DNA from: Martinezella tropici
GTDB lineage: Bacteria; Pseudomonadota; Alphaproteobacteria; Rhizobiales; Rhizobiaceae
Assembly (NCBI RefSeq): GCF_008370325.1
Contig: NZ_VNIP01000004.1
Coordinates: 186,001 to 250,000 of the forward strand
Direction: 5' to 3'
Length of the DNA: 64,000 bases
Position numbers and translations under genes: made by a program. The notes beneath the pieces are model-generated. The model was not told the DNA's origin and did not search any database. It saw only the letters and a program-made list of their open reading frames with translations. This document shows, piece by piece, positions 1 to 64,000 of the stretch. The number at the start of each line of letters is the position of its first letter. The stretch's first letter is position 1.

Positions 1-2432
1 TTGCTGGTGAGCGAATCCTCGTGCCAGCCATCGATATCGACCACCGTGCAGTCGTCCCCGATCGCGTCACCCCATCCGAACCGCAATTTGCGTGCCCGAG
101 GATGGGTCGCGCTGCTTCGCAGCAGCACGACGCTGGGATCCTTCGTCTGCGGCGGCTTGTAGTGGCGCGCTGCTGCCACGAGCAACTTGGTAACGGCCTC
201 GTTCGCTTCCTCTTCAGCCGAATATTGCCCAGCCTTGACACCGAATAATCTCAGGAGCGACAGCGAGATTTCGAACTCCTTGAGATAGTCGATCAGCCGG
301 ATACGGCCGGAGAACAGTTTTCGGGTGAAATAGGCGAGCCGCTTGCGCCGCCGTTCACGGTTCCAGCGTGCCTGCTCCCGCTTCGGCAGGGATACGAAAT
401 AGCCCGGAGCCCATGCGTCGATGATTGCCGTGGTGCCGACATCGACGCCTCTTTCCTGCAATTGCCGTCCGACCTCCAGTGCCAGGACGCCATTGACGCA
501 GAGCCCGACGATGGCAACACGGCCCACCGCCTTGTCGATCCGCATGGCGTCTATCGCGCGGCTGGCCATATCTTCGATGCTCAGGCGATCCAGGCCGTTC
601 GCCAGATCCGCATGGAACATGTTGACATTCTGCACCGAGACGCTGTCCGGCAGCTCGTTGGCAAGGCGATAATACAGAAACGGATGATTGAGCGTATAAA
701 CCGTACTGGTCCCCGTACCATGCTTGCAGGTGATCAGTTCCCACGGGTTTACCGGCTTCTCCTGTGCTGCCGGCGTCGCATCGACATTGAAGATCGCCGC
801 TGCAAAGCCTGCAAACGTCGGCTGCTTGAATAGAAGCTGCAATGTCGGTGCTGCTTCGAATCTAGTGCGTATTTCCGATAGGAGCCGTAACGCGAGGAGC
901 GAGTGGCCGCCGAGTGCGAAGAAATCATCATCCGGACGTATTTGCGGAACCTGTAGGACTTCTTTCCAAAGCTCAGCAAGCGTTTCCATCCGCGTATCCG
1001 CAGGCGATTTGCTTGTGACGGCGCCATCCATCGGCGCAGCCTCGGCGGAAGCTGCCAGGTGTCGTTCCGGCGCAGCGAGCGAAGAAAGCGGCGCCTCAGG
1101 GTGATCGAGAGCAATTTCATAAGCGTTCCTCCATAGTTGCAGGAGGCTTTCGATGGTGCTGGCTTCGAAAAGGTCGGCATTGTATTCGATCGACATGCGC
1201 CAGCCGGTCGGTCGGCCGATCATGATGAAGCTCAGATCGTAGATGACGCCGGGAGACTGCGAGGGCGAGCTGATCAGCTCGAAACCGCCATAGCGCCGAT
1301 CCTCGAGAAACGCTTTCTGCAGGTTGAAATTGACGGAGATCAGCGGATTGCGTGCCGGATCGCGCACCGGATTGACGAGTTCCACGAGCTTGTTGAACGG
1401 CATGCGCTGATGGTTCAGTGCGCCTTCGATCGTCGCGCTGACGGAACGGATATGCTCGGCAAAACTGGTATCGGAGCTGAAATCGAAGCGCAGAACCAGA
1501 TTGTTGATGAAGACGCCGATCAGGTCCTCCAGATCGCTTTGTTCGCGACCGGCGATCTGCGATCCGAACAGGACGGTCGGAGCCTCCGTCAGGCGATGGA
1601 GGGCCGCGCTCAAAACCGCCGCCCCGAAGCTGTATTGCGAAACGCAATGCGCGCGCGCCGCCGCATCCATGCGATCGGTGAAAGCGGACGGTTGGGCGAT
1701 GGAAAGGATGTCGCCGCGATTGGTCTTGACCTGACCGCGCGGTCGGTCGGAGACGACCTCGAAATAGGGGGCACCCTGCATGGTTTCCCGCCAGAAGGCC
1801 TTCTCCGTCTCGAAGCCATAGCTTTGCAGGTATTCCTGCTGCCAGAGGGCATAGTCGCCATATTGCAGCGGCAGTTCCGGCAAGACCGGCGGGCGTCCCG
1901 CATCGATCGCGGCGGCGATCTCGCCGACTTCGCGCCCGAGCACGCGGATGGACCAGCCATCGAAGCAGCTCTGATGCGCGGTGATCAACAGAAAGCCGCG
2001 CTCGTTTTCGGCCATCAGCAAGGTGACGCGAAAGAGGCCTGGAATGCTTAGATCGAAAGGCGCCTGCGCGGTCTCCTCGCCGATCGACAGGATTCTTGCC
2101 TGGCGCTGCTCCGGCGGCATGCCGCGCAGATCGATCACCGACATCTTGAAATTGACATCGCTGACGGCCTGCTGGAATGGCTGACCACTTTTTTCGATGA
2201 AACGGGTTCTTAGTATTTCATGACGCTGGATGATTTTTCGAAAGGCCGCTTCGAGGGTCGCGACCTTGAATGAACCCCGGATTTCCCACCGGACCGCGAC
2301 ATTGAGCGCCGGATTGCCGGGATTGAGCTGATCGAGAATCCAGCAGCGCAACTGCGTCTGCGTACAGGGAAATTCGCCGATGATCTGCGGTTCGGCAAGG
2401 GTACCGCTTGGACTATTGTCGACTGTACTCAT
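1..2432 (-). CDS. NRPS termination protein, C-PCP-thioesterase (3' end off the window)
   Basis: Reading frame is open from the ATG at 2432 to the left edge (about 810 residues visible), starting inside the stop of the upstream synthetase (ATGA overlap). Domains: condensation domain about 15-440, peptidyl carrier protein about 475-545 with the phosphopantetheine Ser511 in GGHSL, thioesterase from about 560 onward. There is no adenylation domain. Two key sites are unusual. The condensation motif is HQSCFDG (H153-Q154), so the usual second, catalytic His of HHxxxDG is Gln. The thioesterase nucleophile elbow reads GLCVNG, placing Cys645 where Ser is usual. A candidate catalytic His804 lies in GWHED near the edge. 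By position it should carry out the last condensation and/or chain release of the cluster product. Domain calls are firm; the effect of the substitutions is inferred. Confidence 0.88.
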   Translation of the reverse strand, partial: MSTVDNSPSGTLAEPQIIGEFPCTQTQLRCWILDQLNPGNPALNVAVRWEIRGSFKVATLEAAFRKIIQRHEILRTRFIEKSGQPFQQAVSDVNFKMSVIDLRGMPPEQRQARILSIGEETAQAPFDLSIPGLFRVTLLMAENERGFLLITAHQSCFDGWSIRVLGREVGEIAAAIDAGRPPVLPELPLQYGDYALWQQEYLQSYGFETEKAFWRETMQGAPYFEVVSDRPRGQVKTNRGDILSIAQPSAFTDRMDAAARAHCVSQYSFGAAVLSAALHRLTEAPTVLFGSQIAGREQSDLEDLIGVFINNLVLRFDFSSDTSFAEHIRSVSATIEGALNHQRMPFNKLVELVNPVRDPARNPLISVNFNLQKAFLEDRRYGGFELISSPSQSPGVIYDLSFIMIGRPTGWRMSIEYNADLFEASTIESLLQLWRNAYEIALDHPEAPLSSLAAPERHLAASAEAAPMDGAVTSKSPADTRMETLAELWKEVLQVPQIRPDDDFFALGGHSLLALRLLSEIRTRFEAAPTLQLLFKQPTFAGFAAAIFNVDATPAAQEKPVNPWELITCKHGTGTSTVYTLNHPFLYYRLANELPDSVSVQNVNMFHADLANGLDRLSIEDMASRAIDAMRIDKAVGRVAIVGLCVNGVLALEVGRQLQERGVDVGTTAIIDAWAPGYFVSLPKREQARWNRERRRKRLAYFTRKLFSGRIRLIDYLKEFEISLSLLRLFGVKAGQYSAEEEANEAVTKLLVAAARHYKPPQTKDPSVVLLRSSATHPRARKLRFGWGDAIGDDCTVVDIDGWHEDSLTS

Positions 2433-5400
2433 AGAGATGCCCCCAGGCCTCGGCGTGCGCCGTTACGAAAATCTCGCAGTGATGGTATGTGCAGCTGAAC
2501 GGGATCGGACGGAGCCTCCGCCTGGCTGTCGGCAAAGGCAGCCAATGCGGCAATCGTCGGATGACGCAAGAGATGCTTTGCTTCCAATGGCAAGCCGTCG
2601 TCGCGCATGCGGGCGGCGATGCGGAAGATGGCAAGCGAGTCGGCGCCGAGCGCGTAGAGATTGTCATCGATGCCGATATCGCCGAGGTTGAGAACGTCCT
2701 GCCAGATCGCCAGCAGCCGCTGTTCCATCTCGGTTTTTGGCTGGACCTTGGTCGGCGCGGCTCCCCGCTGCGGCACGCCGCGCTGCTGTAGAGCTTTGCG
2801 GTCGAGCTTGCCGTTGGCGGTGTGCGGCAGCTCGCTTTCCAGCACCCAGAAGCTCGGGACCATATGTCCGGGCAGATGGGCTTTGGCATGCGTCGCGATA
2901 TCGGCCGTCAATGCGTCATTGCCGCCTGTTTGAGGCACGATATAGCAGACCAGAGACCGATCGCCCTTGGCGTTTTCGGCGACAACGGCGGCACATTGGC
3001 GCACACCTTCCGCTTTAGATATGACGGCCTCTATGTCGCCGAGCTCGATACGGAAGCCGCGCAGCTTGACCTGCTGGTCACGCCGCCCGAGCAATTGCAG
3101 CGAACCATCTGCCAGCCGCCGCCCGACGTCGCCGGTCCTGTAAAGCCGCATCGGCCTGCCGATGGCGAAGCAATGCGGGACGAAGGCTTTTTCTGTGAGA
3201 TCGAGGCGATCGAAATAGCCTTCCGCCAGGCCGTCGCCACCGATATGCAGCTCGCCGATGACGCCGATTGGCGCGATATTCTCGCTCTGGTCGAGAATGA
3301 AGAGCTGGGTATTGGCGATGGGATGGCCGATGGTGATCGGCTGATCGGCATCCGTGATGCGTTGCAGCGACGACCAGATCGTCGTTTCCGTCGGGCCGTA
3401 CATATTCCAGAGTTCGCCGCCGATACCAAGCAGCGAGCGCGCCAGTTCCTTGGGCAGAGGTTCGCCGCCGCAGAGCATTTTCAGCGTCCGCCGCTCCTTC
3501 AGGCCGGCTTCCACCAGCATCTGCCAAAGCGTCGGCGTGGCCTGCAGCACCGTGGCATCATGTTCGTCGATGAGCTTGACCAGTGCAAAGCCGTCCTGGA
3601 CCTGACTGCGGCTGGCGATGACGACCTTTCCGCCCGATATCAGCGGCAGGTAGAGTTCCAGACCGGCTATGTCGAACGAGATGGTCGTGACCGCGACAAG
3701 CGTGTCATCCGCGCCGAAGCCGGGTTCCCTCGCCATGGAGAGAAGGAAGTTGGTCAGGGATCGATGCGAAACCTCGACCCCCTTCGGCATGCCGGTCGAG
3801 CCGGAGGTGAAAATGATATAGGCGGATGCGGTCGTATCGACAGGCAGGGTCTTCAGGGCAAGGCCGGTCATCGAGCTGATCGCCTTGGCATCCTGGTCGA
3901 GCCGGATAACGGGAACATCCTTTGCAAGCCGGGCCATGTCGTCGCTGTCGCAGACCAGGCCGCCGATGCGGGCGATATCCAGCGTCTGCAGCAGGCGGGG
4001 TTCCGGGTGAGCGGGATCCATCGGGACATAGGTATGTCCTGCCTTCATGACCGCGAGCAGGGCGACGATCATGTTCAGCGATCGCTCGACCAGTATCGCG
4101 ATACGCTGACCGGGATCGGGAAGCGCCATCTGCAGGTAAAGAGCAAGCTGGTTCGAGCGCGTCTCCAGCTCGCCGTAGCTGAGTGCCTGGCCGTCATGTT
4201 GGACAGCGACGGCATTCGGCTGTTCGGCTGCCCGTTTGGAAAAGAGCGAGAAGACGAACTGATCGTGGTCATATGGTGCAGCCGTCCGATTGAGATCGTC
4301 GACCAGCCAGGATTTCTCCTCCGCCGACAGCAGCGACAGTTCACCGACCTTGTGATCCATATCTTTGGCCAAGGTGGCTGCGAGCGTCGAGAAGTGACTG
4401 ATCCATCGCTCCACGGTCGAACGATCGAAGACATCGGCGTTGTAGTCGACGTCGATGCGGATGTGGTCGGCTGCCTCGATCATGTTGAAGAACAAATCGA
4501 AGTTGGAAAAGGCCTTTGCGTTGGGCTCCATCGTCGGCTTGAGATCGCCGAAGGATGATCCGCCGGCCATGCGTTCGAGGTTGAACTGTATTTCGGTGAG
4601 CGGCAGGCGGCGCGGATCGCGCTTCGTATCCAGTTTGCGCACCAGCGTGCCGTAGGTGTAATCCTGATGTTCAAAGGCTTGAAAGACGAGCTGCTGCGTT
4701 GCCTTCAGGTGATCCGCAAACGGCTCCGTTGGCGATACCGCCTGACGCAGCGGAAGCAGGTTGACGCAATGGCCGACGAGGATCTGGCCATCGAGCAGGC
4801 TTTGACCGGCCGATGGAATGGCGATGACGATATCGTCCTGACCCGACAACCGCGATATCATGACCTGGAGGGTTGCTAGCAGAGTCGAGAACAGGGTAGC
4901 GCCCGATTTGGCTCCCTTCTTCTTCAGCGCCTTATAGACGTCGGCATCGATATAGCCGGTGCAGCTGCCGCCCGCGAAACTGCGATATTCTGGACGCGGC
5001 CGATCGAGCGGCAGGTCCGGAAGGTCCGGAACCGTCTTGAACTGATCGAGCCAGAACTGTTCGGTCGCCTGGGATTTCTCCGGCCTGGGGGAAAGATCCG
5101 TCGAATAGGTGGCGAAGGAAAGGGCCGGCTGGAATTCGGGAGCATTGCCCGTCCTGTAGGCCTCGTAGGCGGTGCTGAGCTCTTCGACGAAGGTATTGAT
5201 CGACCAGCCGTCGCAGATGATGTGATGGGCCGTGAAGACCAGCACGTGCTTTTCGGGCGCCAGCTTGACGATGCTTGCGCGAACCAGGGGGCCGTTGATG
5301 AGATCGAAGGGCGTATTGGCATCATCGTCTATGAGAATGGCAAGGCCCTGGTCGTCGATATCCTCAAGGATCGGCAGGTCGAGCTTGAAATCCGGAATGA

Positions 5401-8400
5401 AGCGGAAATACTCACCGCCGCGGTCAAAACGAATATGAAACGCGTCATGGCGCGCAATGACCGTATCGATAGCCTTCCGGATGGCCGCCTCGTCCAGGGT
5501 TCCTTTCAGCGTCAGCGAAAAGGACTCGTTGAATGAGCAGGAGGCTTCGTCGCCCGCCTGGGCTGCGAGCCATATTTCCGTTTGTGCCTCCGTCAACGGC
5601 ACGGATTCCGGCCTCGCGACGGATGCCTGTATCTGCTTTGCCGATATCGATGGTTCTTCTTTTGCCGTGAATATTCCAACGCCCTGCATGGTGTCGAGAC
5701 TGTCGCGGAACGCTTTCGCGATCGTGCGGAAATCGTCTTCGCTGTGTGCTGTCGTCAGGAAACAGGGATACCCATCCTGTATGTGGACGCCATTCAGCCG
5801 CATCTGGGCATAGAACAGCGCGCCGAGCGGATCCTGGCTGGAAAAGTCGGTGGCGAACCAGCTCTTGTAGCCATGAACCACATCGGCAATGCCACGTCTG
5901 GCAAGATCGGCTTTGATCTCCGCAACCAGTGCTTCGGTTCGCTCGGCGACACGGCTGTAGAGAACCGATCCCTCTCCCTTGATGTGGTGCAACACGGCGT
6001 CTGCGGCTGCGAGCGTCAGGGGATGACGTACGAAGGTGCCGGCAAAGAATGTCGGCGCCGTCATGGGCACGGAGCTGTCGCCGTAATCCCAATAGCCGCC
6101 ATCGAGCGCATCCATGAAGCGCGGGCTGCCGACAAGCACGCCGATCGGCATTCCGCCGCCGACGACCTTGCCATAGGTTGCCATATCGCCCTTGATGCCC
6201 CAGATCGCCTGCATGCCGCCGGGATCGACGCGGAAGCCGGTGACGACCTCATCGAAGACCAGGGCGAATTCGGACTTGGTGGCAATGTCGCGCAGTTCCA
6301 GGACGAACTCGCGCGGCTGCAATTCGGGATGACGGCTCTGGATCGGCTCGATGATGACAGCCGCTATATCGGCGGCATTGGCGCGGATGAAGTCGAGGCT
6401 TTCCGGCGCGCCGTAACGCAGCACAGTCATATTCGACACCGAGGCCATCGGAATGCCTGAGGCGACGGGCAGGGCGATCGGCTTGTCGGCGCGATTACGG
6501 CCCTTGACCAGTACTTCGTCGAACTGGCCGTGATAGTCATTGGCAAAGACCACGACCCGATCACGGCCGGTGACGGCGCGCGCAAGCCGCATTGCAGCCA
6601 TGACCGCTTCCGAACCGGTATTGCAGAAGGTGACACGCTCGTGTCCGGTCACTTCGGCGATCATCTTTGCGACGTCGCCGGCAAGCGGCGTCTGCGGGCC
6701 GATGGCAAATCCCCGGTCGGCCTGAGCCTTGACGGCGTCGATGACGAAATCAGGTGCATGGCCGAAGGCCGTCTGCCCGAAGCCGTTGACCAGATCGACA
6801 TACTGATTGCCGTCGATATCCCAGATATAGGCGCCCTTGGAATGGTCGCAGACGATCGGGAACACCATTTCCTTCCAATCTGCCCGGAAGCCCGAAGCGG
6901 AACGGGGATCGGCCAGATGTCCGCGATGTCCCTGGGTAAAGCTCTTCGATTTGGCGTTCTTGGTTTCATAGGCCTTGGTGAGGCTGGTGATGAAGTCCTG
7001 CTTGGCCGCGGTAATCTCTGGCGCCAGGCTCTTGGCATTCGGACGATAGAGTTTGATGCGTTCGGTGCCGAAATCGCTGTCCGCGGCGGCGGCGGGGGCG
7101 GGGGCAGGGGACGCACTCGTTGCCGGTTGCGGCGTCTGCACAATGGCTGCCACGGGCATCGCGCTCGGCATAGAGGAGGTCTGGGCGCCACCCTGCATGG
7201 CCTGCAGCATCAGCAGCTGCTGAGAGAACAGAGTCTGCGCCATCTGGATCTGGGATTGCAGCACGGTGGCGAGGTCCGATGCTGCCGCTGGCATGCCTGC
7301 CGCTTGTGTAGCGGCAGGCATGATCGGCGCTGACACGCTTGGCGCTGACATAGCCGGCATCGGCGCGGCCGCGGCGGGGGATGGCACGGGTTCAGCCGCC
7401 TTCACTGCCTCGGGTGGCATTTGCTGATCGAGGTAGATGGCCAGATCGGCAACGGAAGGGATATCGCTCAGCAATTCCCGGAAGGAAATTTTGACCTTGA
7501 AGTCCTTTTCGATGCGTTGCGCAAACTGACCGACGAAGAGCGAATCGAAGCCGAGCTCCAGGAATGTCGTCGCCCGTTCGTCGGGCCCCAGCGTTTCACC
7601 CGACATGTCGCTCAATAGCGTCAGAAGAGCCGTTTCCAATTGCGGCAGGCGGCTGGAGATGGAAATTGATGCTGCAACATTCATTGCTCGTTTCTCCTCG
7701 GTGAGGTTGACGTCAGAGACAAGGGGTTCGCTTTCAGGAGCGCTCGCCGGGTTGGCAAGGGCGCCCCGGCTCGATGCGCGACGCGCGGACGAGGGCGCAT
7801 CGATCCAATGGCGCTGGCGCTGGAACGGATAGGTGGGCAGAGATAGACGCTGCCGGGCGACCGACGGGAGAGCCGGCCAGCTGAGCCGGCAGCCCGTCAT
7901 CCATAGCTTGCCGTGCGCTTCCGCGAGAGTTTCGGCGGCAGCGGAGGCCCGGTCATGCTCCGGCAGGGATTGCACGACGGCGGCAAGACCATCACGGGCG
8001 ATCGTCTGCGCGGCAAATACCGAAAGCGTCCGCCCCGGCCCGACTTCGAGAAGAAGCGGCTTGCGGTCGCGGCAAAGCGTGACCAGGCCATCGGCAAAGT
8101 GGACGGCATCGCGACAATGCATGGCCCAATAGTTGGGAGATGTCATCAGCTCGGCGGTTTGCCAGTCGCCGGTGACGCCGGAGATGAAGGGGATCGTCGC
8201 GGTGCCGTAGGTTACCTTTTCCGTTTCATGGCGGAGCGCAAGCGCCGCATCCTTCATCATGACCGAATGAAAAGCGTGTGATGTGTGCAGGCGACTGAAG
8301 GCTATCTCGGCGGCTTCAAGCGCCGTGCAGACCTTGTCGATGTCGCCGAACGGGCCGGAGATAACACAAAGCTTCGGAGCATTGATCGCAGCAATTTCGA

Positions 8401-10507
8401 CATCGCCTTGCAGATAGGAAGCCGTCGTGGTGGCGTCGGCGCGAACGGATACCATCGCGCCCTGCGGCTGATGCTGCATCAGCCGTCCGCGATTGGCCAC
8501 GAGGCGCAGTCCGTCTTCGAAGGAAATGACGTTGGCGAGCGTAGCGGCAACAAATTCGCCAACGCTGTGACCGATCATGGCATACGGCTTGACACCGCGG
8601 CTGAGCCACAATCGGGCAAGTGCATATTCGACAAGATAAAGACAGGGTTGAGCGATGCGGGTTTCGCGCTGTTCATCGGCGATCGCCTGCGTCACGGGGC
8701 CGGTGTGGCAGATGTAGTCACGCAGGTCGAGCCCGAGAGTCATTTTCAGAAGCTCGGAGCCACGATCGATCCAGCGGGCGAATTCCGGTTCGGAGCTGTA
8801 GAGGCCGGCACCCATGCCGACATATTGTGCACCCTGACCGGGGAACATGAATGCAACCGGCGGCTGATCCACGGCGACAAGGGGCTGATAGCTATCCGTT
8901 GTCAGCTTGATGATCGCTTCCTCGACACTTCCGGCGGCAACCGCCAGCCGATGGCCGAACTCGCGCCGTCCCGTTTGCAGCGTGCAGGCGAGCTGCGCGA
9001 TCGAAAGCTTCGGATTCTCGGCGAGATGATTACTCAAATTGGTGCGCATCTGCGCAAGAGCTGGTTTATTGCGCGCCGAAAGAGGTAAGATGTAATGCCC
9101 CTCTACCTCGTTGGACTTAGTTGATGGATGGGGAGGTTCCTCCAAAACGACATGGACATTCGTACCGCCGACCCCGAAGGCGCTCACCCCGGCCCTGCGC
9201 GGCACTTGCCCCTGCGGCCAGTCGATCATTGCGGTCGGAATGTAGAAAGGACTCCCTTCGAGATTGATGCGTGGATTGGGCTGACGATAATTCGGCATCG
9301 GCGGGATTTTTGCGCTGTGAAGCGCCAGCGCCGTCTTGATGAGCCCGGTTACGCCGGCTGCGGCATCCGTATGGCCGATGGTGCCCTTGACCGATCCAAG
9401 TGCGCAGCTGGCGGCTCCCGGCGCGCCGTCCGCGAAGGCTCTCGTCAGGCCATTGAACTCGATGGGATCGCCGAGCGGCGTCGCGGTGCCGTGGCATTCG
9501 ATATAGCCGATCGTCGAGGGATCGACGCCCGCATTGGCGATCGCGGTGGCGATCGCCTCGGCTTGTCCGTCCACGCTCGGTGCCGTGAAACCGATCTTGT
9601 CACTGCCGTCATTGTTGATGCCGTAGCCGCGAATGAGCGCATAGATGTGATCGCCATCCTGAAGCGCTTCCTCGTAGCGCTTCAGGAGAACGACGCCGGC
9701 TCCGCTCGCAAAAACGGTTCCGGCGGCGTCGGCGTCGAAAGGCCGGCAAGTGCCGTCCGGCGAGGCCATGCCGCCTTCCTGATAGATGTAGCCCCTCTTT
9801 TGCGGGATGGTGACCGAGATGCCGCCCGCGAGAGCCATGTCACAGCCATAGGTAAGCAGATTCTGACACGCCTGTGAAACGGCGAGAAGCGAGGTTGAAC
9901 ATGCGGACTGCAGCGTGAAGGCCGGGCCGCGCAGATTGAACTTGTAGGCGACGCGGGTTGCGAGCGTATCGTTGAGCGCGCCGACGAGTTCGTGAAACGA
10001 GCCGATCTGGTAGTTCGATGTGAATTCTTCCGCCTTGGCGCGATCGTGCAGAACATTGTTGATCAGATAGGTCGGCATCGAGGAGCCGGCGAAGACGCCG
10101 ATCGGGCCGGCATAGCGCTGCGGATCGTATCCCCCGTCCTCCAGCGCTTCCCAGCATATTTCCAGGAAGATGCGATGCTGCGGATCGGTAATGGCAGCCT
10201 CGCGTGGAAACATGCCGAAGAATTCGGCGTCGAACATATCGGCATTATCGAGATGAGGCCTTGCCGCGACATAGTTCGGCTGCGCCCGCTCCTCGTCGGT
10301 GAACGCGTCTTCGATTTCATCCGGTGAGAAGCGGGAAAAGGCGTTCTTTCCTTCGAGCACGAGCTTCCAGAGCTCATCGACGGAGGAGGCGCCGGGGAAA
10401 CGGCCGGACATGCCTATAATGGCGATGTGCCCGGAAATCTGCCCGTTCAGATCCTCATTCTCTTCGAAATCACGCTGTTCGCCCATCTCTTGGTGATTTC
10501 GTTTCAT
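2429..10507 (-). CDS. Hybrid PKS-aminotransferase-NRPS, KS-AT-ACP-AMT-C-A-PCP (2692 aa)
   Basis: Start chosen at the ATG that overlaps the stop of the upstream A-PCP gene (ATGA), with AGGAG about 7 nt upstream. Domains: ketosynthase about 27-450 (Cys203 in ACSTSL, HGTATPLGDP, GTIGHTD); acyltransferase about 560-850 (Ser648 in GHSVGE, malonyl-type HAFHS); acyl carrier protein with Ser989 in GFDSL; Ala/Pro/Met-rich linker; class III PLP aminotransferase about 1170-1590 (Lys1447 in GKVVGGG); condensation domain with intact HHIICDG (H1761-H1762); adenylation domain (TSGSTGMPKG, YGPTETT, NGKLD); carrier protein with Ser2624 in GADSL. There is no ketoreductase, so the beta-keto group is presumably converted to a beta-amine by the aminotransferase, as in the iturin/mycosubtilin synthases, which share the KS-AT-ACP-AMT-C-A core but start with an acyl ligase. 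Residues lining the A pocket read DILQLGMIWK, close to the known glycine code. Confidence 0.93.
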   Translation of the reverse strand: MKRNHQEMGEQRDFEENEDLNGQISGHIAIIGMSGRFPGASSVDELWKLVLEGKNAFSRFSPDEIEDAFTDEERAQPNYVAARPHLDNADMFDAEFFGMFPREAAITDPQHRIFLEICWEALEDGGYDPQRYAGPIGVFAGSSMPTYLINNVLHDRAKAEEFTSNYQIGSFHELVGALNDTLATRVAYKFNLRGPAFTLQSACSTSLLAVSQACQNLLTYGCDMALAGGISVTIPQKRGYIYQEGGMASPDGTCRPFDADAAGTVFASGAGVVLLKRYEEALQDGDHIYALIRGYGINNDGSDKIGFTAPSVDGQAEAIATAIANAGVDPSTIGYIECHGTATPLGDPIEFNGLTRAFADGAPGAASCALGSVKGTIGHTDAAAGVTGLIKTALALHSAKIPPMPNYRQPNPRINLEGSPFYIPTAMIDWPQGQVPRRAGVSAFGVGGTNVHVVLEEPPHPSTKSNEVEGHYILPLSARNKPALAQMRTNLSNHLAENPKLSIAQLACTLQTGRREFGHRLAVAAGSVEEAIIKLTTDSYQPLVAVDQPPVAFMFPGQGAQYVGMGAGLYSSEPEFARWIDRGSELLKMTLGLDLRDYICHTGPVTQAIADEQRETRIAQPCLYLVEYALARLWLSRGVKPYAMIGHSVGEFVAATLANVISFEDGLRLVANRGRLMQHQPQGAMVSVRADATTTASYLQGDVEIAAINAPKLCVISGPFGDIDKVCTALEAAEIAFSRLHTSHAFHSVMMKDAALALRHETEKVTYGTATIPFISGVTGDWQTAELMTSPNYWAMHCRDAVHFADGLVTLCRDRKPLLLEVGPGRTLSVFAAQTIARDGLAAVVQSLPEHDRASAAAETLAEAHGKLWMTGCRLSWPALPSVARQRLSLPTYPFQRQRHWIDAPSSARRASSRGALANPASAPESEPLVSDVNLTEEKRAMNVAASISISSRLPQLETALLTLLSDMSGETLGPDERATTFLELGFDSLFVGQFAQRIEKDFKVKISFRELLSDIPSVADLAIYLDQQMPPEAVKAAEPVPSPAAAAPMPAMSAPSVSAPIMPAATQAAGMPAAASDLATVLQSQIQMAQTLFSQQLLMLQAMQGGAQTSSMPSAMPVAAIVQTPQPATSASPAPAPAAAADSDFGTERIKLYRPNAKSLAPEITAAKQDFITSLTKAYETKNAKSKSFTQGHRGHLADPRSASGFRADWKEMVFPIVCDHSKGAYIWDIDGNQYVDLVNGFGQTAFGHAPDFVIDAVKAQADRGFAIGPQTPLAGDVAKMIAEVTGHERVTFCNTGSEAVMAAMRLARAVTGRDRVVVFANDYHGQFDEVLVKGRNRADKPIALPVASGIPMASVSNMTVLRYGAPESLDFIRANAADIAAVIIEPIQSRHPELQPREFVLELRDIATKSEFALVFDEVVTGFRVDPGGMQAIWGIKGDMATYGKVVGGGMPIGVLVGSPRFMDALDGGYWDYGDSSVPMTAPTFFAGTFVRHPLTLAAADAVLHHIKGEGSVLYSRVAERTEALVAEIKADLARRGIADVVHGYKSWFATDFSSQDPLGALFYAQMRLNGVHIQDGYPCFLTTAHSEDDFRTIAKAFRDSLDTMQGVGIFTAKEEPSISAKQIQASVARPESVPLTEAQTEIWLAAQAGDEASCSFNESFSLTLKGTLDEAAIRKAIDTVIARHDAFHIRFDRGGEYFRFIPDFKLDLPILEDIDDQGLAILIDDDANTPFDLINGPLVRASIVKLAPEKHVLVFTAHHIICDGWSINTFVEELSTAYEAYRTGNAPEFQPALSFATYSTDLSPRPEKSQATEQFWLDQFKTVPDLPDLPLDRPRPEYRSFAGGSCTGYIDADVYKALKKKGAKSGATLFSTLLATLQVMISRLSGQDDIVIAIPSAGQSLLDGQILVGHCVNLLPLRQAVSPTEPFADHLKATQQLVFQAFEHQDYTYGTLVRKLDTKRDPRRLPLTEIQFNLERMAGGSSFGDLKPTMEPNAKAFSNFDLFFNMIEAADHIRIDVDYNADVFDRSTVERWISHFSTLAATLAKDMDHKVGELSLLSAEEKSWLVDDLNRTAAPYDHDQFVFSLFSKRAAEQPNAVAVQHDGQALSYGELETRSNQLALYLQMALPDPGQRIAILVERSLNMIVALLAVMKAGHTYVPMDPAHPEPRLLQTLDIARIGGLVCDSDDMARLAKDVPVIRLDQDAKAISSMTGLALKTLPVDTTASAYIIFTSGSTGMPKGVEVSHRSLTNFLLSMAREPGFGADDTLVAVTTISFDIAGLELYLPLISGGKVVIASRSQVQDGFALVKLIDEHDATVLQATPTLWQMLVEAGLKERRTLKMLCGGEPLPKELARSLLGIGGELWNMYGPTETTIWSSLQRITDADQPITIGHPIANTQLFILDQSENIAPIGVIGELHIGGDGLAEGYFDRLDLTEKAFVPHCFAIGRPMRLYRTGDVGRRLADGSLQLLGRRDQQVKLRGFRIELGDIEAVISKAEGVRQCAAVVAENAKGDRSLVCYIVPQTGGNDALTADIATHAKAHLPGHMVPSFWVLESELPHTANGKLDRKALQQRGVPQRGAAPTKVQPKTEMEQRLLAIWQDVLNLGDIGIDDNLYALGADSLAIFRIAARMRDDGLPLEAKHLLRHPTIAALAAFADSQAEAPSDPVQLHIPSLRDFRNGARRGLGASL
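7292..7322. repeat. Perfect 13-bp inverted repeat inside the ACP-AMT linker
   Basis: CATGCCTGCCGCT at 7292-7304 is followed by a 5-nt loop and its exact reverse complement at 7310-7322. In the mRNA this gives a 13-bp GC-rich stem in the low-complexity linker between carrier protein and aminotransferase. It may slow translation between domains or may simply be a chance product of biased Ala/Met/Pro codons. Confidence 0.6.
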
Positions 10508-12420
10508 AAGGAGCTCCTGCGGATGTGAGAGATTGCCTTCTTCTGCAGGGCCGCGCGCTGGGCCGCCGCCGCGATCCGCGTCGGGCCGGCCGTCCTGCCG
10601 TCCAGGTAAAGGGCCAGTTCCCGGATGGTCGGATGGCGCAGCAGCGCAACCACATCGATCGTTCGACCAAGCCCTTCCTCGAGACCGGCATGAATTTCCA
10701 TCAGTTGCAGCGAGGTGCCGCCAAGGTCGAAGAAGTTTCGGTCGACATCGACGCCGGCAAGGCTCAATGCATCCTGCCACAGCGTCATCAGCAGCTCTTC
10801 TGTCCCGTTCCTGGTATCCATGGGCTTCGCCTGCATTTCGACGGGCGGCGGCAAGAGTTTGGAACGGTCGACCTTGCCGGCTGCCGTGAGCGGCAGAGTA
10901 TCGACGATGACGGCGGCGCTCGGGATCATATAGGCCGGAAGTGCCATGCGCAGCGTCGCCATGACACCCTGCACGAGGTCGGCGCCTGCGCCCACGTGGC
11001 TTTCCTTGGGGCACAGATAGGCAACGATGCGTTTCAGGTTTTCGCCCTGGACGTGGCAAAGGACGATGCCGTCGGCAAGACGCGGATCGCGCCTGAGCGC
11101 GGCTTCGATCTCATCGAGTTCTATGCGCTTGCCGTTGATCTTGACTTGCCGGTCGCGCCGTCCCTTGAAGGTAACGGTGCCATCGGGCTTCATGCAGGCC
11201 ACGTCGCCGGTCAGATAGAAGCGTGTCGCGCCCTCCTTCGTGGCAATGGTCACGAATTTCTGCTCGGTCAGTTCCGGGCGCTTGAAATAGGCGATGGCCA
11301 GGCCATCGCCCGATATTGCCAGCTGGCCTTCGATCCCCGGCGGAACGACGCGCAGCTCCTCGTCCAATATGGCGATGCCTGTATGCGCGATCGCCTTGCC
11401 GATTGGCAGCTCTCCGCCTGAAAAACTGGGCAGGACCGGGAACGCGGTGGCAAAGACCGTCGTCTCGGTCGGACCATAGATATTGGTGAGCTTGCAGCCG
11501 GGATGGTGCTCGAGAAAGCGCCGGGCATGAACGACCGATCCGACATCGCCACCGAAAAGAATATGGCGAAGCTTCGGCAGGGATGCGCGGGCATGATCGG
11601 CAAAGAGGTTGAACAGCCCCGTCGTGAGGAACGAGATGCTGACATCCGTCGTTCGCATGAAGTCGGACAAGCGCGAGATGGAAAACTCACTATCGGGCAT
11701 GATTGCCAGTGTGCAACCATTGAGAAGCGCGCCCCAGATTTCGAAGGTCGACGCGTCGAAGGAAATAGTGGCGGCGTGAAGAATGACGTCGTCGCGGCGA
11801 AAATCGGCATAATTCTGGTCGAGAGCCACCCGCGCAATGCTGCGATGGCAGATCATTGTTCCCTTGGGGCGCCCGGTCGAGCCGGACGTGTACATGATGT
11901 ATGCAAGATCGGCGCCGGTGATCGTCGTTGCCGGCAGGGCAACCCGTGGCTGTCCTGCCATCTCGGCGATAATGGCATTTGCCTCGATGACCTTGGCGTT
12001 CATGCTCGGCACACTGCAAAGCTTATCGCCAAAGGCCGAATCGACGAAGATGACCTTCGGCAGGCATTCGCCGATGACGAAATCGAGATGGTCGACCGGA
12101 AGGGCGGGATCAAGCGGCAGATAGGCACCGCCGGCCTTGAGGATCGCTATCTTGCAAATGATGGCGTTGGCGCTGCGCGGCAGGAAGAGACCGATAATAT
12201 CGGCCCTGTGGACGCCGATCCTGACCAGATGCAACGCAAGCGCGTCGGATATGCGGTCGAGATCACGGTAGCTGAGCCTAGTGTCGTCAAACACGAGCGC
12301 GGTTGCCTCCGGTGTCGCCCGAGCCTGCATGCGCAGCATTTCGTGAAGGCAAAGGTTGCGATCGTAGTGCAGGCCTGCTGCGCCACCTGCTTCTGCTTGG
12401 GCCTCGCGGTCAATCATCAT
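10504..12420 (-). CDS. NRPS loading protein, adenylation-PCP (638 aa)
   Basis: Start at 12420 (ATGATG; the second ATG at 12417 is equally possible), with GGAGGG just upstream. Adenylation domain spans about 20-510 with TSGSTGRPKG, FDASTFE, YGPTETT, YLTGD, RRDRQVKINGKRIE and AGKVD; a carrier protein follows with Ser570 in GGTSL. No condensation domain is present, so it fits a starter module that loads the first amino acid onto its own PCP and passes it to the ketosynthase of the next protein; the two genes overlap by 4 bp. Aligning by eye to the GrsA pocket gives approximately DAFFLGIVFK, which resembles hydrophobic branched-chain codes, but this assignment is tentative. It is the first gene of the coupled three-gene line. 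Confidence 0.9.
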   Translation of the reverse strand: MMIDREAQAEAGGAAGLHYDRNLCLHEMLRMQARATPEATALVFDDTRLSYRDLDRISDALALHLVRIGVHRADIIGLFLPRSANAIICKIAILKAGGAYLPLDPALPVDHLDFVIGECLPKVIFVDSAFGDKLCSVPSMNAKVIEANAIIAEMAGQPRVALPATTITGADLAYIMYTSGSTGRPKGTMICHRSIARVALDQNYADFRRDDVILHAATISFDASTFEIWGALLNGCTLAIMPDSEFSISRLSDFMRTTDVSISFLTTGLFNLFADHARASLPKLRHILFGGDVGSVVHARRFLEHHPGCKLTNIYGPTETTVFATAFPVLPSFSGGELPIGKAIAHTGIAILDEELRVVPPGIEGQLAISGDGLAIAYFKRPELTEQKFVTIATKEGATRFYLTGDVACMKPDGTVTFKGRRDRQVKINGKRIELDEIEAALRRDPRLADGIVLCHVQGENLKRIVAYLCPKESHVGAGADLVQGVMATLRMALPAYMIPSAAVIVDTLPLTAAGKVDRSKLLPPPVEMQAKPMDTRNGTEELLMTLWQDALSLAGVDVDRNFFDLGGTSLQLMEIHAGLEEGLGRTIDVVALLRHPTIRELALYLDGRTAGPTRIAAAAQRAALQKKAISHIRRSSL

Positions 12421-12731
12421 CACCCTCCGGGTCATCCTGCGACTGACGACGGCACGACATGCGGTGCCCGATCGTCCACCGCAGAATTTCACGCTGGGGC
12501 AAAAGCACCAGTTGATCATTGGGATGATCGCGTTCACCACCGAAAGTCGTAAGTCCTGAGGGTGCGTAGCCAATTCGTCGGAAACATCCGATAAGGCGGC
12601 AACAACTCGGCCAAAAGCATTACGCATGGCGGCGACGGGAACGTCGGGCACCTGTCGCCATGAACCATGCACAGGATATTCCCGATCACGCCGATCGAGA
12701 TGATAATGAGTTGGGGTTGGTGATGAGGCAG
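12421..12731. other. Non-coding gap upstream of the NRPS line
   Basis: About 310 bases between the GH16 stop and the first NRPS start, both on the minus strand. I see no supported gene; the gap is long enough to hold the NRPS promoter. No clear terminator was recognised. Confidence 0.5.
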
Positions 12732-13538
12732 CTACCTGAACTGGTAGGCTCTGACATAGTCTACAAACATGAAGGATGGATCGGCCGCGGCCATCTTCGT
12801 TATGCCTTCGACGATACCAAGATCGACGAGCATGTACATCGGCTGGCGATGTTCCGGTAAAGCCTTGGTTTTCCAAACGAGCTTTCCATCGAAATACATT
12901 CGTATGAAATCGGAATCGACCTTCACGCCATAGGTGTGCAAGTCACCGGGACTTGCAGAACCGAATGCATCGATGCGGGCATAGTCGGAATCGTGGCGTC
13001 CATCCCGGTGCCAGACATGCACCGTCGAAGAATAAGCTCCCGGCTTATCACCATAATATTCGATGACGTCTATCTCGGCTGTCGATTTTGAGCGATCCTT
13101 GCCGATCAGCCAGAAGGCCGGCCAGACACCGGGGCCGTCGGGTAGACGCGCCCGCATTTCGAAATAGCCATATTGCTGAGAGAAGCCATCTCCATTTCGA
13201 TCGACGGAAGCAATCAGGCCGGAGCGCCACGCACCTTTGTCATCACGCGCGGCGGTAATACGCAGCATGCCATCCTGTATCGCAAAGGGAAAGTCGGTAC
13301 CCGGATTGGAGAAGCGGGCACCTCCGAAATCACCATTCCAAGGAGTGTGGGCAATCCATCGGGTGCCAGGCCCCCAGGCAGAGATATTCATATCATCGAA
13401 AGGATCTTCGAATGTCAGTGTCATGCCGCTGATATCGAGCGTATCTCCCGTATCGCCAGCGCGTGCAACATCGACGTCTACGATCGCAATGAGTGCGGCC
13501 GCAACGGATGCGTGAAGGAATCCGCGGCGGTTGTACAT
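12732..13538 (-). CDS. Family 16 glycoside hydrolase, secreted (endo-beta-glycanase type)
   Basis: 268 residues from the chosen ATG. The N-terminus has twin arginines followed by a hydrophobic stretch (NRRGFLHAS, then VAAALIAIV), consistent with a Tat-type signal and cleavage near ARA-G. The GH16 catalytic signature ExDxxE is seen as EIDVIE (E155 nucleophile, D157, E160 acid/base), with WPAFWL upstream, the usual jelly-roll order. Rhizobial relatives (ExoK/ExsH type) cleave beta-glucan or acidic exopolysaccharide. It lies back to back with a polysaccharide polymerase and pyruvyltransferase, which suggests trimming of that polymer. The Shine-Dalgarno is weak, and an upstream in-frame ATG at 13574 cannot be excluded. 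Confidence 0.85.
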   Translation of the reverse strand: MYNRRGFLHASVAAALIAIVDVDVARAGDTGDTLDISGMTLTFEDPFDDMNISAWGPGTRWIAHTPWNGDFGGARFSNPGTDFPFAIQDGMLRITAARDDKGAWRSGLIASVDRNGDGFSQQYGYFEMRARLPDGPGVWPAFWLIGKDRSKSTAEIDVIEYYGDKPGAYSSTVHVWHRDGRHDSDYARIDAFGSASPGDLHTYGVKVDSDFIRMYFDGKLVWKTKALPEHRQPMYMLVDLGIVEGITKMAAADPSFMFVDYVRAYQFR

Positions 13539-13733
13539 GCATCGAGAGCGACATGTTTTTAAGAAGCGATCCATGTGCATAAGCATGAACGGCACAACGT
13601 ACAGGGTATAGAGCGTATTTCGGCCAGCATGTCCCCCGAAAGGCTTAGGTTCGGCGGAAATACAGCTTCATGTCCACATGCTACCTTTTGGCAATAAAGA
13701 GGAACAACATTAGACAACACTAGGTTGCCACTT

Positions 13734-15158
13734 ATGAATGTCATGGGACTTTTAACGTTAATTGTCGGTATTGTGACGCTGATCGTACCTGTTCGACTGT
13801 CATTCATCATCATGATCCTGTCGACGGTCTTCGGTGCCGCTGCCGCCTTCAGCGTACCCGGCCTTGGCGGAGCATCGGTGCTGGTGCCAAGCCTCTTTCT
13901 ACTATTCTTCGCGGTCCGGTTGTTCGCAGCCTATGGCGAAGCGCCTTTTCTCGCTGCCCTGGCACCCTGGCGTCCGGGCTTTTTCCTCCTGCTTCTAACG
14001 GCATTTGGCATCTTCACCGCGATCTTCTTCCCGCGACTGTTTCAGGGCCTGGTGCAGACAATGACCGTGGAGCGCTCGATCGGCGCGCGTAGCCTTATCG
14101 CGCTGGTGCCGCTGCGCTTTTCTTCAAACAATATTACCCAATCGGTCTATGCCGCCGGAGGGCTCGTCTGTTTCATTGCCACCTTCGCCTTCTTTCGTGG
14201 CAACGGCATTCCAAAAATATTCATCAACGGGATTTTGATTGTGGCAGGCGTCAACCTCGGTTTCGCGCTTGCCGATATCATCACGCATTTCACGCACACG
14301 GATTTCCTGCTCGACTTCGTGAGAACGGCCAATTACGCGCTTTTGACCAACGCCGAGAAAGGTGGGCTGAAACGCATTTCCGGGACCTTTCCCGAGGCCT
14401 CGGCATTTGCCGATTTCACGCTCGTCCTCTTTGCGGTCGTCACGAGCCTGTGGCTCGGCGGCATCCGCTCCGGCGTAACCGGTCTCGTCGCGAGTTTACT
14501 TCTCGTGGCGCTGATCCTGTCGACATCGGCGACCGCACTTGTCGGGCTCGCGATCATCCTGCCTGTCCTCAGCCTGCAGTCATTCCTGGCCTCCCGGCGC
14601 GACCCGGGTGCCGGCCGGCCTGTCCTGATCGTATCCATTCTCGCCAGCATGCCGCTCGTCATCTTTTTCGTTCTGATCGTCATGCCGGATCTTGCGCATA
14701 ATCTGCAGGATTTTCTCGATGAAATGCTGTTCTCGAAGGCCGGCAGCCAGTCTGGGCGCGAGCGCTTCATGTGGAATGCCATGGCCTATGAGGCGTTCGT
14801 GGATACGATTGGATTCGGCGCGGGCCTCGGAAGTGCCCGTGCATCGAGCTTCGGCCTCGTCCTGCTGTCCAATATCGGCATCTTCGGCACGTTGCTCTTT
14901 GCGCTCTTTGTCGCCCGCGTGCTGATGGCCGATACGCGACCGGGGTATCCGTCGTCACGCGAGGCCGTCGCGATCGTGCGCGCAGCCAAGGCCGGCTTCA
15001 TCACCGTCCTTGTTTCCGCTGTTATCTCAGGCACGGTCTACGATCTCGGATTGATGTTTTATATCCTCGCGGGCACCGTTTCAGCACTCACCGCCGGGGT
15101 GCGCGAGGCCAAGGGTGAATATAGCCCACACTTGAGCACCGCTGGAGGTTTGAGATGA
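13734..15158 (+). CDS. Polysaccharide polymerase / O-antigen ligase-like membrane protein
   Basis: 474 residues, almost entirely hydrophobic, with about 11-12 predicted membrane segments and a larger polar loop about residues 325-365 containing SGRERFMWNAM, as expected for the Wzy/WaaL/ExoQ superfamily periplasmic loop. The ATG at 13734 was chosen over an upstream TTG at 13725. The stop overlaps the start of the pyruvyltransferase gene (ATGA), so the two are translated together. Likely role: polymerising exopolysaccharide repeat units at the inner membrane. The family is divergent, so the exact substrate cannot be read from sequence. Confidence 0.7.
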   Translation: MNVMGLLTLIVGIVTLIVPVRLSFIIMILSTVFGAAAAFSVPGLGGASVLVPSLFLLFFAVRLFAAYGEAPFLAALAPWRPGFFLLLLTAFGIFTAIFFPRLFQGLVQTMTVERSIGARSLIALVPLRFSSNNITQSVYAAGGLVCFIATFAFFRGNGIPKIFINGILIVAGVNLGFALADIITHFTHTDFLLDFVRTANYALLTNAEKGGLKRISGTFPEASAFADFTLVLFAVVTSLWLGGIRSGVTGLVASLLLVALILSTSATALVGLAIILPVLSLQSFLASRRDPGAGRPVLIVSILASMPLVIFFVLIVMPDLAHNLQDFLDEMLFSKAGSQSGRERFMWNAMAYEAFVDTIGFGAGLGSARASSFGLVLLSNIGIFGTLLFALFVARVLMADTRPGYPSSREAVAIVRAAKAGFITVLVSAVISGTVYDLGLMFYILAGTVSALTAGVREAKGEYSPHLSTAGGLR

Positions 15159-16375
15159 AGATTGTCGTCTTCAACGTCAAATACAGCGAGAATCTCGGCG
15201 ACGGGTTGCTGGCGGAATGCGTCGAAGGTGCCTTGATGAAAAGCGGAGACGGGATCGAGGTGGAAACGATCGATCTTGCCGGGCGCAGGGCCTATGCCGC
15301 AAGCAATGGCGGCCGTAGACGCTTGGCGCTCGGATTGCTCCGTCGGCTGCCCTTTTTTGCCCGGCGGCGGCTTGTCCGCCTGGTGCTGGAGCGCAGGCTG
15401 AACAAGCTGCGCGGCTTGTGGGACGACAAGATCGCGCTTGCGGACGCCGTCATTATCGGCGGCGGCAATTTGTTTCAGGACGATGACCTCAATTTTCCGT
15501 TGAAAATCGGCGAGGTGCTCGATTGCGTGTCTCGGCACGATCGCCCCCTGGCGGTTTATGCCGTCGGTGTCAGCAAGCAATGGTCGGAGCCCGCCTATGA
15601 CCTCTTTGCGCGCTTGAGGCGGACAAGGCTTGTTCATCTCTCCGTGCGGGACGGCTTTGCCCAGGACAATTGGCAGGAACACTTTCCCGAAGGCCCGAGC
15701 GCGAAAATCGTACGGGATCCTGGATTGTTGGTCCATGCGATGCCGATCGCGGAAAAACCCGCCTCATCCTCCAAGCGCCAGCTGACCGTTGGTCTATGTG
15801 TGACCGATCCCGTCATCCTGCACAGGCATAGCGGGGATCACGCCTCCCACATCCCATTTTCCAGCATCGGTGCCTACAGGGATCTGGTCGGTGTGCTCCT
15901 GGATGACGGCCAGCGCGTCGTCCTGTTTTGCAACGGCGCGAGGGAAGATCAGTTGTTTGCGGAGCGCATCCGGAATTCGGTCAGCAAACATCGCGTCGTT
16001 GAAGCCGGCGCGCTCGATATTGCCAGTCGCCCGCAGGTTCCGGCCGATCTCATTCAGACGCTTCAGTCGATGGATGTGATCCTGGCTCATAGGCTGCATG
16101 CCTGTATCGCGGCCTATGCCCTCAAAATCCCGCATGTGGGCCTGGGTTGGGACAGTAAGGTCGAAGGTTTCTTCAATTCCGTCGGGCGAGAGACCTATTT
16201 CATAAAAGATGCACTGTCGCCGGTCGTTCATGTCGCCCTGCTGCTGAAAGCGGCTGAAAAGGAAGGGATAGACGCACTCCGGCACCGTGTCACGATCGCG
16301 GAAGCTCGGGCGGGAATCTCGAACATGCGCCGCCATCTGGTCGGAAGCGACGAATGCGCCATGTCGGGAATATAG
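15155..16375 (+). CDS. Polysaccharide pyruvyltransferase family protein
   Basis: 406 residues. The N-terminus (MKIVVFNVKYSENLGDGLL) and the glycine-rich IIGGGNLFQDDD, AVYAVGVS, LAHRLHACIAAYALKIPHVGLGWDSKVEGF blocks fit the polysaccharide pyruvyl transferase family (ExoV/WcaK/CsaB type), which moves pyruvate from phosphoenolpyruvate onto a sugar of a polysaccharide unit. It starts inside the stop codon of the Wzy-like gene. With only a polymerase and one modifying enzyme here, the glycosyltransferases for the same polymer must be elsewhere, or this is a remnant of a larger locus. Confidence 0.8.
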   Translation: MKIVVFNVKYSENLGDGLLAECVEGALMKSGDGIEVETIDLAGRRAYAASNGGRRRLALGLLRRLPFFARRRLVRLVLERRLNKLRGLWDDKIALADAVIIGGGNLFQDDDLNFPLKIGEVLDCVSRHDRPLAVYAVGVSKQWSEPAYDLFARLRRTRLVHLSVRDGFAQDNWQEHFPEGPSAKIVRDPGLLVHAMPIAEKPASSSKRQLTVGLCVTDPVILHRHSGDHASHIPFSSIGAYRDLVGVLLDDGQRVVLFCNGAREDQLFAERIRNSVSKHRVVEAGALDIASRPQVPADLIQTLQSMDVILAHRLHACIAAYALKIPHVGLGWDSKVEGFFNSVGRETYFIKDALSPVVHVALLLKAAEKEGIDALRHRVTIAEARAGISNMRRHLVGSDECAMSGI

Positions 16376-16458
16376 CCGGCTCTCTCTCGAAAGATACTGC
16401 GTGATTGAAATATATGTAACGCGCAGACGAGTTCAGTATTATTACTGATACATTAAAG

Positions 16459-16522
16459 TTGCATTAGTGTGTAGATGGTAACGGCATACGTTAGCAGAGT
16501 GACGAATATTGATTTGCATTAG
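16459..16522. promoter_or_regulatory. Pair of TTGCATTAG boxes upstream of the Crp/Fnr gene
   Basis: TTGCATTAG occurs at 16459-16467 and again at 16514-16522, 55 bp apart start to start, in the AT-rich 257-bp gap before the Crp-type regulator. The reversed core AATGCAA also occurs twice at 53-bp spacing before the IalB-like gene (24710-24791). Regulatory function is inferred. Confidence 0.35.
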
Positions 16523-16632
16523 AGACGTCACCGTGTTTAGATGATATCTAATACTTGGAGAGAGTGAAATTTATATTTTGGGGCGGCCATTTGAGCATTC
16601 GGAATATGCTTGCCGACCGAGGGGACCACAGC

Positions 16633-17304
16633 ATGGCGGGGCAGATTTCGATCGAGCATATCCAGAGCATGGGTGGCATAGCGCGAACCTTTGCCGCCGG
16701 TAGCGTGATCTGCGACTACGAGAGCAATGCGCCCCGTCTTCTCTTTCTCTTGGATGGATGGGCAGCGTCCAGCAAGATGCTGCCGAACGGCACGCGCTTC
16801 GTGACTGAATTCCTTCTGCGCGGCGATATGATCTCGACGTCGTTGACGGTACTTTCACGCGAGACCGTGCAAGCCATTACCAATGTATCCGTGATGGCCT
16901 TTCCGGATTTTGCCTCCATTCCCAAAATCGATACGCCGGCCTTGTTCTATCGCATTGCCATTGCCGAATTGGTGAGACGCCAGGCTCGCATGTCGGAAAG
17001 CCTCGCCAACATAGGACGGCGTGATGCGCTGGAGAGGACCGGCTACCTGCTGCTCGAGCTCGGGACACGGATCGGGACCTCGCAAGACGACCCCAATTCG
17101 GAATGCTTCGATTGTCCGTTGACCCAATCGGACATCGGAGATGCCGTCGGCTTGTCGACGGTTCATATCAATCGCGTGCTCAGGGATATGCGCGAAGCCG
17201 GTCTCCTGTCGTTCCGCAACGGTGTCGTTGCTTTTCTTGACCGCCCACGCCTCATGGATCTCGTCGATTTCGACGAATCTTATTTCGACACAACTATGAT
17301 TTGA
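16633..17304 (+). CDS. Crp/Fnr-family transcriptional regulator
   Basis: 223 residues from the ATG at 16633, which has GAGGGG 9 nt upstream; longer readings from TTG or ATG further up lack a ribosome site. The N-terminal beta-roll is cNMP-binding-domain-like (FAAGSVICDYESN, FLLDGWA, GDMIST) and the C-terminal winged helix contains LTQSDIGDAVGLSTVHINRV, a Crp-type recognition helix. The four Fnr iron-sulfur cysteines are absent. The ligand is unknown. It sits between polysaccharide genes and a CsgD-like regulator, so a role in surface or biofilm control is plausible but inferred. Confidence 0.85.
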   Translation: MAGQISIEHIQSMGGIARTFAAGSVICDYESNAPRLLFLLDGWAASSKMLPNGTRFVTEFLLRGDMISTSLTVLSRETVQAITNVSVMAFPDFASIPKIDTPALFYRIAIAELVRRQARMSESLANIGRRDALERTGYLLLELGTRIGTSQDDPNSECFDCPLTQSDIGDAVGLSTVHINRVLRDMREAGLLSFRNGVVAFLDRPRLMDLVDFDESYFDTTMI

Positions 17305-17324
17305 AGAATAGAGCGAATCAAACT

Positions 17325-17356
17325 CAGACTAAAGTCTGAAAAGAATTCTTTTAGTC
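17325..17356 (+). terminator. Nested inverted repeats after the Crp/Fnr gene
   Basis: Twenty bases after the stop, CAGACT-AA-AGTCTG (17325-17338) is followed directly by the 14-bp palindrome AAAAGAATTCTTTT (17339-17352). Alternatively GACTAAA (17327) can pair with TTTAGTC (17350-17356). It may end the Crp transcript; the stems are AT-rich and weak. Confidence 0.4.
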
Positions 17357-17449
17357 AATATTTAAATTTACTATTAACATATGTTAATGCGCGTAAAAAC
17401 AAAATAAGCAATTACTGCAGTAAGAAAAACCTAAAACAAGGGGAACGAT

Positions 17450-17590
17450 ATGAGAAAGAAAGAAAAGTTTCAATTTAGACAAAGTTCTTGCTGTCCGTAT
17501 GGAGTCAATACTGAGTTGGTTACAAGAAATACAGAGGCCACTTTAAGAGTTGGGGATGCCGGCCATGAATGGACAAATGCTCACAAGTGA
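17450..17590 (+). CDS. Small ORF overlapping the start of the LuxR gene (46 aa)
   Basis: ATG at 17450 is preceded by a good Shine-Dalgarno (AAGGGGAACGAT) and reads 46 codons to TGA at 17588-17590, ending about 35 bases inside the LuxR-family gene in another frame. The product is basic at its N-terminus (MRKKEKFQFR), has a CC pair at residues 14-15 and uses AGA/AAA codons that are rare in neighbouring genes. There is no signal peptide. I do not recognise it. It could be a leader peptide coupling translation to the regulator, or a small protein in its own right. Confidence 0.45.
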   Translation: MRKKEKFQFRQSSCCPYGVNTELVTRNTEATLRVGDAGHEWTNAHK

Positions 17591-18332
17591 AAAATTCACC
17601 TCCGATACAGGCGCGCGCGTTATTTCGGTTCGGACGTCCGACACGTTGCGGCCGTTCATCGCATCCGGCACGCCCGGCGTCGACGAATGGGAAGACTACA
17701 TTCTTCTCGTCGATTCCCGTGCCCTGGATCGCGAATGCCTGTCAAAAGGCCTGAGCGAGTACGACGACGCCATGCATGTCGTCACGGTGGGATCGCTCGA
17801 CGAATGGCAGATGCGCGATATGCAGGTGCTGCCATCCGCGGTTCTGTTCATGATCGGCGGCCGAAAAGTCTCCGACACCGACGTCAGCGCGAAGATCTGT
17901 GCCTTGGTGGAGAGATTCCAGCCAAGCCCTGTGATCGTCGGCGCAGATGGCGACGAGCTTGCACAGCTCCTGCATGCGCTGGAGTGTGGCGCTCGTGGCT
18001 ATATCCCGACCAGCGTCGGGATAAGGGTTGCCGCGGAAGCCGTTGCTCTTGCTCGTGCAGGCGGCGTCTTCGTGCCGGCAAGCAGCCTGCTTGCGGCCAA
18101 GGAAGCGATTACGCCCGTGGCCAGCCGCAATGACTGCCTCGACAGCCTCTTCACGCCGCGTGAAGTCGTGGTCGCGGAAGCGCTGAGGCGAGGAAAGGCG
18201 AACAAAATCATCGCCTACGAGATGGATCTTTGCGAAAGCACCGTCAAAGTTCATATCCGCAATATCATGAAGAAGCTGAATGCGACGAACCGAACGGAAG
18301 TCGCCTATAAGATCCGGGAACTCGTCCGCTAA
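17556..18332 (+). CDS. LuxR/NarL-type regulator with degenerate receiver (CsgD-like)
   Basis: 258 residues. Residues about 45-175 look like a receiver domain without the phospho-acceptor: where the aspartate strand is expected the sequence reads VLFMIGGRK. The C-terminal HTH (LFTPREVVVAEALRRGKANK, then STVKVHIRNIMKKL) is a clear GerE/LuxR domain. An unphosphorylatable receiver plus LuxR HTH is the layout of CsgD/VpsT-type biofilm regulators, and the curli operon lies 2 kb downstream, so control of matrix genes is a reasonable inference. Starts at 17550 (TTG), 17556 or 17565 are possible; AAGAG 7 nt upstream favours 17556. A 46-codon ORF overlaps its start. Confidence 0.8.
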   Translation: MPAMNGQMLTSEKFTSDTGARVISVRTSDTLRPFIASGTPGVDEWEDYILLVDSRALDRECLSKGLSEYDDAMHVVTVGSLDEWQMRDMQVLPSAVLFMIGGRKVSDTDVSAKICALVERFQPSPVIVGADGDELAQLLHALECGARGYIPTSVGIRVAAEAVALARAGGVFVPASSLLAAKEAITPVASRNDCLDSLFTPREVVVAEALRRGKANKIIAYEMDLCESTVKVHIRNIMKKLNATNRTEVAYKIRELVR

Positions 18333-18732
18333 CACATCCGCTATGTCGGTCACCCGTCGCGGGAGCAATATGATGAGCCCGCCTGATGTATTTCGCAGCT
18401 ACCAGCCCCGGCAGCGGGGCAGGGCAGGAATCCGAAATATCGGCCGGCAACACATGTGCTGGCCGATCGCGAAAGAGTAATGGCACCCGCCCGGGCGCTG
18501 AAAGACAATATCGCGAAACCCCTGACATCCGCCAAGCTTGAACCATCCGGTCCGGATCCGAGCGATCCGGCAAGCCGGCCGCGCAATATGGCCGTCTCGT
18601 ATTTGGCCCTGATCAGCAGTTGGCGCCAAAAGGGGCGCGAATATCGTCTCAAGCGCCAGCACAACAAGGTTCAAGGACGGACACCAGCGAGATGATTCCG
18701 GTGTCGATTGACCAGGGAATTTGAGAGCTTGC
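18333..18732. other. Gene-free stretch with a hairpin
   Basis: Four hundred bases between convergent genes without a supported ORF. ATCGGCC (18439-18445) pairs with GGCCGAT (18461-18467), and the stem can extend inward, forming a hairpin without a T-run. It may separate the LuxR gene from the converging toxin/antitoxin-like unit. Confidence 0.4.
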
Positions 18733-19167
18733 TCAGCGCTGGGCGACGCGCAGCGAGGCGATTTCCGCCGGCTTGTCGTCGATGATCGCGCTTACGGTCA
18801 GCAGCCCAGGGCGGCGTAGCCTCAATGGTGAAAAGACAAGGCTGGCGCCGACCACGACGTGCATCGGGTCATCGCCCGTTTCGGACCCATCCGTCAGGTT
18901 GCTCTGTTCGTCGAGCTGGGCCGACTCCAAGCGTTCCTCGAGAAGCGGCTGTTGGTCTCCCGGGGCAACGCAACGCAGCACGATAGACTGGTAAGGTTGC
19001 GTCGCCAAGGTGACCAAATTCACATGCACGCAAAACTTGGCCAGCGAAATGGGAAATTCCGGCAACATCAGCACGCCGCTGTAGACGCCGATGAAGCTCA
19101 GCTTTTCGCCGATTTCGGTGCGAATGTCATCGCAAAAGATGCAATATCCGTAACGCATGCGTTTCAC
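18733..19167 (-). CDS. DUF6941-like protein, third gene of a toxin/antitoxin-like unit
   Basis: 144 residues. The N-terminal CIFCDDIRTEIGEKLSFIGV and LPEFPISLAKFCVHV pattern reminds me of the DUF6941 family of unknown function; this assignment is from memory. No signal peptide or membrane segment. Its ATG overlaps the stop of the XRE-type gene (ATGA), so the two are co-translated. Whether it modulates the adjacent pair or is an unrelated passenger is unknown. Confidence 0.6.
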   Translation of the reverse strand: MKRMRYGYCIFCDDIRTEIGEKLSFIGVYSGVLMLPEFPISLAKFCVHVNLVTLATQPYQSIVLRCVAPGDQQPLLEERLESAQLDEQSNLTDGSETGDDPMHVVVGASLVFSPLRLRRPGLLTVSAIIDDKPAEIASLRVAQR

Positions 19168-19607
19168 TCGTCCCTATCAACAGTGGCGCGGGCGATAATG
19201 GTGCGGATCGCCCGCGAAGAGCTCCAGGAGACGACCTCTCTGAAGCTAATGAAATGAACGGCTGCTCGCGTCTCGATCCGCATATCGGCCGGTATCTCGG
19301 TGCGTATCTTGGATTGAGCAAGGCCACCGCTTTGCGTCGAACCCGCCGGATCGCGCAGTTCGACATGAATCTCCTTGTCGAGCGCCCAGGCCAGGTCCGC
19401 GAGCGAACGAAGCGGAAGCTCTCTTTGCCCGCAAAAATAGCGGTTCAACTCCTGTCGGCTGACGCCCACCAATTCCGCGAGCTGCTGCTGCGTAAAACCT
19501 GTTTGGGATCGCCTTTCGATGGCGGCGGCAATGAGATCGCCGCGAACGTTTGCGATGAAGCGACTGGCCGCACGCGCACGCGCGCCTATGTCAAACCGAA
19601 ATGACAT
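19164..19607 (-). CDS. XRE-family HTH protein, likely antitoxin
   Basis: 147 residues with a helix-turn-helix at about 38-75 (FTQQQLAELVGVSRQELNRY). It overlaps the upstream RelE/HigB-like gene by 17 bp and the downstream DUF6941-like gene by 4 bp. A toxin-first, HTH-second arrangement is typical of higBA-type modules, so it is probably the antitoxin and autorepressor. Function is inferred from context. Confidence 0.72.
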   Translation of the reverse strand: MSFRFDIGARARAASRFIANVRGDLIAAAIERRSQTGFTQQQLAELVGVSRQELNRYFCGQRELPLRSLADLAWALDKEIHVELRDPAGSTQSGGLAQSKIRTEIPADMRIETRAAVHFISFREVVSWSSSRAIRTIIARATVDRDE

Positions 19608-20076
19608 CTTCCGGGTTTACTCCCTCAACGCACAACGCATCACCCACACCAAGCTCGCGGCGCAGTCGGCGCACCTCCAGCCGGTAGCCACGATAAAGAT
19701 CATGATCCTTCACATGGTCGGCCCAGTCTCCGAAAACCGCTACAAAGCAATCGCGCATGGCAAACCAGCCGAATATGCGCAGATCGACGGTCTTCAATTC
19801 CCAAACTGCATTTCGTTCGATCCGGATTGCCCGGAATTGTCTGCAATGAATAAGCGGCTTCCCGGAGACGAACGTATAAAAGAGAAAATCCAGCTGTTCG
19901 ATCGGGGTGAGGACGGCGCCAAGCGACGATGGCTCGTTCTTGGCGACGCGCTCACTCAACCATTCCGCAAAGCTCGGGGTCGCGAAAAGCAGCCGCTTAG
20001 GCAGCTGCCCTTCACCAAGCTGAATCTCAACTTTAACGATTGCTTCGGATGCTACGAGACTGTCAAACGTAGTCAT
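19591..20076 (-). CDS. RelE/HigB-superfamily-like toxin candidate
   Basis: 161 residues from the ATG at 20076 (TTG at 20085 is possible). The segment about 75-140 (RAIRIERNAVWELKTVDLRIFGWF, then FVAVFGDWADHVKDHDLYRG split by short gaps) resembles the core of RelE/HigB/Gp49-like toxins, with an extra N-terminal ~60 residues. It overlaps an XRE-type gene by 17 bp. ATTATA at 20093-20098 supplies a TATAAT -10 box on the minus strand, implying a very short leader. Homology is recognised by pattern only. Confidence 0.55.
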   Translation of the reverse strand: MTTFDSLVASEAIVKVEIQLGEGQLPKRLLFATPSFAEWLSERVAKNEPSSLGAVLTPIEQLDFLFYTFVSGKPLIHCRQFRAIRIERNAVWELKTVDLRIFGWFAMRDCFVAVFGDWADHVKDHDLYRGYRLEVRRLRRELGVGDALCVEGVNPEDVISV

Positions 20077-20403
20077 GCCTGTCAACTAATCCATTATAAT
20101 GTAGCAAGCCTTTCGCCGGACCTCCTTGAGGGTATCATGAATTGCCACGCATTTGGATTGTATTTATTTGCCTTTCCGATGGCGTAGTTCCTTCTAGGCA
20201 AAGAAGAGTATAGCGGATGCGCCATGTCGATACATGTTTCATCCGTTACTCATTTTGAGGTATGGCATTTATATTTGATGCTATCCGACGTTGTCGTCCT
20301 AATACGAACGGTTCTCTTGTTCGGCTGTCTGCTGCCGGCTTATTAACAAGCTCGAGGGCGGCGAATGACCGCTTGCCCCGTCTTGGACAACAGGGAGGAT
20401 CAT
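20077..20403. promoter_or_regulatory. Divergent promoter region, TA-like unit / curli operon
   Basis: About 330 AT-rich bases between divergent genes. TATAAT-type boxes occur on both strands around 20093-20100. No gene is supported. The curli promoter should lie here; no copy of the AATGCAA box pair was found. Confidence 0.45.
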
Positions 20404-21498
20404 ATGAGGACGATTGCAGCTCTCTCCATTTTGCTGGCAAGTACGTCTTTGACTCTTGCCGGCCCCGGTGGCCCGCATGGCGGAAGCCCACCGACACCGG
20501 CGGAAAATGAATCGTTTATCGGCCAGGTGGGCGCCTTCAATGGCGCTTTCGTCAGCCAGAACAGCGGCAATAACCAAGCGCTGACATTGCAGAACGGCTT
20601 CGGCAATTTCGCGGTCATCAACCAGGATACGGCCAAGTCCAATACGTCCGCTGTCCTGCAGTTTGGTTCCGGCAACTTCGCGATTGCCGACCAGAAGGGC
20701 AAAACCAACGACCAGAGCACCCTCCAGGTCGGCACCCTGAATTTTGCCTCGACTCGGCAGCGCGACGGAGCGGAGAATAACTCGACGATCAGCCAGTTCG
20801 GCTTTGGCAATTCCGCTTTCGCGGATCAGTCCAAGAGGGACAACTCCCAGGATACGCTGCAGGTCGGTGGCCTGAATTTCGCTTCGACGACCCAGACCGA
20901 CGGCAAGCCTGGCTCCAATACGTCCAATGTCATGCAGTTCGGTTGGGGCAACGGGGCTATCGTCGGGCAGGACGGCGGCAACAATGATCAGACGACGTTG
21001 CAGGTCGGCACGGGGAACTTCGCCGCAACCTCCCAGGGGGGCGTTATCGGAAGCAACGGCAATTCCTCTTCGACAACACAGTTTGGTTGGGGGAACATAT
21101 CCTTTGCCGATCAGGCGGGCGGCAATAACTCGCAGGACACCTTCCAGGCCGGCGGGCGTAACTTCGCCGTCACGGGTCAATCCTCGTTCTTCGGCGTGAA
21201 CAAGTCGGCGACGGCGCAGTTCGGCGTCGGCAACACCGCATTGACCTCTCAGATCGCCAACCCGCTGGGCTCCAACGATTCGCTGATCGTGCAGGCCGGC
21301 TATCGCAATACGGCGATCGCATCTCAGACCGGCGTGCAGACCGTATTCCCCTACGGAGGCTCCAACCTCCAGGGGACCATTCAGATCGGTACGGGTAACT
21401 ATGCCGTTACCTCCCAGACCAGCGCGAGTGCACTGACGAACACGTCAGTCACGGCGCAATTCGGCTATCGAAACATGGCCGTTACGGTCCAGCACTGA
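20404..21498 (+). CDS. csgA: Major curlin-like amyloid protein with about 14 repeats
   Basis: 364 residues; start chosen after GGGAGGATCAT. A signal peptide (MRTIAALSILLASTSLTLAG) is followed by a short Gly/Pro segment and about 14 tandem curlin repeats of 20-27 residues with the Q-x-G-x-x-N-x-A-x-x-x-Q pattern. E. coli CsgA has five repeats in 151 residues, so this fibre subunit is much longer. The repeats alternate: one type carries QFGxGN, the next LQVGxxNFA, giving a two-repeat period of about 45 residues. It should be secreted through CsgG and assemble as beta-helical surface amyloid. First gene of the curli operon, followed by csgH, csgB-like, csgF and csgG. Confidence 0.9.
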   Translation: MRTIAALSILLASTSLTLAGPGGPHGGSPPTPAENESFIGQVGAFNGAFVSQNSGNNQALTLQNGFGNFAVINQDTAKSNTSAVLQFGSGNFAIADQKGKTNDQSTLQVGTLNFASTRQRDGAENNSTISQFGFGNSAFADQSKRDNSQDTLQVGGLNFASTTQTDGKPGSNTSNVMQFGWGNGAIVGQDGGNNDQTTLQVGTGNFAATSQGGVIGSNGNSSSTTQFGWGNISFADQAGGNNSQDTFQAGGRNFAVTGQSSFFGVNKSATAQFGVGNTALTSQIANPLGSNDSLIVQAGYRNTAIASQTGVQTVFPYGGSNLQGTIQIGTGNYAVTSQTSASALTNTSVTAQFGYRNMAVTVQH

Positions 21499-21525
21499 GT
21501 GAGCCCAAGGAGGAGGCGAGAGCAA

Positions 21526-21966
21526 ATGTCCGCCTCCTCCTACACATCGACTGAGCCAGTTCCGTGCGCCGGAATCGATCGTGGGCGATCAGTGTTCACC
21601 TTGCTGCTGAAGCCTTTCTTCCTGTTGATCCTGTTGTTCTCACATGCCGTTCCGGCCGCATCGCAGACCGCCGTCGAGTGCTTGATAAAGACGGACAGGA
21701 AGGAACAGCTTCTTGTCGTTCAGGCGATCGCGAGATCCGAAGCGGCGGTGTCCGGAAGGTACAGGCTGGTTCTCGTCAAGCACAGCGCCGCCGGCACGAG
21801 CCAGAGCATTCAGCAGGGCAGTTTTGATTTGCAGCCCGGTTCGGACGGCCTTCTTGCCACGACGATGGTCGATGCGGCAGACCAGACGGAACTGACTGCA
21901 AGGCTATTGATCGAAACCGATCGAGGTACATCACAATGCGGAATACGAGGCGGATTACCAGAATGA
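21526..21966 (+). CDS. csgH: Curli assembly chaperone, CsgH type
   Basis: 146 residues from the ATG at 21526 with AAGGAGGAGG about 10 nt upstream. A hydrophobic segment (SVFTLLLKPFFLLILLFSHA) forms the signal peptide, then a small beta-sandwich-like domain with two cysteines (VECLIKTD and SQCGI) as in CsgC/CsgH, which hold curlin in a non-amyloid state in the periplasm and form one disulfide. Position between csgA and csgB and the overlap with the next gene support this. Confidence 0.75.
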   Translation: MSASSYTSTEPVPCAGIDRGRSVFTLLLKPFFLLILLFSHAVPAASQTAVECLIKTDRKEQLLVVQAIARSEAAVSGRYRLVLVKHSAAGTSQSIQQGSFDLQPGSDGLLATTMVDAADQTELTARLLIETDRGTSQCGIRGGLPE

Positions 21967-22466
21967 AATGCCTGAACGGTTCGAGGCTCGCGCTCGGCGC
22001 TGTTGTCGCGTTGATTGCTCTGACGGCCGCGGAATGCCGGGCCGAAACCGCATATGTGGCCCAGATTCCGGCCAATGTGAGGACAAGCATGCCATTCAGC
22101 GGCGCGATGCCCCAGCAGCCGCCACAGCAATATCACCACTCGTCGAATTATGCTTCGGCCGGCGTCGCCCGCTTGCCCGAGGCTCCCGTCGCGACGCATG
22201 GCAACAACCTGGCGCAGACGCTGGAAATAGGCATGCGCAACAGCGTGTATCATCTTCAGTCTGGAGCCAACAATACTTCAACTGCGGGAATTATCGGGAA
22301 CTACGGCAATATAAATGTGCTTCAGGCCGGAAATAATCTCAAGTCAAATGTCGTATTGCTGAATGGAGCGGGTTTGAGCGTAAGCGTTCTTCAGCCTGCC
22401 GGTTCCGCGCCGGTCAATGTGCTGATCGCGCGTTTTCCGGGCGGTGGTTTGCTTATCAAGCGTTGA
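21963..22466 (+). CDS. csgB: Minor curlin / nucleator-like protein
   Basis: 167 residues. Signal peptide (LALGAVVALIALTAAECRA), a Gln/Pro-rich stretch, then three or four degenerate curlin repeats (NNLAQTLEIGMRN, YHLQSGANN, INVLQAGNN). The ATG overlaps the csgH stop (ATGA). The low repeat number and basic C-terminus (LLIKR) resemble CsgB, which nucleates CsgA at the cell surface. The CsgB assignment rests on context and weak repeats. Confidence 0.72.
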   Translation: MKCLNGSRLALGAVVALIALTAAECRAETAYVAQIPANVRTSMPFSGAMPQQPPQQYHHSSNYASAGVARLPEAPVATHGNNLAQTLEIGMRNSVYHLQSGANNTSTAGIIGNYGNINVLQAGNNLKSNVVLLNGAGLSVSVLQPAGSAPVNVLIARFPGGGLLIKR

Positions 22467-22506
22467 GCGGCGCAGCGGCGCTCGGAAACAAGGGAGGGGA
22501 ATGGCA

Positions 22507-22815
22507 ATGATGATGCGTGTGACTGCAGTTGCAATCGGTTTGGCTGCTATCATGGCGGTGCCGGCTTTGGCGGGACAATTGGTCTATCAGCCGACCAACC
22601 CAACTTTTGGCGGCAACCCGTTGAATGGCTCATTCCTGCTATCGACGGCGCAGACGCAAGGCGCTGGCGTCAAGTCCGGTCAACAACAGACGCCGGATCT
22701 CTCTGGTCTCAACAATGCGCTGGGCAATCTCGGAAACGTAAATCAAGGTACGGCCTCGACCGGAACGTCTCCGATCATCGTGATTGGAAACGGCCAGGTG
22801 CCGGCCAATCCTTAA
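22507..22815 (+). CDS. csgF: Curli assembly protein CsgF
   Basis: 102 residues from the ATG at 22507, 7 nt after GGAGGGG; the ATG at 22501 is too close to that site. Signal peptide ending PALAG, then the CsgF signature LVYQPTNPTFGGNPLNGSFLL. CsgF binds the CsgG pore and helps anchor CsgB outside the cell. The C-terminal half is Gly/Asn/Gln-rich. Confidence 0.9.
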   Translation: MMMRVTAVAIGLAAIMAVPALAGQLVYQPTNPTFGGNPLNGSFLLSTAQTQGAGVKSGQQQTPDLSGLNNALGNLGNVNQGTASTGTSPIIVIGNGQVPANP

Positions 22816-22870
22816 GCCAATTGATTGCGCAATAATTTCATTTTGTTGGGGGCGATTTATTCGAGCGGCG

Positions 22871-23851
22871 ATGTCACGTATCGGTTTTCCCGTTGCAGCC
22901 ATTTTGTGCGGATTAGGTTTGGGCGGTTGCGCTGCTGCCGGCAGCAGTCTTGATCCGATGAGTACTCCAGCGACCTTGATGCCCTCGACGAAGACAGGCG
23001 TGGCGCTGGAAAGCCTGCCACGGCCCAGGCAAAAGCTCGATGTGGCCGTTTACTCCTTTCCCGATCTGACCGGGCAAAACAAGCCCAATGAGAACTTTGC
23101 CGAGTATTCTCGTGCTTTGACGCAAGGCGGTGCGCAACTGTTGACCGACGTTCTGACCAGGGCCGGAAACGGCAACTGGTTCAGCGTCGTCGAGCGCACC
23201 GACCTGCAGTCGCTTCTGCAGGAGCGACAGATCATCCAGAATACGCGGGCCGCCGTCTATGGCGCAAAGGCCGGCGGCATACCGCCGCTTCGCTTTGCCG
23301 GCGTCCTGCTCGACGGCGGCGTCATAGGCTATGATTCCAATGAAACGACCGGCGGCGTCGGCGCCAACTACCTTGGGATCGGCGGAAACACGCAATACCG
23401 CAAGGATATCGTAACCGTATCGCTGCGGGCGGTGAGTGTCAGCACGGGCCGTGTGCTTGCATCCGTGAGCACGACCAAGACCATCTATTCCGTTCAGGTG
23501 CAGGGCTCGGCGTTCCGTTTCGTCGGCGTCGATCAGCTGCTCCAGATCGAAGGCGGCGTTACACGAAATGCGCCGACGACGCTCGGGGTCCAGGAAGGAA
23601 TACAGCTCGCAGTCTATTCGCTGATCTTCGAAGGTGTGAAGAACGGCCTTTGGGAATTCGAGGATGCCGCAGCTGGAGCCGCATTCATGCGGTATCTGGA
23701 GCAACATCAAAGAGCCATGACGTACAAGCTCGATGCGAACGGCCGCCCGATCGCGCCGGTCATTGATCCTCCCGTGGTCAGCGCTGCGCAACCGGCCGTC
23801 GAGGCTGAATCAAGACCGGCCATGATCAAGGATAAACCGACGAATTCGTGA
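22871..23851 (+). CDS. csgG: Curli secretion pore lipoprotein CsgG
   Basis: 326 residues. Lipobox LGLGGC puts the acylated cysteine at residue 20. VAVYSFPDLTGQNKP, FSVVERTDLQSLLQERQI and LRFAGVLLDGGVIGYDSN are typical of CsgG, the nonameric outer-membrane channel for curlins. It has a ~30-residue disordered tail beyond the usual end. csgE is not present in the operon. Last gene of the curli operon. Confidence 0.93.
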   Translation: MSRIGFPVAAILCGLGLGGCAAAGSSLDPMSTPATLMPSTKTGVALESLPRPRQKLDVAVYSFPDLTGQNKPNENFAEYSRALTQGGAQLLTDVLTRAGNGNWFSVVERTDLQSLLQERQIIQNTRAAVYGAKAGGIPPLRFAGVLLDGGVIGYDSNETTGGVGANYLGIGGNTQYRKDIVTVSLRAVSVSTGRVLASVSTTKTIYSVQVQGSAFRFVGVDQLLQIEGGVTRNAPTTLGVQEGIQLAVYSLIFEGVKNGLWEFEDAAAGAAFMRYLEQHQRAMTYKLDANGRPIAPVIDPPVVSAAQPAVEAESRPAMIKDKPTNS

Positions 23852-23865
23852 TGGCCGCCGCCGCG

Positions 23866-24156
23866 TCATTTTTTCCGGCAGAATTCGGATTGAGCGTTAT
23901 CGGGTCCGCAGGTGGCGGTTCCGCCCTGCGCGTTTCCGCTTTGGCCTGGCTTGGCCGCGGTCTTGGCGGCTGTTCCTTTTTCGAGATTGCCGCTCTTTCG
24001 GATGGGAACACGCCCATTGACCTGAGGAATACGGGTTTCCGAAAATCCAGGGCGTCGGATGATGGGCTGGTCCGTGGCAAAGGCATCCACCGAACCGAGG
24101 GCGCCCGCAATCAGCATGATGGCTGTGGCCACAATGACTTTATTGGGATTTACCAT
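23866..24156 (-). CDS. Small secreted protein of unknown function
   Basis: 96 residues. Signal peptide VIVATAIMLIAGALGSVDAFA, then a basic, Gly/Lys/Thr-rich mature part with two cysteines near the end (TCGPDNAQSEFC). AGGAG lies about 10 nt upstream of the ATG. It converges on csgG with a 14-bp gap. I do not recognise the family. It may be a periplasmic or matrix-associated protein. Confidence 0.6.
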   Translation of the reverse strand: MVNPNKVIVATAIMLIAGALGSVDAFATDQPIIRRPGFSETRIPQVNGRVPIRKSGNLEKGTAAKTAAKPGQSGNAQGGTATCGPDNAQSEFCRKK

Positions 24157-24334
24157 TTCGATGCTGCTCCTGGATCATGGCTGTGAGCCGAAATTGAGCT
24201 ATTGGCCTCGGACATGCCGCTCACGAAATTCAACGGGATGCCCGCTTTTCGGTTCCGTATTCACCGGGAAGTCCCTGGCCGGCACCTCGGGCTTTGACCT
24301 AGCGCATTTATGCCTTCCTGCCATCGCAATGCCG

Positions 24335-24676
24335 TCAATGTCCCACAGTGCCCTGCCCCACTGTCGGCAGGCGATTGTCCGCAGGCCCAGGCGCGGATCG
24401 CTCCGTGACGCCGCTGCCCACACTGGGAAAGATGCTGTTTGCCAAGAGGGCCGGCGGCCGCGCTCGCGGCTGCTGCTTTGGCCTATGCGAGAGCTTCCGG
24501 TTGTCGGCAAGCGGCCGCGGCGCGGGCACGACGGAAGTCTCCGGCAGCTGCTCGACGAAAGCGGGATTCGTTTCCACAGGAGGTGCCTGCTGCAGATAGC
24601 TTTCACCAAATACAGCGCTTTCACTCAGTGCCAGCAACACGACCAGAGCGTGGTTTGCAATGATCATTTGCGCCAT
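24335..24676 (-). CDS. Small secreted Pro-rich protein of unknown function
   Basis: 113 residues. The N-terminus (MIIANHALVVLLALSESAVFG) looks like a signal peptide; the mature part is Pro/Ala/Arg-rich with no cysteine and probably disordered. AAAGGA lies about 10 nt upstream. It precedes the other small secreted gene on the same strand with a 178-bp gap, and is divergent from the IalB-like gene. Frame choice rests on the signal peptide and ribosome site. Confidence 0.5.
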   Translation of the reverse strand: MAQMIIANHALVVLLALSESAVFGESYLQQAPPVETNPAFVEQLPETSVVPAPRPLADNRKLSHRPKQQPRARPPALLANSIFPSVGSGVTERSAPGPADNRLPTVGQGTVGH

Positions 24677-24709
24677 TCGAATTAATCCTTTGGGGGTATA
24701 TTAAGATAA

Positions 24710-24791
24710 GAAATGCAAATTTCCGCGATAAAATTGAATCTATACAACAATTTTACTTTATTGAAATGCAATCTTCCCGCGATTTATTCGA
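24710..24791. promoter_or_regulatory. Direct repeat in the divergent promoter before the IalB-like gene
   Basis: GAAATGCAAATTTCCGCGAT (24710-24729) is repeated as GAAATGCAATCTTCCCGCGA (from 24763), 53 bp downstream, in very AT-rich sequence. About five helical turns separate the copies, which suits cooperative binding of one regulator. The AATGCAA core is shared with the boxes before the Crp/Fnr gene. Confidence 0.45.
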
Positions 24792-24841
24792 CATTATTGT
24801 TCATTTATTGTAGGATTGCAAACTAAATTATGGAGGAGCGC

Positions 24842-25474
24842 ATGCGTCAATCTTGGCAGTCAGCTATAGGCTGTATCGCTTTTTTGCTTTTACAGGTCGT
24901 CGCGCCCTCGGCATTCGGCGGCGAGAATGCGGCGCCGCCGCAATCCGATCCCCCCAAAGCGGCCGAACCCGACAAGGGCAATCCGGCACCCATTACCCCG
25001 GCGCCGTCGACGGGCTCACCGGCGGCTTCGTCCGGCGGCCCGCAGGTCACGGAACAGAAGTTTGACGCGTGGACGCTGCAATGCAGCACGGACAAAGCGC
25101 TGAAACCTCCCTGCCAAATCATGTACCGATTGACGTCGCCGGACCAAAAGCAGGTGTTCTTGGTGATCAGCATGGCGCGCTCCGCCGAAAACAAGGTCGG
25201 CATGCAGATGGCGCTTCCACTCGGCTTCTCCATCCAGGCCGGGGTCAAGATCGGCTTTGGCGATAAATATTCGACCATGGCAAAGGTGTCGCGCTGCACC
25301 AACCAGGGCTGCCTCGTGGAGGGGCTGTGTCCGCCTGGAATGCTCGATGCTTTGTTGAAGGAAAAGTCGGGAAAAGTTTCAATCCGGATGATGCAGGGGA
25401 ATACGGCGGAGCTACCCATATCTCTTGGCGGTTTCAGCGCGGCGTATCGGGCGATGGAAGCCAATAATGGGTGA
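24842..25474 (+). CDS. Invasion-associated locus B (IalB) family protein
   Basis: 210 residues from the ATG following GGAGGAGCGC. Signal peptide ending PSAFGG, a ~45-residue Pro/Ala linker, then the IalB domain (FDAWTLQCSTD, PCQIMYRLTSPDQKQ, GFGDKYSTMAKVSRCTNQGCLVEGL) with the family's paired cysteines. These periplasmic or surface proteins are common in Rhizobiales; their biochemical role is unclear. It is the last gene of the matrix island. Confidence 0.85.
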   Translation: MRQSWQSAIGCIAFLLLQVVAPSAFGGENAAPPQSDPPKAAEPDKGNPAPITPAPSTGSPAASSGGPQVTEQKFDAWTLQCSTDKALKPPCQIMYRLTSPDQKQVFLVISMARSAENKVGMQMALPLGFSIQAGVKIGFGDKYSTMAKVSRCTNQGCLVEGLCPPGMLDALLKEKSGKVSIRMMQGNTAELPISLGGFSAAYRAMEANNG

Positions 25475-25501
25475 TGGCATAGGCGATTTGCACCAATCCG
25501 T

Positions 25502-26557
25502 CTAATTGGCCTCTTTGGCGGTCATGCGCTGTCCAGCCTCGTCGAACAGATGGACGGCGTCGTGGACCGGCGCAATCCGCAGCACGTCGCCCGGCGCGGC
25601 CCTGATCCGCTCGCGGAAAACGCAAGTGATCGTTTGCGTGCCCAGACGCGTAATGACCATGGTCTCGGATCCCGTCGGTTCGACGACGACGGTTTCCACC
25701 TCGATGCCATCGGGGTCGAGCCTGATATCTTCCGGGCGAAGGCCGTAGGTGACGGCGCCGGATGGGCGCCGTTCGCTCGGCAGGAAAAGCCCGTCTGCCG
25801 TGCGGAAGCCTTCGCTCGTCATGTTGCCCCTGACGAAATTCATCGAGGGAGAGCCGATGAAGCCCGCGACGAAGAGGTTGTTCGGCCGGTCATAGAGTTC
25901 GAGCGGTGATCCCGACTGTTCGATCAGACCGTCCTTCATGACGACGATCTTGTCGGCCATCGTCATCGCTTCGATCTGATCATGGGTGACATAGATAGTG
26001 GTGGTTTGCAGCCGCTGGTGCATCTCCTTGATCTCGGATCGCATCTGGACGCGAAGTTTGGCATCGAGGTTGGACAGAGGTTCGTCGAAGAGGAAGACGG
26101 CGGGATCGCGAACGATCGCCCGGCCCATCGCAACGCGCTGCCTCTGTCCGCCGGAAAGCTGCTTCGGATACCGCTCGAGAAGATTTTCAAGCCCGAGGAT
26201 TTTCGCGGCATTGCCGACACGCTGGTCGATTTCCGCCTTCGGCATCCGTTTCAGCCGCAAGGAGAAGCCCATGTTCTTGGCAACCGTCATGTGGGGATAG
26301 AGAGCATAATTCTGGAACACCATCGCGATGTCGCGATCCTTCGGTGCGAGATCGTTGACGATATGCTTGCCGATCTGGATATCGCCTGACGTGATCCCCT
26401 CCAGGCCGGCGATCATTCTGAGCAGGGTGGATTTACCACAGCCGGAGGGGCCGACGAGCACGACGAACTCACCGTCGCGGATATCGACCGACACGCCCTT
26501 TATGGCTTTGAACGCACCATAGTCCTTGCGCGCATTGTTCACTCTCACATGGGCCAT
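25502..26557 (-). CDS. ABC transporter ATP-binding protein, CUT1 sugar type
   Basis: 351 residues from MAHVRVNN. Walker [10 protein letters not shown], signature [14 protein letters not shown], Walker [14 protein letters not shown]-loop VTHDQ, then a C-terminal TOBE domain as in MalK/UgpC/MsmK. Energises the import of the sugar carried by the operon's binding protein and two permeases. It is the last gene of the operon SBP-permease-permease-ROK-isomerase-ATPase. Confidence 0.95.
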
Positions 26558-26579
26558 TTCGTCTCCTCCCCGGCTGCGG

Positions 26580-27434
26580 TCAAAGCGTGTCCAAGACGTT
26601 TTTGAGATAGGCAAGGCCGAGGCGTTCGCCTTCCTTTCGCTGAGCGAGATCCTTGCCCGGCCAGCCGTAGGCAACATCCTCGTGCTCGATCGAGAGAGTG
26701 CCGTCAAAGCCGTTGGCGCGGGCCTGGCGTAGGAAGCGGGGCCAATCGAGAAGGCCATGGCCCGGAAGCTTGTATTGCCACCAGCCCTTGCCGTGGTAGC
26801 CGACGGCCTGCTGCACGGCGGCATCGATCGCCGTATCCTTGGCATGAAGGATGGCAATGCGATCCTTGACCGCGTCCATCGCGGTATAGGGATCGACGCC
26901 GATGCGGATGAGGTGGGAGGGATCGAATTCGAGACCCAACCGCCGGTCCGGGATCCGTTTAAGGAGCTCTTGCCAGCCTTTTGGCGTGGTCCCGATGAAA
27001 TTGTCCTTGGGACCCGGCCAGTTCTCGATCGCGAAGACGAGCCCGCTCGACATCGTTTTCGCGATCAGCCGGTTGGCGAAGTCGGCGAAATCATCGTAGT
27101 TGGCCTCGTCATCCGCGGTGTCATCGCGGCCTGGGAAGATCACGAAGATCGGCACCCCGGCTTCGCCGATCGCCTGGGCAAATGCCTCGGTGATAGTCCT
27201 GAGCTCGCCGCGCTTGTCGCGATCGGCATCGAGCTGGTTGCCGAAATAGATAATGGAGGAAACGAAGAGATTGTGGCTGCGGGCCAGCGCGACGGCCGCC
27301 TGGACCTTGTCCGGGGTCTTGATGTGGCCGCGGACATCGATCTCGATCGCATCGAAGCCAGCAGAAGCGGCAAACTCGACGACTTCCTCGAATGGCCTGT
27401 CGTTGAACGTCGAGGTATAAAACCCAATCTTCAT
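26580..27434 (-). CDS. Sugar phosphate isomerase/epimerase-type TIM barrel enzyme
   Basis: 284 residues; ATG at 27434 with GGGAGG upstream. AP-endonuclease-2-type barrel: FDAIEIDVRGH, FAIENWPG, LGLEFDPSHLIRIGVDP, ILHAKDTAID, GTLSIEHEDV supply the metal-binding Glu/Asp/His residues. Family members isomerise or epimerise keto-sugars or polyol derivatives such as inosose or hydroxypyruvate. Its place inside a sugar ABC operon and near a Gfo/Idh/MocA dehydrogenase fits dehydrogenation then isomerisation of the imported compound. Confidence 0.85.
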   Translation of the reverse strand: MKIGFYTSTFNDRPFEEVVEFAASAGFDAIEIDVRGHIKTPDKVQAAVALARSHNLFVSSIIYFGNQLDADRDKRGELRTITEAFAQAIGEAGVPIFVIFPGRDDTADDEANYDDFADFANRLIAKTMSSGLVFAIENWPGPKDNFIGTTPKGWQELLKRIPDRRLGLEFDPSHLIRIGVDPYTAMDAVKDRIAILHAKDTAIDAAVQQAVGYHGKGWWQYKLPGHGLLDWPRFLRQARANGFDGTLSIEHEDVAYGWPGKDLAQRKEGERLGLAYLKNVLDTL

Positions 27435-27478
27435 CAAAACCTCCCTGGAGCCTTGACGGCCAATTCAGTCGTTCATGT

Positions 27479-28717
27479 TCAGTTGTTCAGGCGATCCATG
27501 AATTTGAGTGGTGAACGTGTGCGTTGAACCTGGTCGGCCGATGCGAGCATCAGGGCCGCTGCCATCGGCATCGCCGCTGCACCGATCGCGCAGGCGTCCT
27601 CTCCGAGCGAAGCGCGATGGAGCGTGGGAAGCGCAGCGTCTCCGGTATCGAGATGCTCGTGAACGTAACGCAGCAGCTCATCGACCATGCGGATGGGCAA
27701 CCGGCCGCCAAGGATAATGGCGTCGGGGTCGACGATCATGCCGATGTGCTTTACCGCGACGGCGAGATGCGCGCTCATGGTCTTCAGCCATTGGGACACC
27801 AGCTTCCTGCCGCTGGCGTCCAGCGCGAGGAGGTCCTGGGGTACGCTTGCCTCGATGCCATGCTCTCCCAGAAACTTGTAAAGGAAGAAGAGCGAGAATA
27901 TCTCGCCAAGGAGTTCGACCTTCTGCGCCTTCTTGTCCCTTGGGTTCGCGATCGGAAGCCAGCCGATTTCGCCGCTGAGGCCCATGGCGCCGCGATGACC
28001 GTTGCCATCGAGCACGAGCCCGCCGCCGGGGCAGGCATTGACCGAAATGTAGAAGAAGCTGCGGCTTTCGGCGCCGAGCCCATAGTCGAGCTCCGCGAGT
28101 GCTGCGGCATTGGTTTCGTTTTCGATGAAGACCGGATGCGGCGTAAGGTTTTCCAGTGCTGCCCTAACGTCGAATTCCATCCACTCGCCGTAGTCGTCAG
28201 GCTTGCCCATGAAGGCGATCTCGCCAAGCCAGTCGGGCATGGCAAGGCCGATGCCCGCCAGATGCGCATCGTCGATCAGACGGCTTCGCTGGAAGTGCGA
28301 TATCGCGTCTGCCGTCAGCTGCATGAACTCGGCGGGCAGGATGTAGCGTTTCTCGTGATGCACGCGGGCGCGTACATTGCCGACCGCATCGACGGCGAGG
28401 ATCGTCAGATGATCGCGATCGATGTTGATGCCGATGGCGAAGAATGCATCCGGGTTGATCTCAAGTTCGATCGCCGGCTGTCCCCTGAGGCCGTGACGCC
28501 GGCGGGCTTCTATGATCAGGCCCTCATCGAGCAGGCGGTCGACGATCCGGGCGATCGCCGGCTTGGTGAAGCCGGTCTGCCTCGCGATCTCGGCCCGCGA
28601 GATCGGCGCTTGCCGATGAATGCAGCGCAGAACAACGGCCCTGTTGTACTCGCCCGCATCCCCGACATTGGCGCCCGTCAGGTCGGGAGAGAGTTTGACG
28701 CCGGTCGTTTGGTTCAT
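27479..28717 (-). CDS. ROK-family transcriptional regulator (operon-embedded)
   Basis: 412 residues: winged-helix HTH about 25-85 (ISRAEIARQTGFTKPAIARIVDRL) and a ROK sugar-kinase-like domain (LAVDAVGNV, FIENETNAAALAEL, GGGLVLDGNGHRGAMGLSGEIGW, split by family positions). The CxCGxxGCxE zinc motif of classical ROK proteins is missing after GEIGW. It is probably the repressor of the operon that contains it, sensing the imported sugar or a derivative. Confidence 0.88.
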   Translation of the reverse strand: MNQTTGVKLSPDLTGANVGDAGEYNRAVVLRCIHRQAPISRAEIARQTGFTKPAIARIVDRLLDEGLIIEARRRHGLRGQPAIELEINPDAFFAIGINIDRDHLTILAVDAVGNVRARVHHEKRYILPAEFMQLTADAISHFQRSRLIDDAHLAGIGLAMPDWLGEIAFMGKPDDYGEWMEFDVRAALENLTPHPVFIENETNAAALAELDYGLGAESRSFFYISVNACPGGGLVLDGNGHRGAMGLSGEIGWLPIANPRDKKAQKVELLGEIFSLFFLYKFLGEHGIEASVPQDLLALDASGRKLVSQWLKTMSAHLAVAVKHIGMIVDPDAIILGGRLPIRMVDELLRYVHEHLDTGDAALPTLHRASLGEDACAIGAAAMPMAAALMLASADQVQRTRSPLKFMDRLNN

Positions 28718-28754
28718 GGTCGGGATCCTCTGTCAGCCATGCCACGCAACCGCC

Positions 28755-29597
28755 TTAACCCTTCACCGAGCCGCTGGTCATGGAACCAAGGATCAACCGC
28801 TGGAGAGATAGGAACGCCACGATCGCCGGTACGACGGAGATGAGGCAGGCGGCCGCCAGCAACTGGATGGACGAGTCGGTTTGCATCCCACGGAAGTTAA
28901 AGATTCCGACGCCGATCGGCATCAAATTGTTTTGCGTCAAGAGCAGAAAAGGCACGAGGAACTGCGACCAGCCGGCAATCACGGTGATGATGAAGACGGA
29001 GGCTATGCCCGGCGCCGATAGTGGCAGGACGATACGCCAGAAGACAGAAAACCGGTTGCATCCGTCGATCATCGCCGCCTCGTCGAGACTGCGCGGGATA
29101 CCGTCCACCGTGCTCTTCAGGAGCCATGTCGCAAGCGGCACGCCGAGCGCAATATAGACCATAGTCACGGCGAAATGCGTGTCGAGCAGGCCGAGACGGT
29201 TCATGTAGCGGTAGAGCGGCACCATGATGACCAGCGGCGAAATCATTTGGAACAGCAGAAGACCCATCATGGACAGGCCCTTGCCCCGGAACTGGAAGCG
29301 GGAGAAGGCATAGGCGGCCGGCAATGCGACGATCAGAACCCCGAAGCCGCTGAGCGTTGCAAGCTTCAGGCCATTCCAGAGATAGAGCGGGAAATAGCTA
29401 TTGTTGAGAACGGTGACGAAATTGTCGATGGTCGGATTATGCGGGATATAGCGCGCCACGCCACGGTAGATCTCCCGCCGGTCACGCAGTGCCATCGACA
29501 GGAGATAGGTGAGCGGGCCGGCGAAGAAGATGAACATCGCCAGCATGAAGAGGTAGCTCAGGAAATCGCCGAAACGTGTGCCGGTGCGCCTGCTCAT
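28755..29597 (-). CDS. ABC transporter permease, MalG-like
   Basis: 280 residues, six predicted membrane helices, and the cytoplasmic EAA loop DEAAMIDGCNRFSVFWRIVLP that docks with the ATPase. It overlaps the preceding permease gene by 4 bp. Forms the channel with the MalF-like subunit. Confidence 0.93.
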   Translation of the reverse strand: MSRRTGTRFGDFLSYLFMLAMFIFFAGPLTYLLSMALRDRREIYRGVARYIPHNPTIDNFVTVLNNSYFPLYLWNGLKLATLSGFGVLIVALPAAYAFSRFQFRGKGLSMMGLLLFQMISPLVIMVPLYRYMNRLGLLDTHFAVTMVYIALGVPLATWLLKSTVDGIPRSLDEAAMIDGCNRFSVFWRIVLPLSAPGIASVFIITVIAGWSQFLVPFLLLTQNNLMPIGVGIFNFRGMQTDSSIQLLAAACLISVVPAIVAFLSLQRLILGSMTSGSVKG

Positions 29598-30523
29598 TTC
29601 TCTTCCTCCTTCGGCAGGAACGATGCATAAACAAGCGCCAGTCCGAGGCTTATGATCAGCATCAGCACGGAAAGCACGCTTCCGCCTGATAGGTCGTAGT
29701 TACGAAAGACGATGTTGAAGACATAGAGCGATATGACTTCGGTCGCGCGCCCAGGCCCGCCGCCCGTCAGCGTGATGATCGCGTCGAAAGTATTCAACGT
29801 CATGATCGTAATCAGGATCATGTTGACGAGAATAGCCGCGCGCAACTGCGGCATGGTGATGAAGAAGAACTGCTGTGAGCCTGTTGCGCCATCGACCTCA
29901 GCCGCTTCGTAGAGCGAGGGATCGATCGCCTTGAGAGCGGCGTACATGACCACCATCGAAAAGGCTGTGCCGCGCCAGATGTTCGAAATCAGGGCCGACC
30001 AGGGGGCGATTGCCGGATCAGACAGCCAGGCGACGACGGGCAGGTGAATGAGCCGCAAGATGCTGTTCAGCGCACCATAGGGAGCTTCCGAAAACAGCAT
30101 CTGCCAGATGATGCCTCCGGCAATCCCCGGAACCACCCAGGCAACAAGCGCCGTGGTTCGCAAAATCGTCGTGCCGAACAGGCCGCGCTTTTCTCCACGG
30201 ACAACGACGACGGCAACCGCAAGGCCGAGGATCTGCTGGCCGATGACGCTGCCGCCGACGAAGACCAGAGTTGCCCATAGGATATCGGGAAGCTGCGGCG
30301 AGCTCAGCATGTTGGCGATCGAGCCGAGCGTATAGTCCTGATTGTTGCCGATGAGCGTGGCGTTGGTAAACGACAGTCGGAACACGTCGACCATCGGATA
30401 GAGATAGAAGATGCCGATGACGATGATCACGGGCAGCATCCAGGGCAGGGGTGCCCCGGCGAAACGACGCATGAACGATCTGCTGTGCGGCCGGTCGGCA
30501 GCCTCGATGGCGATAGGGGTCAT
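29594..30523 (-). CDS. ABC transporter permease, MalF-like
   Basis: 309 residues with a cytoplasmic N-terminal tail, about six membrane helices and an EAA loop (YEAAEVDGATGSQQFFFITMP). Pairs with the downstream MalG-like permease; the stop/start overlap indicates coupled translation. Substrate not readable from the sequence. Confidence 0.93.
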   Translation of the reverse strand: MTPIAIEAADRPHSRSFMRRFAGAPLPWMLPVIIVIGIFYLYPMVDVFRLSFTNATLIGNNQDYTLGSIANMLSSPQLPDILWATLVFVGGSVIGQQILGLAVAVVVVRGEKRGLFGTTILRTTALVAWVVPGIAGGIIWQMLFSEAPYGALNSILRLIHLPVVAWLSDPAIAPWSALISNIWRGTAFSMVVMYAALKAIDPSLYEAAEVDGATGSQQFFFITMPQLRAAILVNMILITIMTLNTFDAIITLTGGGPGRATEVISLYVFNIVFRNYDLSGGSVLSVLMLIISLGLALVYASFLPKEEEK

Positions 30524-30590
30524 GGGCTTCTCTGTCCGGGTTTGACGCTACCGGTGGCGCCCGTTGCAGGCACCACCGCGATCACAATCG

Positions 30591-31889
30591 TTAGAGACGC
30601 TTGTAAGCCTCCATCGTCGCGCTGAAGGCGGCGTCGAGCGCTTGTTCGGGCTGCTTGGTGCCCGACAGGACGTCGCCCATCATGATCTGGATCTGGTTGG
30701 AGATTTCCGGATAGATCGGAGCTCCCGGGCGGGCCTGACCGTTGGCGAGTGCTTCGGCAAAGGTCTTGTTGGCGTCGGTCGCGAAGACCTGATACTTGTC
30801 GAAAAGAGATTTACGCGTCGGCAGTTGCTGCTGAAGCGCGTTACCCGGTCCCATATAGATGTCGCGGGCAAGATTGGCGCACATCTCGATCTTATCCTTG
30901 TCCTTGCTGAACGAGGCGATCGTCCAGCCGCCGGTACCAGTGGAGCGCTGATCGGCCGTCGGGCCGGGGATCGGCGAGAAGGTCCAGTTGGCGAACTCAT
31001 CCTCGTCCAGCGTGACCTTCAACTGGGCAAGCTGCCAGTTGCCGCCGATGAAGAGTGCCGTGGTTCCCGCGGCCGCGGCCGCATTCAGGTCGTCATAATT
31101 GGCAATCGTGGTCACGCGCTTGGGAGCGGCGCCGGAATCGACGAGATCCTTGTAATAGGTCAGGGCCTTAAGGAACTTCTCCTTGTTTTCGGCCTCGCCA
31201 AAGACCGGCTTGCCGCTATCGTCGACGAGCTTGCCGCCGAGCGCCCAATAATTCGCGAGCCAGTCGAAGGTAGAGCCCTCGTAGCGGCCGGCGTTGAAGA
31301 GGATGCCTTCCATGCCCTCCTTGACGGAGGCGATGCCGGCCTTCTTCAGATCGTCCCAGGTCTGCGGCGCATCCGGGACGATCGACTTGTTGCGGTAGAG
31401 GACGCGAAGATCGGTATCCCACCACCAGGCACGGATCGTCTGGTCCTTGTCGGTGATGCCGCTGCGGATGAAGGGAAACAGGTCGGCAACCTCGTCCTTC
31501 GAGAAATAGGGAGTGAAGTCGGCCAGTACGTGGTTGACCATGAACTGAGAGAGAACGAAGGAGTCGACGGCGGCGCAGTCCGGAGCGTTGCCGGCCTTTG
31601 CCTGCTCGAGCATCTTTGCCTGTTCGGTACCGATATCCGTCGACATGAACTGCATCTGCAGCTTCCAGTCGGGATGCTTCTTGATGAAGTCGATGAACAG
31701 CGACTGATAGCCCTTGGCGATCTCCGGATTGGCGTTGTTGGGACTATCGTTCGTCAGCCGGACGGTGAGGGTTTTCGGCGCATCGGCAAGGCCGATCCGA
31801 TCCTTTGTCGCGATTTCCTGGGCAAATGCGGCAGGCACTGAAAACAACATCGTGCTCAGCGCTAGCGCGCTGACGAACGCTCTCTTCAT
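30591..31889 (-). CDS. Extracellular sugar-binding protein of the ABC transporter
   Basis: 432 residues; the start chosen has GGGGAGGAGACC upstream and a clean signal peptide (MKRAFVSALALSTMLFSVPA, cut near AFA-Q). Family 1 solute-binding protein: LTVRLTNDSPNN, PDWKLQMQFM, TALFIGGNWQLAQ. First gene of the operon and divergent from a Gfo/Idh/MocA dehydrogenase; the shared 276-bp gap contains a candidate operator. Confidence 0.93.
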   Translation of the reverse strand: MKRAFVSALALSTMLFSVPAAFAQEIATKDRIGLADAPKTLTVRLTNDSPNNANPEIAKGYQSLFIDFIKKHPDWKLQMQFMSTDIGTEQAKMLEQAKAGNAPDCAAVDSFVLSQFMVNHVLADFTPYFSKDEVADLFPFIRSGITDKDQTIRAWWWDTDLRVLYRNKSIVPDAPQTWDDLKKAGIASVKEGMEGILFNAGRYEGSTFDWLANYWALGGKLVDDSGKPVFGEAENKEKFLKALTYYKDLVDSGAAPKRVTTIANYDDLNAAAAAGTTALFIGGNWQLAQLKVTLDEDEFANWTFSPIPGPTADQRSTGTGGWTIASFSKDKDKIEMCANLARDIYMGPGNALQQQLPTRKSLFDKYQVFATDANKTFAEALANGQARPGAPIYPEISNQIQIMMGDVLSGTKQPEQALDAAFSATMEAYKRL

Positions 31890-31966
31890 GATGGGTCTCC
31901 TCCCCATTTTAAACGGATACAGCCTGGTGGCCGGTTGACCTCTCCTCATTTCCATGGTGCATTAAA

Positions 31967-31987
31967 TAGATTAAGTTACTTTGATTT
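31967..31987. promoter_or_regulatory. Candidate operator, copy 1 (TAGATTAAGTTACTTTG)
   Basis: In the gap between the binding-protein gene and the dehydrogenase gene, TAGATTAAGTTACTTTG (31967-31983) holds the palindromic core AAGT-T-ACTT. The reverse complement of 35647-35663, upstream of the alpha-mannosidase gene, matches it at 16 of 17 bases. Confidence 0.55.
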
Positions 31988-32165
31988 GATGTCAAGCCGC
32001 AGCTTCGGAGGATCAAGATGCCGGCGACATTCAACAGCAGCTAGCGGCGTGCAGCCGCATTTCCCGATTACGGAAGAATCGAGCCATCGTGGGCGTCCGC
32101 GATGGGCGGGGAGGTTTGATTTGGTTGGCGAGAGCCGGCCGACCCTGACATCTATGGAGGATCAT

Positions 32166-33212
32166 ATGCGCTTACTCATTCTCGGCACGGGCGGAATGGC
32201 CAATAAGCATGCTGCAAGTTTCAAGGAGATCGAAGGCGTCAGCGTCGTGGGTGGAGTCGACGTCGTTCCCGAGCGGCTCGCTGCCTTTTGTACGGAACAT
32301 GGCATCCCCAATCATTTCAGCTCGCTTGAGGAGGCCCTTGCCTGGGGCGAGTTCGACGCCGTCGCCAACGTGACGCCCGACAGTGTCCATCATGCCACGA
32401 CGCTTCAGGCGATTGCGGCCGGCAAGCACGTCTTCTGTGAAAAGCCGCTCGCGACCGATGCGATCAAGGCGATGGAAATGACCGAGGCGATCGAGAAAGC
32501 GGGCAAAGTCGGCATGGTGAACTTCACCTATCGCAACTCTCCCGCCCTGCAGAAGGGCCGGCAGATGGTGCTTGCCGGCAAGATAGGCGAGGTGAGACAT
32601 GTGGAAGCTTCCCATCTGCAGAGCTGGCTCGTCGGGCGGCATTGGGGAGACTGGAAGACCGAAAGCAAATGGCTGTGGCGCCTGAGCAAGAAACATGGCT
32701 CGAACGGCGCACTCGGCGACATCGGCATCCATATCGTCGATTTCGCCTCCTATGGTTCTGGCCTCGACGCTGCCCATGTTTTTGCGCGGCTGAAGACCTT
32801 CAACAAGGCACCGGGTCACAAGATCGGCGACTATGATCTCGATGCGAATGACAGCTTTACCATGAACGTCGATTTCGCGACCGGAGCGATCGGTACCATC
32901 CAGGCGTCACGCACCGCCGCCGGCCAGATGGACCAGCTTCGTCTCAGGGTCTATGGCGAGACAGGTTCGATCGAGATGATCTATGACACCGGAAAGTCGA
33001 CGTTGCGCGCCTGCCTTGGCGACGACGTCCATACCGCGACATGGCGCGACGTTCCCTTCGACGAAGTGGAGACAAATTATCAGCGGTTCGTCCAGGCGGT
33101 CAGGATGGGCAAGACGCAGGAACCTTCATTTCGCCGTGCCGCGAATATCCAGAAGGTTCTGGACAAGGCGATCGCCTCGGACATCAGCCATGCGGACGAG
33201 GCGCTTGCCTAG
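32166..33212 (+). CDS. Gfo/Idh/MocA-family oxidoreductase
   Basis: 348 residues; ATG preceded by GGAGG. N-terminal Rossmann fold (LLILGTGGMANKHAASF), CEKPLA with the conserved Lys of the family, and GALGDIGIHIVDF with the usual active-site Asp/His. These enzymes oxidise sugars or polyols with NAD(P). Divergent from the ABC operon. The stop TAG (33210-33212) is the first three bases of a palindromic intergenic repeat. Confidence 0.92.
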   Translation: MRLLILGTGGMANKHAASFKEIEGVSVVGGVDVVPERLAAFCTEHGIPNHFSSLEEALAWGEFDAVANVTPDSVHHATTLQAIAAGKHVFCEKPLATDAIKAMEMTEAIEKAGKVGMVNFTYRNSPALQKGRQMVLAGKIGEVRHVEASHLQSWLVGRHWGDWKTESKWLWRLSKKHGSNGALGDIGIHIVDFASYGSGLDAAHVFARLKTFNKAPGHKIGDYDLDANDSFTMNVDFATGAIGTIQASRTAAGQMDQLRLRVYGETGSIEMIYDTGKSTLRACLGDDVHTATWRDVPFDEVETNYQRFVQAVRMGKTQEPSFRRAANIQKVLDKAIASDISHADEALA

Positions 33213-33312
33213 AGCCTTTCCACATTTCTTCGAATCGCGGAAACGCTCCATCCTTTGTTTTTGCGTAATTCCGGACGGAAAACCGCTACGCACTTTTCCT
33301 GGAATTGCTCTA
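33210..33312. repeat. Rhizobium-type palindromic intergenic repeat, copy A
   Basis: A ~103-bp element bounded by TAGAGC (33210) and GCTCTA (33307-33312). Its right-hand 49 bases match copy B (50382-50430) at 47 positions. Contains imperfect internal inverted repeats (gtaattcc / ggaattgc). Lies between convergent genes. The exact family name is not certain to me. Confidence 0.85.
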
Positions 33313-33327
33313 AGCCGGCATGTCTGG

Positions 33328-34464
33328 TCAGGCGGAGACCGGCGGCAGCAGGGTGTTGAGGAATGGCAGGAATGCTGCCCCAAGCGCCACGCCGCCGCCA
33401 CGGAAGCTTGCGGGCTTCATCGGCGAAATCCATGGCGTCAGGAAGGGCCGCTTTGACGTGTCGCGCCGCTCGACGGAAAGCTGATGGATTAGCGCTTCGA
33501 TGACGCCTCTCGGCAGGTCGCTGCCGATCATGATGATACTCGGCGCGATGAAGCCGGCAATTGCGATGATCGGGTCGAGCAGGTGGCTTGCCGCCTCGCG
33601 GATCCATTGTGCCAGCAGCGGAGAAGACGGCTCCTGGCCCTCCAAAAGGCGGGCGAATTCGTCATCACCGATGAGGGCGCGCAGGGCGGCGAAGCCGACA
33701 ACGGTGCTCAACGGGACATTGTCGGGGCCGGTGCGCATGTCGCCGATATTGCCGGCGCGCCCGTGGACACCCGAATAGGGAATGCCGCGAACGAGGAAGC
33801 CGGCCTGGACATCGTCATCGACGATGATCATCGCCAGCCCCCCTTCGGGGGCGGGCGTGCCGATCGTCCGTTCGGCGAGCAAGCTTGCCGTGCACTCGTT
33901 CTCGACATAACTGCGCGGAAGTTTTAACGCCGCATCAAGCGCGCCCGTCTCTTCCGCGGTCCAGTCATTCGAGCCGATCCCGACGCCGATGATCGGCAGG
34001 CCGGCATGGCGGCCGATCATGGCTTCGATGGTCGAAAGGACGGATTCTACTCTCGTCGTTCGAACGAGGGTGAAATAAACACGGTCGTGAACCTGGCCGC
34101 TGAGATCGACGAGGACGGCCTCGCCCCGGCTTTGACGGACCCGGACGCCGATCGAGAAGGCGCCCTCGGGCCGCAGGGCAAATTCGGTCGCGGTCGCGCC
34201 GCTGCCCGCACCGTTGCGGCGATACGACGTCACCAATCCTTCCTCGCCAAGGCGGCGCAGGATGTTGGTAATCCCCGGACCAGTCAGCCCGGAGTGCCGG
34301 CCAAGCTCCATGCGGGTCAATGGGCCGTGGCGGCGGATTGCCTCCAGGATGACGCGGATATTTCTGTCGGCGATTTCTCCCGACCGCAGACCAAGTGTTT
34401 TCCCCCGCGTAACGTCCGTTTCCTCCGGCGGACGCCGCCGCGGCCCGGATCGAAGATACCGCAT
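33328..34464 (-). CDS. ROK-family transcriptional regulator
   Basis: 378 residues. N-terminal winged helix about 35-95 (LTRMELGRHSGLTGPGITNI), then a ROK domain (VLVDLSGQVHD, YVENECTASLLAE, GIPYSGVHGRAGNIGDM). The zinc-binding cysteine motif is absent and the ATP-site residues look eroded, consistent with a pure sensor. Candidate regulator of the mannosidase/ABC genes on either side. Confidence 0.88.
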   Translation of the reverse strand: MRYLRSGPRRRPPEETDVTRGKTLGLRSGEIADRNIRVILEAIRRHGPLTRMELGRHSGLTGPGITNILRRLGEEGLVTSYRRNGAGSGATATEFALRPEGAFSIGVRVRQSRGEAVLVDLSGQVHDRVYFTLVRTTRVESVLSTIEAMIGRHAGLPIIGVGIGSNDWTAEETGALDAALKLPRSYVENECTASLLAERTIGTPAPEGGLAMIIVDDDVQAGFLVRGIPYSGVHGRAGNIGDMRTGPDNVPLSTVVGFAALRALIGDDEFARLLEGQEPSSPLLAQWIREAASHLLDPIIAIAGFIAPSIIMIGSDLPRGVIEALIHQLSVERRDTSKRPFLTPWISPMKPASFRGGGVALGAAFLPFLNTLLPPVSA

Positions 34465-34553
34465 AACCGACTTCCCTGAGCGCCTTCATGCTTGTGTAAC
34501 ACGGCAAATGTCGACGCCCCTAACTATTTTCCAATCGGCTCTTGCAAGCTGCG

Positions 34554-34579
34554 GAAAAGCCCAACGAGTCGGGCTTTTC
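34554..34579. terminator. Bidirectional terminator-like hairpin between divergent genes
   Basis: GAAAAGCCC (34554-34562), an 8-base loop, and GGGCTTTTC (34571-34579) form a perfect 9-bp stem; the 3' arm ends in TTTT on either strand. It lies in the leader region of two divergent genes, where no protein gene needs a terminator, so it may end a small RNA or act as an attenuator. Confidence 0.5.
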
Positions 34580-34791
34580 GCCAGATCCAGCGTTTTCGAG
34601 CTATCCGGAATTGGAGCGGGTTTAGAGCTAGCCAATCGGACGATTTGTCTGTCTATTGACCCATTGGTTCTGCCCATGTGGCTGTGGCATCGTAAATTGG
34701 CTTAGCTCACATACTGCTTATATGGGAATTTACTCAGTCTTGGGTTGGCGCCATTCTTCCTGTCGATAGCGATTTGCAGGAGGATGTCACC

Positions 34792-35022
34792 ATGCCTGTT
34801 GATAGTGAGCTTTTCGAAACATCGGCCGGAAAACATATGGTTTCCCCAGGCATGATCCCTTTAACCCATCCGTGTGCCGCCACGACAAGACGCAAATCCG
34901 AAAACGTGCTGCGTTTAAAAGCTGATGGCAGATCAACCGATGATATAGCAAGAGAGGCTGGTGTCAGCCGAGCGACCGTAACCAGAATCTTGCGCTATGT
35001 TGAGAGAGCGGCCGCTAGTTAG
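34792..35022 (+). CDS. Small HTH protein (76 aa)
   Basis: ATG at 34792 follows AGGAGG by 8 nt. The C-terminal half (LRLKADGRSTDDIAREAGVSRAT, with the remaining residues forming the recognition helix VTRILRYVE) is a resolvase/Hin-like helix-turn-helix; the N-terminal 40 residues are featureless. Resembles the DNA-binding tail of a serine recombinase or a small stand-alone regulator. Target unknown. Confidence 0.6.
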   Translation: MPVDSELFETSAGKHMVSPGMIPLTHPCAATTRRKSENVLRLKADGRSTDDIAREAGVSRATVTRILRYVERAAAS

Positions 35023-35774
35023 CTGAGGTCTGACGCAGCGAAAGGTGGTGGAAGTTCCCGAGCCTGTCCGGTCGCAGTCTGGCGATCCGCACCATCGACG
35101 CCGCATCCTGCAACAGTTGCGAACTTAAAATGCATGCTCTGAGCAATGCTTCGACCAACCGTGCATTATCCAGTCGACCACGGATTGCCGGACATGCGAG
35201 AAGCACGCCAGCTTCCGAAGTTTCGCCCACCGTTCGTAAGCCATGTCATGCGCCGTTACACGGTAGTGGCCGTCGAGCTCAGGAATGATCTTGTCAACGA
35301 ACATGTTGCGCTGATCTCCCGAAGCATCTTAGAGCACTGCCGGCCGAGCTTCTCGGCGATGATCCCAACGGCGAACCGCAAATCCTATCTCCTAGCTATC
35401 ACCTGTTCCCGGGCGCAGCCCCCAAAAACAAGCGTGATGATGTGCCCCCAAGGTAAGCGGGATCTCTCGGACTGCGCAAGCGTGCAAAGCGCATGCGGAG
35501 CATAGGCTGGCAAGCACTCGAAGCGCCCAGAGCAGAGGAAGCTTTAAGGGAGCATTCCGACGGAATATGGAAGTTTTTGGAGGATTGACCGAGATACCGC
35601 CAGCCAAAAACTCTAGCAACTTATTCTTGGCCGCTTGACGCGAAAACAAAGTTACTTAATCTAAAATTCGGTGATGCGATCCCTCCTGGAGGAGACGGGA
35701 CGTGGCGCTTGCGACCTGTTCGCGTTGATATGTTCTCCCCGCCATCAGTTGCCGATTTTCCGATAGGACCCGCC
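35023..35774. other. 750-bp stretch without a supported gene
   Basis: Only short, unconvincing ORFs on both strands, none with a clear ribosome site or recognised motif. The left half has coding-like composition and may be a decayed gene; the right end carries the mannosidase promoter and an operator-like palindrome. Confidence 0.45.
35647..35663. promoter_or_regulatory. Candidate operator, copy 2
   Basis: CAAAGTTACTTAATCTA, whose reverse complement differs from copy 1 (31967-31983) only at the central base. The palindromic core AAGTTACTT is at 35649-35657, about 120 bp upstream of the alpha-mannosidase start. Confidence 0.55.
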
Positions 35775-38700
35775 ATGTCTCTCACCATTGCCCAACGCCT
35801 CGATCGCCTCAAGGTCCGCATAGCCGAGCTCGCCCATTGGCGCGACAGACAGAGCCGAGAGATCGACGGCTGGACGTTTGATGGCGAGCCGATCGCGCAT
35901 CGTCAGGACTGGCCGCACCGCAAGGGAATGGTTCGTTTCGCCGCGGCGGCAAAGGCTCCGCATGACTGGCCACTTGAGCAGACCCGTCTGCAGCTCGATC
36001 TTGGCGGCGAAAGCCTGCTGACCTTGCGCTATCTCGATGACCGAACCGAGACCTTCGGACTGGATCCCTATCACCAGGAGTTTCCGATCAGGGATAGGGC
36101 CTTCTCGATCGCGACCGAGAGCGTTGCTCGGTTCCCTTTTGGGGAGCCGAACCGGGCTCCACGGTTGAACAAGGCGCGGCTGATCTGGCTGGATGAGCCG
36201 GTCCACCGGCTGCATCTCCTGTTGCAACAGATCGCCGAGGCTGCCGATGTGCTCGACGGTCACGAAGCCGTGCCACATCTCATCGATGCGGCGGAACGGG
36301 CATTGCGCAGCCTCGATTGGCCTTCCGACACGGCTGCCTACATCGCGCGCGTATCAGGCGCGGAAATGCAGCAAAAGATATGGGAGTTGCCGGAACTTCA
36401 GGACAATCCAGCCGGCCTGAGCGAAGCTGAGAGCGCTTCTGCCTCAGCCGCCCATGATCGGCTGCTTGAGCAATTGAAAGAGCTTCAGAAGCGCTTTCCG
36501 CAAAACGGCGAACTGCTGCTGACCGGCCATGCCCATATCGATCTCGCATGGCTTTGGCCCTATGGCGAGACGCGCCGGAAGATGCGCCGCACCTTCAATA
36601 CGGCGCTTTCGCTGATGGAACGCTCCGACGATTTCCGCTTCAATCAATCGACCGCACATTATTACGCGCAGATGGAAGAGGATGATCCGGAGCTCCTCGA
36701 ACGGATCAAAAAGAAGGTGGCCGAAGGCAAGTGGGAAACCGTCGGCGGGATGTGGGTCGAGCCCGACACCAACATGCCGACGGGTGAGAGCCTCGCTCGC
36801 CAAGTGCTTTATGGGCAGCGCTATTTCGAAAAGCATTTCGGCCTGCGCCATACCGTCTGCTGGCTGCCGGATTGCTTCGGTTTTTCCGGTGCCCTGCCGC
36901 AGATCCTCCGGCTCGCAGGCATGAATAGCTTCTTCACGATAAAGGTGAACTGGAGCGAGACCAATCGCATCCCGTCCGACCTCTTCTGGTGGAAGGGGCT
37001 CGACGGCAGCAAGGTACTGACGCATACCTTCGACAATCCCATGCAAGGCTATAATGGCTTCGTGCAGCCGGATTGCTTCGTGCCGACATGGAGGAATTTC
37101 CGCGGCAAGACTAAGCACGACACATCGCTATTGGCTGTCGGCTACGGCGACGGTGGCGGCGGCGTCACGCCGGAAATGGTCGAGCGCGAAGTACAGCTGC
37201 GCGATTTTCCGGCAATCCCTAGAGCACGCTGGGGCACGGTGAAGGGCTATTATGACAAGGCGCATCGCACGGCGGCGGAAAAGGACCTGCCGGTATGGGA
37301 CGGAGAAATCTACCTCGAACTGCATCGCGCCACGCTGACGACGCAAAGCGGCGTCAAGCGCAAGCACCGCCAGGCCGAACGCGCGCTGATCACGGCCGAG
37401 ACGCTGGCTTCGCTCGCCCACATGCTCGGAGCTGCAAAACCGCAAAGCCTCGAAGCAGATTGGCGCACCGTCCTGAAGAACGAGTTTCATGACATCCTGC
37501 CCGGATCGAGCATTCGCGAGGTCTACGTCGATGCCGAGCGGGAACTTGATGGTGTGATCGACAATGCCAAGGCGGAGCAGGGCAAGGCGCTCAAGGCGCT
37601 ATCGGTCCATCTTCCGACAGGCGGCATCACGGACGCATTGATTGTCGTCAACCCGTCCCTTTCACCGCGGCCACTCACCGCCACACTGTCCGACGGAACG
37701 GACCTGTCATCCGCCGATCTTGTCGCGCCTCTTTCCGTCGCAATCTTCGACCGCAAGGTGCTCAACCCCGCCGGCATGCTGAAAGCCGACGCCCATCACC
37801 TTGAGAACGAGCATCTATCTGTTGTCATCGGCCAGGATGGGTCCGTGTCGAGCCTCGTTCACAAGGCGACGGGACGGGAGGCAATCGAAGGGGCTGCCAA
37901 TCAGCTCTGGGCCTATCCCGCCGACAAGCCCCGCAACTGGGATGCCTGGGATGTCGACGCCGATTATGCCGAAAAAGCTATCCGCCTCGATCAGCCCGAG
38001 AGCATCGCTCTGGTCGAGGAAGGGCAGCATCGTGCTGCGATCCGCGTCGTCTATCGATATCGCAACTCGGCCGTCACTCAGCTTTATGTTTTGACGGCCA
38101 ATGCCCGCCGGCTCGATATCGAGACGACGATCGACTGGCACGACCGGCGCACCCTGCTTAGGACCCTGAATCCGGTCGCCGTGCGTTCGCGCGTAGCGAC
38201 GTTCGAATGTGCCTTCGGCATCGTCGAGCGGCAGACGCATACGAACACCCCTTGGGAGCAGGCGATGTTCGAGGCAGCGGCCCATCGCTTCGTCGATCTC
38301 AGCGAACCCGGCTTCGGCGTCGCCTTGCTCAATAACGCCAAATACGGGCACAGTTCCCGCGGCAATGTCATCGGGATGAGCCTCGTGCGGTCACCGATCT
38401 ATCCCGATCCGCTTGCCGACGAAGGCCAGCAGAGTTTCACCTATGCGCTGATGCCGCATGAAGGCGCCTGGCATGAAGGAGGCGTTCTGCCGGAGGCGAT
38501 CGATCTCAACCAACCGCTCGTCACCATGGAGGCAAGCGGGCTTTCGCAGGGCACGCTCTCGCCTCTTGGCGTCGAGGGCATACCGGTTGCCTTCTCGGGC
38601 TTGAAACCGGCGGAGGAGGGCGAGGGCCTTGTCCTGCGGCTCTACGAGCCTGCCGGCCGGCGTGGCCGCCTGTCGCTGAACCTGGCGCCGGGATGGAAGG

Positions 38701-38801
38701 CATCAAGGCCGCTGAATATCCTCGAAGAGCCTATCGAACGCGAGGGACCCACCGACATCATGCCGTTCGAGATCCGGACGTGGAGGCTGCAGAGAAGCTG
38801 A
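35775..38801 (+). CDS. Alpha-mannosidase, glycoside hydrolase family 38
   Basis: 1008 residues. The GH38 metal site GHAHIDLAWLW (H254, D256) and the nucleophile motif WLPDCFGFSG (D366) are intact, followed by the middle helical domain and C-terminal beta domains. No signal peptide, so cytoplasmic: it would release mannose from imported alpha-mannosides. The start at 35775 is preceded by TAGGACC; an upstream ATG at 35730 in the same frame lacks a site. Shares an operator-like motif with the upstream ABC/dehydrogenase promoter, hinting that the transporter imports a mannoside. Confidence 0.93.
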   Translation: MSLTIAQRLDRLKVRIAELAHWRDRQSREIDGWTFDGEPIAHRQDWPHRKGMVRFAAAAKAPHDWPLEQTRLQLDLGGESLLTLRYLDDRTETFGLDPYHQEFPIRDRAFSIATESVARFPFGEPNRAPRLNKARLIWLDEPVHRLHLLLQQIAEAADVLDGHEAVPHLIDAAERALRSLDWPSDTAAYIARVSGAEMQQKIWELPELQDNPAGLSEAESASASAAHDRLLEQLKELQKRFPQNGELLLTGHAHIDLAWLWPYGETRRKMRRTFNTALSLMERSDDFRFNQSTAHYYAQMEEDDPELLERIKKKVAEGKWETVGGMWVEPDTNMPTGESLARQVLYGQRYFEKHFGLRHTVCWLPDCFGFSGALPQILRLAGMNSFFTIKVNWSETNRIPSDLFWWKGLDGSKVLTHTFDNPMQGYNGFVQPDCFVPTWRNFRGKTKHDTSLLAVGYGDGGGGVTPEMVEREVQLRDFPAIPRARWGTVKGYYDKAHRTAAEKDLPVWDGEIYLELHRATLTTQSGVKRKHRQAERALITAETLASLAHMLGAAKPQSLEADWRTVLKNEFHDILPGSSIREVYVDAERELDGVIDNAKAEQGKALKALSVHLPTGGITDALIVVNPSLSPRPLTATLSDGTDLSSADLVAPLSVAIFDRKVLNPAGMLKADAHHLENEHLSVVIGQDGSVSSLVHKATGREAIEGAANQLWAYPADKPRNWDAWDVDADYAEKAIRLDQPESIALVEEGQHRAAIRVVYRYRNSAVTQLYVLTANARRLDIETTIDWHDRRTLLRTLNPVAVRSRVATFECAFGIVERQTHTNTPWEQAMFEAAAHRFVDLSEPGFGVALLNNAKYGHSSRGNVIGMSLVRSPIYPDPLADEGQQSFTYALMPHEGAWHEGGVLPEAIDLNQPLVTMEASGLSQGTLSPLGVEGIPVAFSGLKPAEEGEGLVLRLYEPAGRRGRLSLNLAPGWKASRPLNILEEPIEREGPTDIMPFEIRTWRLQRS

Positions 38802-38912
38802 TAGCGGAAATCGGCCTCTATGGACCAGCCGGGATGGATGTTGTTCTCCATTTTACTTTTACGTAAGTGTCGCTAAAGTTCCTGGCAAATAACTATTCGC
38901 TGGGGAGGTCGA

Positions 38913-40553
38913 ATGGGCAGTTGCGCGGATGTCGTCGTCGTTGGGGCGGGCCTGTCTGGTCTTGTAGCTGCCTCGGAGCTGATTGAGCGTGGAAAACGGG
39001 TGATCCTCGTCGATCAGGAACCGCGGGCAAGCCTCGGCGGCCAAGCCTTCTGGTCTCTCGGCGGGCTGTTCATGATCGATACGCCAGAGCAACGGCGCAT
39101 GCGAATTCGCGACAGTATCGAACTTGCCCGCCAGGATTGGCTGGGCTCCGCCGCCTTCGACCGGGCCGAGGATTTCTGGCCGCGCGCCTGGGCGGACGCC
39201 TATCTCGATTTCGCCGCCGGCGAGATGCGTGGCTGGCTGCATGGGCTCGGCATGCGCTGGTTCCCCGTCGTCGGCTGGGCCGAGCGCGGCGGACGCCTTG
39301 CCCATGGCCACGGCAACTCCGTGCCGCGCTTTCATGTCACCTGGGGGACGGGTCCGGGGGTGATCGAGCCATTTGTGAAGCGGGTGCTGGCCGCCGAGAG
39401 GGAGGGAAAGATCGAGCTGTTGTTCCGCCGACGAGTGACGCGGCTGATCGGCGACGGCAGCGGCATTACCGGCGTGGAAGGCGAGATCCTGGCCGAGGAC
39501 AATATTCGGCGCGGTCAACAATCGAACCGCGATGTCGTCGGGGATTTTCGCATTCAGGGCGCCGTGATCGTGGCGAGCGGCGGCATCGGCGGCAATCCGG
39601 AACTGGTTCGCCGCGCCTGGCCTGCCGAACGCCTCGGTCCACCGCCGGAACGGATGCTGAGCGGGGTGCCTCACCATGTCGACGGCTTGATGATCGGCCA
39701 TGCCGAAGCGGCGGGCGCACGGCTCATCAACGGCGACAGGATGTGGCACTATACCGAGGGTATCCGCAACTGGGATCCTATCTGGCCGAACCATGGCATT
39801 CGTATCCTGCCAGGGCCGTCCTCTCTCTGGTTCGACGCCAATGGCAACCGTATGCCCGCCCCCTGCCTGCCGGGTTTCGACAGTCTTGCGACGCTAGAGC
39901 ATATCTGCAAGCTCGGGCATAGTTATAGCTGGTTCGTAACCACCCAGAAGATCATCAAGAAAGAGTTCGCGCTTTCGGGGTCCGAACAGAATCCCGATCT
40001 CACTGGCCGTGACATCGGCCTGCTCCTGCGCAGCCGGCTCGGCCGCTCGGCCCCTCCGCCGGTGGAAGCCTTCAAGGAGAAGGGCGAGGATTTCATCGTC
40101 GCCGAAACGCTGGAAGAACTGGTCGGCGGCATGAACCGCATCGGGGATTGTCCGGTCGACCCTGTCCATCTGCGCAGCCAGATCGAAGCCCGTGATCGCG
40201 AATTGGACAATCCCTTTGCCAAGGATGCCCAGATCGTTGCCCTGAGACAAGCGCGTGGCTATCTCGGTGATCGGTTCATGCGTACCGCACCGCCGCACCG
40301 GATCCTGGATCCAAAGGCGGGTCCCTTGATTGCCGTGCGTCTCAATATTCTCACCCGCAAATCCCTTGGCGGGCTCGAAACCGATCTGAACAGCCAGGCG
40401 CTCGGTCAGGGCGGCGCGCTCATACCGGGACTGTTCGCCTGCGGCGAAGCGTCAGGCTTCGGCGGCGGTGGATATCATGGCTACAATGCGTTGGAGGGAA
40501 CGTTCCTAGGGGGCTGCATTTTTTCGGGACGCAATGCCGGGCGCGCGGCATGA
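38913..40553 (+). CDS. FAD-binding dehydrogenase (KstD/fumarate-reductase flavoprotein type)
   Basis: 546 residues. N-terminal FAD dinucleotide-binding motif VVVVGAGLSGLVAASELIERG with the ribose-binding acidic end VILVDQE; GGQAFWSLGG; C-terminal GLFACGEASGFGGGGYHGYNALEG, the second FAD contact. Family members oxidise steroids or reduce fumarate-like substrates; the actual substrate is unknown. GGGGAGG upstream gives a strong start. Follows the mannosidase by 111 bp on the same strand and may be in the same transcript. Confidence 0.82.
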   Translation: MGSCADVVVVGAGLSGLVAASELIERGKRVILVDQEPRASLGGQAFWSLGGLFMIDTPEQRRMRIRDSIELARQDWLGSAAFDRAEDFWPRAWADAYLDFAAGEMRGWLHGLGMRWFPVVGWAERGGRLAHGHGNSVPRFHVTWGTGPGVIEPFVKRVLAAEREGKIELLFRRRVTRLIGDGSGITGVEGEILAEDNIRRGQQSNRDVVGDFRIQGAVIVASGGIGGNPELVRRAWPAERLGPPPERMLSGVPHHVDGLMIGHAEAAGARLINGDRMWHYTEGIRNWDPIWPNHGIRILPGPSSLWFDANGNRMPAPCLPGFDSLATLEHICKLGHSYSWFVTTQKIIKKEFALSGSEQNPDLTGRDIGLLLRSRLGRSAPPPVEAFKEKGEDFIVAETLEELVGGMNRIGDCPVDPVHLRSQIEARDRELDNPFAKDAQIVALRQARGYLGDRFMRTAPPHRILDPKAGPLIAVRLNILTRKSLGGLETDLNSQALGQGGALIPGLFACGEASGFGGGGYHGYNALEGTFLGGCIFSGRNAGRAA

Positions 40554-40800
40554 GGATCAGCCTATTGGGCGCGGTTCTTTCCGGTAGAGGCAATCCGCTC
40601 AATGCCATCGATATCGATGGTCTCTGCAGCCTTTGTCAGTGGCATCCATGTCGATGGGATGTCCGACGACACTGCGAGGGCATGCAGTCTCGTCGGACGT
40701 TGTAGTGATCGGTTCGGGGGTGGCGTCCGAGCCGACAGCGGAAACAATAGCGGCCACGACGGTTTAGTGAACCTACCCGAATGGACGGCTGGCCTGCGTC

Positions 40801-41664
40801 TCAGCGAGACAGGTCCGCACCGGGCGGTTTCCCGAATAGTTTTCGGTACTCCCGATTGAACTGCGACTGATTTTCGTAGCCAACCGCAAAGGCGACGGGT
40901 CCAATCTTGTCGACGCCCAGCTGCAGCCTTCGTCGTGCTTCGTGCAATCGCAGCCGTGTCCGGAATTGCAAGGGACTCATCGCGGTAGCGGCCTTGAATG
41001 CGCGATAATAGGAGGTCTGGCTCATGCCGGCGATATCAGCCAAGGTCGCGACATCGACCGGCTGATCGAAGTTGGCTTTGATCCAGGCGGTCGTGCGGGC
41101 GATGCGTGACAGGCGGGAATGTCCTATTCCGCTTTCGATGACCATGTCGCCGAGGCTGCCCTGGACGAGCCTATAGACAAGCTCGCGTTGAGCAAGCGGC
41201 GCCAGCGTCTCGATGTCCGTGGGCCGATCCAGCAGCCGTACCAGTCGCTCAAGAGGCTCCAAAATGTCGGCGGTGAGGCCGGCAATTGCGGCGCCCTTTG
41301 TCCTGGTCACCGATCTGCGCTCCCTTTTGCCTGCCACCAGCTCGGCAATGATCGCCGGATCGAGGTCAAACGTTATCGCATAGTGCGGGTGACCAGGGCT
41401 CGCCTCGGCAACACGCGCCGTCACCGGAAGATCGAGTACGACGACGAGATAGTCGTGCGGCCCGATTTCAATGTGCTGCCGATCCAGGATGAGCTCCTTT
41501 CGACCCTGCAGGACGACGCAAAGGCGCGGATCATAAAGGCTGCGGACCGGTTCGGTCGGTGCTTCGCTGCGAAAGAGCGTCAAACCCGGAACCGGCGTTT
41601 TTTGCTTGGGCGCGGCGCAATGAAAGCGCATCAACTCGATCAAGCTTTGTCGTGTGGTTTCCAT
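40801..41664 (-). CDS. AraC-family transcriptional regulator
   Basis: 287 residues: N-terminal AraC_N-type sensing domain (LYDPRLCVVLQGRKELILD, PHDYLVVVLDLPV) and a C-terminal double HTH (VATLADIAGMSQTSYYRAFK; VAFAVGYENQSQFNREYRKL). Divergent from a short-chain dehydrogenase, which it probably controls. The 247 bases downstream of it, up to the flavoprotein stop, hold nothing I can support. Confidence 0.92.
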   Translation of the reverse strand: METTRQSLIELMRFHCAAPKQKTPVPGLTLFRSEAPTEPVRSLYDPRLCVVLQGRKELILDRQHIEIGPHDYLVVVLDLPVTARVAEASPGHPHYAITFDLDPAIIAELVAGKRERRSVTRTKGAAIAGLTADILEPLERLVRLLDRPTDIETLAPLAQRELVYRLVQGSLGDMVIESGIGHSRLSRIARTTAWIKANFDQPVDVATLADIAGMSQTSYYRAFKAATAMSPLQFRTRLRLHEARRRLQLGVDKIGPVAFAVGYENQSQFNREYRKLFGKPPGADLSR

Positions 41665-41822
41665 CGCTTTTCCCGTCTTCTCGCGTCGTCGAGATCAAGA
41701 TAGGCCAGGATGGTAGGATTGTGCAAAGCTTCGAAAGGATCGGCCTAAGCCACCGTCATTGCCGAGCGTATCTCTTCCGCAAGCGAGATCACCATGATCG
41801 CAGCATTTGGAAGGATAATAGA

Positions 41823-42665
41823 ATGAGAGATCACCGATCGATATGGCTCATCAGCGGAGCCTCATCAGGACTTGGACGCGCGATTGCTCAGGCGGTGCTG
41901 GAGGCGGGCGATATCGCGATTGCAACCGCACGCGACCCGTCGACAATCCGCGAACTCGTTGAAAGATTTCCGGATCAGGTCGTTGCCGCGCGGCTTGACG
42001 TAACCGATCGCGCAACCATCGAGCAGGTGGTCGGCGAGGCCGAGCGGCGTTTCGGTCGGATCGATGTGCTCGTTAATGCGGCAGGCTACGGCTATCTCGC
42101 GGCGATCGAGGAGGGAGAGGATGTTGGGATACGCCGCCAATTCGAAACCAACGTCTTCGGTCTGCTTGATGTCACTAAGGCGGTGCTTCCGGGCATGCGC
42201 GCAAGGCGGTGCGGGTGCATCGTCAATCTTTCATCGCTCGGAGGATTGGTCGCATTCGCGGCAACAGGATATTATCATGCAACGAAATTTGCCGTCGAAG
42301 CGCTCTCGGAATCGTTGTCTTATGAAGTCGGGCCGCTCGGCATCAAGGTTCTGATCGTGGAACCCGGTGCCTTTCGCACCGATTGGGCTGGGCGTTCGAT
42401 GATCGAGTCCCCCGTCATCATCGATGACTATGCCGATACGGCGGGGATGAGGCGGACCGCAACGCGCGCGGTCTCTGGTTCGCAGCCGGGAGATCCAAAG
42501 AAGGCAGCGCAAGCGATCCTGAACGCGGTCAAAGCCGAGCAAACGCCGCTTCGGCTTCTCCTTGGGACATCCGCGCTAAAGGTCGCCAAGGCACGGATGG
42601 AGACGCTGAAGGCTGAATTCGAAGCCTTGGCCGAGGTGACGACAAGCGTTGACTTCGAAAGCTGA
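41823..42665 (+). CDS. Short-chain dehydrogenase/reductase (SDR)
   Basis: 280 residues, ATG after AAGGATAATAG. Classical SDR: cofactor motif SGASSGLGRAI (TGxxxGxG variant), NAAGYG, Ser of NLSSLGG, and YYHATK with the catalytic Tyr/Lys. Extended C-terminus of about 40 residues. NAD(P)-dependent carbonyl/alcohol oxidoreduction; substrate unknown. Pairs with the divergent AraC regulator. Confidence 0.93.
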   Translation: MRDHRSIWLISGASSGLGRAIAQAVLEAGDIAIATARDPSTIRELVERFPDQVVAARLDVTDRATIEQVVGEAERRFGRIDVLVNAAGYGYLAAIEEGEDVGIRRQFETNVFGLLDVTKAVLPGMRARRCGCIVNLSSLGGLVAFAATGYYHATKFAVEALSESLSYEVGPLGIKVLIVEPGAFRTDWAGRSMIESPVIIDDYADTAGMRRTATRAVSGSQPGDPKKAAQAILNAVKAEQTPLRLLLGTSALKVAKARMETLKAEFEALAEVTTSVDFES

Positions 42666-42934
42666 TGGCTTGCGCAACCGGCCATTTAAGGTCGTGCGAT
42701 AGTGCCTCGCTGGAAACGGCGTGGGTGATGTCCTCCTATAATTTGCCGCTGCGCAACGCTTTGCGGGAGTTACCGCTATGACCTGCGTCGAAAAGAACGC
42801 TTATAATTGTAATGAAACAATATACAGATTGACATGATCCATTACCTCTTTCACGCTGATGCCATGAACATCCAGCGCGAGAGAGGAATGAAAATCGTGA
42901 TGGTATCGCTCACAGAGAAGCACCGGTGCACGCC
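42666..42934. promoter_or_regulatory. Promoter and leader of the ectoine operon
   Basis: AT-rich 269-bp gap. Contains TATAAT-like sequence (42801-42807), the small palindrome TTGT-N6-ACAA (42807-42820), and GATCCATTAC (42836-42845), which resembles half of the inverted repeat at the enuR start. A 24-codon ORF (42864-42938) ends in an ATGA overlap with eutB. Confidence 0.4.
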
Positions 42935-43921
42935 ATGACGACGATGGTGACGCTGCGGGATATCGAGGCAGCGCAGCGGCGCATTGCCGGATATGTGCAG
43001 CGCACGCCGCTGCTGCCTTCACACGCATTGTCTCAGCGCATGGGCGTCCCCATCCATCTCAAGCTGGAAAATCATCAGGAGACCGGCAGTTTCAAACTTC
43101 GCGGCGCCACCAACGCGCTTCAATGCCTGAGCGCCGAAGCACGCTTGCGCGGCCTGGTGACGGCATCGACCGGCAACCACGGCCGGGCTGTCGCCCATGC
43201 CACCAAGGCAATGGATGCACGCGCGACCATCTGCCTGTCTGCGCTTGTTCCTGCCAACAAGGTCGAGGCCATCCGAAGCCTTGGGGCAGACATCCGTATT
43301 GTTGGGCATTCGCAGGATGACGCCATGCGGGAGGTCGAACGTCTGGTCCGTGAAGAGGGCATGTGTTTCGTACCACCCTTCGATGACGCCGCCGTCATTG
43401 CCGGCCAGGGCACGCTCGGGCTCGAGATCGCCGACGATCTGCCGGAGACGACACTTGTTCTCGTGCCGCTGTCGGGAGGCGGGCTGGCCTCAGGCGTCGC
43501 CGCCGCGATCAAGGGCCGTCTGCCGGCCGCCAAAGTCATCGGCGTGTCGATGGAGCGCGGTGCGGCGATGGCCGCAAGTCTCACAGCTGGGCGGCCGATC
43601 GATGTGCAGGAGGTAGAGACCCTTGCGGATTCGCTCGGGGGCGGCATCGGGCTCAACAATCGCCTGACTTTTCCGATGTGCCGTTCGCTTCTCGATGATG
43701 TGATCCTGCTCAGCGAAGACGAGATTGCTGCGGGCATTCGCCATGCGGCCAGGATCGAGGGCGAAACCGTCGAAGGTGCGGGTGCGGTCGGCATTGCGGC
43801 CTTGCTTGCCGGCAAGATCCGGCCCGATGGCCCGACCGTGATTGTCGTTTCCGGGGGCAATATCGATCCGGCGGTCCATCGGGCAATCGTCGATGATTTC
43901 AAGGCGGAGGTGGCGCCATGA
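42935..43921 (+). CDS. eutB: Hydroxyectoine utilization dehydratase EutB
   Basis: 328 residues; PLP-dependent threonine dehydratase fold with Lys in ETGSFKLRGA, STGNHGRA, and the phosphate-binding LSGGGLASG. In ectoine gene clusters EutB acts with EutC in converting hydroxyectoine toward ectoine. ATG at 42935 overlaps the stop of a 24-codon leader ORF; GTG at 42926 is the alternative. Overlaps eutC by 4 bp. Confidence 0.88.
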   Translation: MTTMVTLRDIEAAQRRIAGYVQRTPLLPSHALSQRMGVPIHLKLENHQETGSFKLRGATNALQCLSAEARLRGLVTASTGNHGRAVAHATKAMDARATICLSALVPANKVEAIRSLGADIRIVGHSQDDAMREVERLVREEGMCFVPPFDDAAVIAGQGTLGLEIADDLPETTLVLVPLSGGGLASGVAAAIKGRLPAAKVIGVSMERGAAMAASLTAGRPIDVQEVETLADSLGGGIGLNNRLTFPMCRSLLDDVILLSEDEIAAGIRHAARIEGETVEGAGAVGIAALLAGKIRPDGPTVIVVSGGNIDPAVHRAIVDDFKAEVAP

Positions 43922-44934
43922 CGCGTGTACTGATCCTCACCGAAACCGACCTTCGCAAGATCGTTCAGCTCGACAATGATGCCGTCGATTGCGTCGAACA
44001 GGCCTTTGTGGCGCTGGCGACAAAGGCCGTAGAGATGCCGCCGATCATGCGGCTTGATATCCCCGCCCATCGCGGCGAGGTCGATGTGAAGACGGCCTAT
44101 GTTCCCGATCTCGATAGTTTTGCGATCAAGGTGAGCCCCGGCTTTTTTAACAATCCGTCGCTCGGGCTGCCGAGCACCAACGGATTGATGATGCTCTTGT
44201 CGGCGCGCACCGGCTTGGTCGAGGCGCTCCTGCTCGATAATGGCTATCTGACGGACGTGCGCACTGCTGCGGCAGGTGCCGTGGCCGCACGCCACCTTGC
44301 CCGCCCGGATGCCCGTATCGCCGCAATTCTCGGTGGGGGCATGCAGGCTCGCTTGCAATTGCGCGCGCTCACGCTGGTCCGGCCGATCGAGGCCGCACGG
44401 ATTTGGGCGCGCGATCTGGCGAAGGCCGAAAGGCTCGCTCGGGAATTGACGGCGGAACTCGGCTTTCCCGTCGTGGTGGAGCCGGATGCCGAGCAGGCCT
44501 GCCGTGGCGCTGACATCATCGTGACCACCACGCCGTCGGACACGCCGATCCTCGATGCCGCCTGGCTACAGCCGGGCCAGCATGTCACCGCCATGGGCTC
44601 CGACGCCGAGCACAAGAACGAGATCGACCCGGCCGCCATCCTGAAGGCCGCACCCTACGTCGCTGACAGCCTGAAGCAGACGCGGCGGCTGGGCGAGCTT
44701 CATCACGCGATCGCCGCAGGGCTTGTGAGCGAGGCCAACGACTTTCTCGAACTCGGCGTCATCATCTCGGGCCAGGCCGAAGGCCGCCGGTTGCGCGAGG
44801 CGATCACGCTTTGCGATCTGACCGGAACGGGCGTCCAGGACACCGCCATTGCCACGCTTGCCCATCGCCGCGCCGTCTTGGCGGGCGTGGGCCAAGCGAT
44901 TGAAACGACAAAAGCATCAGGAGACCCAGCGTGA
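43918..44934 (+). CDS. eutC: Ectoine utilization protein EutC (ornithine cyclodeaminase family)
   Basis: 338 residues of the ornithine cyclodeaminase/mu-crystallin family: DVRTAAAGAVAARHLA, cofactor loop ILGGGMQARLQL, VTTTPSDTPIL, GSDAEHKNE. It is thought to act with EutB as an NAD(P)-dependent reductase in hydroxyectoine conversion. Starts in the eutB stop and ends overlapping doeA by 4 bp, so the genes are tightly coupled. Confidence 0.88.
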   Translation: MTRVLILTETDLRKIVQLDNDAVDCVEQAFVALATKAVEMPPIMRLDIPAHRGEVDVKTAYVPDLDSFAIKVSPGFFNNPSLGLPSTNGLMMLLSARTGLVEALLLDNGYLTDVRTAAAGAVAARHLARPDARIAAILGGGMQARLQLRALTLVRPIEAARIWARDLAKAERLARELTAELGFPVVVEPDAEQACRGADIIVTTTPSDTPILDAAWLQPGQHVTAMGSDAEHKNEIDPAAILKAAPYVADSLKQTRRLGELHHAIAAGLVSEANDFLELGVIISGQAEGRRLREAITLCDLTGTGVQDTAIATLAHRRAVLAGVGQAIETTKASGDPA

Positions 44935-46109
44935 GCGAACCGACCCTCAATTTCACCCGCGCCGAATATGCCGAGCGGCTCGAAAAGACGCGCCGCGCCA
45001 TGGAAAAGGCCGGTGTCGATCTCGTCATCGTGACGGATCCCTCCAACATGCATTGGCTCACCGGTTATGACGGCTGGTCCTTCTACGTGCATCAATGCGT
45101 GTTGGTGCCTGACGCCGGCGAGCCGATCTGGTTTGGGCGCGGCCAGGATGCCAATGGCGCCAAGCGCACGGCCTATCTCGCCCACGACAATATCATCGGC
45201 TATCCGGATCACTACGTGCAGTCGAATGAGCGCCATCCGATGGATCTGCTCTCGAAGATCATCGAGGAACGCGGTTGGGCCAATGCCTCGATCGCCGTCG
45301 AGATGGACAATTACTGGTTCACCGCAGCAGCCTATGCCTCGCTCGTTAAGCACTTGCCGAATGCCCGTTTCAAGGATGCGAGAGGGCTCGTGAACTGGCA
45401 GCGCGCCGTCAAAAGCCCCACCGAGCTCGACTATATGCGCAAGGCCGGCCGCATCGTCGAAGCCATGCACCAGCGGATCGTCGAAAAGGTCGAGCCCGGC
45501 ATCCGCAAATCCGATCTCGTCGCCGAAATCTACGATGCCGGCATTCGCGGCGTCGATGGTTTTGGCGGCGATTACGCGGCCATCGTTCCGCTGCTGCCCT
45601 CAGGCGCGGATGCTTCCGCCCCACACCTGACCTGGGACGACAAGCCGATGAGGAGCGGCGAGGGCACCTTCTTCGAGATCGCCGGCTGCTATCGCCGCTA
45701 TCACTGCCCGCTGTCGCGCACCGTCTTTCTCGGCAAGCCAACCCAGGCCTTCCTCGATGCGGAGAAGGCGACGCTCGAGGGCATGGAGGCCGGCCTTGCC
45801 GCCGCCAAGCCCGGTAATGCCTGCGAGGATATCGCCAATGCCTTCTTCGCGGTGCTGAAGAAATACGGGATCGTCAAGGACAACCGCACGGGCTACCCGA
45901 TCGGCCTTTCCTATCCCCCGGATTGGGGTGAGCGGACCATGAGCCTGCGCCCCGGCGACCGTACCGTGCTCCTGCCCGGCATGACGTTCCATTTCATGAC
46001 CGGTCTCTGGCTGGAAGACATGGGCATGGAGATCACCGAAAGCATCGTCATCACCGAGAGCGGCGTCGAGTGCTTGTCCTATGTGCCCCGGCAGCTTGTC
46101 GTGAAGTGA
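44931..46109 (+). CDS. doeA: Ectoine hydrolase DoeA (M24-type; EutD)
   Basis: 392 residues of creatinase/aminopeptidase-P fold. N-terminal DPSNMHWLTGYDGWSFYVHQ, C-terminal pita-bread domain with GEGTFFEIAGCYRRYHCPLSR. In known pathways DoeA opens the ectoine ring to N-acetyl-diaminobutyrate isomers. Cytosolic, in the operon directly before the deacetylase. Confidence 0.92.
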   Translation: MSEPTLNFTRAEYAERLEKTRRAMEKAGVDLVIVTDPSNMHWLTGYDGWSFYVHQCVLVPDAGEPIWFGRGQDANGAKRTAYLAHDNIIGYPDHYVQSNERHPMDLLSKIIEERGWANASIAVEMDNYWFTAAAYASLVKHLPNARFKDARGLVNWQRAVKSPTELDYMRKAGRIVEAMHQRIVEKVEPGIRKSDLVAEIYDAGIRGVDGFGGDYAAIVPLLPSGADASAPHLTWDDKPMRSGEGTFFEIAGCYRRYHCPLSRTVFLGKPTQAFLDAEKATLEGMEAGLAAAKPGNACEDIANAFFAVLKKYGIVKDNRTGYPIGLSYPPDWGERTMSLRPGDRTVLLPGMTFHFMTGLWLEDMGMEITESIVITESGVECLSYVPRQLVVK

Positions 46110-46118
46110 TTGCCTGAG

Positions 46119-47138
46119 ATGAACAGCATGAGCATATCCATACGCCCATCACCGATCACGCCGTCAGTCGACTTCGATCGCGACGGCATCCAGCACGGCC
46201 ATCTGCGCCTTCCCTGGTCGCGCGACGATTCCGCCTGGGGATCGATCATGATCCCCATCTGCGTCATCAGGAACGGCGAGGGGCCGACGGCGCTTTTGAC
46301 GGGCGCCAATCATGGCGATGAATATGAAGGCCCAGTGGCACTCTTCGATCTCGCCCGGACACTGAAGCAGGAGGAGATCAAGGGCAGGGTCATCATCGTA
46401 CCCGCGATGAATTACCCCGCCTTCCGGGCGGCGACGCGCACTTCACCGATCGACAAGGGAAACCTCAACCGGAGTTTCCCCGGTCGACCCGACGGTAGCG
46501 TGACCGAGAAGATCGCTGATTACTTTACCCGCTACCTGCTGCCGCTTGCCGACATCGTGCTCGATTTTCATTCGGGCGGCCGTACCCTCGATTTCCTGCC
46601 CTATGCCGCAGCGCATGCTCTGCTGGATAAGAGTCAGGAGAAAGCCTGCTTCGATGGTGTTGCCGCGTTTTCCGCGCCCTATTCCATGCGGATGATCGAG
46701 ATCGATGCCGTCGGCATGTACGACACCACGGCCGAGGAGATGGGCAAGATCTTTGTGACCACCGAGCTTTCGGGCGGTGGAACTATATCGGCGCGTACGG
46801 CTTCCATCGCCAAGCGCGGCGTTCTGAATGTGCTGAAGCATGCGGGGATCGTTTCCGGCACCCCGGAGATCGAAGCGACGCAATGGCTCGACATGCCGTC
46901 TTCCGATTGCTTCGTCTTTTCCGAGGCCGACGGCCTTTTCGAGCCGCTCAAGGACCTGGGTGAGAAGGTTTCTCGGGGAGAAATCATCGCCCGTATCCAT
47001 CCGATCGGCCGCACGGGATCCGTGCCGTCAGACCATCGAGCGGCGGTGGACGGTGTTCTCGCCGCACGTCATTTCCCCGGCCTCATCAAGACCGGAGATT
47101 GCCTGGCCGTCGTTGCGACCTTGACGGGAGGCCCCTGA
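46119..47138 (+). CDS. doeB: N-acetyl-diaminobutyrate deacetylase DoeB (EutE)
   Basis: 339 residues of the succinylglutamate desuccinylase/aspartoacylase family. Zinc ligands appear in GANHGDEYEGP (His, Glu) and LDFHSGG (His); catalytic Glu likely in TTELSGGG. Removes acetate from N-acetyl-diaminobutyrate. ATG at 46119 was chosen; TTG at 46110 and ATG at 46128 are alternatives. Ten bases after doeA. Confidence 0.9.
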   Translation: MNSMSISIRPSPITPSVDFDRDGIQHGHLRLPWSRDDSAWGSIMIPICVIRNGEGPTALLTGANHGDEYEGPVALFDLARTLKQEEIKGRVIIVPAMNYPAFRAATRTSPIDKGNLNRSFPGRPDGSVTEKIADYFTRYLLPLADIVLDFHSGGRTLDFLPYAAAHALLDKSQEKACFDGVAAFSAPYSMRMIEIDAVGMYDTTAEEMGKIFVTTELSGGGTISARTASIAKRGVLNVLKHAGIVSGTPEIEATQWLDMPSSDCFVFSEADGLFEPLKDLGEKVSRGEIIARIHPIGRTGSVPSDHRAAVDGVLAARHFPGLIKTGDCLAVVATLTGGP

Positions 47139-47142
47139 ATTG

Positions 47143-47166
47143 CCGCGCCGCGGCAGCGCGGCGCGG
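47143..47166 (+). promoter_or_regulatory. Perfect GC-rich hairpin between doeB and ehuB
   Basis: CCGCGCCGCG (47143-47152), loop GCAG, CGCGGCGCGG (47157-47166): a perfect 10-bp, all-GC stem starting 4 bases after the doeB stop and with no T-run. Likely an mRNA-stability or processing element that lets ehuB be expressed at a different level from the enzymes. Confidence 0.6.
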
Positions 47167-47241
47167 ACTACCAACCCGCTACGGCAAAGATCCGGAAAAC
47201 CGGACGGCCGATGGCGGAATCCAACCACAGAGGAGTGAACC

Positions 47242-48099
47242 ATGAAATCGAATTTATACCGCAGTCTTGCCGCCGTGGGCCTGACCATTGGTCTGGCTGC
47301 ATCCGCCAACGCCGCCAGCCTCGAGCAGATCAAGAAGGACGGCTATATCCGCGGCGCCAGCGCCAACGAAGTTCCTTACAGCTATATGGACGAGAGCGGC
47401 GCCGCCAAGGGCATCGGTCCCGATGTTGCCGCCGCCGTTCTGAAGTCGATGGGCGTCAAGGAAGTCGACTGGACCGTGACGCCCTTCGGCTCGCTGATCC
47501 CCGGCCTGAAGGCCAGGCGCTTCGACTTCGTTGCCGCCGAGCAGAACATCCTGCCCGAACGCTGCAAGCAGGTTCAATTCACCACGCCGAATTCCAGCTA
47601 CGGCGAGGGCCTATTGGTGCCGAAGGGCAATCCGAAGAAGCTGCATTCCTATGAGGACATCAAGAAGGATCCGTCGCTCAAGGTCGCGATCGTATCGGGT
47701 GCCGATCAGCTCGATTTCTTCCATGGTCTCGGTATTCCGGAATCCCAGATCGTCATGATCCAGGCGAATGCGGATGCGCTTTCCACGATCCAGACCGGCC
47801 GTGCCGACGCCTATGCGGCAACCGAGCTGACCGTCGCCAAGCTCGTTCAGGGCAGCACGAATGTCGAGCATGCGGAGCCGTTCACCGACCCTGTCATCAA
47901 CGGAAAGTCCGTCAGAAGCTATGGCGGCTTCGATTTCCGGCCCGAGGACAAGGATCTCTACAAGGCCTTCAATACCGCTCTTGAAGCCTTCAAGAAGACC
48001 GACGACTACAAGAAGATCCTGATTTCCTATGGTCTGAGCGCCGAAAGCGTCGAAGCCGCACGCACGAAGAGCACCGAAGACCTGTGCGCGGGCAAGTGA
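47242..48099 (+). CDS. ehuB: Ectoine/hydroxyectoine-binding protein EhuB
   Basis: 285 residues; AGAGGAGTG upstream. Signal peptide to SANA-A, then a family 3 polar amino-acid/osmolyte-binding domain (YIRGASANEVPYSYMDESG, DWTVTPFGSLIPGLKARRFD, ERCKQVQFTTP). Delivers ectoines to EhuCD. 93 bp before ehuC. Confidence 0.92.
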   Translation: MKSNLYRSLAAVGLTIGLAASANAASLEQIKKDGYIRGASANEVPYSYMDESGAAKGIGPDVAAAVLKSMGVKEVDWTVTPFGSLIPGLKARRFDFVAAEQNILPERCKQVQFTTPNSSYGEGLLVPKGNPKKLHSYEDIKKDPSLKVAIVSGADQLDFFHGLGIPESQIVMIQANADALSTIQTGRADAYAATELTVAKLVQGSTNVEHAEPFTDPVINGKSVRSYGGFDFRPEDKDLYKAFNTALEAFKKTDDYKKILISYGLSAESVEAARTKSTEDLCAGK

Positions 48100-48192
48100 G
48101 CCTATCGATAGTCGAGAACGACCTGGTGGCCGTCTGCGGACGATCGCCAGGCCGTTCGGCCCCTCCCATTCTGGAACGGAGGTGACCCGGAC

Positions 48193-48858
48193 ATGAGCTG
48201 GACACATTATCTGCCGGCATTGCTGAAGGGCGCGGAGGTGACGGCGCTCATCGCCATCGCCTCCATGTTTCTTGGTGCAATCCTCGCCTTTGCGGCCGGC
48301 CTTGCGCGCTTTGCCGGAGGACGCCTGCTGTCCTCGATCGCGATCGTCTATATCGAGATCTTTCGCGGCACATCGCTTCTGGTGCAGCTTTTCTGGCTCT
48401 ATTATGCGCTGCCCCTGATCGGGATCTCCTTCGATCCTATCACCACAGGCATCGCCGGCCTGGGCCTCAATATCGGCGCTTATGGCGCAGAGGTAGTACG
48501 CGGCGCGCTGCAGGCGGTTCCCGACACGCAGCATGAGGCGGCGCGGGCGCTGAATTTCAAGCAGGGCCAGACGCTCTTTCATATCGTCCTGCCGCAGGCC
48601 GTGGTCGAAATGATGCCGGCTTTCGGCAATCTCGCCGTCCAGAACCTGAAGGATACGGCACTGGTCTCGCTGATCTCGATCAGCGATCTCACCTTCCAGG
48701 CGCAGCAATTGCGCAACATCACGCTCGACAGCGTGACGATCTATTCGCTGACGCTGATTGGATACTTCATCATGGCGCTCATCCTTGTTGCCTTCATGCG
48801 CTGGCTGGAGATGGTCCTTCGCCGTGGCGTCGCCTTCCCGGGGAGGGCGCCGGCATGA
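48193..48858 (+). CDS. ehuC: Ectoine/hydroxyectoine ABC permease EhuC
   Basis: 221 residues, HisM/GlnP-type permease with about five helices and the EAA-loop region [32 protein letters not shown] upstream. Overlaps ehuD by 4 bp. Confidence 0.92.
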
Positions 48859-49547
48859 TGTATGGCTTCACCTGGGATACGTCGACGACGCTGTCTTTTG
48901 CATTGTCGATCCTGCCGATCCTCGGCATCGGCCTGATCGTCACACTGGAGGCGGCAGCCGCGGGTTTTGCGATCGCGCTGGTTCTCGGCCTGGTTTTCGC
49001 TTTGCTCAGGCGCAGCCGTTTCGTGGCGATCTCCTGGCCGACGGCCTTCGTCATCGAGTTTCTGCGCGATACGCCGCTGCTCGTCCAGCTCTTCTTCCTC
49101 TATTACGTCCTGCCGATCTACGGCATCGTGCTGCCTGCCTTCCTGACCGGCGCACTGGCGCTCGGATTGCAATATTCGGCCTATACGTCGGAGGTCTATC
49201 GCGGCGGCCTGGATGCCGTGCCGCTCGGGCAATGGGAAGCGGCGACGGCGCTCAATCTCGGGCGCGGCCGCACCTACTGGGATGTCATCATCCCGCAGGC
49301 GATCCCCCGCATCATTCCGGCCATGGGCAACTATCTCGTCTCCATGCTGAAGGAGACGCCGGTGCTCTCCGTCGTGACGGTGGTCGACATGCTCAATCTC
49401 GCCAATCTCATCGGGGATCGGACGTTCGAGTATCTGGTGCCGCTTTCCCTCGTCGGCCTGATCTTTCTCATCCTCACGCTCGTCTGCTCGGCGGCCATTC
49501 ATTGGCTCGAAAAGGCGTTGCCGAAAAACGGAATTGCTCTCAAATGA
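48855..49547 (+). CDS. ehuD: Ectoine/hydroxyectoine ABC permease EhuD
   Basis: 230 residues, second HisM-type permease; [20 protein letters not shown] is the EAA loop, [19 protein letters not shown] the usual helix. Overlaps both ehuC and ehuA by 4 bp (ATGA), so CDA are co-translated. Confidence 0.92.
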
Positions 49548-50308
49548 CGCAACCATTGATCCGCTTTCAAGATGTGACCAAACGATACGGCCACCTCACC
49601 GTGCTCGATAATTTCTGCTTCGACGTCGCGCCCGGCGAGAAGGTGACGTTGATCGGCCCCTCCGGCTCCGGAAAATCCACCGTCCTACGCATCCTGATGA
49701 CGCTCGAGCCCTTTCAGGAGGGAACCCTGCATCTGGCCGGCATGTCCTATCATCAGGACAACGGCCGCGGTCGGTTCCTCGCCAGTGAGGCGCATCTGCG
49801 TCAGATCCGCACCCATGTCGGCATGGTCTTCCAAAGCTTCAATCTGTTTCCGCACATGACCGTGCTGCGCAATGTCGTCGAGGCACCGATGCGGGTGCTC
49901 GGACTGGGCCGAGCGGAAGCCGAGTGCCGGGCCGTCGACCTTTTGCGCATGGTCGGCCTCTCGGAGAAGAAGGATCACTATCCGAGCCAGCTTTCCGGCG
50001 GCCAGCAGCAACGTGTTGCGATCGCCCGTGCGCTCGCCATGCGCCCACGGGTCCTGCTGTTCGACGAGCCGACATCGGCGCTCGATCCGCAGCTCGTCGG
50101 CGAAGTGCTCGGCGTCATCCGCGATCTCGCCCATGAACATGATCTGACCATGCTCCTGGTCACCCATGAAATGCGCTTTGCCCGCGAAGTGTCAGACCGT
50201 GTCTGCTTCTTCGACAAGGGCCGCATCTGCGAACAGGGCAAGCCGGAAGATATCTTCAGCGCGCCGAAGGAAGACCGCACCAAGGAGTTTCTGCGCTCCA
50301 TCCTTTGA
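49544..50308 (+). CDS. ehuA: Ectoine/hydroxyectoine ABC ATP-binding protein EhuA
   Basis: 254 residues from [11 protein letters not shown]. Walker [11 protein letters not shown]-loop [13 protein letters not shown], signature [15 protein letters not shown], Walker [13 protein letters not shown]-loop THEM. No TOBE domain, as expected for polar amino-acid-type importers. Last gene of the plus-strand ectoine operon; a palindromic repeat follows 22 bases later. Confidence 0.94.
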
Positions 50309-50330
50309 CGGGATTGAGCTGCGGCAAGCG

Positions 50331-50430
50331 CGTTTCCGCTTTTCTTCGAATCGCGAAAACACTCTATCCTCTTATTTTTACGCAATTCCGGACGGAAAAC
50401 CGCTATGCACTTTTCCTGGAATTGCTCTAA
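50331..50430. repeat. Rhizobium-type palindromic intergenic repeat, copy B
   Basis: About 100 bp between convergent ehuA and enuR, matching copy A (33210-33312), with 47 of 49 identical at the right end. GCAATTCC (50382) pairs with GGAATTGC (50418-50425). The terminal CTCTAA supplies the stop codon TAG of enuR (50427-50429). The left TAGAGC end is degenerate. Confidence 0.85.
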
Positions 50431-51857
50431 ACGATCGAGCCTACGTCGAAGACGGGCGGCAGCTGTTCGAACGTACCGCGAACGGTTTCGAGCGCCGAGC
50501 GAAGGGCCGAGTGTGAGAGGCGGCCGCCGAGACAGATGCGGATGCCGCCGACCGGCCGCTCTCCACCGGCGACGAACGGATCGGACGGTGTGACAGCGAC
50601 ACCCTTGCGGGCAAGCGCCCGCACGAGACCTTCCTCCGTCCAGCGTTCGGGAACCGACAGCCATGCGCAGAGCGACAGCGGATGGCTGCCGGCAACGAAC
50701 GGAGCCAGTACCTCGGAGACGATCGCCTGCCGGGCTTCGGCCTCGCCTCTCTGGACGGCAATCAGGGCTTCCGCCGTCCCATCCAGCACCCAGCGTGAGG
50801 CCATTTCGGCAACGACATTGGTGGCGCTCCATCCGGTCACGCGCAGGATCGAGGCGGCGCGGATCGAGTAGTGGGCGGGCACGACGAGATAGCCGATGCG
50901 CAATCCCGTCATCACGGACTTCGTGAAGCTGGTTACGAAGAAGCCGAGTTCCGGAATGAGATCGGGCATGGAGGGAAGGGGATCGCGAAGCATCGGCTTG
51001 TAGACCTCGTCCTCGATGACGAAGATACCATGCCGGCGGGCTATATCGGCGATTGCGCGCCGGCGCTCGGCCCCCATCACGTGGCTGGTGGGATTGCCGA
51101 GCGAGGAAACGATGACGAGCGCCGTCACGTCGCCGATGGCACAGGCCGCCTCGAAGGCTTCGGGCAGAATGCCCTCGCGATCGGTCGGAAGACCACGCAG
51201 CGTGAAGCCGAGAACATTGGCAAGACCGATGATGCCGTGATCGGTCAGGTTTTCGGTCAACACAACTTCGCCGGGCCGAACGACCGAGGCGACGGCGAGG
51301 AAAAGGCCATGCGCCGCGCCATTGGTGATCAGGATCCGGTCGGGATCGGTCTTCACCGACAGACCTGAGAGCCAGACCTGCGCCGCGGTCCGATGGGCAT
51401 CGAGGCCGGCGATCGGCCGGCAGGGCCGCATGAAGCTGCTATTGTCGCTTTCGGCAAGCGCCTGCATGAGTTCACGGGCCGATCGTTCATGGGCTTCGGT
51501 GTAGACGGCCCGGATGATGGAGAGATCGGCGCTGCCGCTCGGATCGCGATCGAGCATGAAGCTGTCGGCGCGTTCGGTGACGCGGCTGCGCACGAAGGTG
51601 CCGCGCCCCACCTCGCCACGCAGATAGCCGCGGCGCTCCGCCTCCTTGTAGCTCAGGCTCACGGTCTGCACCGAAATCCCCAGCGCATGGGCGAGATCGC
51701 GATGCGTCGGCATCTGCGCGTGCACCGGCAGAATGCCGTCATCGATGTCGGCGATGATCTTGTCGGTGAGCAGCTTGTGCTTGGTCACGCCCTTGCGATG
51801 CTGAAGGACGGGTTTCCAGGCGCCATTGTCCTGGTCTTTTGAATCATGACGATACAT
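50427..51857 (-). CDS. enuR: MocR/GntR-type ectoine regulator EnuR
   Basis: 476 residues from the ATG at 51857 (TTG at 51881 is also possible). N-terminal GntR winged helix (MPTHRDLAHALGISVQTVSL), then an aminotransferase-like domain with PLP-binding Lys in VTSFTKSVMTGLRIGYL, NGAAHGLFLA and EDEVYKPML. EnuR proteins sense ectoine breakdown intermediates through PLP chemistry and repress the uptake/catabolic genes. A 9-bp inverted repeat overlaps its start. Its last codon borders repeat copy B. Confidence 0.9.
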   Translation of the reverse strand: MYRHDSKDQDNGAWKPVLQHRKGVTKHKLLTDKIIADIDDGILPVHAQMPTHRDLAHALGISVQTVSLSYKEAERRGYLRGEVGRGTFVRSRVTERADSFMLDRDPSGSADLSIIRAVYTEAHERSARELMQALAESDNSSFMRPCRPIAGLDAHRTAAQVWLSGLSVKTDPDRILITNGAAHGLFLAVASVVRPGEVVLTENLTDHGIIGLANVLGFTLRGLPTDREGILPEAFEAACAIGDVTALVIVSSLGNPTSHVMGAERRRAIADIARRHGIFVIEDEVYKPMLRDPLPSMPDLIPELGFFVTSFTKSVMTGLRIGYLVVPAHYSIRAASILRVTGWSATNVVAEMASRWVLDGTAEALIAVQRGEAEARQAIVSEVLAPFVAGSHPLSLCAWLSVPERWTEEGLVRALARKGVAVTPSDPFVAGGERPVGGIRICLGGRLSHSALRSALETVRGTFEQLPPVFDVGSIV

Positions 51858-51891
51858 GGATTGATCCGGTACAATTCTCAAGATCCATGTA
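51853..51891. promoter_or_regulatory. Inverted repeat over the enuR start, candidate autoregulatory operator
   Basis: TACATGGAT (51853-51861) and ATCCATGTA (51883-51891) are perfect inverted repeats around a 21-bp spacer; the enuR ATG lies in the left arm. MocR-type regulators commonly bind near their own start. GATCCATTAC before eutB resembles one arm. Confidence 0.5.
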
Positions 51892-51995
51892 CACCATTCA
51901 TTGCCGGATAGCGATGACCGCGCGGCCTATTGTCAACAACAGGTCGCGCAATCATCTCGCAAAATAAAGGGTACTCTTCTCAACTAGGATTTCGG

Positions 51996-53375
51996 CTAGC
52001 GGTTTGAAAGCACGCTTTCGATGGCGCCGGCCGCCGCCTTGACGACGGTATCGGCTTCTTCCCGCGTCAGGCACAGTGGCGGTGCAAAGCCAAGGATGTC
52101 TCCCTGCGGCATGGCACGGCCGATGACACCGCGTTCAAGCAGCGCTGTCGCCACCTGCGGGCCGATCTTCTTCGCCGGGTCAAAGAACTTGCGATCATCC
52201 TTGTCCTCGACGAATTCGACGGCTGCCATCAGCCCGTCACCACGAACCTCGCCGACATGCCTGTGGCCGCCGACGGCCTTGGCAAGTTCCGAGCGGAAAT
52301 AGGCGCCGGTGGAGCCCGCATTTTCGACGATGCCGAGTTCATGGACCAGCTCGAGATTGGCGATGCCGGCCGCCGCGCAGATCGGGTGCGCGGAATAGGT
52401 CCACCCATGGCCGATGGCGCCGAGCTGATCGGATCCCTGGACGAGCACCTGCCACATCTTGTCGGAGACGATGCTGCCCGAAAGCGGCGCATAGGCAGAC
52501 GTCAGGCCCTTGGCGATGGTGATCAGATCCGGCTTCATGCCGTAATGATCGGAGCCGAACATCGTGCCGAGACGGCCGAAACCGGTGACGACTTCGTCGG
52601 CCACGAGCAGGACGTCGTATTTGTCGAGAACGGCCTGGATCTTCTGCCAGTAGGTCTTCGGCGGCGGAACGATGCCGCCGGTGCCGAGGATCGGTTCGCC
52701 GATAAAGGCGGCAACCGTTTCCGGACCCTCGGCGAGGATCATGTCCTCCAGTCTGTCGGCGCAATGCTGCGCGAACTGTTCCTCATTCATCGACCGGTCG
52801 GCCCGGCGGAAGAAGTAGGGCGCTTCGGTATGAAAAATGGGCGCGCGCGGCAGGTCGAAGGCCTTGTGGAACAGTTCGAGGCCGGTGAGGCTGCCCGTCA
52901 TGACGCCTGAGCCATGATAGCCGCGCCAGCGCGAGATGATCTTCTTCTTTTCCGGGCGGTCGAGAATATTGTTGTAGTACCAGATGAGCTTGATGTTGGT
53001 CTCGTTGGCGTCAGACCCGGAAAGGCCGAAATAGACGCGGCTCATGCCCTCGGGTGCGCGGTCGATGATCATCTTCGAAAGCGTGATCGAGGCTTCCGTG
53101 CCATGGCCGACATAGGCGTGATAGTAGGCGAGGTTCTTTGCCTGCTCGGCGATCGCATCAGCGATCTTCTGCCTGCCATAGCCGACATTGACGCAATAAA
53201 GGCCGGCAAAGGCGTCGAGGCTTTTCTTGCCGTTGGTATCGGTAATGTAAACGCCTTCGGCACCGGTAATCACGCGGGTCGGCGTCGCGCCGCGCGCGTG
53301 CATTCCCATGTGGGTTGAGGGATGGAAGAAATGGTCTCTGTCCCAGGCGTTCAGTTCGTTGCGCTTGTCAAGCAT
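51996..53375 (-). CDS. doeD: Diaminobutyrate transaminase DoeD (class III)
   Basis: 459 residues; ATG after AAGGAACG. Class III aminotransferase: GLSGSDANETNIK, WRGYHGSGVMTGSLTG, ADEVVTGFGRLG and the PLP-Lys in TIAKGLTSAYAPL. In the Doe pathway DoeD converts diaminobutyrate to aspartate semialdehyde. It lies directly after doeC with a 31-bp gap, which fits that role better than other class III transaminases. Confidence 0.87.
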   Translation of the reverse strand: MLDKRNELNAWDRDHFFHPSTHMGMHARGATPTRVITGAEGVYITDTNGKKSLDAFAGLYCVNVGYGRQKIADAIAEQAKNLAYYHAYVGHGTEASITLSKMIIDRAPEGMSRVYFGLSGSDANETNIKLIWYYNNILDRPEKKKIISRWRGYHGSGVMTGSLTGLELFHKAFDLPRAPIFHTEAPYFFRRADRSMNEEQFAQHCADRLEDMILAEGPETVAAFIGEPILGTGGIVPPPKTYWQKIQAVLDKYDVLLVADEVVTGFGRLGTMFGSDHYGMKPDLITIAKGLTSAYAPLSGSIVSDKMWQVLVQGSDQLGAIGHGWTYSAHPICAAAGIANLELVHELGIVENAGSTGAYFRSELAKAVGGHRHVGEVRGDGLMAAVEFVEDKDDRKFFDPAKKIGPQVATALLERGVIGRAMPQGDILGFAPPLCLTREEADTVVKAAAGAIESVLSNR

Positions 53376-53406
53376 ATTATCGTTCCTTCTTTTTCTATTC
53401 GCGGCG

Positions 53407-54903
53407 TCAGGCTGTCGTGTCGACGCAGAGATATTTGAGCTCGGTGAAAGCCTCGATGCCGTGGCGGGAGCCTTCGCGGCCGAGACCGGATTGCTTCCAG
53501 CCGCCAAAGGGGATCGGGCCGCCGGTGATCTTCACGCGGTTGACGGCCACCATACCGTACTCCAGCGCCCGGCCGAGCCGCATCTGCCGCGCGCCGTTCG
53601 TCGTCACGACATAGGCGACGAGGCCGTATTCGGTGTCGTTGGCCCGGGCGACGACCTCGTCCTCGCTATCGAAAGCGGTCACGGCGGCGACCGGCCCGAA
53701 GGTTTCTTCGTGCATGATCAGGGCATCCGGCGAGGGCTCGACGAGCAATGTGGGCTGGAAGAAAAGCTTGCCGGCATGGTGCCGCTTGCCGCCGGTCACA
53801 AGCCGTGCGCCGTGCTTCAACGCGTCGGCGACATGCTCCTCGACCTTCGCAATGGCGCGCTCGTGCATGAGCGGGCCGATATCGACGGCGCCGTCCAATC
53901 CGTTTCCAACCGTCAGGGCTTCGATGCGCTTGGCAAACGCCGTGACAAAGGCTTCCATGATCGGGCGCTGCACGAAGATGCGGTTGGCGGCCAGGCAATC
54001 CTGGCCGGAGGTCGCGAATTTGGCATTGATGGCGATATCGACGGCGCGATCAAAATCGGCGTCGTCGAAGATGATCAGCGGCGCATGGCCGCCAAGTTCC
54101 ATGACCAGCCGCTTCATGCTCGCAGCGCATTGGCCGGCGATCAGCTTGCCGATCTCGGTCGAGCCGGTGAAGCTCAATGCCCTGACCCGCGAATCGTCGC
54201 AGAAGGCGCCGACGACGGTTGCGGCATCGCCGGTCAGCACGTTGAAGACACCGGCGGGAAGCCCGGCGCGTTCGCCGAGTTCCGCGAGCGCAAGCGCCGA
54301 CAATGGCGTTTCCGACGATGGGTGGGCAACGACGGTGCAGCCGGCGGCAAGCGCTGCGGCGGCCTTGCGCGTGATCATGGCAGCGGGAAAGTTCCAGGGC
54401 GTGACGATGCCTACGACGCCCAAGGCTTCCCTGCGGACGAACATTTCGGTGTCGGGCAGATGGCTGGTCACGCTTTCGACGTTGATCCGCTTGGCTTCCT
54501 CGGCGTACCATTCAACAAAGCTTGCGGCGTAGTCGATCTCGCCGCGGGATTCATCAAGCGGCTTGCCCTGCTCCAGAGTCATGATCAGCGCCAAATCTTC
54601 GCGCGCCTCGATCATCAATTCGTACCACCTGCGCAGGATCGACGCTCGCTGCTGGGGCAAGCGCGCGCGCCAGGCCGCAAAGGCATCCGTTGCCGCGTCG
54701 ATGGCCTCGAAGGCTTCCCTCTGGTCAAGGCTGGTGACCCAGGCGAGTGTTGCGGCGGTTGCGGGATCGATGACCTGGAAGCTGCGACCGGCCTTACCGG
54801 CGACCCAACGGCCGGCGACATAGGAAAGGTCTCGCAGCAGATGGCGGTCGTTCAGCCGCGAGAGGGCTTCATGATAGGTGGCGCGGGCGTGGAGCGCAGG
54901 CAT
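53407..54903 (-). CDS. doeC: Aspartate-semialdehyde dehydrogenase DoeC (ALDH family)
   Basis: 498 residues from MPALHARA. ALDH superfamily: VTPWNFPAAMITRK, SFTGSTEIGKLI, catalytic Glu in MELGGHAPLI and catalytic Cys in TSGQDCLAANR. Last step of ectoine catabolism, aspartate semialdehyde to aspartate. Resembles succinate-semialdehyde dehydrogenases, so the substrate rests on context. Confidence 0.88.
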   Translation of the reverse strand: MPALHARATYHEALSRLNDRHLLRDLSYVAGRWVAGKAGRSFQVIDPATAATLAWVTSLDQREAFEAIDAATDAFAAWRARLPQQRASILRRWYELMIEAREDLALIMTLEQGKPLDESRGEIDYAASFVEWYAEEAKRINVESVTSHLPDTEMFVRREALGVVGIVTPWNFPAAMITRKAAAALAAGCTVVAHPSSETPLSALALAELGERAGLPAGVFNVLTGDAATVVGAFCDDSRVRALSFTGSTEIGKLIAGQCAASMKRLVMELGGHAPLIIFDDADFDRAVDIAINAKFATSGQDCLAANRIFVQRPIMEAFVTAFAKRIEALTVGNGLDGAVDIGPLMHERAIAKVEEHVADALKHGARLVTGGKRHHAGKLFFQPTLLVEPSPDALIMHEETFGPVAAVTAFDSEDEVVARANDTEYGLVAYVVTTNGARQMRLGRALEYGMVAVNRVKITGGPIPFGGWKQSGLGREGSRHGIEAFTELKYLCVDTTA

Positions 54904-55023
54904 GGTTAGGTCTCTCGTTCCAGATGCCACAATGGTCTCATGGAACACCGCGAGAGATTGTCCAATGCTGGCAGCTGGAAGAGAGAAAGGACCTAAAGAG
55001 GAGGGCGTCGGTAGAGAGTCTCT

Positions 55024-55518
55024 CTATTCGTCGCGAGAGGCATCCGGAGAAAGCAGGTCGGTGACAGGCAGCACCGTCTCCTCCTTCACGGTCTTGGTGA
55101 CGATGTAGGTGAAATAGCGCTCGATACCGAGATCGCGATCGAGGAGATCGTCGATCAGGCGCTGATAGGCATCGATATTGGCCGCCATGATCTTCAGAAT
55201 GTAATCGACGCCGCCGCCGACGGCCCAGCAGGCAACGATTTCCGGGATGGCCGCGACTGCCCGCTCGAAGCGGTCGAAGTCGGTCTGGCGATGGTTGGCA
55301 AGCGTAAGCTCGACCATGACATTGGCGATCGGGGCGAGCCGGCGCAGCGACAGGCGCGCGTGATAACCGGTGATGATGCCTGCCTTTTCCAGCTTGCGAA
55401 GGCGCAGCCAGCATGGCGTCGGCGAAAGGCCGACCTTTTCGGCGAGCGCAAGCTTGGTGATGCGGCCATCGCGCTGAATGGCATCCAGTATCCGCAGGTC
55501 GATTGCATCCAGTTTCAT
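55024..55518 (-). CDS. doeX: Lrp/AsnC-type regulator DoeX
   Basis: 164 residues: N-terminal AsnC HTH (RITKLALAEKVGLSPTPCWL) and C-terminal RAM ligand-binding domain (CWAVGGGVDYILKI). AsnC-type DoeX proteins accompany doeCD and respond to ectoine catabolites. First gene of the minus-strand set doeX-doeC-doeD-enuR, 120 bp ahead of doeC. Confidence 0.88.
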   Translation of the reverse strand: MKLDAIDLRILDAIQRDGRITKLALAEKVGLSPTPCWLRLRKLEKAGIITGYHARLSLRRLAPIANVMVELTLANHRQTDFDRFERAVAAIPEIVACWAVGGGVDYILKIMAANIDAYQRLIDDLLDRDLGIERYFTYIVTKTVKEETVLPVTDLLSPDASRDE

Positions 55519-55699
55519 TTAAAGCTGCTTGTCTGTCATCCGAGCTTCCAAGAGCAATGGCATCCGAAACCGGCACTGACAAGCGCGCTGAGCGGAATTG
55601 AGTGATCAGTTACGCCAGCGGCAGATCCGGCATGGGAGCATTTCTGGCGTGATGCCGCTGCTGCTGATGGCACGCAGCAGCGGCAGCCTCATCGCAGCC

Positions 55700-57154
55700 T
55701 CATTCGGGCGCCACGACAAGCGTCTCGTCGATTTCGGCAGCTTCTTCCGGAAGGGCGCGCTGGCGAGCTAGGCGCAGGAGCGTGGCCAGCAGCAGAATAG
55801 CCATCAGTCCGAGCTCGACGGCGATGGCCGTCACGCCCGCCATGAGATAGAAACTTTTATATTGCAGGACCTGTGCGAATACCGCTCCCAGGATCGCTGG
55901 CCCGAGGCCCAGCGAAACCTGCTGCATGGTGGCGAGCATGGCGCTGCCTGCTCCGGCATGTTCATGCGGCACATCGGCAAGCCCGAGGCGGTAGAAGCAG
56001 TTGACGATCAGCGCCTGACCGAAGCCGATCAGGATCGTCGAGGGGATGAGGTTGATGACATCAGGCCGCGGCCAGACCATTTCCAGCGTCACGATGAGCA
56101 GAGTAAGCCCGGTCATCTGGATGAGGCAGCCCGTCACCAACATGGCCTCGCGGCGCATGCCGGCAAGCCGGCGCGTGACGAAGACGGCGGAGAGGAAATA
56201 GGAACCGCCGAGCGCAATCAGCGCGTTGCCCGATTGCAGCGGCGTCAAACCGGCGCCCGCCTGCAGCGTCAGGGCGAAGACGAACATGAAGCCGCTCCAG
56301 CAGGTGAAGAAGATGATGGCGATCAGCCCGCCGAAGCGCATACTGGAGATGCGGGTCAGCGAGGGCGGCAGGATCGGGAAGGCGCCGCGCGCCTCCTTGG
56401 CCCGCTCGATGCGCCAGAGGAGTGCCGCCAGCGGCAGGATCGGCGCGAAACCGAGCAGGCAGAGGTAGTTCCAATGCAGGGAGGGACCAAGTGCCGTTGG
56501 CAGCAGTACCGATAGCGTCAGCAATGCCAGCACGATCATGCCGGACCAGTCCACCGGGACTCTGCCTTGCCCGCGTGTCTCCGGAACATGGCGCCACATG
56601 CTGAAGAGCATCAGGACGCAGATCGGCAGGTTGATGAGGAAGATGCTGCGCCAGCCGGAGCCGGCGATATTGGCGGAGATGAGAAAGCCGCCGAGGACTT
56701 GGCCGATAATGAAGGCGATGCCGCCGGTTGCGCCGTAGAGCGCAACCGCGCGGGCATGGTCGCGTCCGGTGAGCGTGACGTGGATCGTCGCCAGCACCTG
56801 CGGCACCATCAGCGCCGCCGCAATTCCCTGCAGCGTTCGGGCGACGATGAGGAAGGCGGCGGAGGTCGCGACACCGCAGAGCAGCGAGGCAAGGCAGAAC
56901 ATGACGACGGCAAGGCCGAACATGCGTCGGCGGCCGAAATTGTCGCCGAGACGCGCGCCCATGGCCAAGCAGACGGCGAAGGCGACGCCATAGGCGGCAA
57001 CGAAGAGTTCGAGCTCGGTCTCGCCGGCATGCAGCGAGGCGGAGATGGCGGCAAGGCCGACATTGATGATGGAAAAATCGAGCTGCAGCAGCAATTGCCC
57101 GGCAAGCAGGATCATCAGGCCGACTTGGCCGAGCCGGATTGGTGCGGATGACAT
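55700..57154 (-). CDS. MFS drug-efflux-type transporter, DHA2 family
   Basis: 484 residues, about 14 predicted membrane helices as in EmrB/QacA. LDFSIINVGLAAI at helix 1, GARLGDNFGRRRMF is the motif-A loop, and VARTLQGIAAALMVPQ follows. Expected to export drugs or metabolites by proton antiport. Divergent from the MmyB-like regulator, which probably controls it. Confidence 0.9.
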   Translation of the reverse strand: MSSAPIRLGQVGLMILLAGQLLLQLDFSIINVGLAAISASLHAGETELELFVAAYGVAFAVCLAMGARLGDNFGRRRMFGLAVVMFCLASLLCGVATSAAFLIVARTLQGIAAALMVPQVLATIHVTLTGRDHARAVALYGATGGIAFIIGQVLGGFLISANIAGSGWRSIFLINLPICVLMLFSMWRHVPETRGQGRVPVDWSGMIVLALLTLSVLLPTALGPSLHWNYLCLLGFAPILPLAALLWRIERAKEARGAFPILPPSLTRISSMRFGGLIAIIFFTCWSGFMFVFALTLQAGAGLTPLQSGNALIALGGSYFLSAVFVTRRLAGMRREAMLVTGCLIQMTGLTLLIVTLEMVWPRPDVINLIPSTILIGFGQALIVNCFYRLGLADVPHEHAGAGSAMLATMQQVSLGLGPAILGAVFAQVLQYKSFYLMAGVTAIAVELGLMAILLLATLLRLARQRALPEEAAEIDETLVVAPE

Positions 57155-57207
57155 GAAGACCTCAAAGGATTTTCGAAACAGAGTCCACAGTCTTCTACAC
57201 CCATGTT

Positions 57208-57243
57208 AAACTGGTACAAGACACCTATTTAGACTGGTATAAA
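57208..57243. promoter_or_regulatory. Direct repeats in the MFS/MmyB divergent promoter
   Basis: ACTGGTACAA (from 57210) and ACTGGTATAA (from 57233) are direct repeats 23 bp apart in the 112-bp gap between the exporter and its divergent regulator. A natural binding site for the regulator; inferred. Confidence 0.45.
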
Positions 57244-57266
57244 AAGTGCCAGGCTGGAGAACGAAA

Positions 57267-58142
57267 ATGCACGGCACACTCGATATTGCTCCCCATCATA
57301 TGCTGTCGCGAGCCCAGGAACTTGGCGAGATGCTGCGAAGGCGACGGGAAACGCTCGATCCGGGGCGCTTGGGTCTCGGCCGCGCCGGGCGGGTTCGTAC
57401 ACCCGGATTGCGGCGCGAAGAAGTGGCGGCGCGCGCCGATATCGGCATCACCTGGTACACGAAGCTGGAACAGGGCCGGCCGATCCGCGTGTCGCCGCGC
57501 GTGCTCCTTTCCGTCGCGCAGGCGCTGGAATTCAACGAGGTTGAAACGGAGCATCTGTTCAGACTGGCAAACCTGCCCGTCCCGCCGCGGCTCGATTCTC
57601 CCCAGGTGTGCAAGCCGCTGACCGCCGCAAGCCAGCACATTCTCGATCAACTCTGTCCCTATCCCGCTCTCATCCAGACGCAACGTTACAATATTCGCGG
57701 CTTCAACGAGGCCTATCGCCGTCTGGTCGGAGTGGACCTCCACGCCATCCCGGCTGAAGATCGGAACTGCATCTATCTGTCCCTCGTCAATCCTGCCTGG
57801 CGTGCAAGCCAGGCCGACCCCGACGAGATGCTGGCCAACATGGCCGCCCTGTTTCGCGCCTCCATGGCCGAACATCTCGATGATCCTGTCTGGGAGCGGC
57901 AGCTGCAGCGCTACATGAGCGCCTCGGATCAGTTCCGTATCGTATGGGATCGCTACCAGCTCAAAGGCATCGAGAATGCCGTCAAGCGCTTCCGTCTTGC
58001 CGACGGCACGATCCTTGCCCTGCAATCCAACAATTGGTGGGCAAGCCCCAGCAATGACGACCGCATGATCGTCTATACGCCGGTCGATGAGATCGGAGCC
58101 GAAAGGCTGAAAACAATGATGAAACGCAAGCGGGCCTGCTGA
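57267..58142 (+). CDS. XRE-type regulator with MmyB-like ligand domain
   Basis: 291 residues from MHGTLDIA with GGAGAACGAA upstream. N-terminal HTH_31-type domain (RTPGLRREEVAARADIGITW, YTKLEQGR) and a C-terminal MmyB-like PAS-type domain (FNEAYRRLVG, WRIVWDRYQ-like DQFRIVWDRYQLKG). These regulators usually control the adjacent divergent transporter or dehydrogenase and bind a fatty or aromatic ligand. Confidence 0.88.
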   Translation: MHGTLDIAPHHMLSRAQELGEMLRRRRETLDPGRLGLGRAGRVRTPGLRREEVAARADIGITWYTKLEQGRPIRVSPRVLLSVAQALEFNEVETEHLFRLANLPVPPRLDSPQVCKPLTAASQHILDQLCPYPALIQTQRYNIRGFNEAYRRLVGVDLHAIPAEDRNCIYLSLVNPAWRASQADPDEMLANMAALFRASMAEHLDDPVWERQLQRYMSASDQFRIVWDRYQLKGIENAVKRFRLADGTILALQSNNWWASPSNDDRMIVYTPVDEIGAERLKTMMKRKRAC

Positions 58143-58179
58143 GGGGCAAGACCGCTGGGTTTGCTCGCCAGGAAGGCGC

Positions 58180-60276
58180 CTACTGAGCCGCCGTCTTCGG
58201 CGCCCCCGCCTGCAGGTCCCCTTGATCGGCGAGGATCGCGGCAGCCTCGTTCAGCAGCACGTCCTTTGCGTTCTTGCGGGCTTTCTCGATGGCGATATCG
58301 GCACTCAGACTGCGCTCGTTGGCCTGCAGGCCATCGTCTTCGCCAGTGTCTACGCCGTCATTGATCTGGTCGCGCGATTTGAGGCGGTTTGCCTGGGCGG
58401 CCATTTCGTTGCGGCGTTCGGTTTCGTTGAGAGAAATAACCTGCTTGTCGCGCTGGGCTCTCAGCACGGCAATGTCTTCGACAAAGCGCTGGAAATCCTT
58501 GTCGTTCTGCACGCGCGCATCATGGCTGCTTTGCAGCTGCGGCAGCAAAGCCTTTATATTGCCGGCGGGCGTATATTTTGCCGGCTTGACCTGCGTCCAC
58601 GGCAGGGCATTGTCATAGCTTGATTCACCAAAGCTCTTGGGATCCGAAAGACCCGGCAGGCTAATGTCGGGCGTCACGCCGCGCAGCTGGGTCGTGCCGC
58701 CATCGACGCGGAAAAACTGGGCCACGGTCAATTTCAGCTCGCCGAATTTCGGCTTGATGTTGTGGGCGACCTGATCGAGATTAACCACGGTTTGCACCGT
58801 GCCCTTGCCAAAGCTGGGTTCGCCGACAATCACGCCTCGGCCATAATCCTGTATCGCCGCGGCGAAAATCTCGGAAGCCGAGGCCGAACCGCGATTGATC
58901 AGCACACCGACGGCGCCGGTCCAGGCGGGGGTGGAAAGATCGTCGTTTTCGACCTCCACCTGGCCATCCGCATTGCGCTGCTGCACCACCGGACCCTTGC
59001 CGACAAACAGACCCGTCAAGTCGATCGCTTCGGAGAGCGAGCCGCCGCCATTGTTTCTAAGGTCGATCAGAACGCCTTCAACCTTGTCCTGCTTCAACTC
59101 GTCGAGGAGCTTGGCGACGTCGCGGCTCGCGCTTCGGTAATCCTTGTCGCCTTTTCGCCGCGCTTCGAAATCTTCATAGAAGGCCGGCAAGGTGATGACG
59201 CCGATCTTCCGGGTGGCATCGCCATCCTTGACCGACAGGATGGTCTTCTTGGCAGCCTGCTTATCAAGGCTGATCTTGTCACGCACCAGGCTGATCACGT
59301 GATGCTTGGCATCGGGGCCGGCATCCGCCGGCAGGATATCCAGGCGCACGACGGAACCCTTCGCGCCGCGTATCATCTGCACGATTTCATCGAGACGGGT
59401 TCCCACGACCTCCTTGATCGCACCGTTCTCGCCTTGACCGACACCGACAATGCGGTCGCCGACCGCCAGCTTGCCGGACAATTGCGCCGGGCCGCCCGCC
59501 ACGAGCTCGCGGATCGTCGTGTAATCATCTCTTTCCTGCAGCACCGCGCCTATCCCGACCAGCGAGAGCTTCATGGAAATATCGAATTCAGCCGAGGCGG
59601 TCGCGCCGAAATAGTCGGTATGCGGGTCGACCGACGTCGTATAGGCATCCATGAACGACTGGAACACATCGTCGCTCTTGTATTTGTAGGCACGTTCGAG
59701 CGAATTTTCATAGCGTTTGTCGAGGGTGTCGCGAATGGCGGCATCATCCTTGCCGGCCAATTTCAGGCGCAGCCAGTCGTTCTTGACGCGTTTGCGCCAC
59801 AGGTCATTGCTCTCCGCTTCCGATTGCGGCCAAGGCTGTTTGTCGCGCACCAAGGGATAGTCTTCCTGCACGCTGAAATCAAACTTCTGCTTGAGCAGGC
59901 TGCGCGCATAGCTCATGCGATCGACCACCCGCTGCTCATACGTGTTGAAAATCGAAAACGGGATATTCAGGTCTTCCTGGTTGATGGCGTCGTCGATCTT
60001 GGTGCTGCCGGCCATGAACTTGTCGATATCCGCCTGCGAGAAGATGATCCGGTCTGGGTCCAGGGATTTGATGAACCGGTTCATGACCTTGGCTGACAAA
60101 GCATCATCCAGGGGAACAGGCCTGTAATGGAAACGGGTGAGGAATTCGGCGCTCAAATGAGCGGCCTGCGCCTGTTGCGGCAGTGGCGTCAAAATTGGCG
60201 GCGAACCTGCTTCCAGAGCATATGCCGACGGAGCAATTGCTAGGAAAAGGCAGAGTAAACCATATTTCATACGCAT
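58180..60276 (-). CDS. prc: Carboxy-terminal processing protease, Prc/Tsp type
   Basis: 698 residues. Signal peptide (MKYGLLCLFLAIAPSAYA), long N-terminal helical domain, PDZ domain about 235-320 (GIGAVLQERDDYTTIRELV, GGPAQLSGKLAVGDRIVGVG), S41 catalytic core with Ser in RGSASASEIFAAA and Lys in EPSFGKGTVQ, then the Prc C-terminal domain. Periplasmic protease that degrades misfolded proteins and processes lipoproteins or cell-wall hydrolases. Larger than the usual CtpA of rhizobia. ATG at 60276 or 60270. Confidence 0.92.
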   Translation of the reverse strand: MRMKYGLLCLFLAIAPSAYALEAGSPPILTPLPQQAQAAHLSAEFLTRFHYRPVPLDDALSAKVMNRFIKSLDPDRIIFSQADIDKFMAGSTKIDDAINQEDLNIPFSIFNTYEQRVVDRMSYARSLLKQKFDFSVQEDYPLVRDKQPWPQSEAESNDLWRKRVKNDWLRLKLAGKDDAAIRDTLDKRYENSLERAYKYKSDDVFQSFMDAYTTSVDPHTDYFGATASAEFDISMKLSLVGIGAVLQERDDYTTIRELVAGGPAQLSGKLAVGDRIVGVGQGENGAIKEVVGTRLDEIVQMIRGAKGSVVRLDILPADAGPDAKHHVISLVRDKISLDKQAAKKTILSVKDGDATRKIGVITLPAFYEDFEARRKGDKDYRSASRDVAKLLDELKQDKVEGVLIDLRNNGGGSLSEAIDLTGLFVGKGPVVQQRNADGQVEVENDDLSTPAWTGAVGVLINRGSASASEIFAAAIQDYGRGVIVGEPSFGKGTVQTVVNLDQVAHNIKPKFGELKLTVAQFFRVDGGTTQLRGVTPDISLPGLSDPKSFGESSYDNALPWTQVKPAKYTPAGNIKALLPQLQSSHDARVQNDKDFQRFVEDIAVLRAQRDKQVISLNETERRNEMAAQANRLKSRDQINDGVDTGEDDGLQANERSLSADIAIEKARKNAKDVLLNEAAAILADQGDLQAGAPKTAAQ

Positions 60277-60540
60277 CAAATCTTGGCCCGCTTCTGGATC
60301 GTTGAGTGTTGAATGTATGATCTTAGGTGGAACAATTATGGTTTTTTGGCAACCAGACAGATGCTTTCCTTGCGGAAACATTTTTCCAAATGCTGCCGGG
60401 AGAGCCAACCGACAACGTCTTTGCAATGCCGTTCAGGGCTGATTCCGAACGGTATTCGCGAACGGCGCCAGCCTCTGCGGAGGCAGGCCGTGAACGATCC
60501 GCGCAGGACACAATTTCCGGAAAATCCTCGCCGAGTCTCG

Positions 60541-60921
60541 CTAGACTTCCATGACGTCTTCGAAGGCTTCCGGAAAATTTTCACGTGCCAGCTTTTCGTT
60601 GATCACAAGCATCGCCTCATAGGACATCGGATCGAAATCCTTGTCCGCCGCCACGACCTCGCGTCCAAAGAGCAGGTTCAGGCGAGCCGCGTCGAGGTTG
60701 CCGCGCTCGAAAGGTTCGGCTCCGAATTGATGCCAGAGCGCGTGCAGGAAGGCCGCGTCGATCCGGTGTTCCTGCGATCCCGATCGCGCACGGCGAGGGA
60801 GCTGCTTGATCGGCGTTACGCCCCTGGGGTTCGCGCGGCGAATGGTGAATTGGATGCCCGTCCCCGGCATGCCGGATGGAAAGCCGCGGTGCTTCGTCAT
60901 ATCGGGGAGCTGCTTAGCCAT
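60541..60921 (-). CDS. Hypothetical protein (126 aa)
   Basis: Starts with CAGGAACGATCGCC upstream of the ATG. Basic N-terminal half, acidic helical C-terminal half, no signal peptide, membrane segment or motif I recognise. Lies between prc and higA on the same strand, separated from each by 140-265 bp. A long plus-strand frame across it looks like a shadow. Confidence 0.5.
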   Translation of the reverse strand: MAKQLPDMTKHRGFPSGMPGTGIQFTIRRANPRGVTPIKQLPRRARSGSQEHRIDAAFLHALWHQFGAEPFERGNLDAARLNLLFGREVVAADKDFDPMSYEAMLVINEKLARENFPEAFEDVMEV

Positions 60922-61063
60922 GGCGATCGTTCCTGCTCGCTACGAGGTCCTGTCGGCCCTTCCAACGTTAGGGCAACTCGATGGAGAGGGCTGTGTGTGG
61001 CCGCACTCTGTCGTGATTTCCGTCTTTCCGTCAATCCCGGGACCGGACTTTCAAAGACGGCTA

Positions 61064-61450
61064 TCAAGCCGCCTCAGTTACAAGATGATATGGCTGCACG
61101 AGGGAATCGGCTGGAATGCCCCATTCCTTGTGCAGTTTGTGAATCATATCCACCGTAAGGGCGCGTCTCCGGTTAAGTATCTCGGAGGCGCGAGACTTAG
61201 AGTTGAATAGATCGGCCAAATCGGACTGCTTGCGGCCCATCATCTCCATGTGAGCCTTGATCAGCTCTATCGGCTCTGGAGCCTCGATTGGGTAATAACG
61301 ATCCTCATAGGCTTCGATGAGAGCGGAGAGAATATCGAATCGGTCTGCCTGCGGGGTGCCAAAATCGGGCGGCACATCGAAGTATTGTTCAACCTCGCCA
61401 ATAGCCCAGGCAAGGTCTTCATCGTTCCTGATGGGGCGGATATTGTCCAT
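61064..61450 (-). CDS. higA: HigA-type antitoxin
   Basis: 128 residues with an acidic N-terminal half (DRFDILSALIEAYEDRYYPI) and a C-terminal XRE HTH (GRKQSDLADLFNSKSRASEI). This layout is typical of HigA antitoxins of the longer kind. Its start overlaps the toxin stop by one base (TAATG). Neutralises HigB and represses the pair. Confidence 0.88.
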   Translation of the reverse strand: MDNIRPIRNDEDLAWAIGEVEQYFDVPPDFGTPQADRFDILSALIEAYEDRYYPIEAPEPIELIKAHMEMMGRKQSDLADLFNSKSRASEILNRRRALTVDMIHKLHKEWGIPADSLVQPYHLVTEAA

Positions 61451-61746
61451 TACACGGCCTCCGGATTGATATTATCGTATTCTTTATGAGTGCCGACAAA
61501 TTTGATCAGCACACGTTGGTATGGATAAGCGACGTGGACAATCGGACGGAATTTGTTTCCCGCAATATCGAAAATAATGCGGTTATCGCTGACGAAATCG
61601 ACATTCGCTCCGAACATCATTTTGACATCTGCAGGCCCGTTCCACATCGCCTTGTCGACCACTGCGTACCAAGTCCTTAATGGGGTTTCAGCTTGGGGAT
61701 GGATTCCCCAAAACTTCCTCAATGTAGACTTAGCGATGATCTGCAT
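61450..61746 (-). CDS. higB: HigB-type mRNA interferase toxin
   Basis: 98 residues from MQIIAKSTLRKFW. The HigB pattern IIAKSTLRKFW, WYAVVDKAMW, NRIIFDIAGNKFR, RVLIKFVGTHKEYD is complete. A ribosome-dependent RNase in characterised members. Longer in-frame starts upstream (for example 61770) exist, but the family start is the one chosen. Confidence 0.9.
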   Translation of the reverse strand: MQIIAKSTLRKFWGIHPQAETPLRTWYAVVDKAMWNGPADVKMMFGANVDFVSDNRIIFDIAGNKFRPIVHVAYPYQRVLIKFVGTHKEYDNINPEAV

Positions 61747-61989
61747 GAGCAGTGTGTAACACATTCCCATATCGGGAACAAGGAAAATTTCCCAAAACGG
61801 GAACTCCGGAAAGCCTCTCTTGAAACAATCGAAGTTCAGAGCAATGGCGATTTCTCGGAGCTGCTTTTTTATGCCAAAAAAGCAAACATGAATAAACGCC
61901 ATCCATCTGAGAGAATGTACAAAATTCCGGACATGAGAAGGTCTCATGTCCACTCAAATGAAGCGGCTCGATTGATAGAGATATGGCGG

Positions 61990-63477
61990 TCAATGGGCTT
62001 CCGTGGGGATCAGCGGAACCTCCGCGCCGCTGGCGTCGTAGAGCCTGCCGTTCAGAAAGTAATCGCCGTCATGGAGAATGGCGATGTCCTGAAAGCGGAT
62101 CAGACGTTCTGTTCCCGCGACGAAAACCGACTGCTGGTCCGAGTTGCCGGCCTTTAGATGGTTGAACAGAAGGTTGAGGGTGATCGCCATCAATGCCGCA
62201 GAACTGATGCCGGAGTGGAAAATGGTGATGATCCACGCAGGAAAATGTTCATAGAAGCCCGGAGCTGAGATCGGGATCATCCCGAACCCGATCGACGTCG
62301 CCACGATGATGAGGTTCATATTGTTGTCGTAGTCGACCTTGGCGAGGGTCCGGATCCCGCTCGCCGTCACGGTTCCGAACAGAACGAGGCCCGCTCCTCC
62401 AAGCACGGAACTTGGAACGGCCGCCACGATGCGGCCGACGACCGGTAGCAATCCGAAGGCGACGAGGAAAAGCCCGCCGGTCGCCACGACATAGCGGCTC
62501 TTGACGCCGGTCACCGCGACAAGGCCGACATTCTGGGCAAAGGCGCTCTGCGTGAAGGAGCCGACGACGGGGGCAAGGAGGCTGGAAAGCATATCGGCGC
62601 GCAGGCCGTTGCCGAGCCGGCGGGCATCGACCTTGGTGCCGACAATTTCGCCGACGGCAAGAATATCCGCGGAAGTCTCGACGAGCGTCACCATGATGAC
62701 GATGAACATCGAGACGATCGCCGCCATATCGAAGACGGGATAACCGAAATGAAAGATCTGCGGCAGGGCGACGGATGGACCGGTCATGACCCGCGAGAAA
62801 TCGGCAATGCCAACGGCATAAGCGATGCCCGTGCCGATGACGATCGCGAGCAGGATGGAGAGCCTCGATATGGAGGCGCTTCCCAGCTTGCTGAGCAGCA
62901 AGACGATCACCAGCGTCACGGCCGCAAGCTGGATATTGGCCGGGCTGCCGAAATCCGGCGCATTCCTGTTGCCGCCCATGGCCCAGCCTGCCGCGACCGG
63001 CATAAGCGTGAGCCCAATGGTCGTAATGACGATGCCGGTGACAAGCGGTGGAAAGAAGCGCGTGATACGTGAAAATACCGGCGTGATGATAAGGCCGATG
63101 AATGAGGCGGCAATAACCGCGCCAAGGACGGACTGGATGCCGCCATGTCCGGTAATGGCAATCATCGTCGCGACGCCGGAAAAGGATACGCCCTGTACGA
63201 GGGGAAGGCGGCTTCCGAAGAATGGTATCCCGATCGTCTGCAAGATGGTCGCCAGGCCGCCGGCAAACAAGGAAGCCGTTACGAGCAGACCGATGTCGGT
63301 TGGCGAGAGGCTGGATGCCTGACCGAGTATCAGCGGAACGGCAACGATGCCGCCATACATTGTGAGAACATGCTGAAGGCCGTAGGCCAGGTTGGCGCCA
63401 AGGCCGAGTTTTTCGTCCTCGGGGGAAAGGGGTGCGGTATTTTCCTCTGCGGTTGCTGCCAAGGTAATCTCCTCCAT
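61990..63477 (-). CDS. NCS2/NAT purine permease (xanthine/uracil type)
   Basis: 495 residues, 14 membrane helices. The NAT signature is seen as QNVGLVAVTGVKSRYV, with VETSADILAVGE at TM8 and QTIGIPFFGSRLPLVQG with the TM1/TM3 region. Proton symport of xanthine, uric acid or uracil. The C-terminus carries a ~30-residue soluble tail. The Shine-Dalgarno near the start is unusual: GGAGG lies in a hairpin loop 19 nt upstream. Confidence 0.92.
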   Translation of the reverse strand: MEEITLAATAEENTAPLSPEDEKLGLGANLAYGLQHVLTMYGGIVAVPLILGQASSLSPTDIGLLVTASLFAGGLATILQTIGIPFFGSRLPLVQGVSFSGVATMIAITGHGGIQSVLGAVIAASFIGLIITPVFSRITRFFPPLVTGIVITTIGLTLMPVAAGWAMGGNRNAPDFGSPANIQLAAVTLVIVLLLSKLGSASISRLSILLAIVIGTGIAYAVGIADFSRVMTGPSVALPQIFHFGYPVFDMAAIVSMFIVIMVTLVETSADILAVGEIVGTKVDARRLGNGLRADMLSSLLAPVVGSFTQSAFAQNVGLVAVTGVKSRYVVATGGLFLVAFGLLPVVGRIVAAVPSSVLGGAGLVLFGTVTASGIRTLAKVDYDNNMNLIIVATSIGFGMIPISAPGFYEHFPAWIITIFHSGISSAALMAITLNLLFNHLKAGNSDQQSVFVAGTERLIRFQDIAILHDGDYFLNGRLYDASGAEVPLIPTEAH

Positions 63478-63489
63478 ACCTTTGCGTTT

Positions 63490-63508
63490 CTCATTTCCTC
63501 CAAATGAG
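63490..63508 (-). promoter_or_regulatory. Hairpin presenting GGAGG in its loop upstream of the NCS2 permease
   Basis: On the mRNA strand CTCATTT-GGAGG-AAATGAG is a perfect 7-bp stem with the Shine-Dalgarno sequence as the loop. It ends 12 nt before the ATG at 63477. Might tune translation; no known riboswitch pattern was recognised. Confidence 0.4.
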
Positions 63509-63647
63509 CAGCATAAGTTACGGCGACTGGCCCTGCATGACTTTATAGAAAAATGCGAAACAGCTTACCGATGGGCAGGGGGCCGGCATGGCCTGTACCG
63601 GATGCCACCAGATGTTCAGGTCCGGTGGCATCCGTCGTCAGAAGCCT

Positions 63648-64000
63648 CTATTGGGAATCGGGTAATTCTTCGGTTTCGACGTATCCATAGACCTCAGGCA
63701 AAATGAACTTGGCCGCGAGAAAACCGATCAGCGACAGGATCGCCACCGAGAAGGTCGCGCCGGCCTTGCCGAACTGCTCGCTGAGGATGGGGAACACGAA
63801 CGCACCGAAAAAAGACGCTCCCTTGACGAAGACATAGCCAAAACCCGAGGCCGTTGCCTTGAAACGACTTGGAGCGACCATGGACGATATCGTCATGCCG
63901 TTGGACGCGTCCCAATAATGGCCCCACATGAGAATGCAGGCGCCGACGACGATGATGATCTTCCAATCATACTGTATGCCAAGGCCACCTAGGATAAGGC
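63648..64000 (-). CDS. MFS transporter, C-terminal part (5' end off the window)
   Basis: About 117 residues in frame to the right edge. Two or three hydrophobic segments and FKATASGFGYVFVKGASFFG resemble the last helices of sugar/metabolite:H+ symporter MFS proteins (MHS/SP type). C-terminus ELPDSQ. Substrate cannot be judged. Confidence 0.75.
   Translation of the reverse strand, partial: LILGGLGIQYDWKIIIVVGACILMWGHYWDASNGMTISSMVAPSRFKATASGFGYVFVKGASFFGAFVFPILSEQFGKAGATFSVAILSLIGFLAAKFILPEVYGYVETEELPDSQ

Follow-up and report, generated by a model that had tools for sequence, protein, structure and literature searches.

The window, i.e. the whole stretch of 64,000 nucleotides that was analysed, opens with three minus-strand genes that encode an NRPS-PKS assembly line with the Pfam domain order A-PCP / KS-AT-ACP-AMT-C-A-PCP / C-PCP-TE. 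Both the CDS1/CDS2 and the CDS2/CDS3 junctions are 4-bp ATGA overlaps, and the three-protein order with such overlaps that a first-pass annotation had described is thus borne out. That annotation had itself raised an upstream KR or extra module as a possible objection; neither was present among the genes scanned in the left flank, which was taken from the genome. CDS1 (10504..12420, 638 aa; assigned by Pfam and code reading) is an A1-PCP1 loading protein, with the GGTS motif of PCP1 located in 10603..10794. CDS2 (2429..10507, 2692 aa; Pfam) contains, by Pfam and motif unless stated otherwise, the KS (9287..10429, active site ACSTS), the AT (7892..8851, GHSVG and HAFH motifs), an ACP recognised by its GFDS motif (7382..7666), a class-III aminotransferase or AMT domain (5777..6865, lysine in YGK; also placed by its nearest solved structure), C1 (4304..5605, intact HHIICDG), A2 (2807..4243; Pfam and code reading) and PCP2 (2534..2722, GADS). 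The Pfam search of CDS2 returned the KS, the AT, two carrier domains, the class-III aminotransferase, C and A, and neither a reductive domain nor a methyltransferase family. CDS3 (1..2432, 827 aa) encodes C2-PCP3-TE and extends 52 bases past the left end of the window (C29:185949-188432). All of these features lie on the minus strand.

Catalytic motifs are intact in the KS, AT, AMT and C1 domains and in all four carrier domains, and the domain set is found again in related loci, so the line is not a chance arrangement. Two points that the first-pass annotation did not contain are found in CDS3. The catalytic motif of C2 (1956..1976) reads HQSCFDG, and not the HHxxxDG of a canonical elongating C domain, while the TE nucleophile (codon 498..500, Cys645 in GLCVNG) is a Cys in place of Ser. 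Furthermore, a linker of only 19 aa (996..1052) replaces the A domain in CDS3, as judged by comparison with relatives that carry a remnant of 104–128 aa and with one genome (G337) that has the whole A domain. Pfam gives a short TE match of modest score (38 bits) in CDS3; the modelled fold is nonetheless that of a TE.

The motifs point to a defined order of chemistry. A1 passes the amino-acid adenylation model TIGR01733 (354 bits, cut-off 317.4) and its code, DAFFLGIVF(K), has Asp at position 1, supporting the earlier proposal of an amino-acid starter. By published code tables, A1 would select an aliphatic amino acid, whereas DILQLGMIW(K), the code of A2, would select glycine. The HAFH motif of the AT presumably indicates a malonyl type; with one KS-AT and no reductive domain, a single malonyl-type extension that leaves the beta-keto group unreduced agrees with what had been claimed. 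The nearest solved relative of the AMT is that of mycosubtilin MycA (6kfm, 1.1e-111), in keeping with the beta-aminotransferase assignment, and we assume from the motif that the lysine of YGK is the PLP lysine. The AMT is predicted to turn the beta-keto intermediate into a beta-amine. Since an A-PCP starter is combined with an unreduced extension and an AMT, a 3,4-diamino acid is the simplest prediction for the line, and, no reductive domain being present, CDS1 and CDS2 together are predicted to yield a 3,4-diaminoacyl chain coupled to the substrate of A2.

A KS-AT-ACP followed in cis by a class-III aminotransferase homologous to the MycA AMT places the system among AMT-type beta-amino-acid NRPS-PKS lines. 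It shares with the iturin/mycosubtilin synthases an AMT that stands beside the PKS domains, and the MycA AMT acts on a PKS beta-keto intermediate. MycA, however, starts from a fatty acyl group, whereas the line described here starts from an A-PCP protein that loads an amino acid and lies inside an exopolysaccharide (EPS) locus; it is therefore not an iturin-type lipopeptide synthase, where a fatty acyl starter enters via an acyl ligase domain. The domain order of CDS2 also resembles that of McyE/NdaF of microcystin and nodularin synthesis, which have KS-AT-...-ACP-AMT-C-A-PCP in one protein, but the C-methyltransferase located between AT and ACP in McyE was not found in CDS2.

Comparison of the adenylation codes was confined to the window and the named records, with rows anchored on A1. 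The A2 code DILQLGMIW is present in the Rhizobiaceae read (in two of them, L013 and L014, one position falls in an alignment gap) and in Loktanella. It reads DILQMGLIW in Rhodobacter and DILQWGLIW in Jannaschia, and is very different in Aliiroseovarius (DALWLGGTF) and in Variovorax. A1 codes, in contrast, vary: DAFFLGVVF, DALFLGAVF, DAFLFGAVL, DAFLMGLVL, DAVNIGVCI, DGLVIGAVI, DVGYICGVF and DGPPLGEIG were found. With the A1 code variable and the A2 code kept, the starter amino acid seems to differ between strains while glycine stays constant.

The surroundings of the line are those of an EPS locus. To its left lie genes for a GINT1_N protein (534 aa), a phosphopantetheinyl transferase, a DegT aminotransferase, a GMC oxidoreductase and a TIGR04325 methyltransferase, together with a Wzx flippase, an initiating sugar transferase, glycosyltransferases, a Wzz/BY-kinase protein and Wza (several gene names derive from the annotated Rhizobium CCGE531 locus, and the sugar transferase and Wza were named by homology to it). 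Beyond CDS1, the EPS locus continues with a GH16 glycoside hydrolase (12735..13646, minus strand), a Wzy/O-antigen-ligase-like protein (13734..15155, plus strand) and a polysaccharide pyruvyl transferase (15155..16372, plus strand), and is adjoined by a Crp/FixK-type regulator (16633..17301, plus strand). Initiating transferase, Wzx, Wzy-like protein, Wzz/BY-kinase, Wza and pyruvyl transferase are the same set seen in rhizobial Wzx/Wzy EPS loci, to which we assign this locus with a Wzy_C Pfam match that lies below the curated cut-off. In the open-access literature searched, TIGR04325 was mentioned in a single paper, on Leptospira transcription.

The 534-aa neighbour, located left of CDS3, was considered as a formyl-transferring coupling enzyme. 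Its model (mean pLDDT 70) combines a formyltransferase-like N-terminal domain with a GH43/GH117-like five-bladed propeller, and Foldseek returned formyltransferases and propellers, with the VIA list spanning residues 276-534 only. The formyltransferase His is absent by eye, and hence no reaction is assigned to this protein and formyl transfer as the coupling step was set aside.

A set of 34 family loci (the window, 14 named records and 19 further genomes) was scored by tblastn (E<=1e-8, no coverage limit) for six classes of EPS marker. The duplicate G743, a second Loktanella record (L007) and further matches such as G020, G021 and G031 were left out. It was found that 28 of the 34 loci carry at least three classes, compared to 1 of 27 controls (0/7 other AMT lines, 1/8 other Rhizobiaceae NRPS loci and 0/12 random 20-kb stretches), a count in which the markers, being drawn from two family loci, are biased toward relatives, the 34 loci, sharing common descent, are not independent, and the controls, which exclude four NRPS contigs of 3.7–6.6 kb, were scored with the same markers on mostly shorter stretches (20 kb for the random set, about 40 kb for the family). 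The single positive control, G446, the only one also searched with Pfam, has a KS 62% identical to that of the window and no AMT, and may on account of this identity be a cousin of the line and not a chance match. Five of the six loci below the marker bar also have EPS genes nearby. By Pfam, the distance to the third gene is 7 kb for a flippase and 23 kb for an initiating sugar transferase in Azorhizobium and 6 kb for a flippase in G030, and a flippase and/or initiating transferase lies at 16–18 kb in G720 and at 18 and 27 kb in G337; in Aliiroseovarius, nearby EPS genes are reported by its own annotation. The gene order differs among Rhizobium CCGE531, SL42, Loktanella, Jannaschia and Aliiroseovarius, and the EPS link persists. 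The co-occurrence of the line and EPS genes in many alphaproteobacteria suggests a peptide produced for the polysaccharide.

Accessory genes are associated with the line to different degrees. The phosphopantetheinyl transferase marker occurs in 30/34 family loci and 4/27 controls, the DegT marker in 27/34 loci and the GMC marker in 24/34. The DegT and GMC pair accompanies the line in Rhizobiaceae and both are present in Azorhizobium; neither is found in Loktanella, Rhodobacter, Jannaschia, G495, G640 or G337. The line itself is patchy, being present in 13/61 relatives (E<=1e-60) and in 17/394 sampled Rhizobiaceae (E<=1e-120), own genome included in each case. Among 385 sampled Alphaproteobacteria a close AMT was found only in the own genome and in G337 (61%), with four more at 41–48%, while a search of the same set with the third-protein alignment matched 10 genomes, eight of these by C-domain matches only. 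A genome-contig search with that alignment likewise had generic condensation domains among the matches listed, from which L021 was used.

In the terminal TE, the nucleophile is Cys in 19/19 aligned rows, the Asp is present in 90% or more, and the His is found in the window and in 17/19 rows at that column (L164 and L166 being the exceptions). At the aligned position it is missing from the Rhodobacterales (four rows, covering Loktanella, Rhodobacter and Jannaschia) and from G495 and G640, so the TE of these loci may use another mechanism or be inactive. The model of the window TE (pLDDT 83.5) has an NRPS TE fold, with Z up to 20.9; this alpha/beta-hydrolase fold and the Cys, Asp and His present in the window are those of type I NRPS TEs. 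By sequence, the TE profile scores highest against AB3403 (4zxh, 4.3e-23), a terminal NRPS module from Acinetobacter baumannii that also has a Cys nucleophile. AB3403, a four-domain NRPS, has the order C-A-PCP-TE and keeps its A domain, unlike the third module in the window. The profile matches the TE of mycobacterial Pks13 at about 1e-12. According to PMC9210659, the Pks13 TE releases its product onto polyols, with trehalose preferred, and its nucleophile is Ser, as judged from the S1533A mutant; a TE that unloads a PKS product onto a sugar thus has a parallel there. Pks13 differs in its Ser nucleophile and lipid chain and is not closely related to the window TE; it offers a precedent for transfer onto a sugar, but no evidence that the window TE performs one.

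The same TE may instead cyclise or hydrolyse. A free, diffusible diamino-peptide, either linear or released by the TE as a seven- or eight-membered lactam and serving as a signal or antibiotic, is possible though on balance doubtful; the genes would then merely lie beside the EPS genes or be co-regulated with them for biofilm life. The TE fold and the Cys nucleophile are compatible with this, and PMC11298585 lists Cys also for the TEs of SulM and ObiF, which form small rings, as well as for AB3403, there given as uncharacterised. On the other hand, the likely triad Asp of the window model (D114) is located after the strand that follows the nucleophile strand, the common position, unlike the Asp of the beta-lactam/lactone TEs described there. 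In Aliiroseovarius a Ser TE directly follows PCP2, and the related line of Variovorax, the only one of the 34 loci around which no EPS genes were found, lies near an RND efflux system. Against a free peptide, the EPS linkage spans two orders and several gene orders, and no consistent exporter besides Wzx was seen in the five annotated loci with wide flanks; an RND pump in Loktanella is about 9–12 kb away, behind catabolic genes.

In the third module of G337, C2 and PCP3 are 523 aa apart and the spacer is a complete A domain (C-A-PCP-TE kept) with 46% identity to the window A2 and, by eye, all nine code positions identical. Elsewhere this domain is reduced to its tail (gap of 104–128 aa, 20/32 loci) or gone altogether (gap of 19–39 aa, 11/32 loci, the window among them). 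A profile of 18 gap remnants aligns to the C-terminal subdomain of A2 with an hhalign probability of 96.8 (E 2.8e-10), while Pfam on single stump-bearing proteins gave weak matches below the curated cut-off in 3 of 4 scanned. The lysine of the A-domain NGK motif is not kept, by eye, in remnant rows that align there. The AMT tree was rooted on Variovorax, whose branch is long; in it G337 splits off first (the remaining loci group with 95/86 support), followed by Azorhizobium, and the state of the third A domain requires at least five changes. Taken together, the whole domain of G337, the remnants elsewhere and the tree indicate that the module was most likely once a full C-A(Gly)-PCP-TE whose A domain has since been lost. 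G337, the stump-bearing loci and the clade of the window would form a natural series for how an NRPS module takes on a new task after such a loss.

The C2 motif is HQxxxDG in 27/32 loci, the replacement always being Gln, with HH retained in Loktanella, Rhodobacter, G495, G640 and G337 (5/32). At least three changes between HH and HQ, in either direction, are needed on the AMT tree. Without the second His, C2 may have lost condensation altogether. It is nevertheless under purifying selection: dN/dS against three relatives is 0.041, 0.101 and 0.079, comparable to the AMT (0.063–0.075) and below C1 in 2 of 3 comparisons, so C2 is kept for some function. In all Rhizobiaceae loci C2 is also the more similar of the two C domains to its window counterpart, apart from a tie in G495; G337 and Azorhizobium show the opposite order.

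An ordinary release module was set aside for CDS3 given the remnant of the A domain and the HQ motif. Hence the scheme of a second amino acid followed by release holds as far as A2 and its glycine-type code, while the final step is not as first described, the third module having lost its A domain and altered its C2 motif. The loss of the A domain, the C2 motif and the EPS setting also mean that a free secreted peptide is not our leading reading; the beta-amino peptide that the first-pass annotation predicted stands as regards the 3,4-diamino acid, in a line that forms part of an EPS locus. The lost A domain and mutated C2, together with the TE His that could not be aligned in the Rhodobacterales, G495 and G640, could also indicate a decaying line whose product is no longer made. 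This appears improbable, since the third gene has no internal stop in 13/13 rows, nor among the further matches listed, and dN/dS against three relatives is 0.04–0.24 in all nine domains tested. A siderophore line, as in the PKS/NRPS/aminotransferase cluster of Allorhizobium ampelinum, which like Agrobacterium clusters has homologous KS, AMT and NRPS domains, is more improbable still and was set aside, since the A. ampelinum cluster has an adjacent TonB receptor and iron transport genes, and no such genes are annotated in the CCGE531, SL42, Loktanella and Jannaschia stretches or among the ten window-flanking proteins scanned.

We therefore return to a product made for the polysaccharide, and put at about even chances that this is an EPS-dedicated NRPS-PKS line that supplies a diaminoacyl-glycine (or -Gly-Gly) unit, with TE release most likely onto a sugar. 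In the proposed mechanism, the phosphopantetheinyl transferase of the locus would activate the carrier domains and A1 would load an aliphatic amino acid onto PCP1. The KS and AT would add one malonyl unit, and transamination of the unreduced beta-keto group by the AMT would yield the 3,4-diaminoacyl chain. C1 would couple this chain to glycine loaded by A2, prior to transfer to the C2-PCP3-TE protein. There, PCP3 may be charged in trans by A2 with a further glycine, or may simply take over the finished chain, with C2 acting as a gate or as a modified catalyst. The Cys TE would then release the chain, most likely onto an amine or hydroxyl of an EPS-repeat sugar. Candidates for making the acceptor sugar are the GMC oxidase and the DegT aminotransferase encoded nearby; given that this pair is absent from several loci, its role in making the accepting amine is a guess at best. 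Finally, the decorated repeat would exit via Wzx and the Wzy/Wza machinery. The unit is probably attached to the sugar, although the linkage to EPS genes would fit a peptide co-produced with the EPS as well.

A broader version of this proposal, which we advance tentatively and at somewhat less than even chances, extends it to a widespread family whose products would be covalently bound to an exported polysaccharide. The starter would vary between members while beta-amination and glycine are kept, and the last module, which uses a Cys TE, would now serve sugar transfer instead of chain elongation, having lost its A domain and replaced the C2 His with Gln, perhaps on more than one occasion. Peptide side groups with vicinal diamines would make the resulting EPS cationic or able to bind metal.

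No paper that describes an NRPS-PKS line in an EPS locus was found in the open-access literature searched, subscription papers being outside its scope. A term search of a review of rhizobial EPS (PMC8227245) found neither 'peptide synth' nor 'polyketide', and the excerpted account of strain 11515TR (PMC6256449) mentions NRPS and EPS genes separately.

Assembly lines are mostly taken to produce free metabolites. If the proposal is correct, a conserved, EPS-tied family in rhizobia and Rhodobacterales would show that they also build decorations of surface polysaccharides, which govern biofilm formation and contact with surfaces or roots.

The thioesterase (TE) that ends CDS3 of the assembly line has a Cys as its nucleophile. 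Alignment of the relatives showed that the triad His is absent at the aligned position in Loktanella (L006 and L007), Rhodobacter (L008) and the stretches L015, L164 and L166, each of which nevertheless retains the Cys. In Aliiroseovarius, the entire line is a single fused protein of 3429 aa (L016:19522-29811), with PCP2 followed directly by a TE containing Ser. Both A domains of this protein have the code DALWLGGTF.

An S15-type CocE/NonD hydrolase is encoded in the vicinity of the line in Loktanella (L006:8856-10667) and Rhodobacter (L008:13899-15731). The window, Rhizobium CCGE531, 11515TR and G004 each have curli-like genes (CsgH, CsgF, CsgG and neighbours; 20404-23848 in the window) within a few kb of the EPS locus, and a CsgG relative is also found near the EPS locus in G741 and Loktanella 1A07899. 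Located left of the window is a gene for a 534-aa GINT1_N protein (L020:8325-9926), predicted to be a fusion of a formyltransferase-like N-terminal domain, from which the usual His is absent as judged by eye, and a GH43/GH117-like propeller. The marker for this protein is present in 25 of the 34 family loci.

On the Variovorax sp. RA8 plasmid (L017), three TIGR04325 methyltransferase genes are located close to a related AMT line, which has no EPS markers around it. An NRPS-PKS is located within the EPS locus of G446:C6 (L186/L187), the only one of 27 controls to reach three of the six EPS marker classes; the KS of this NRPS-PKS is 62% identical to that of the window, and no AMT was found. The G446:C6 locus suggests the link between KS and EPS may be broader than the AMT family.
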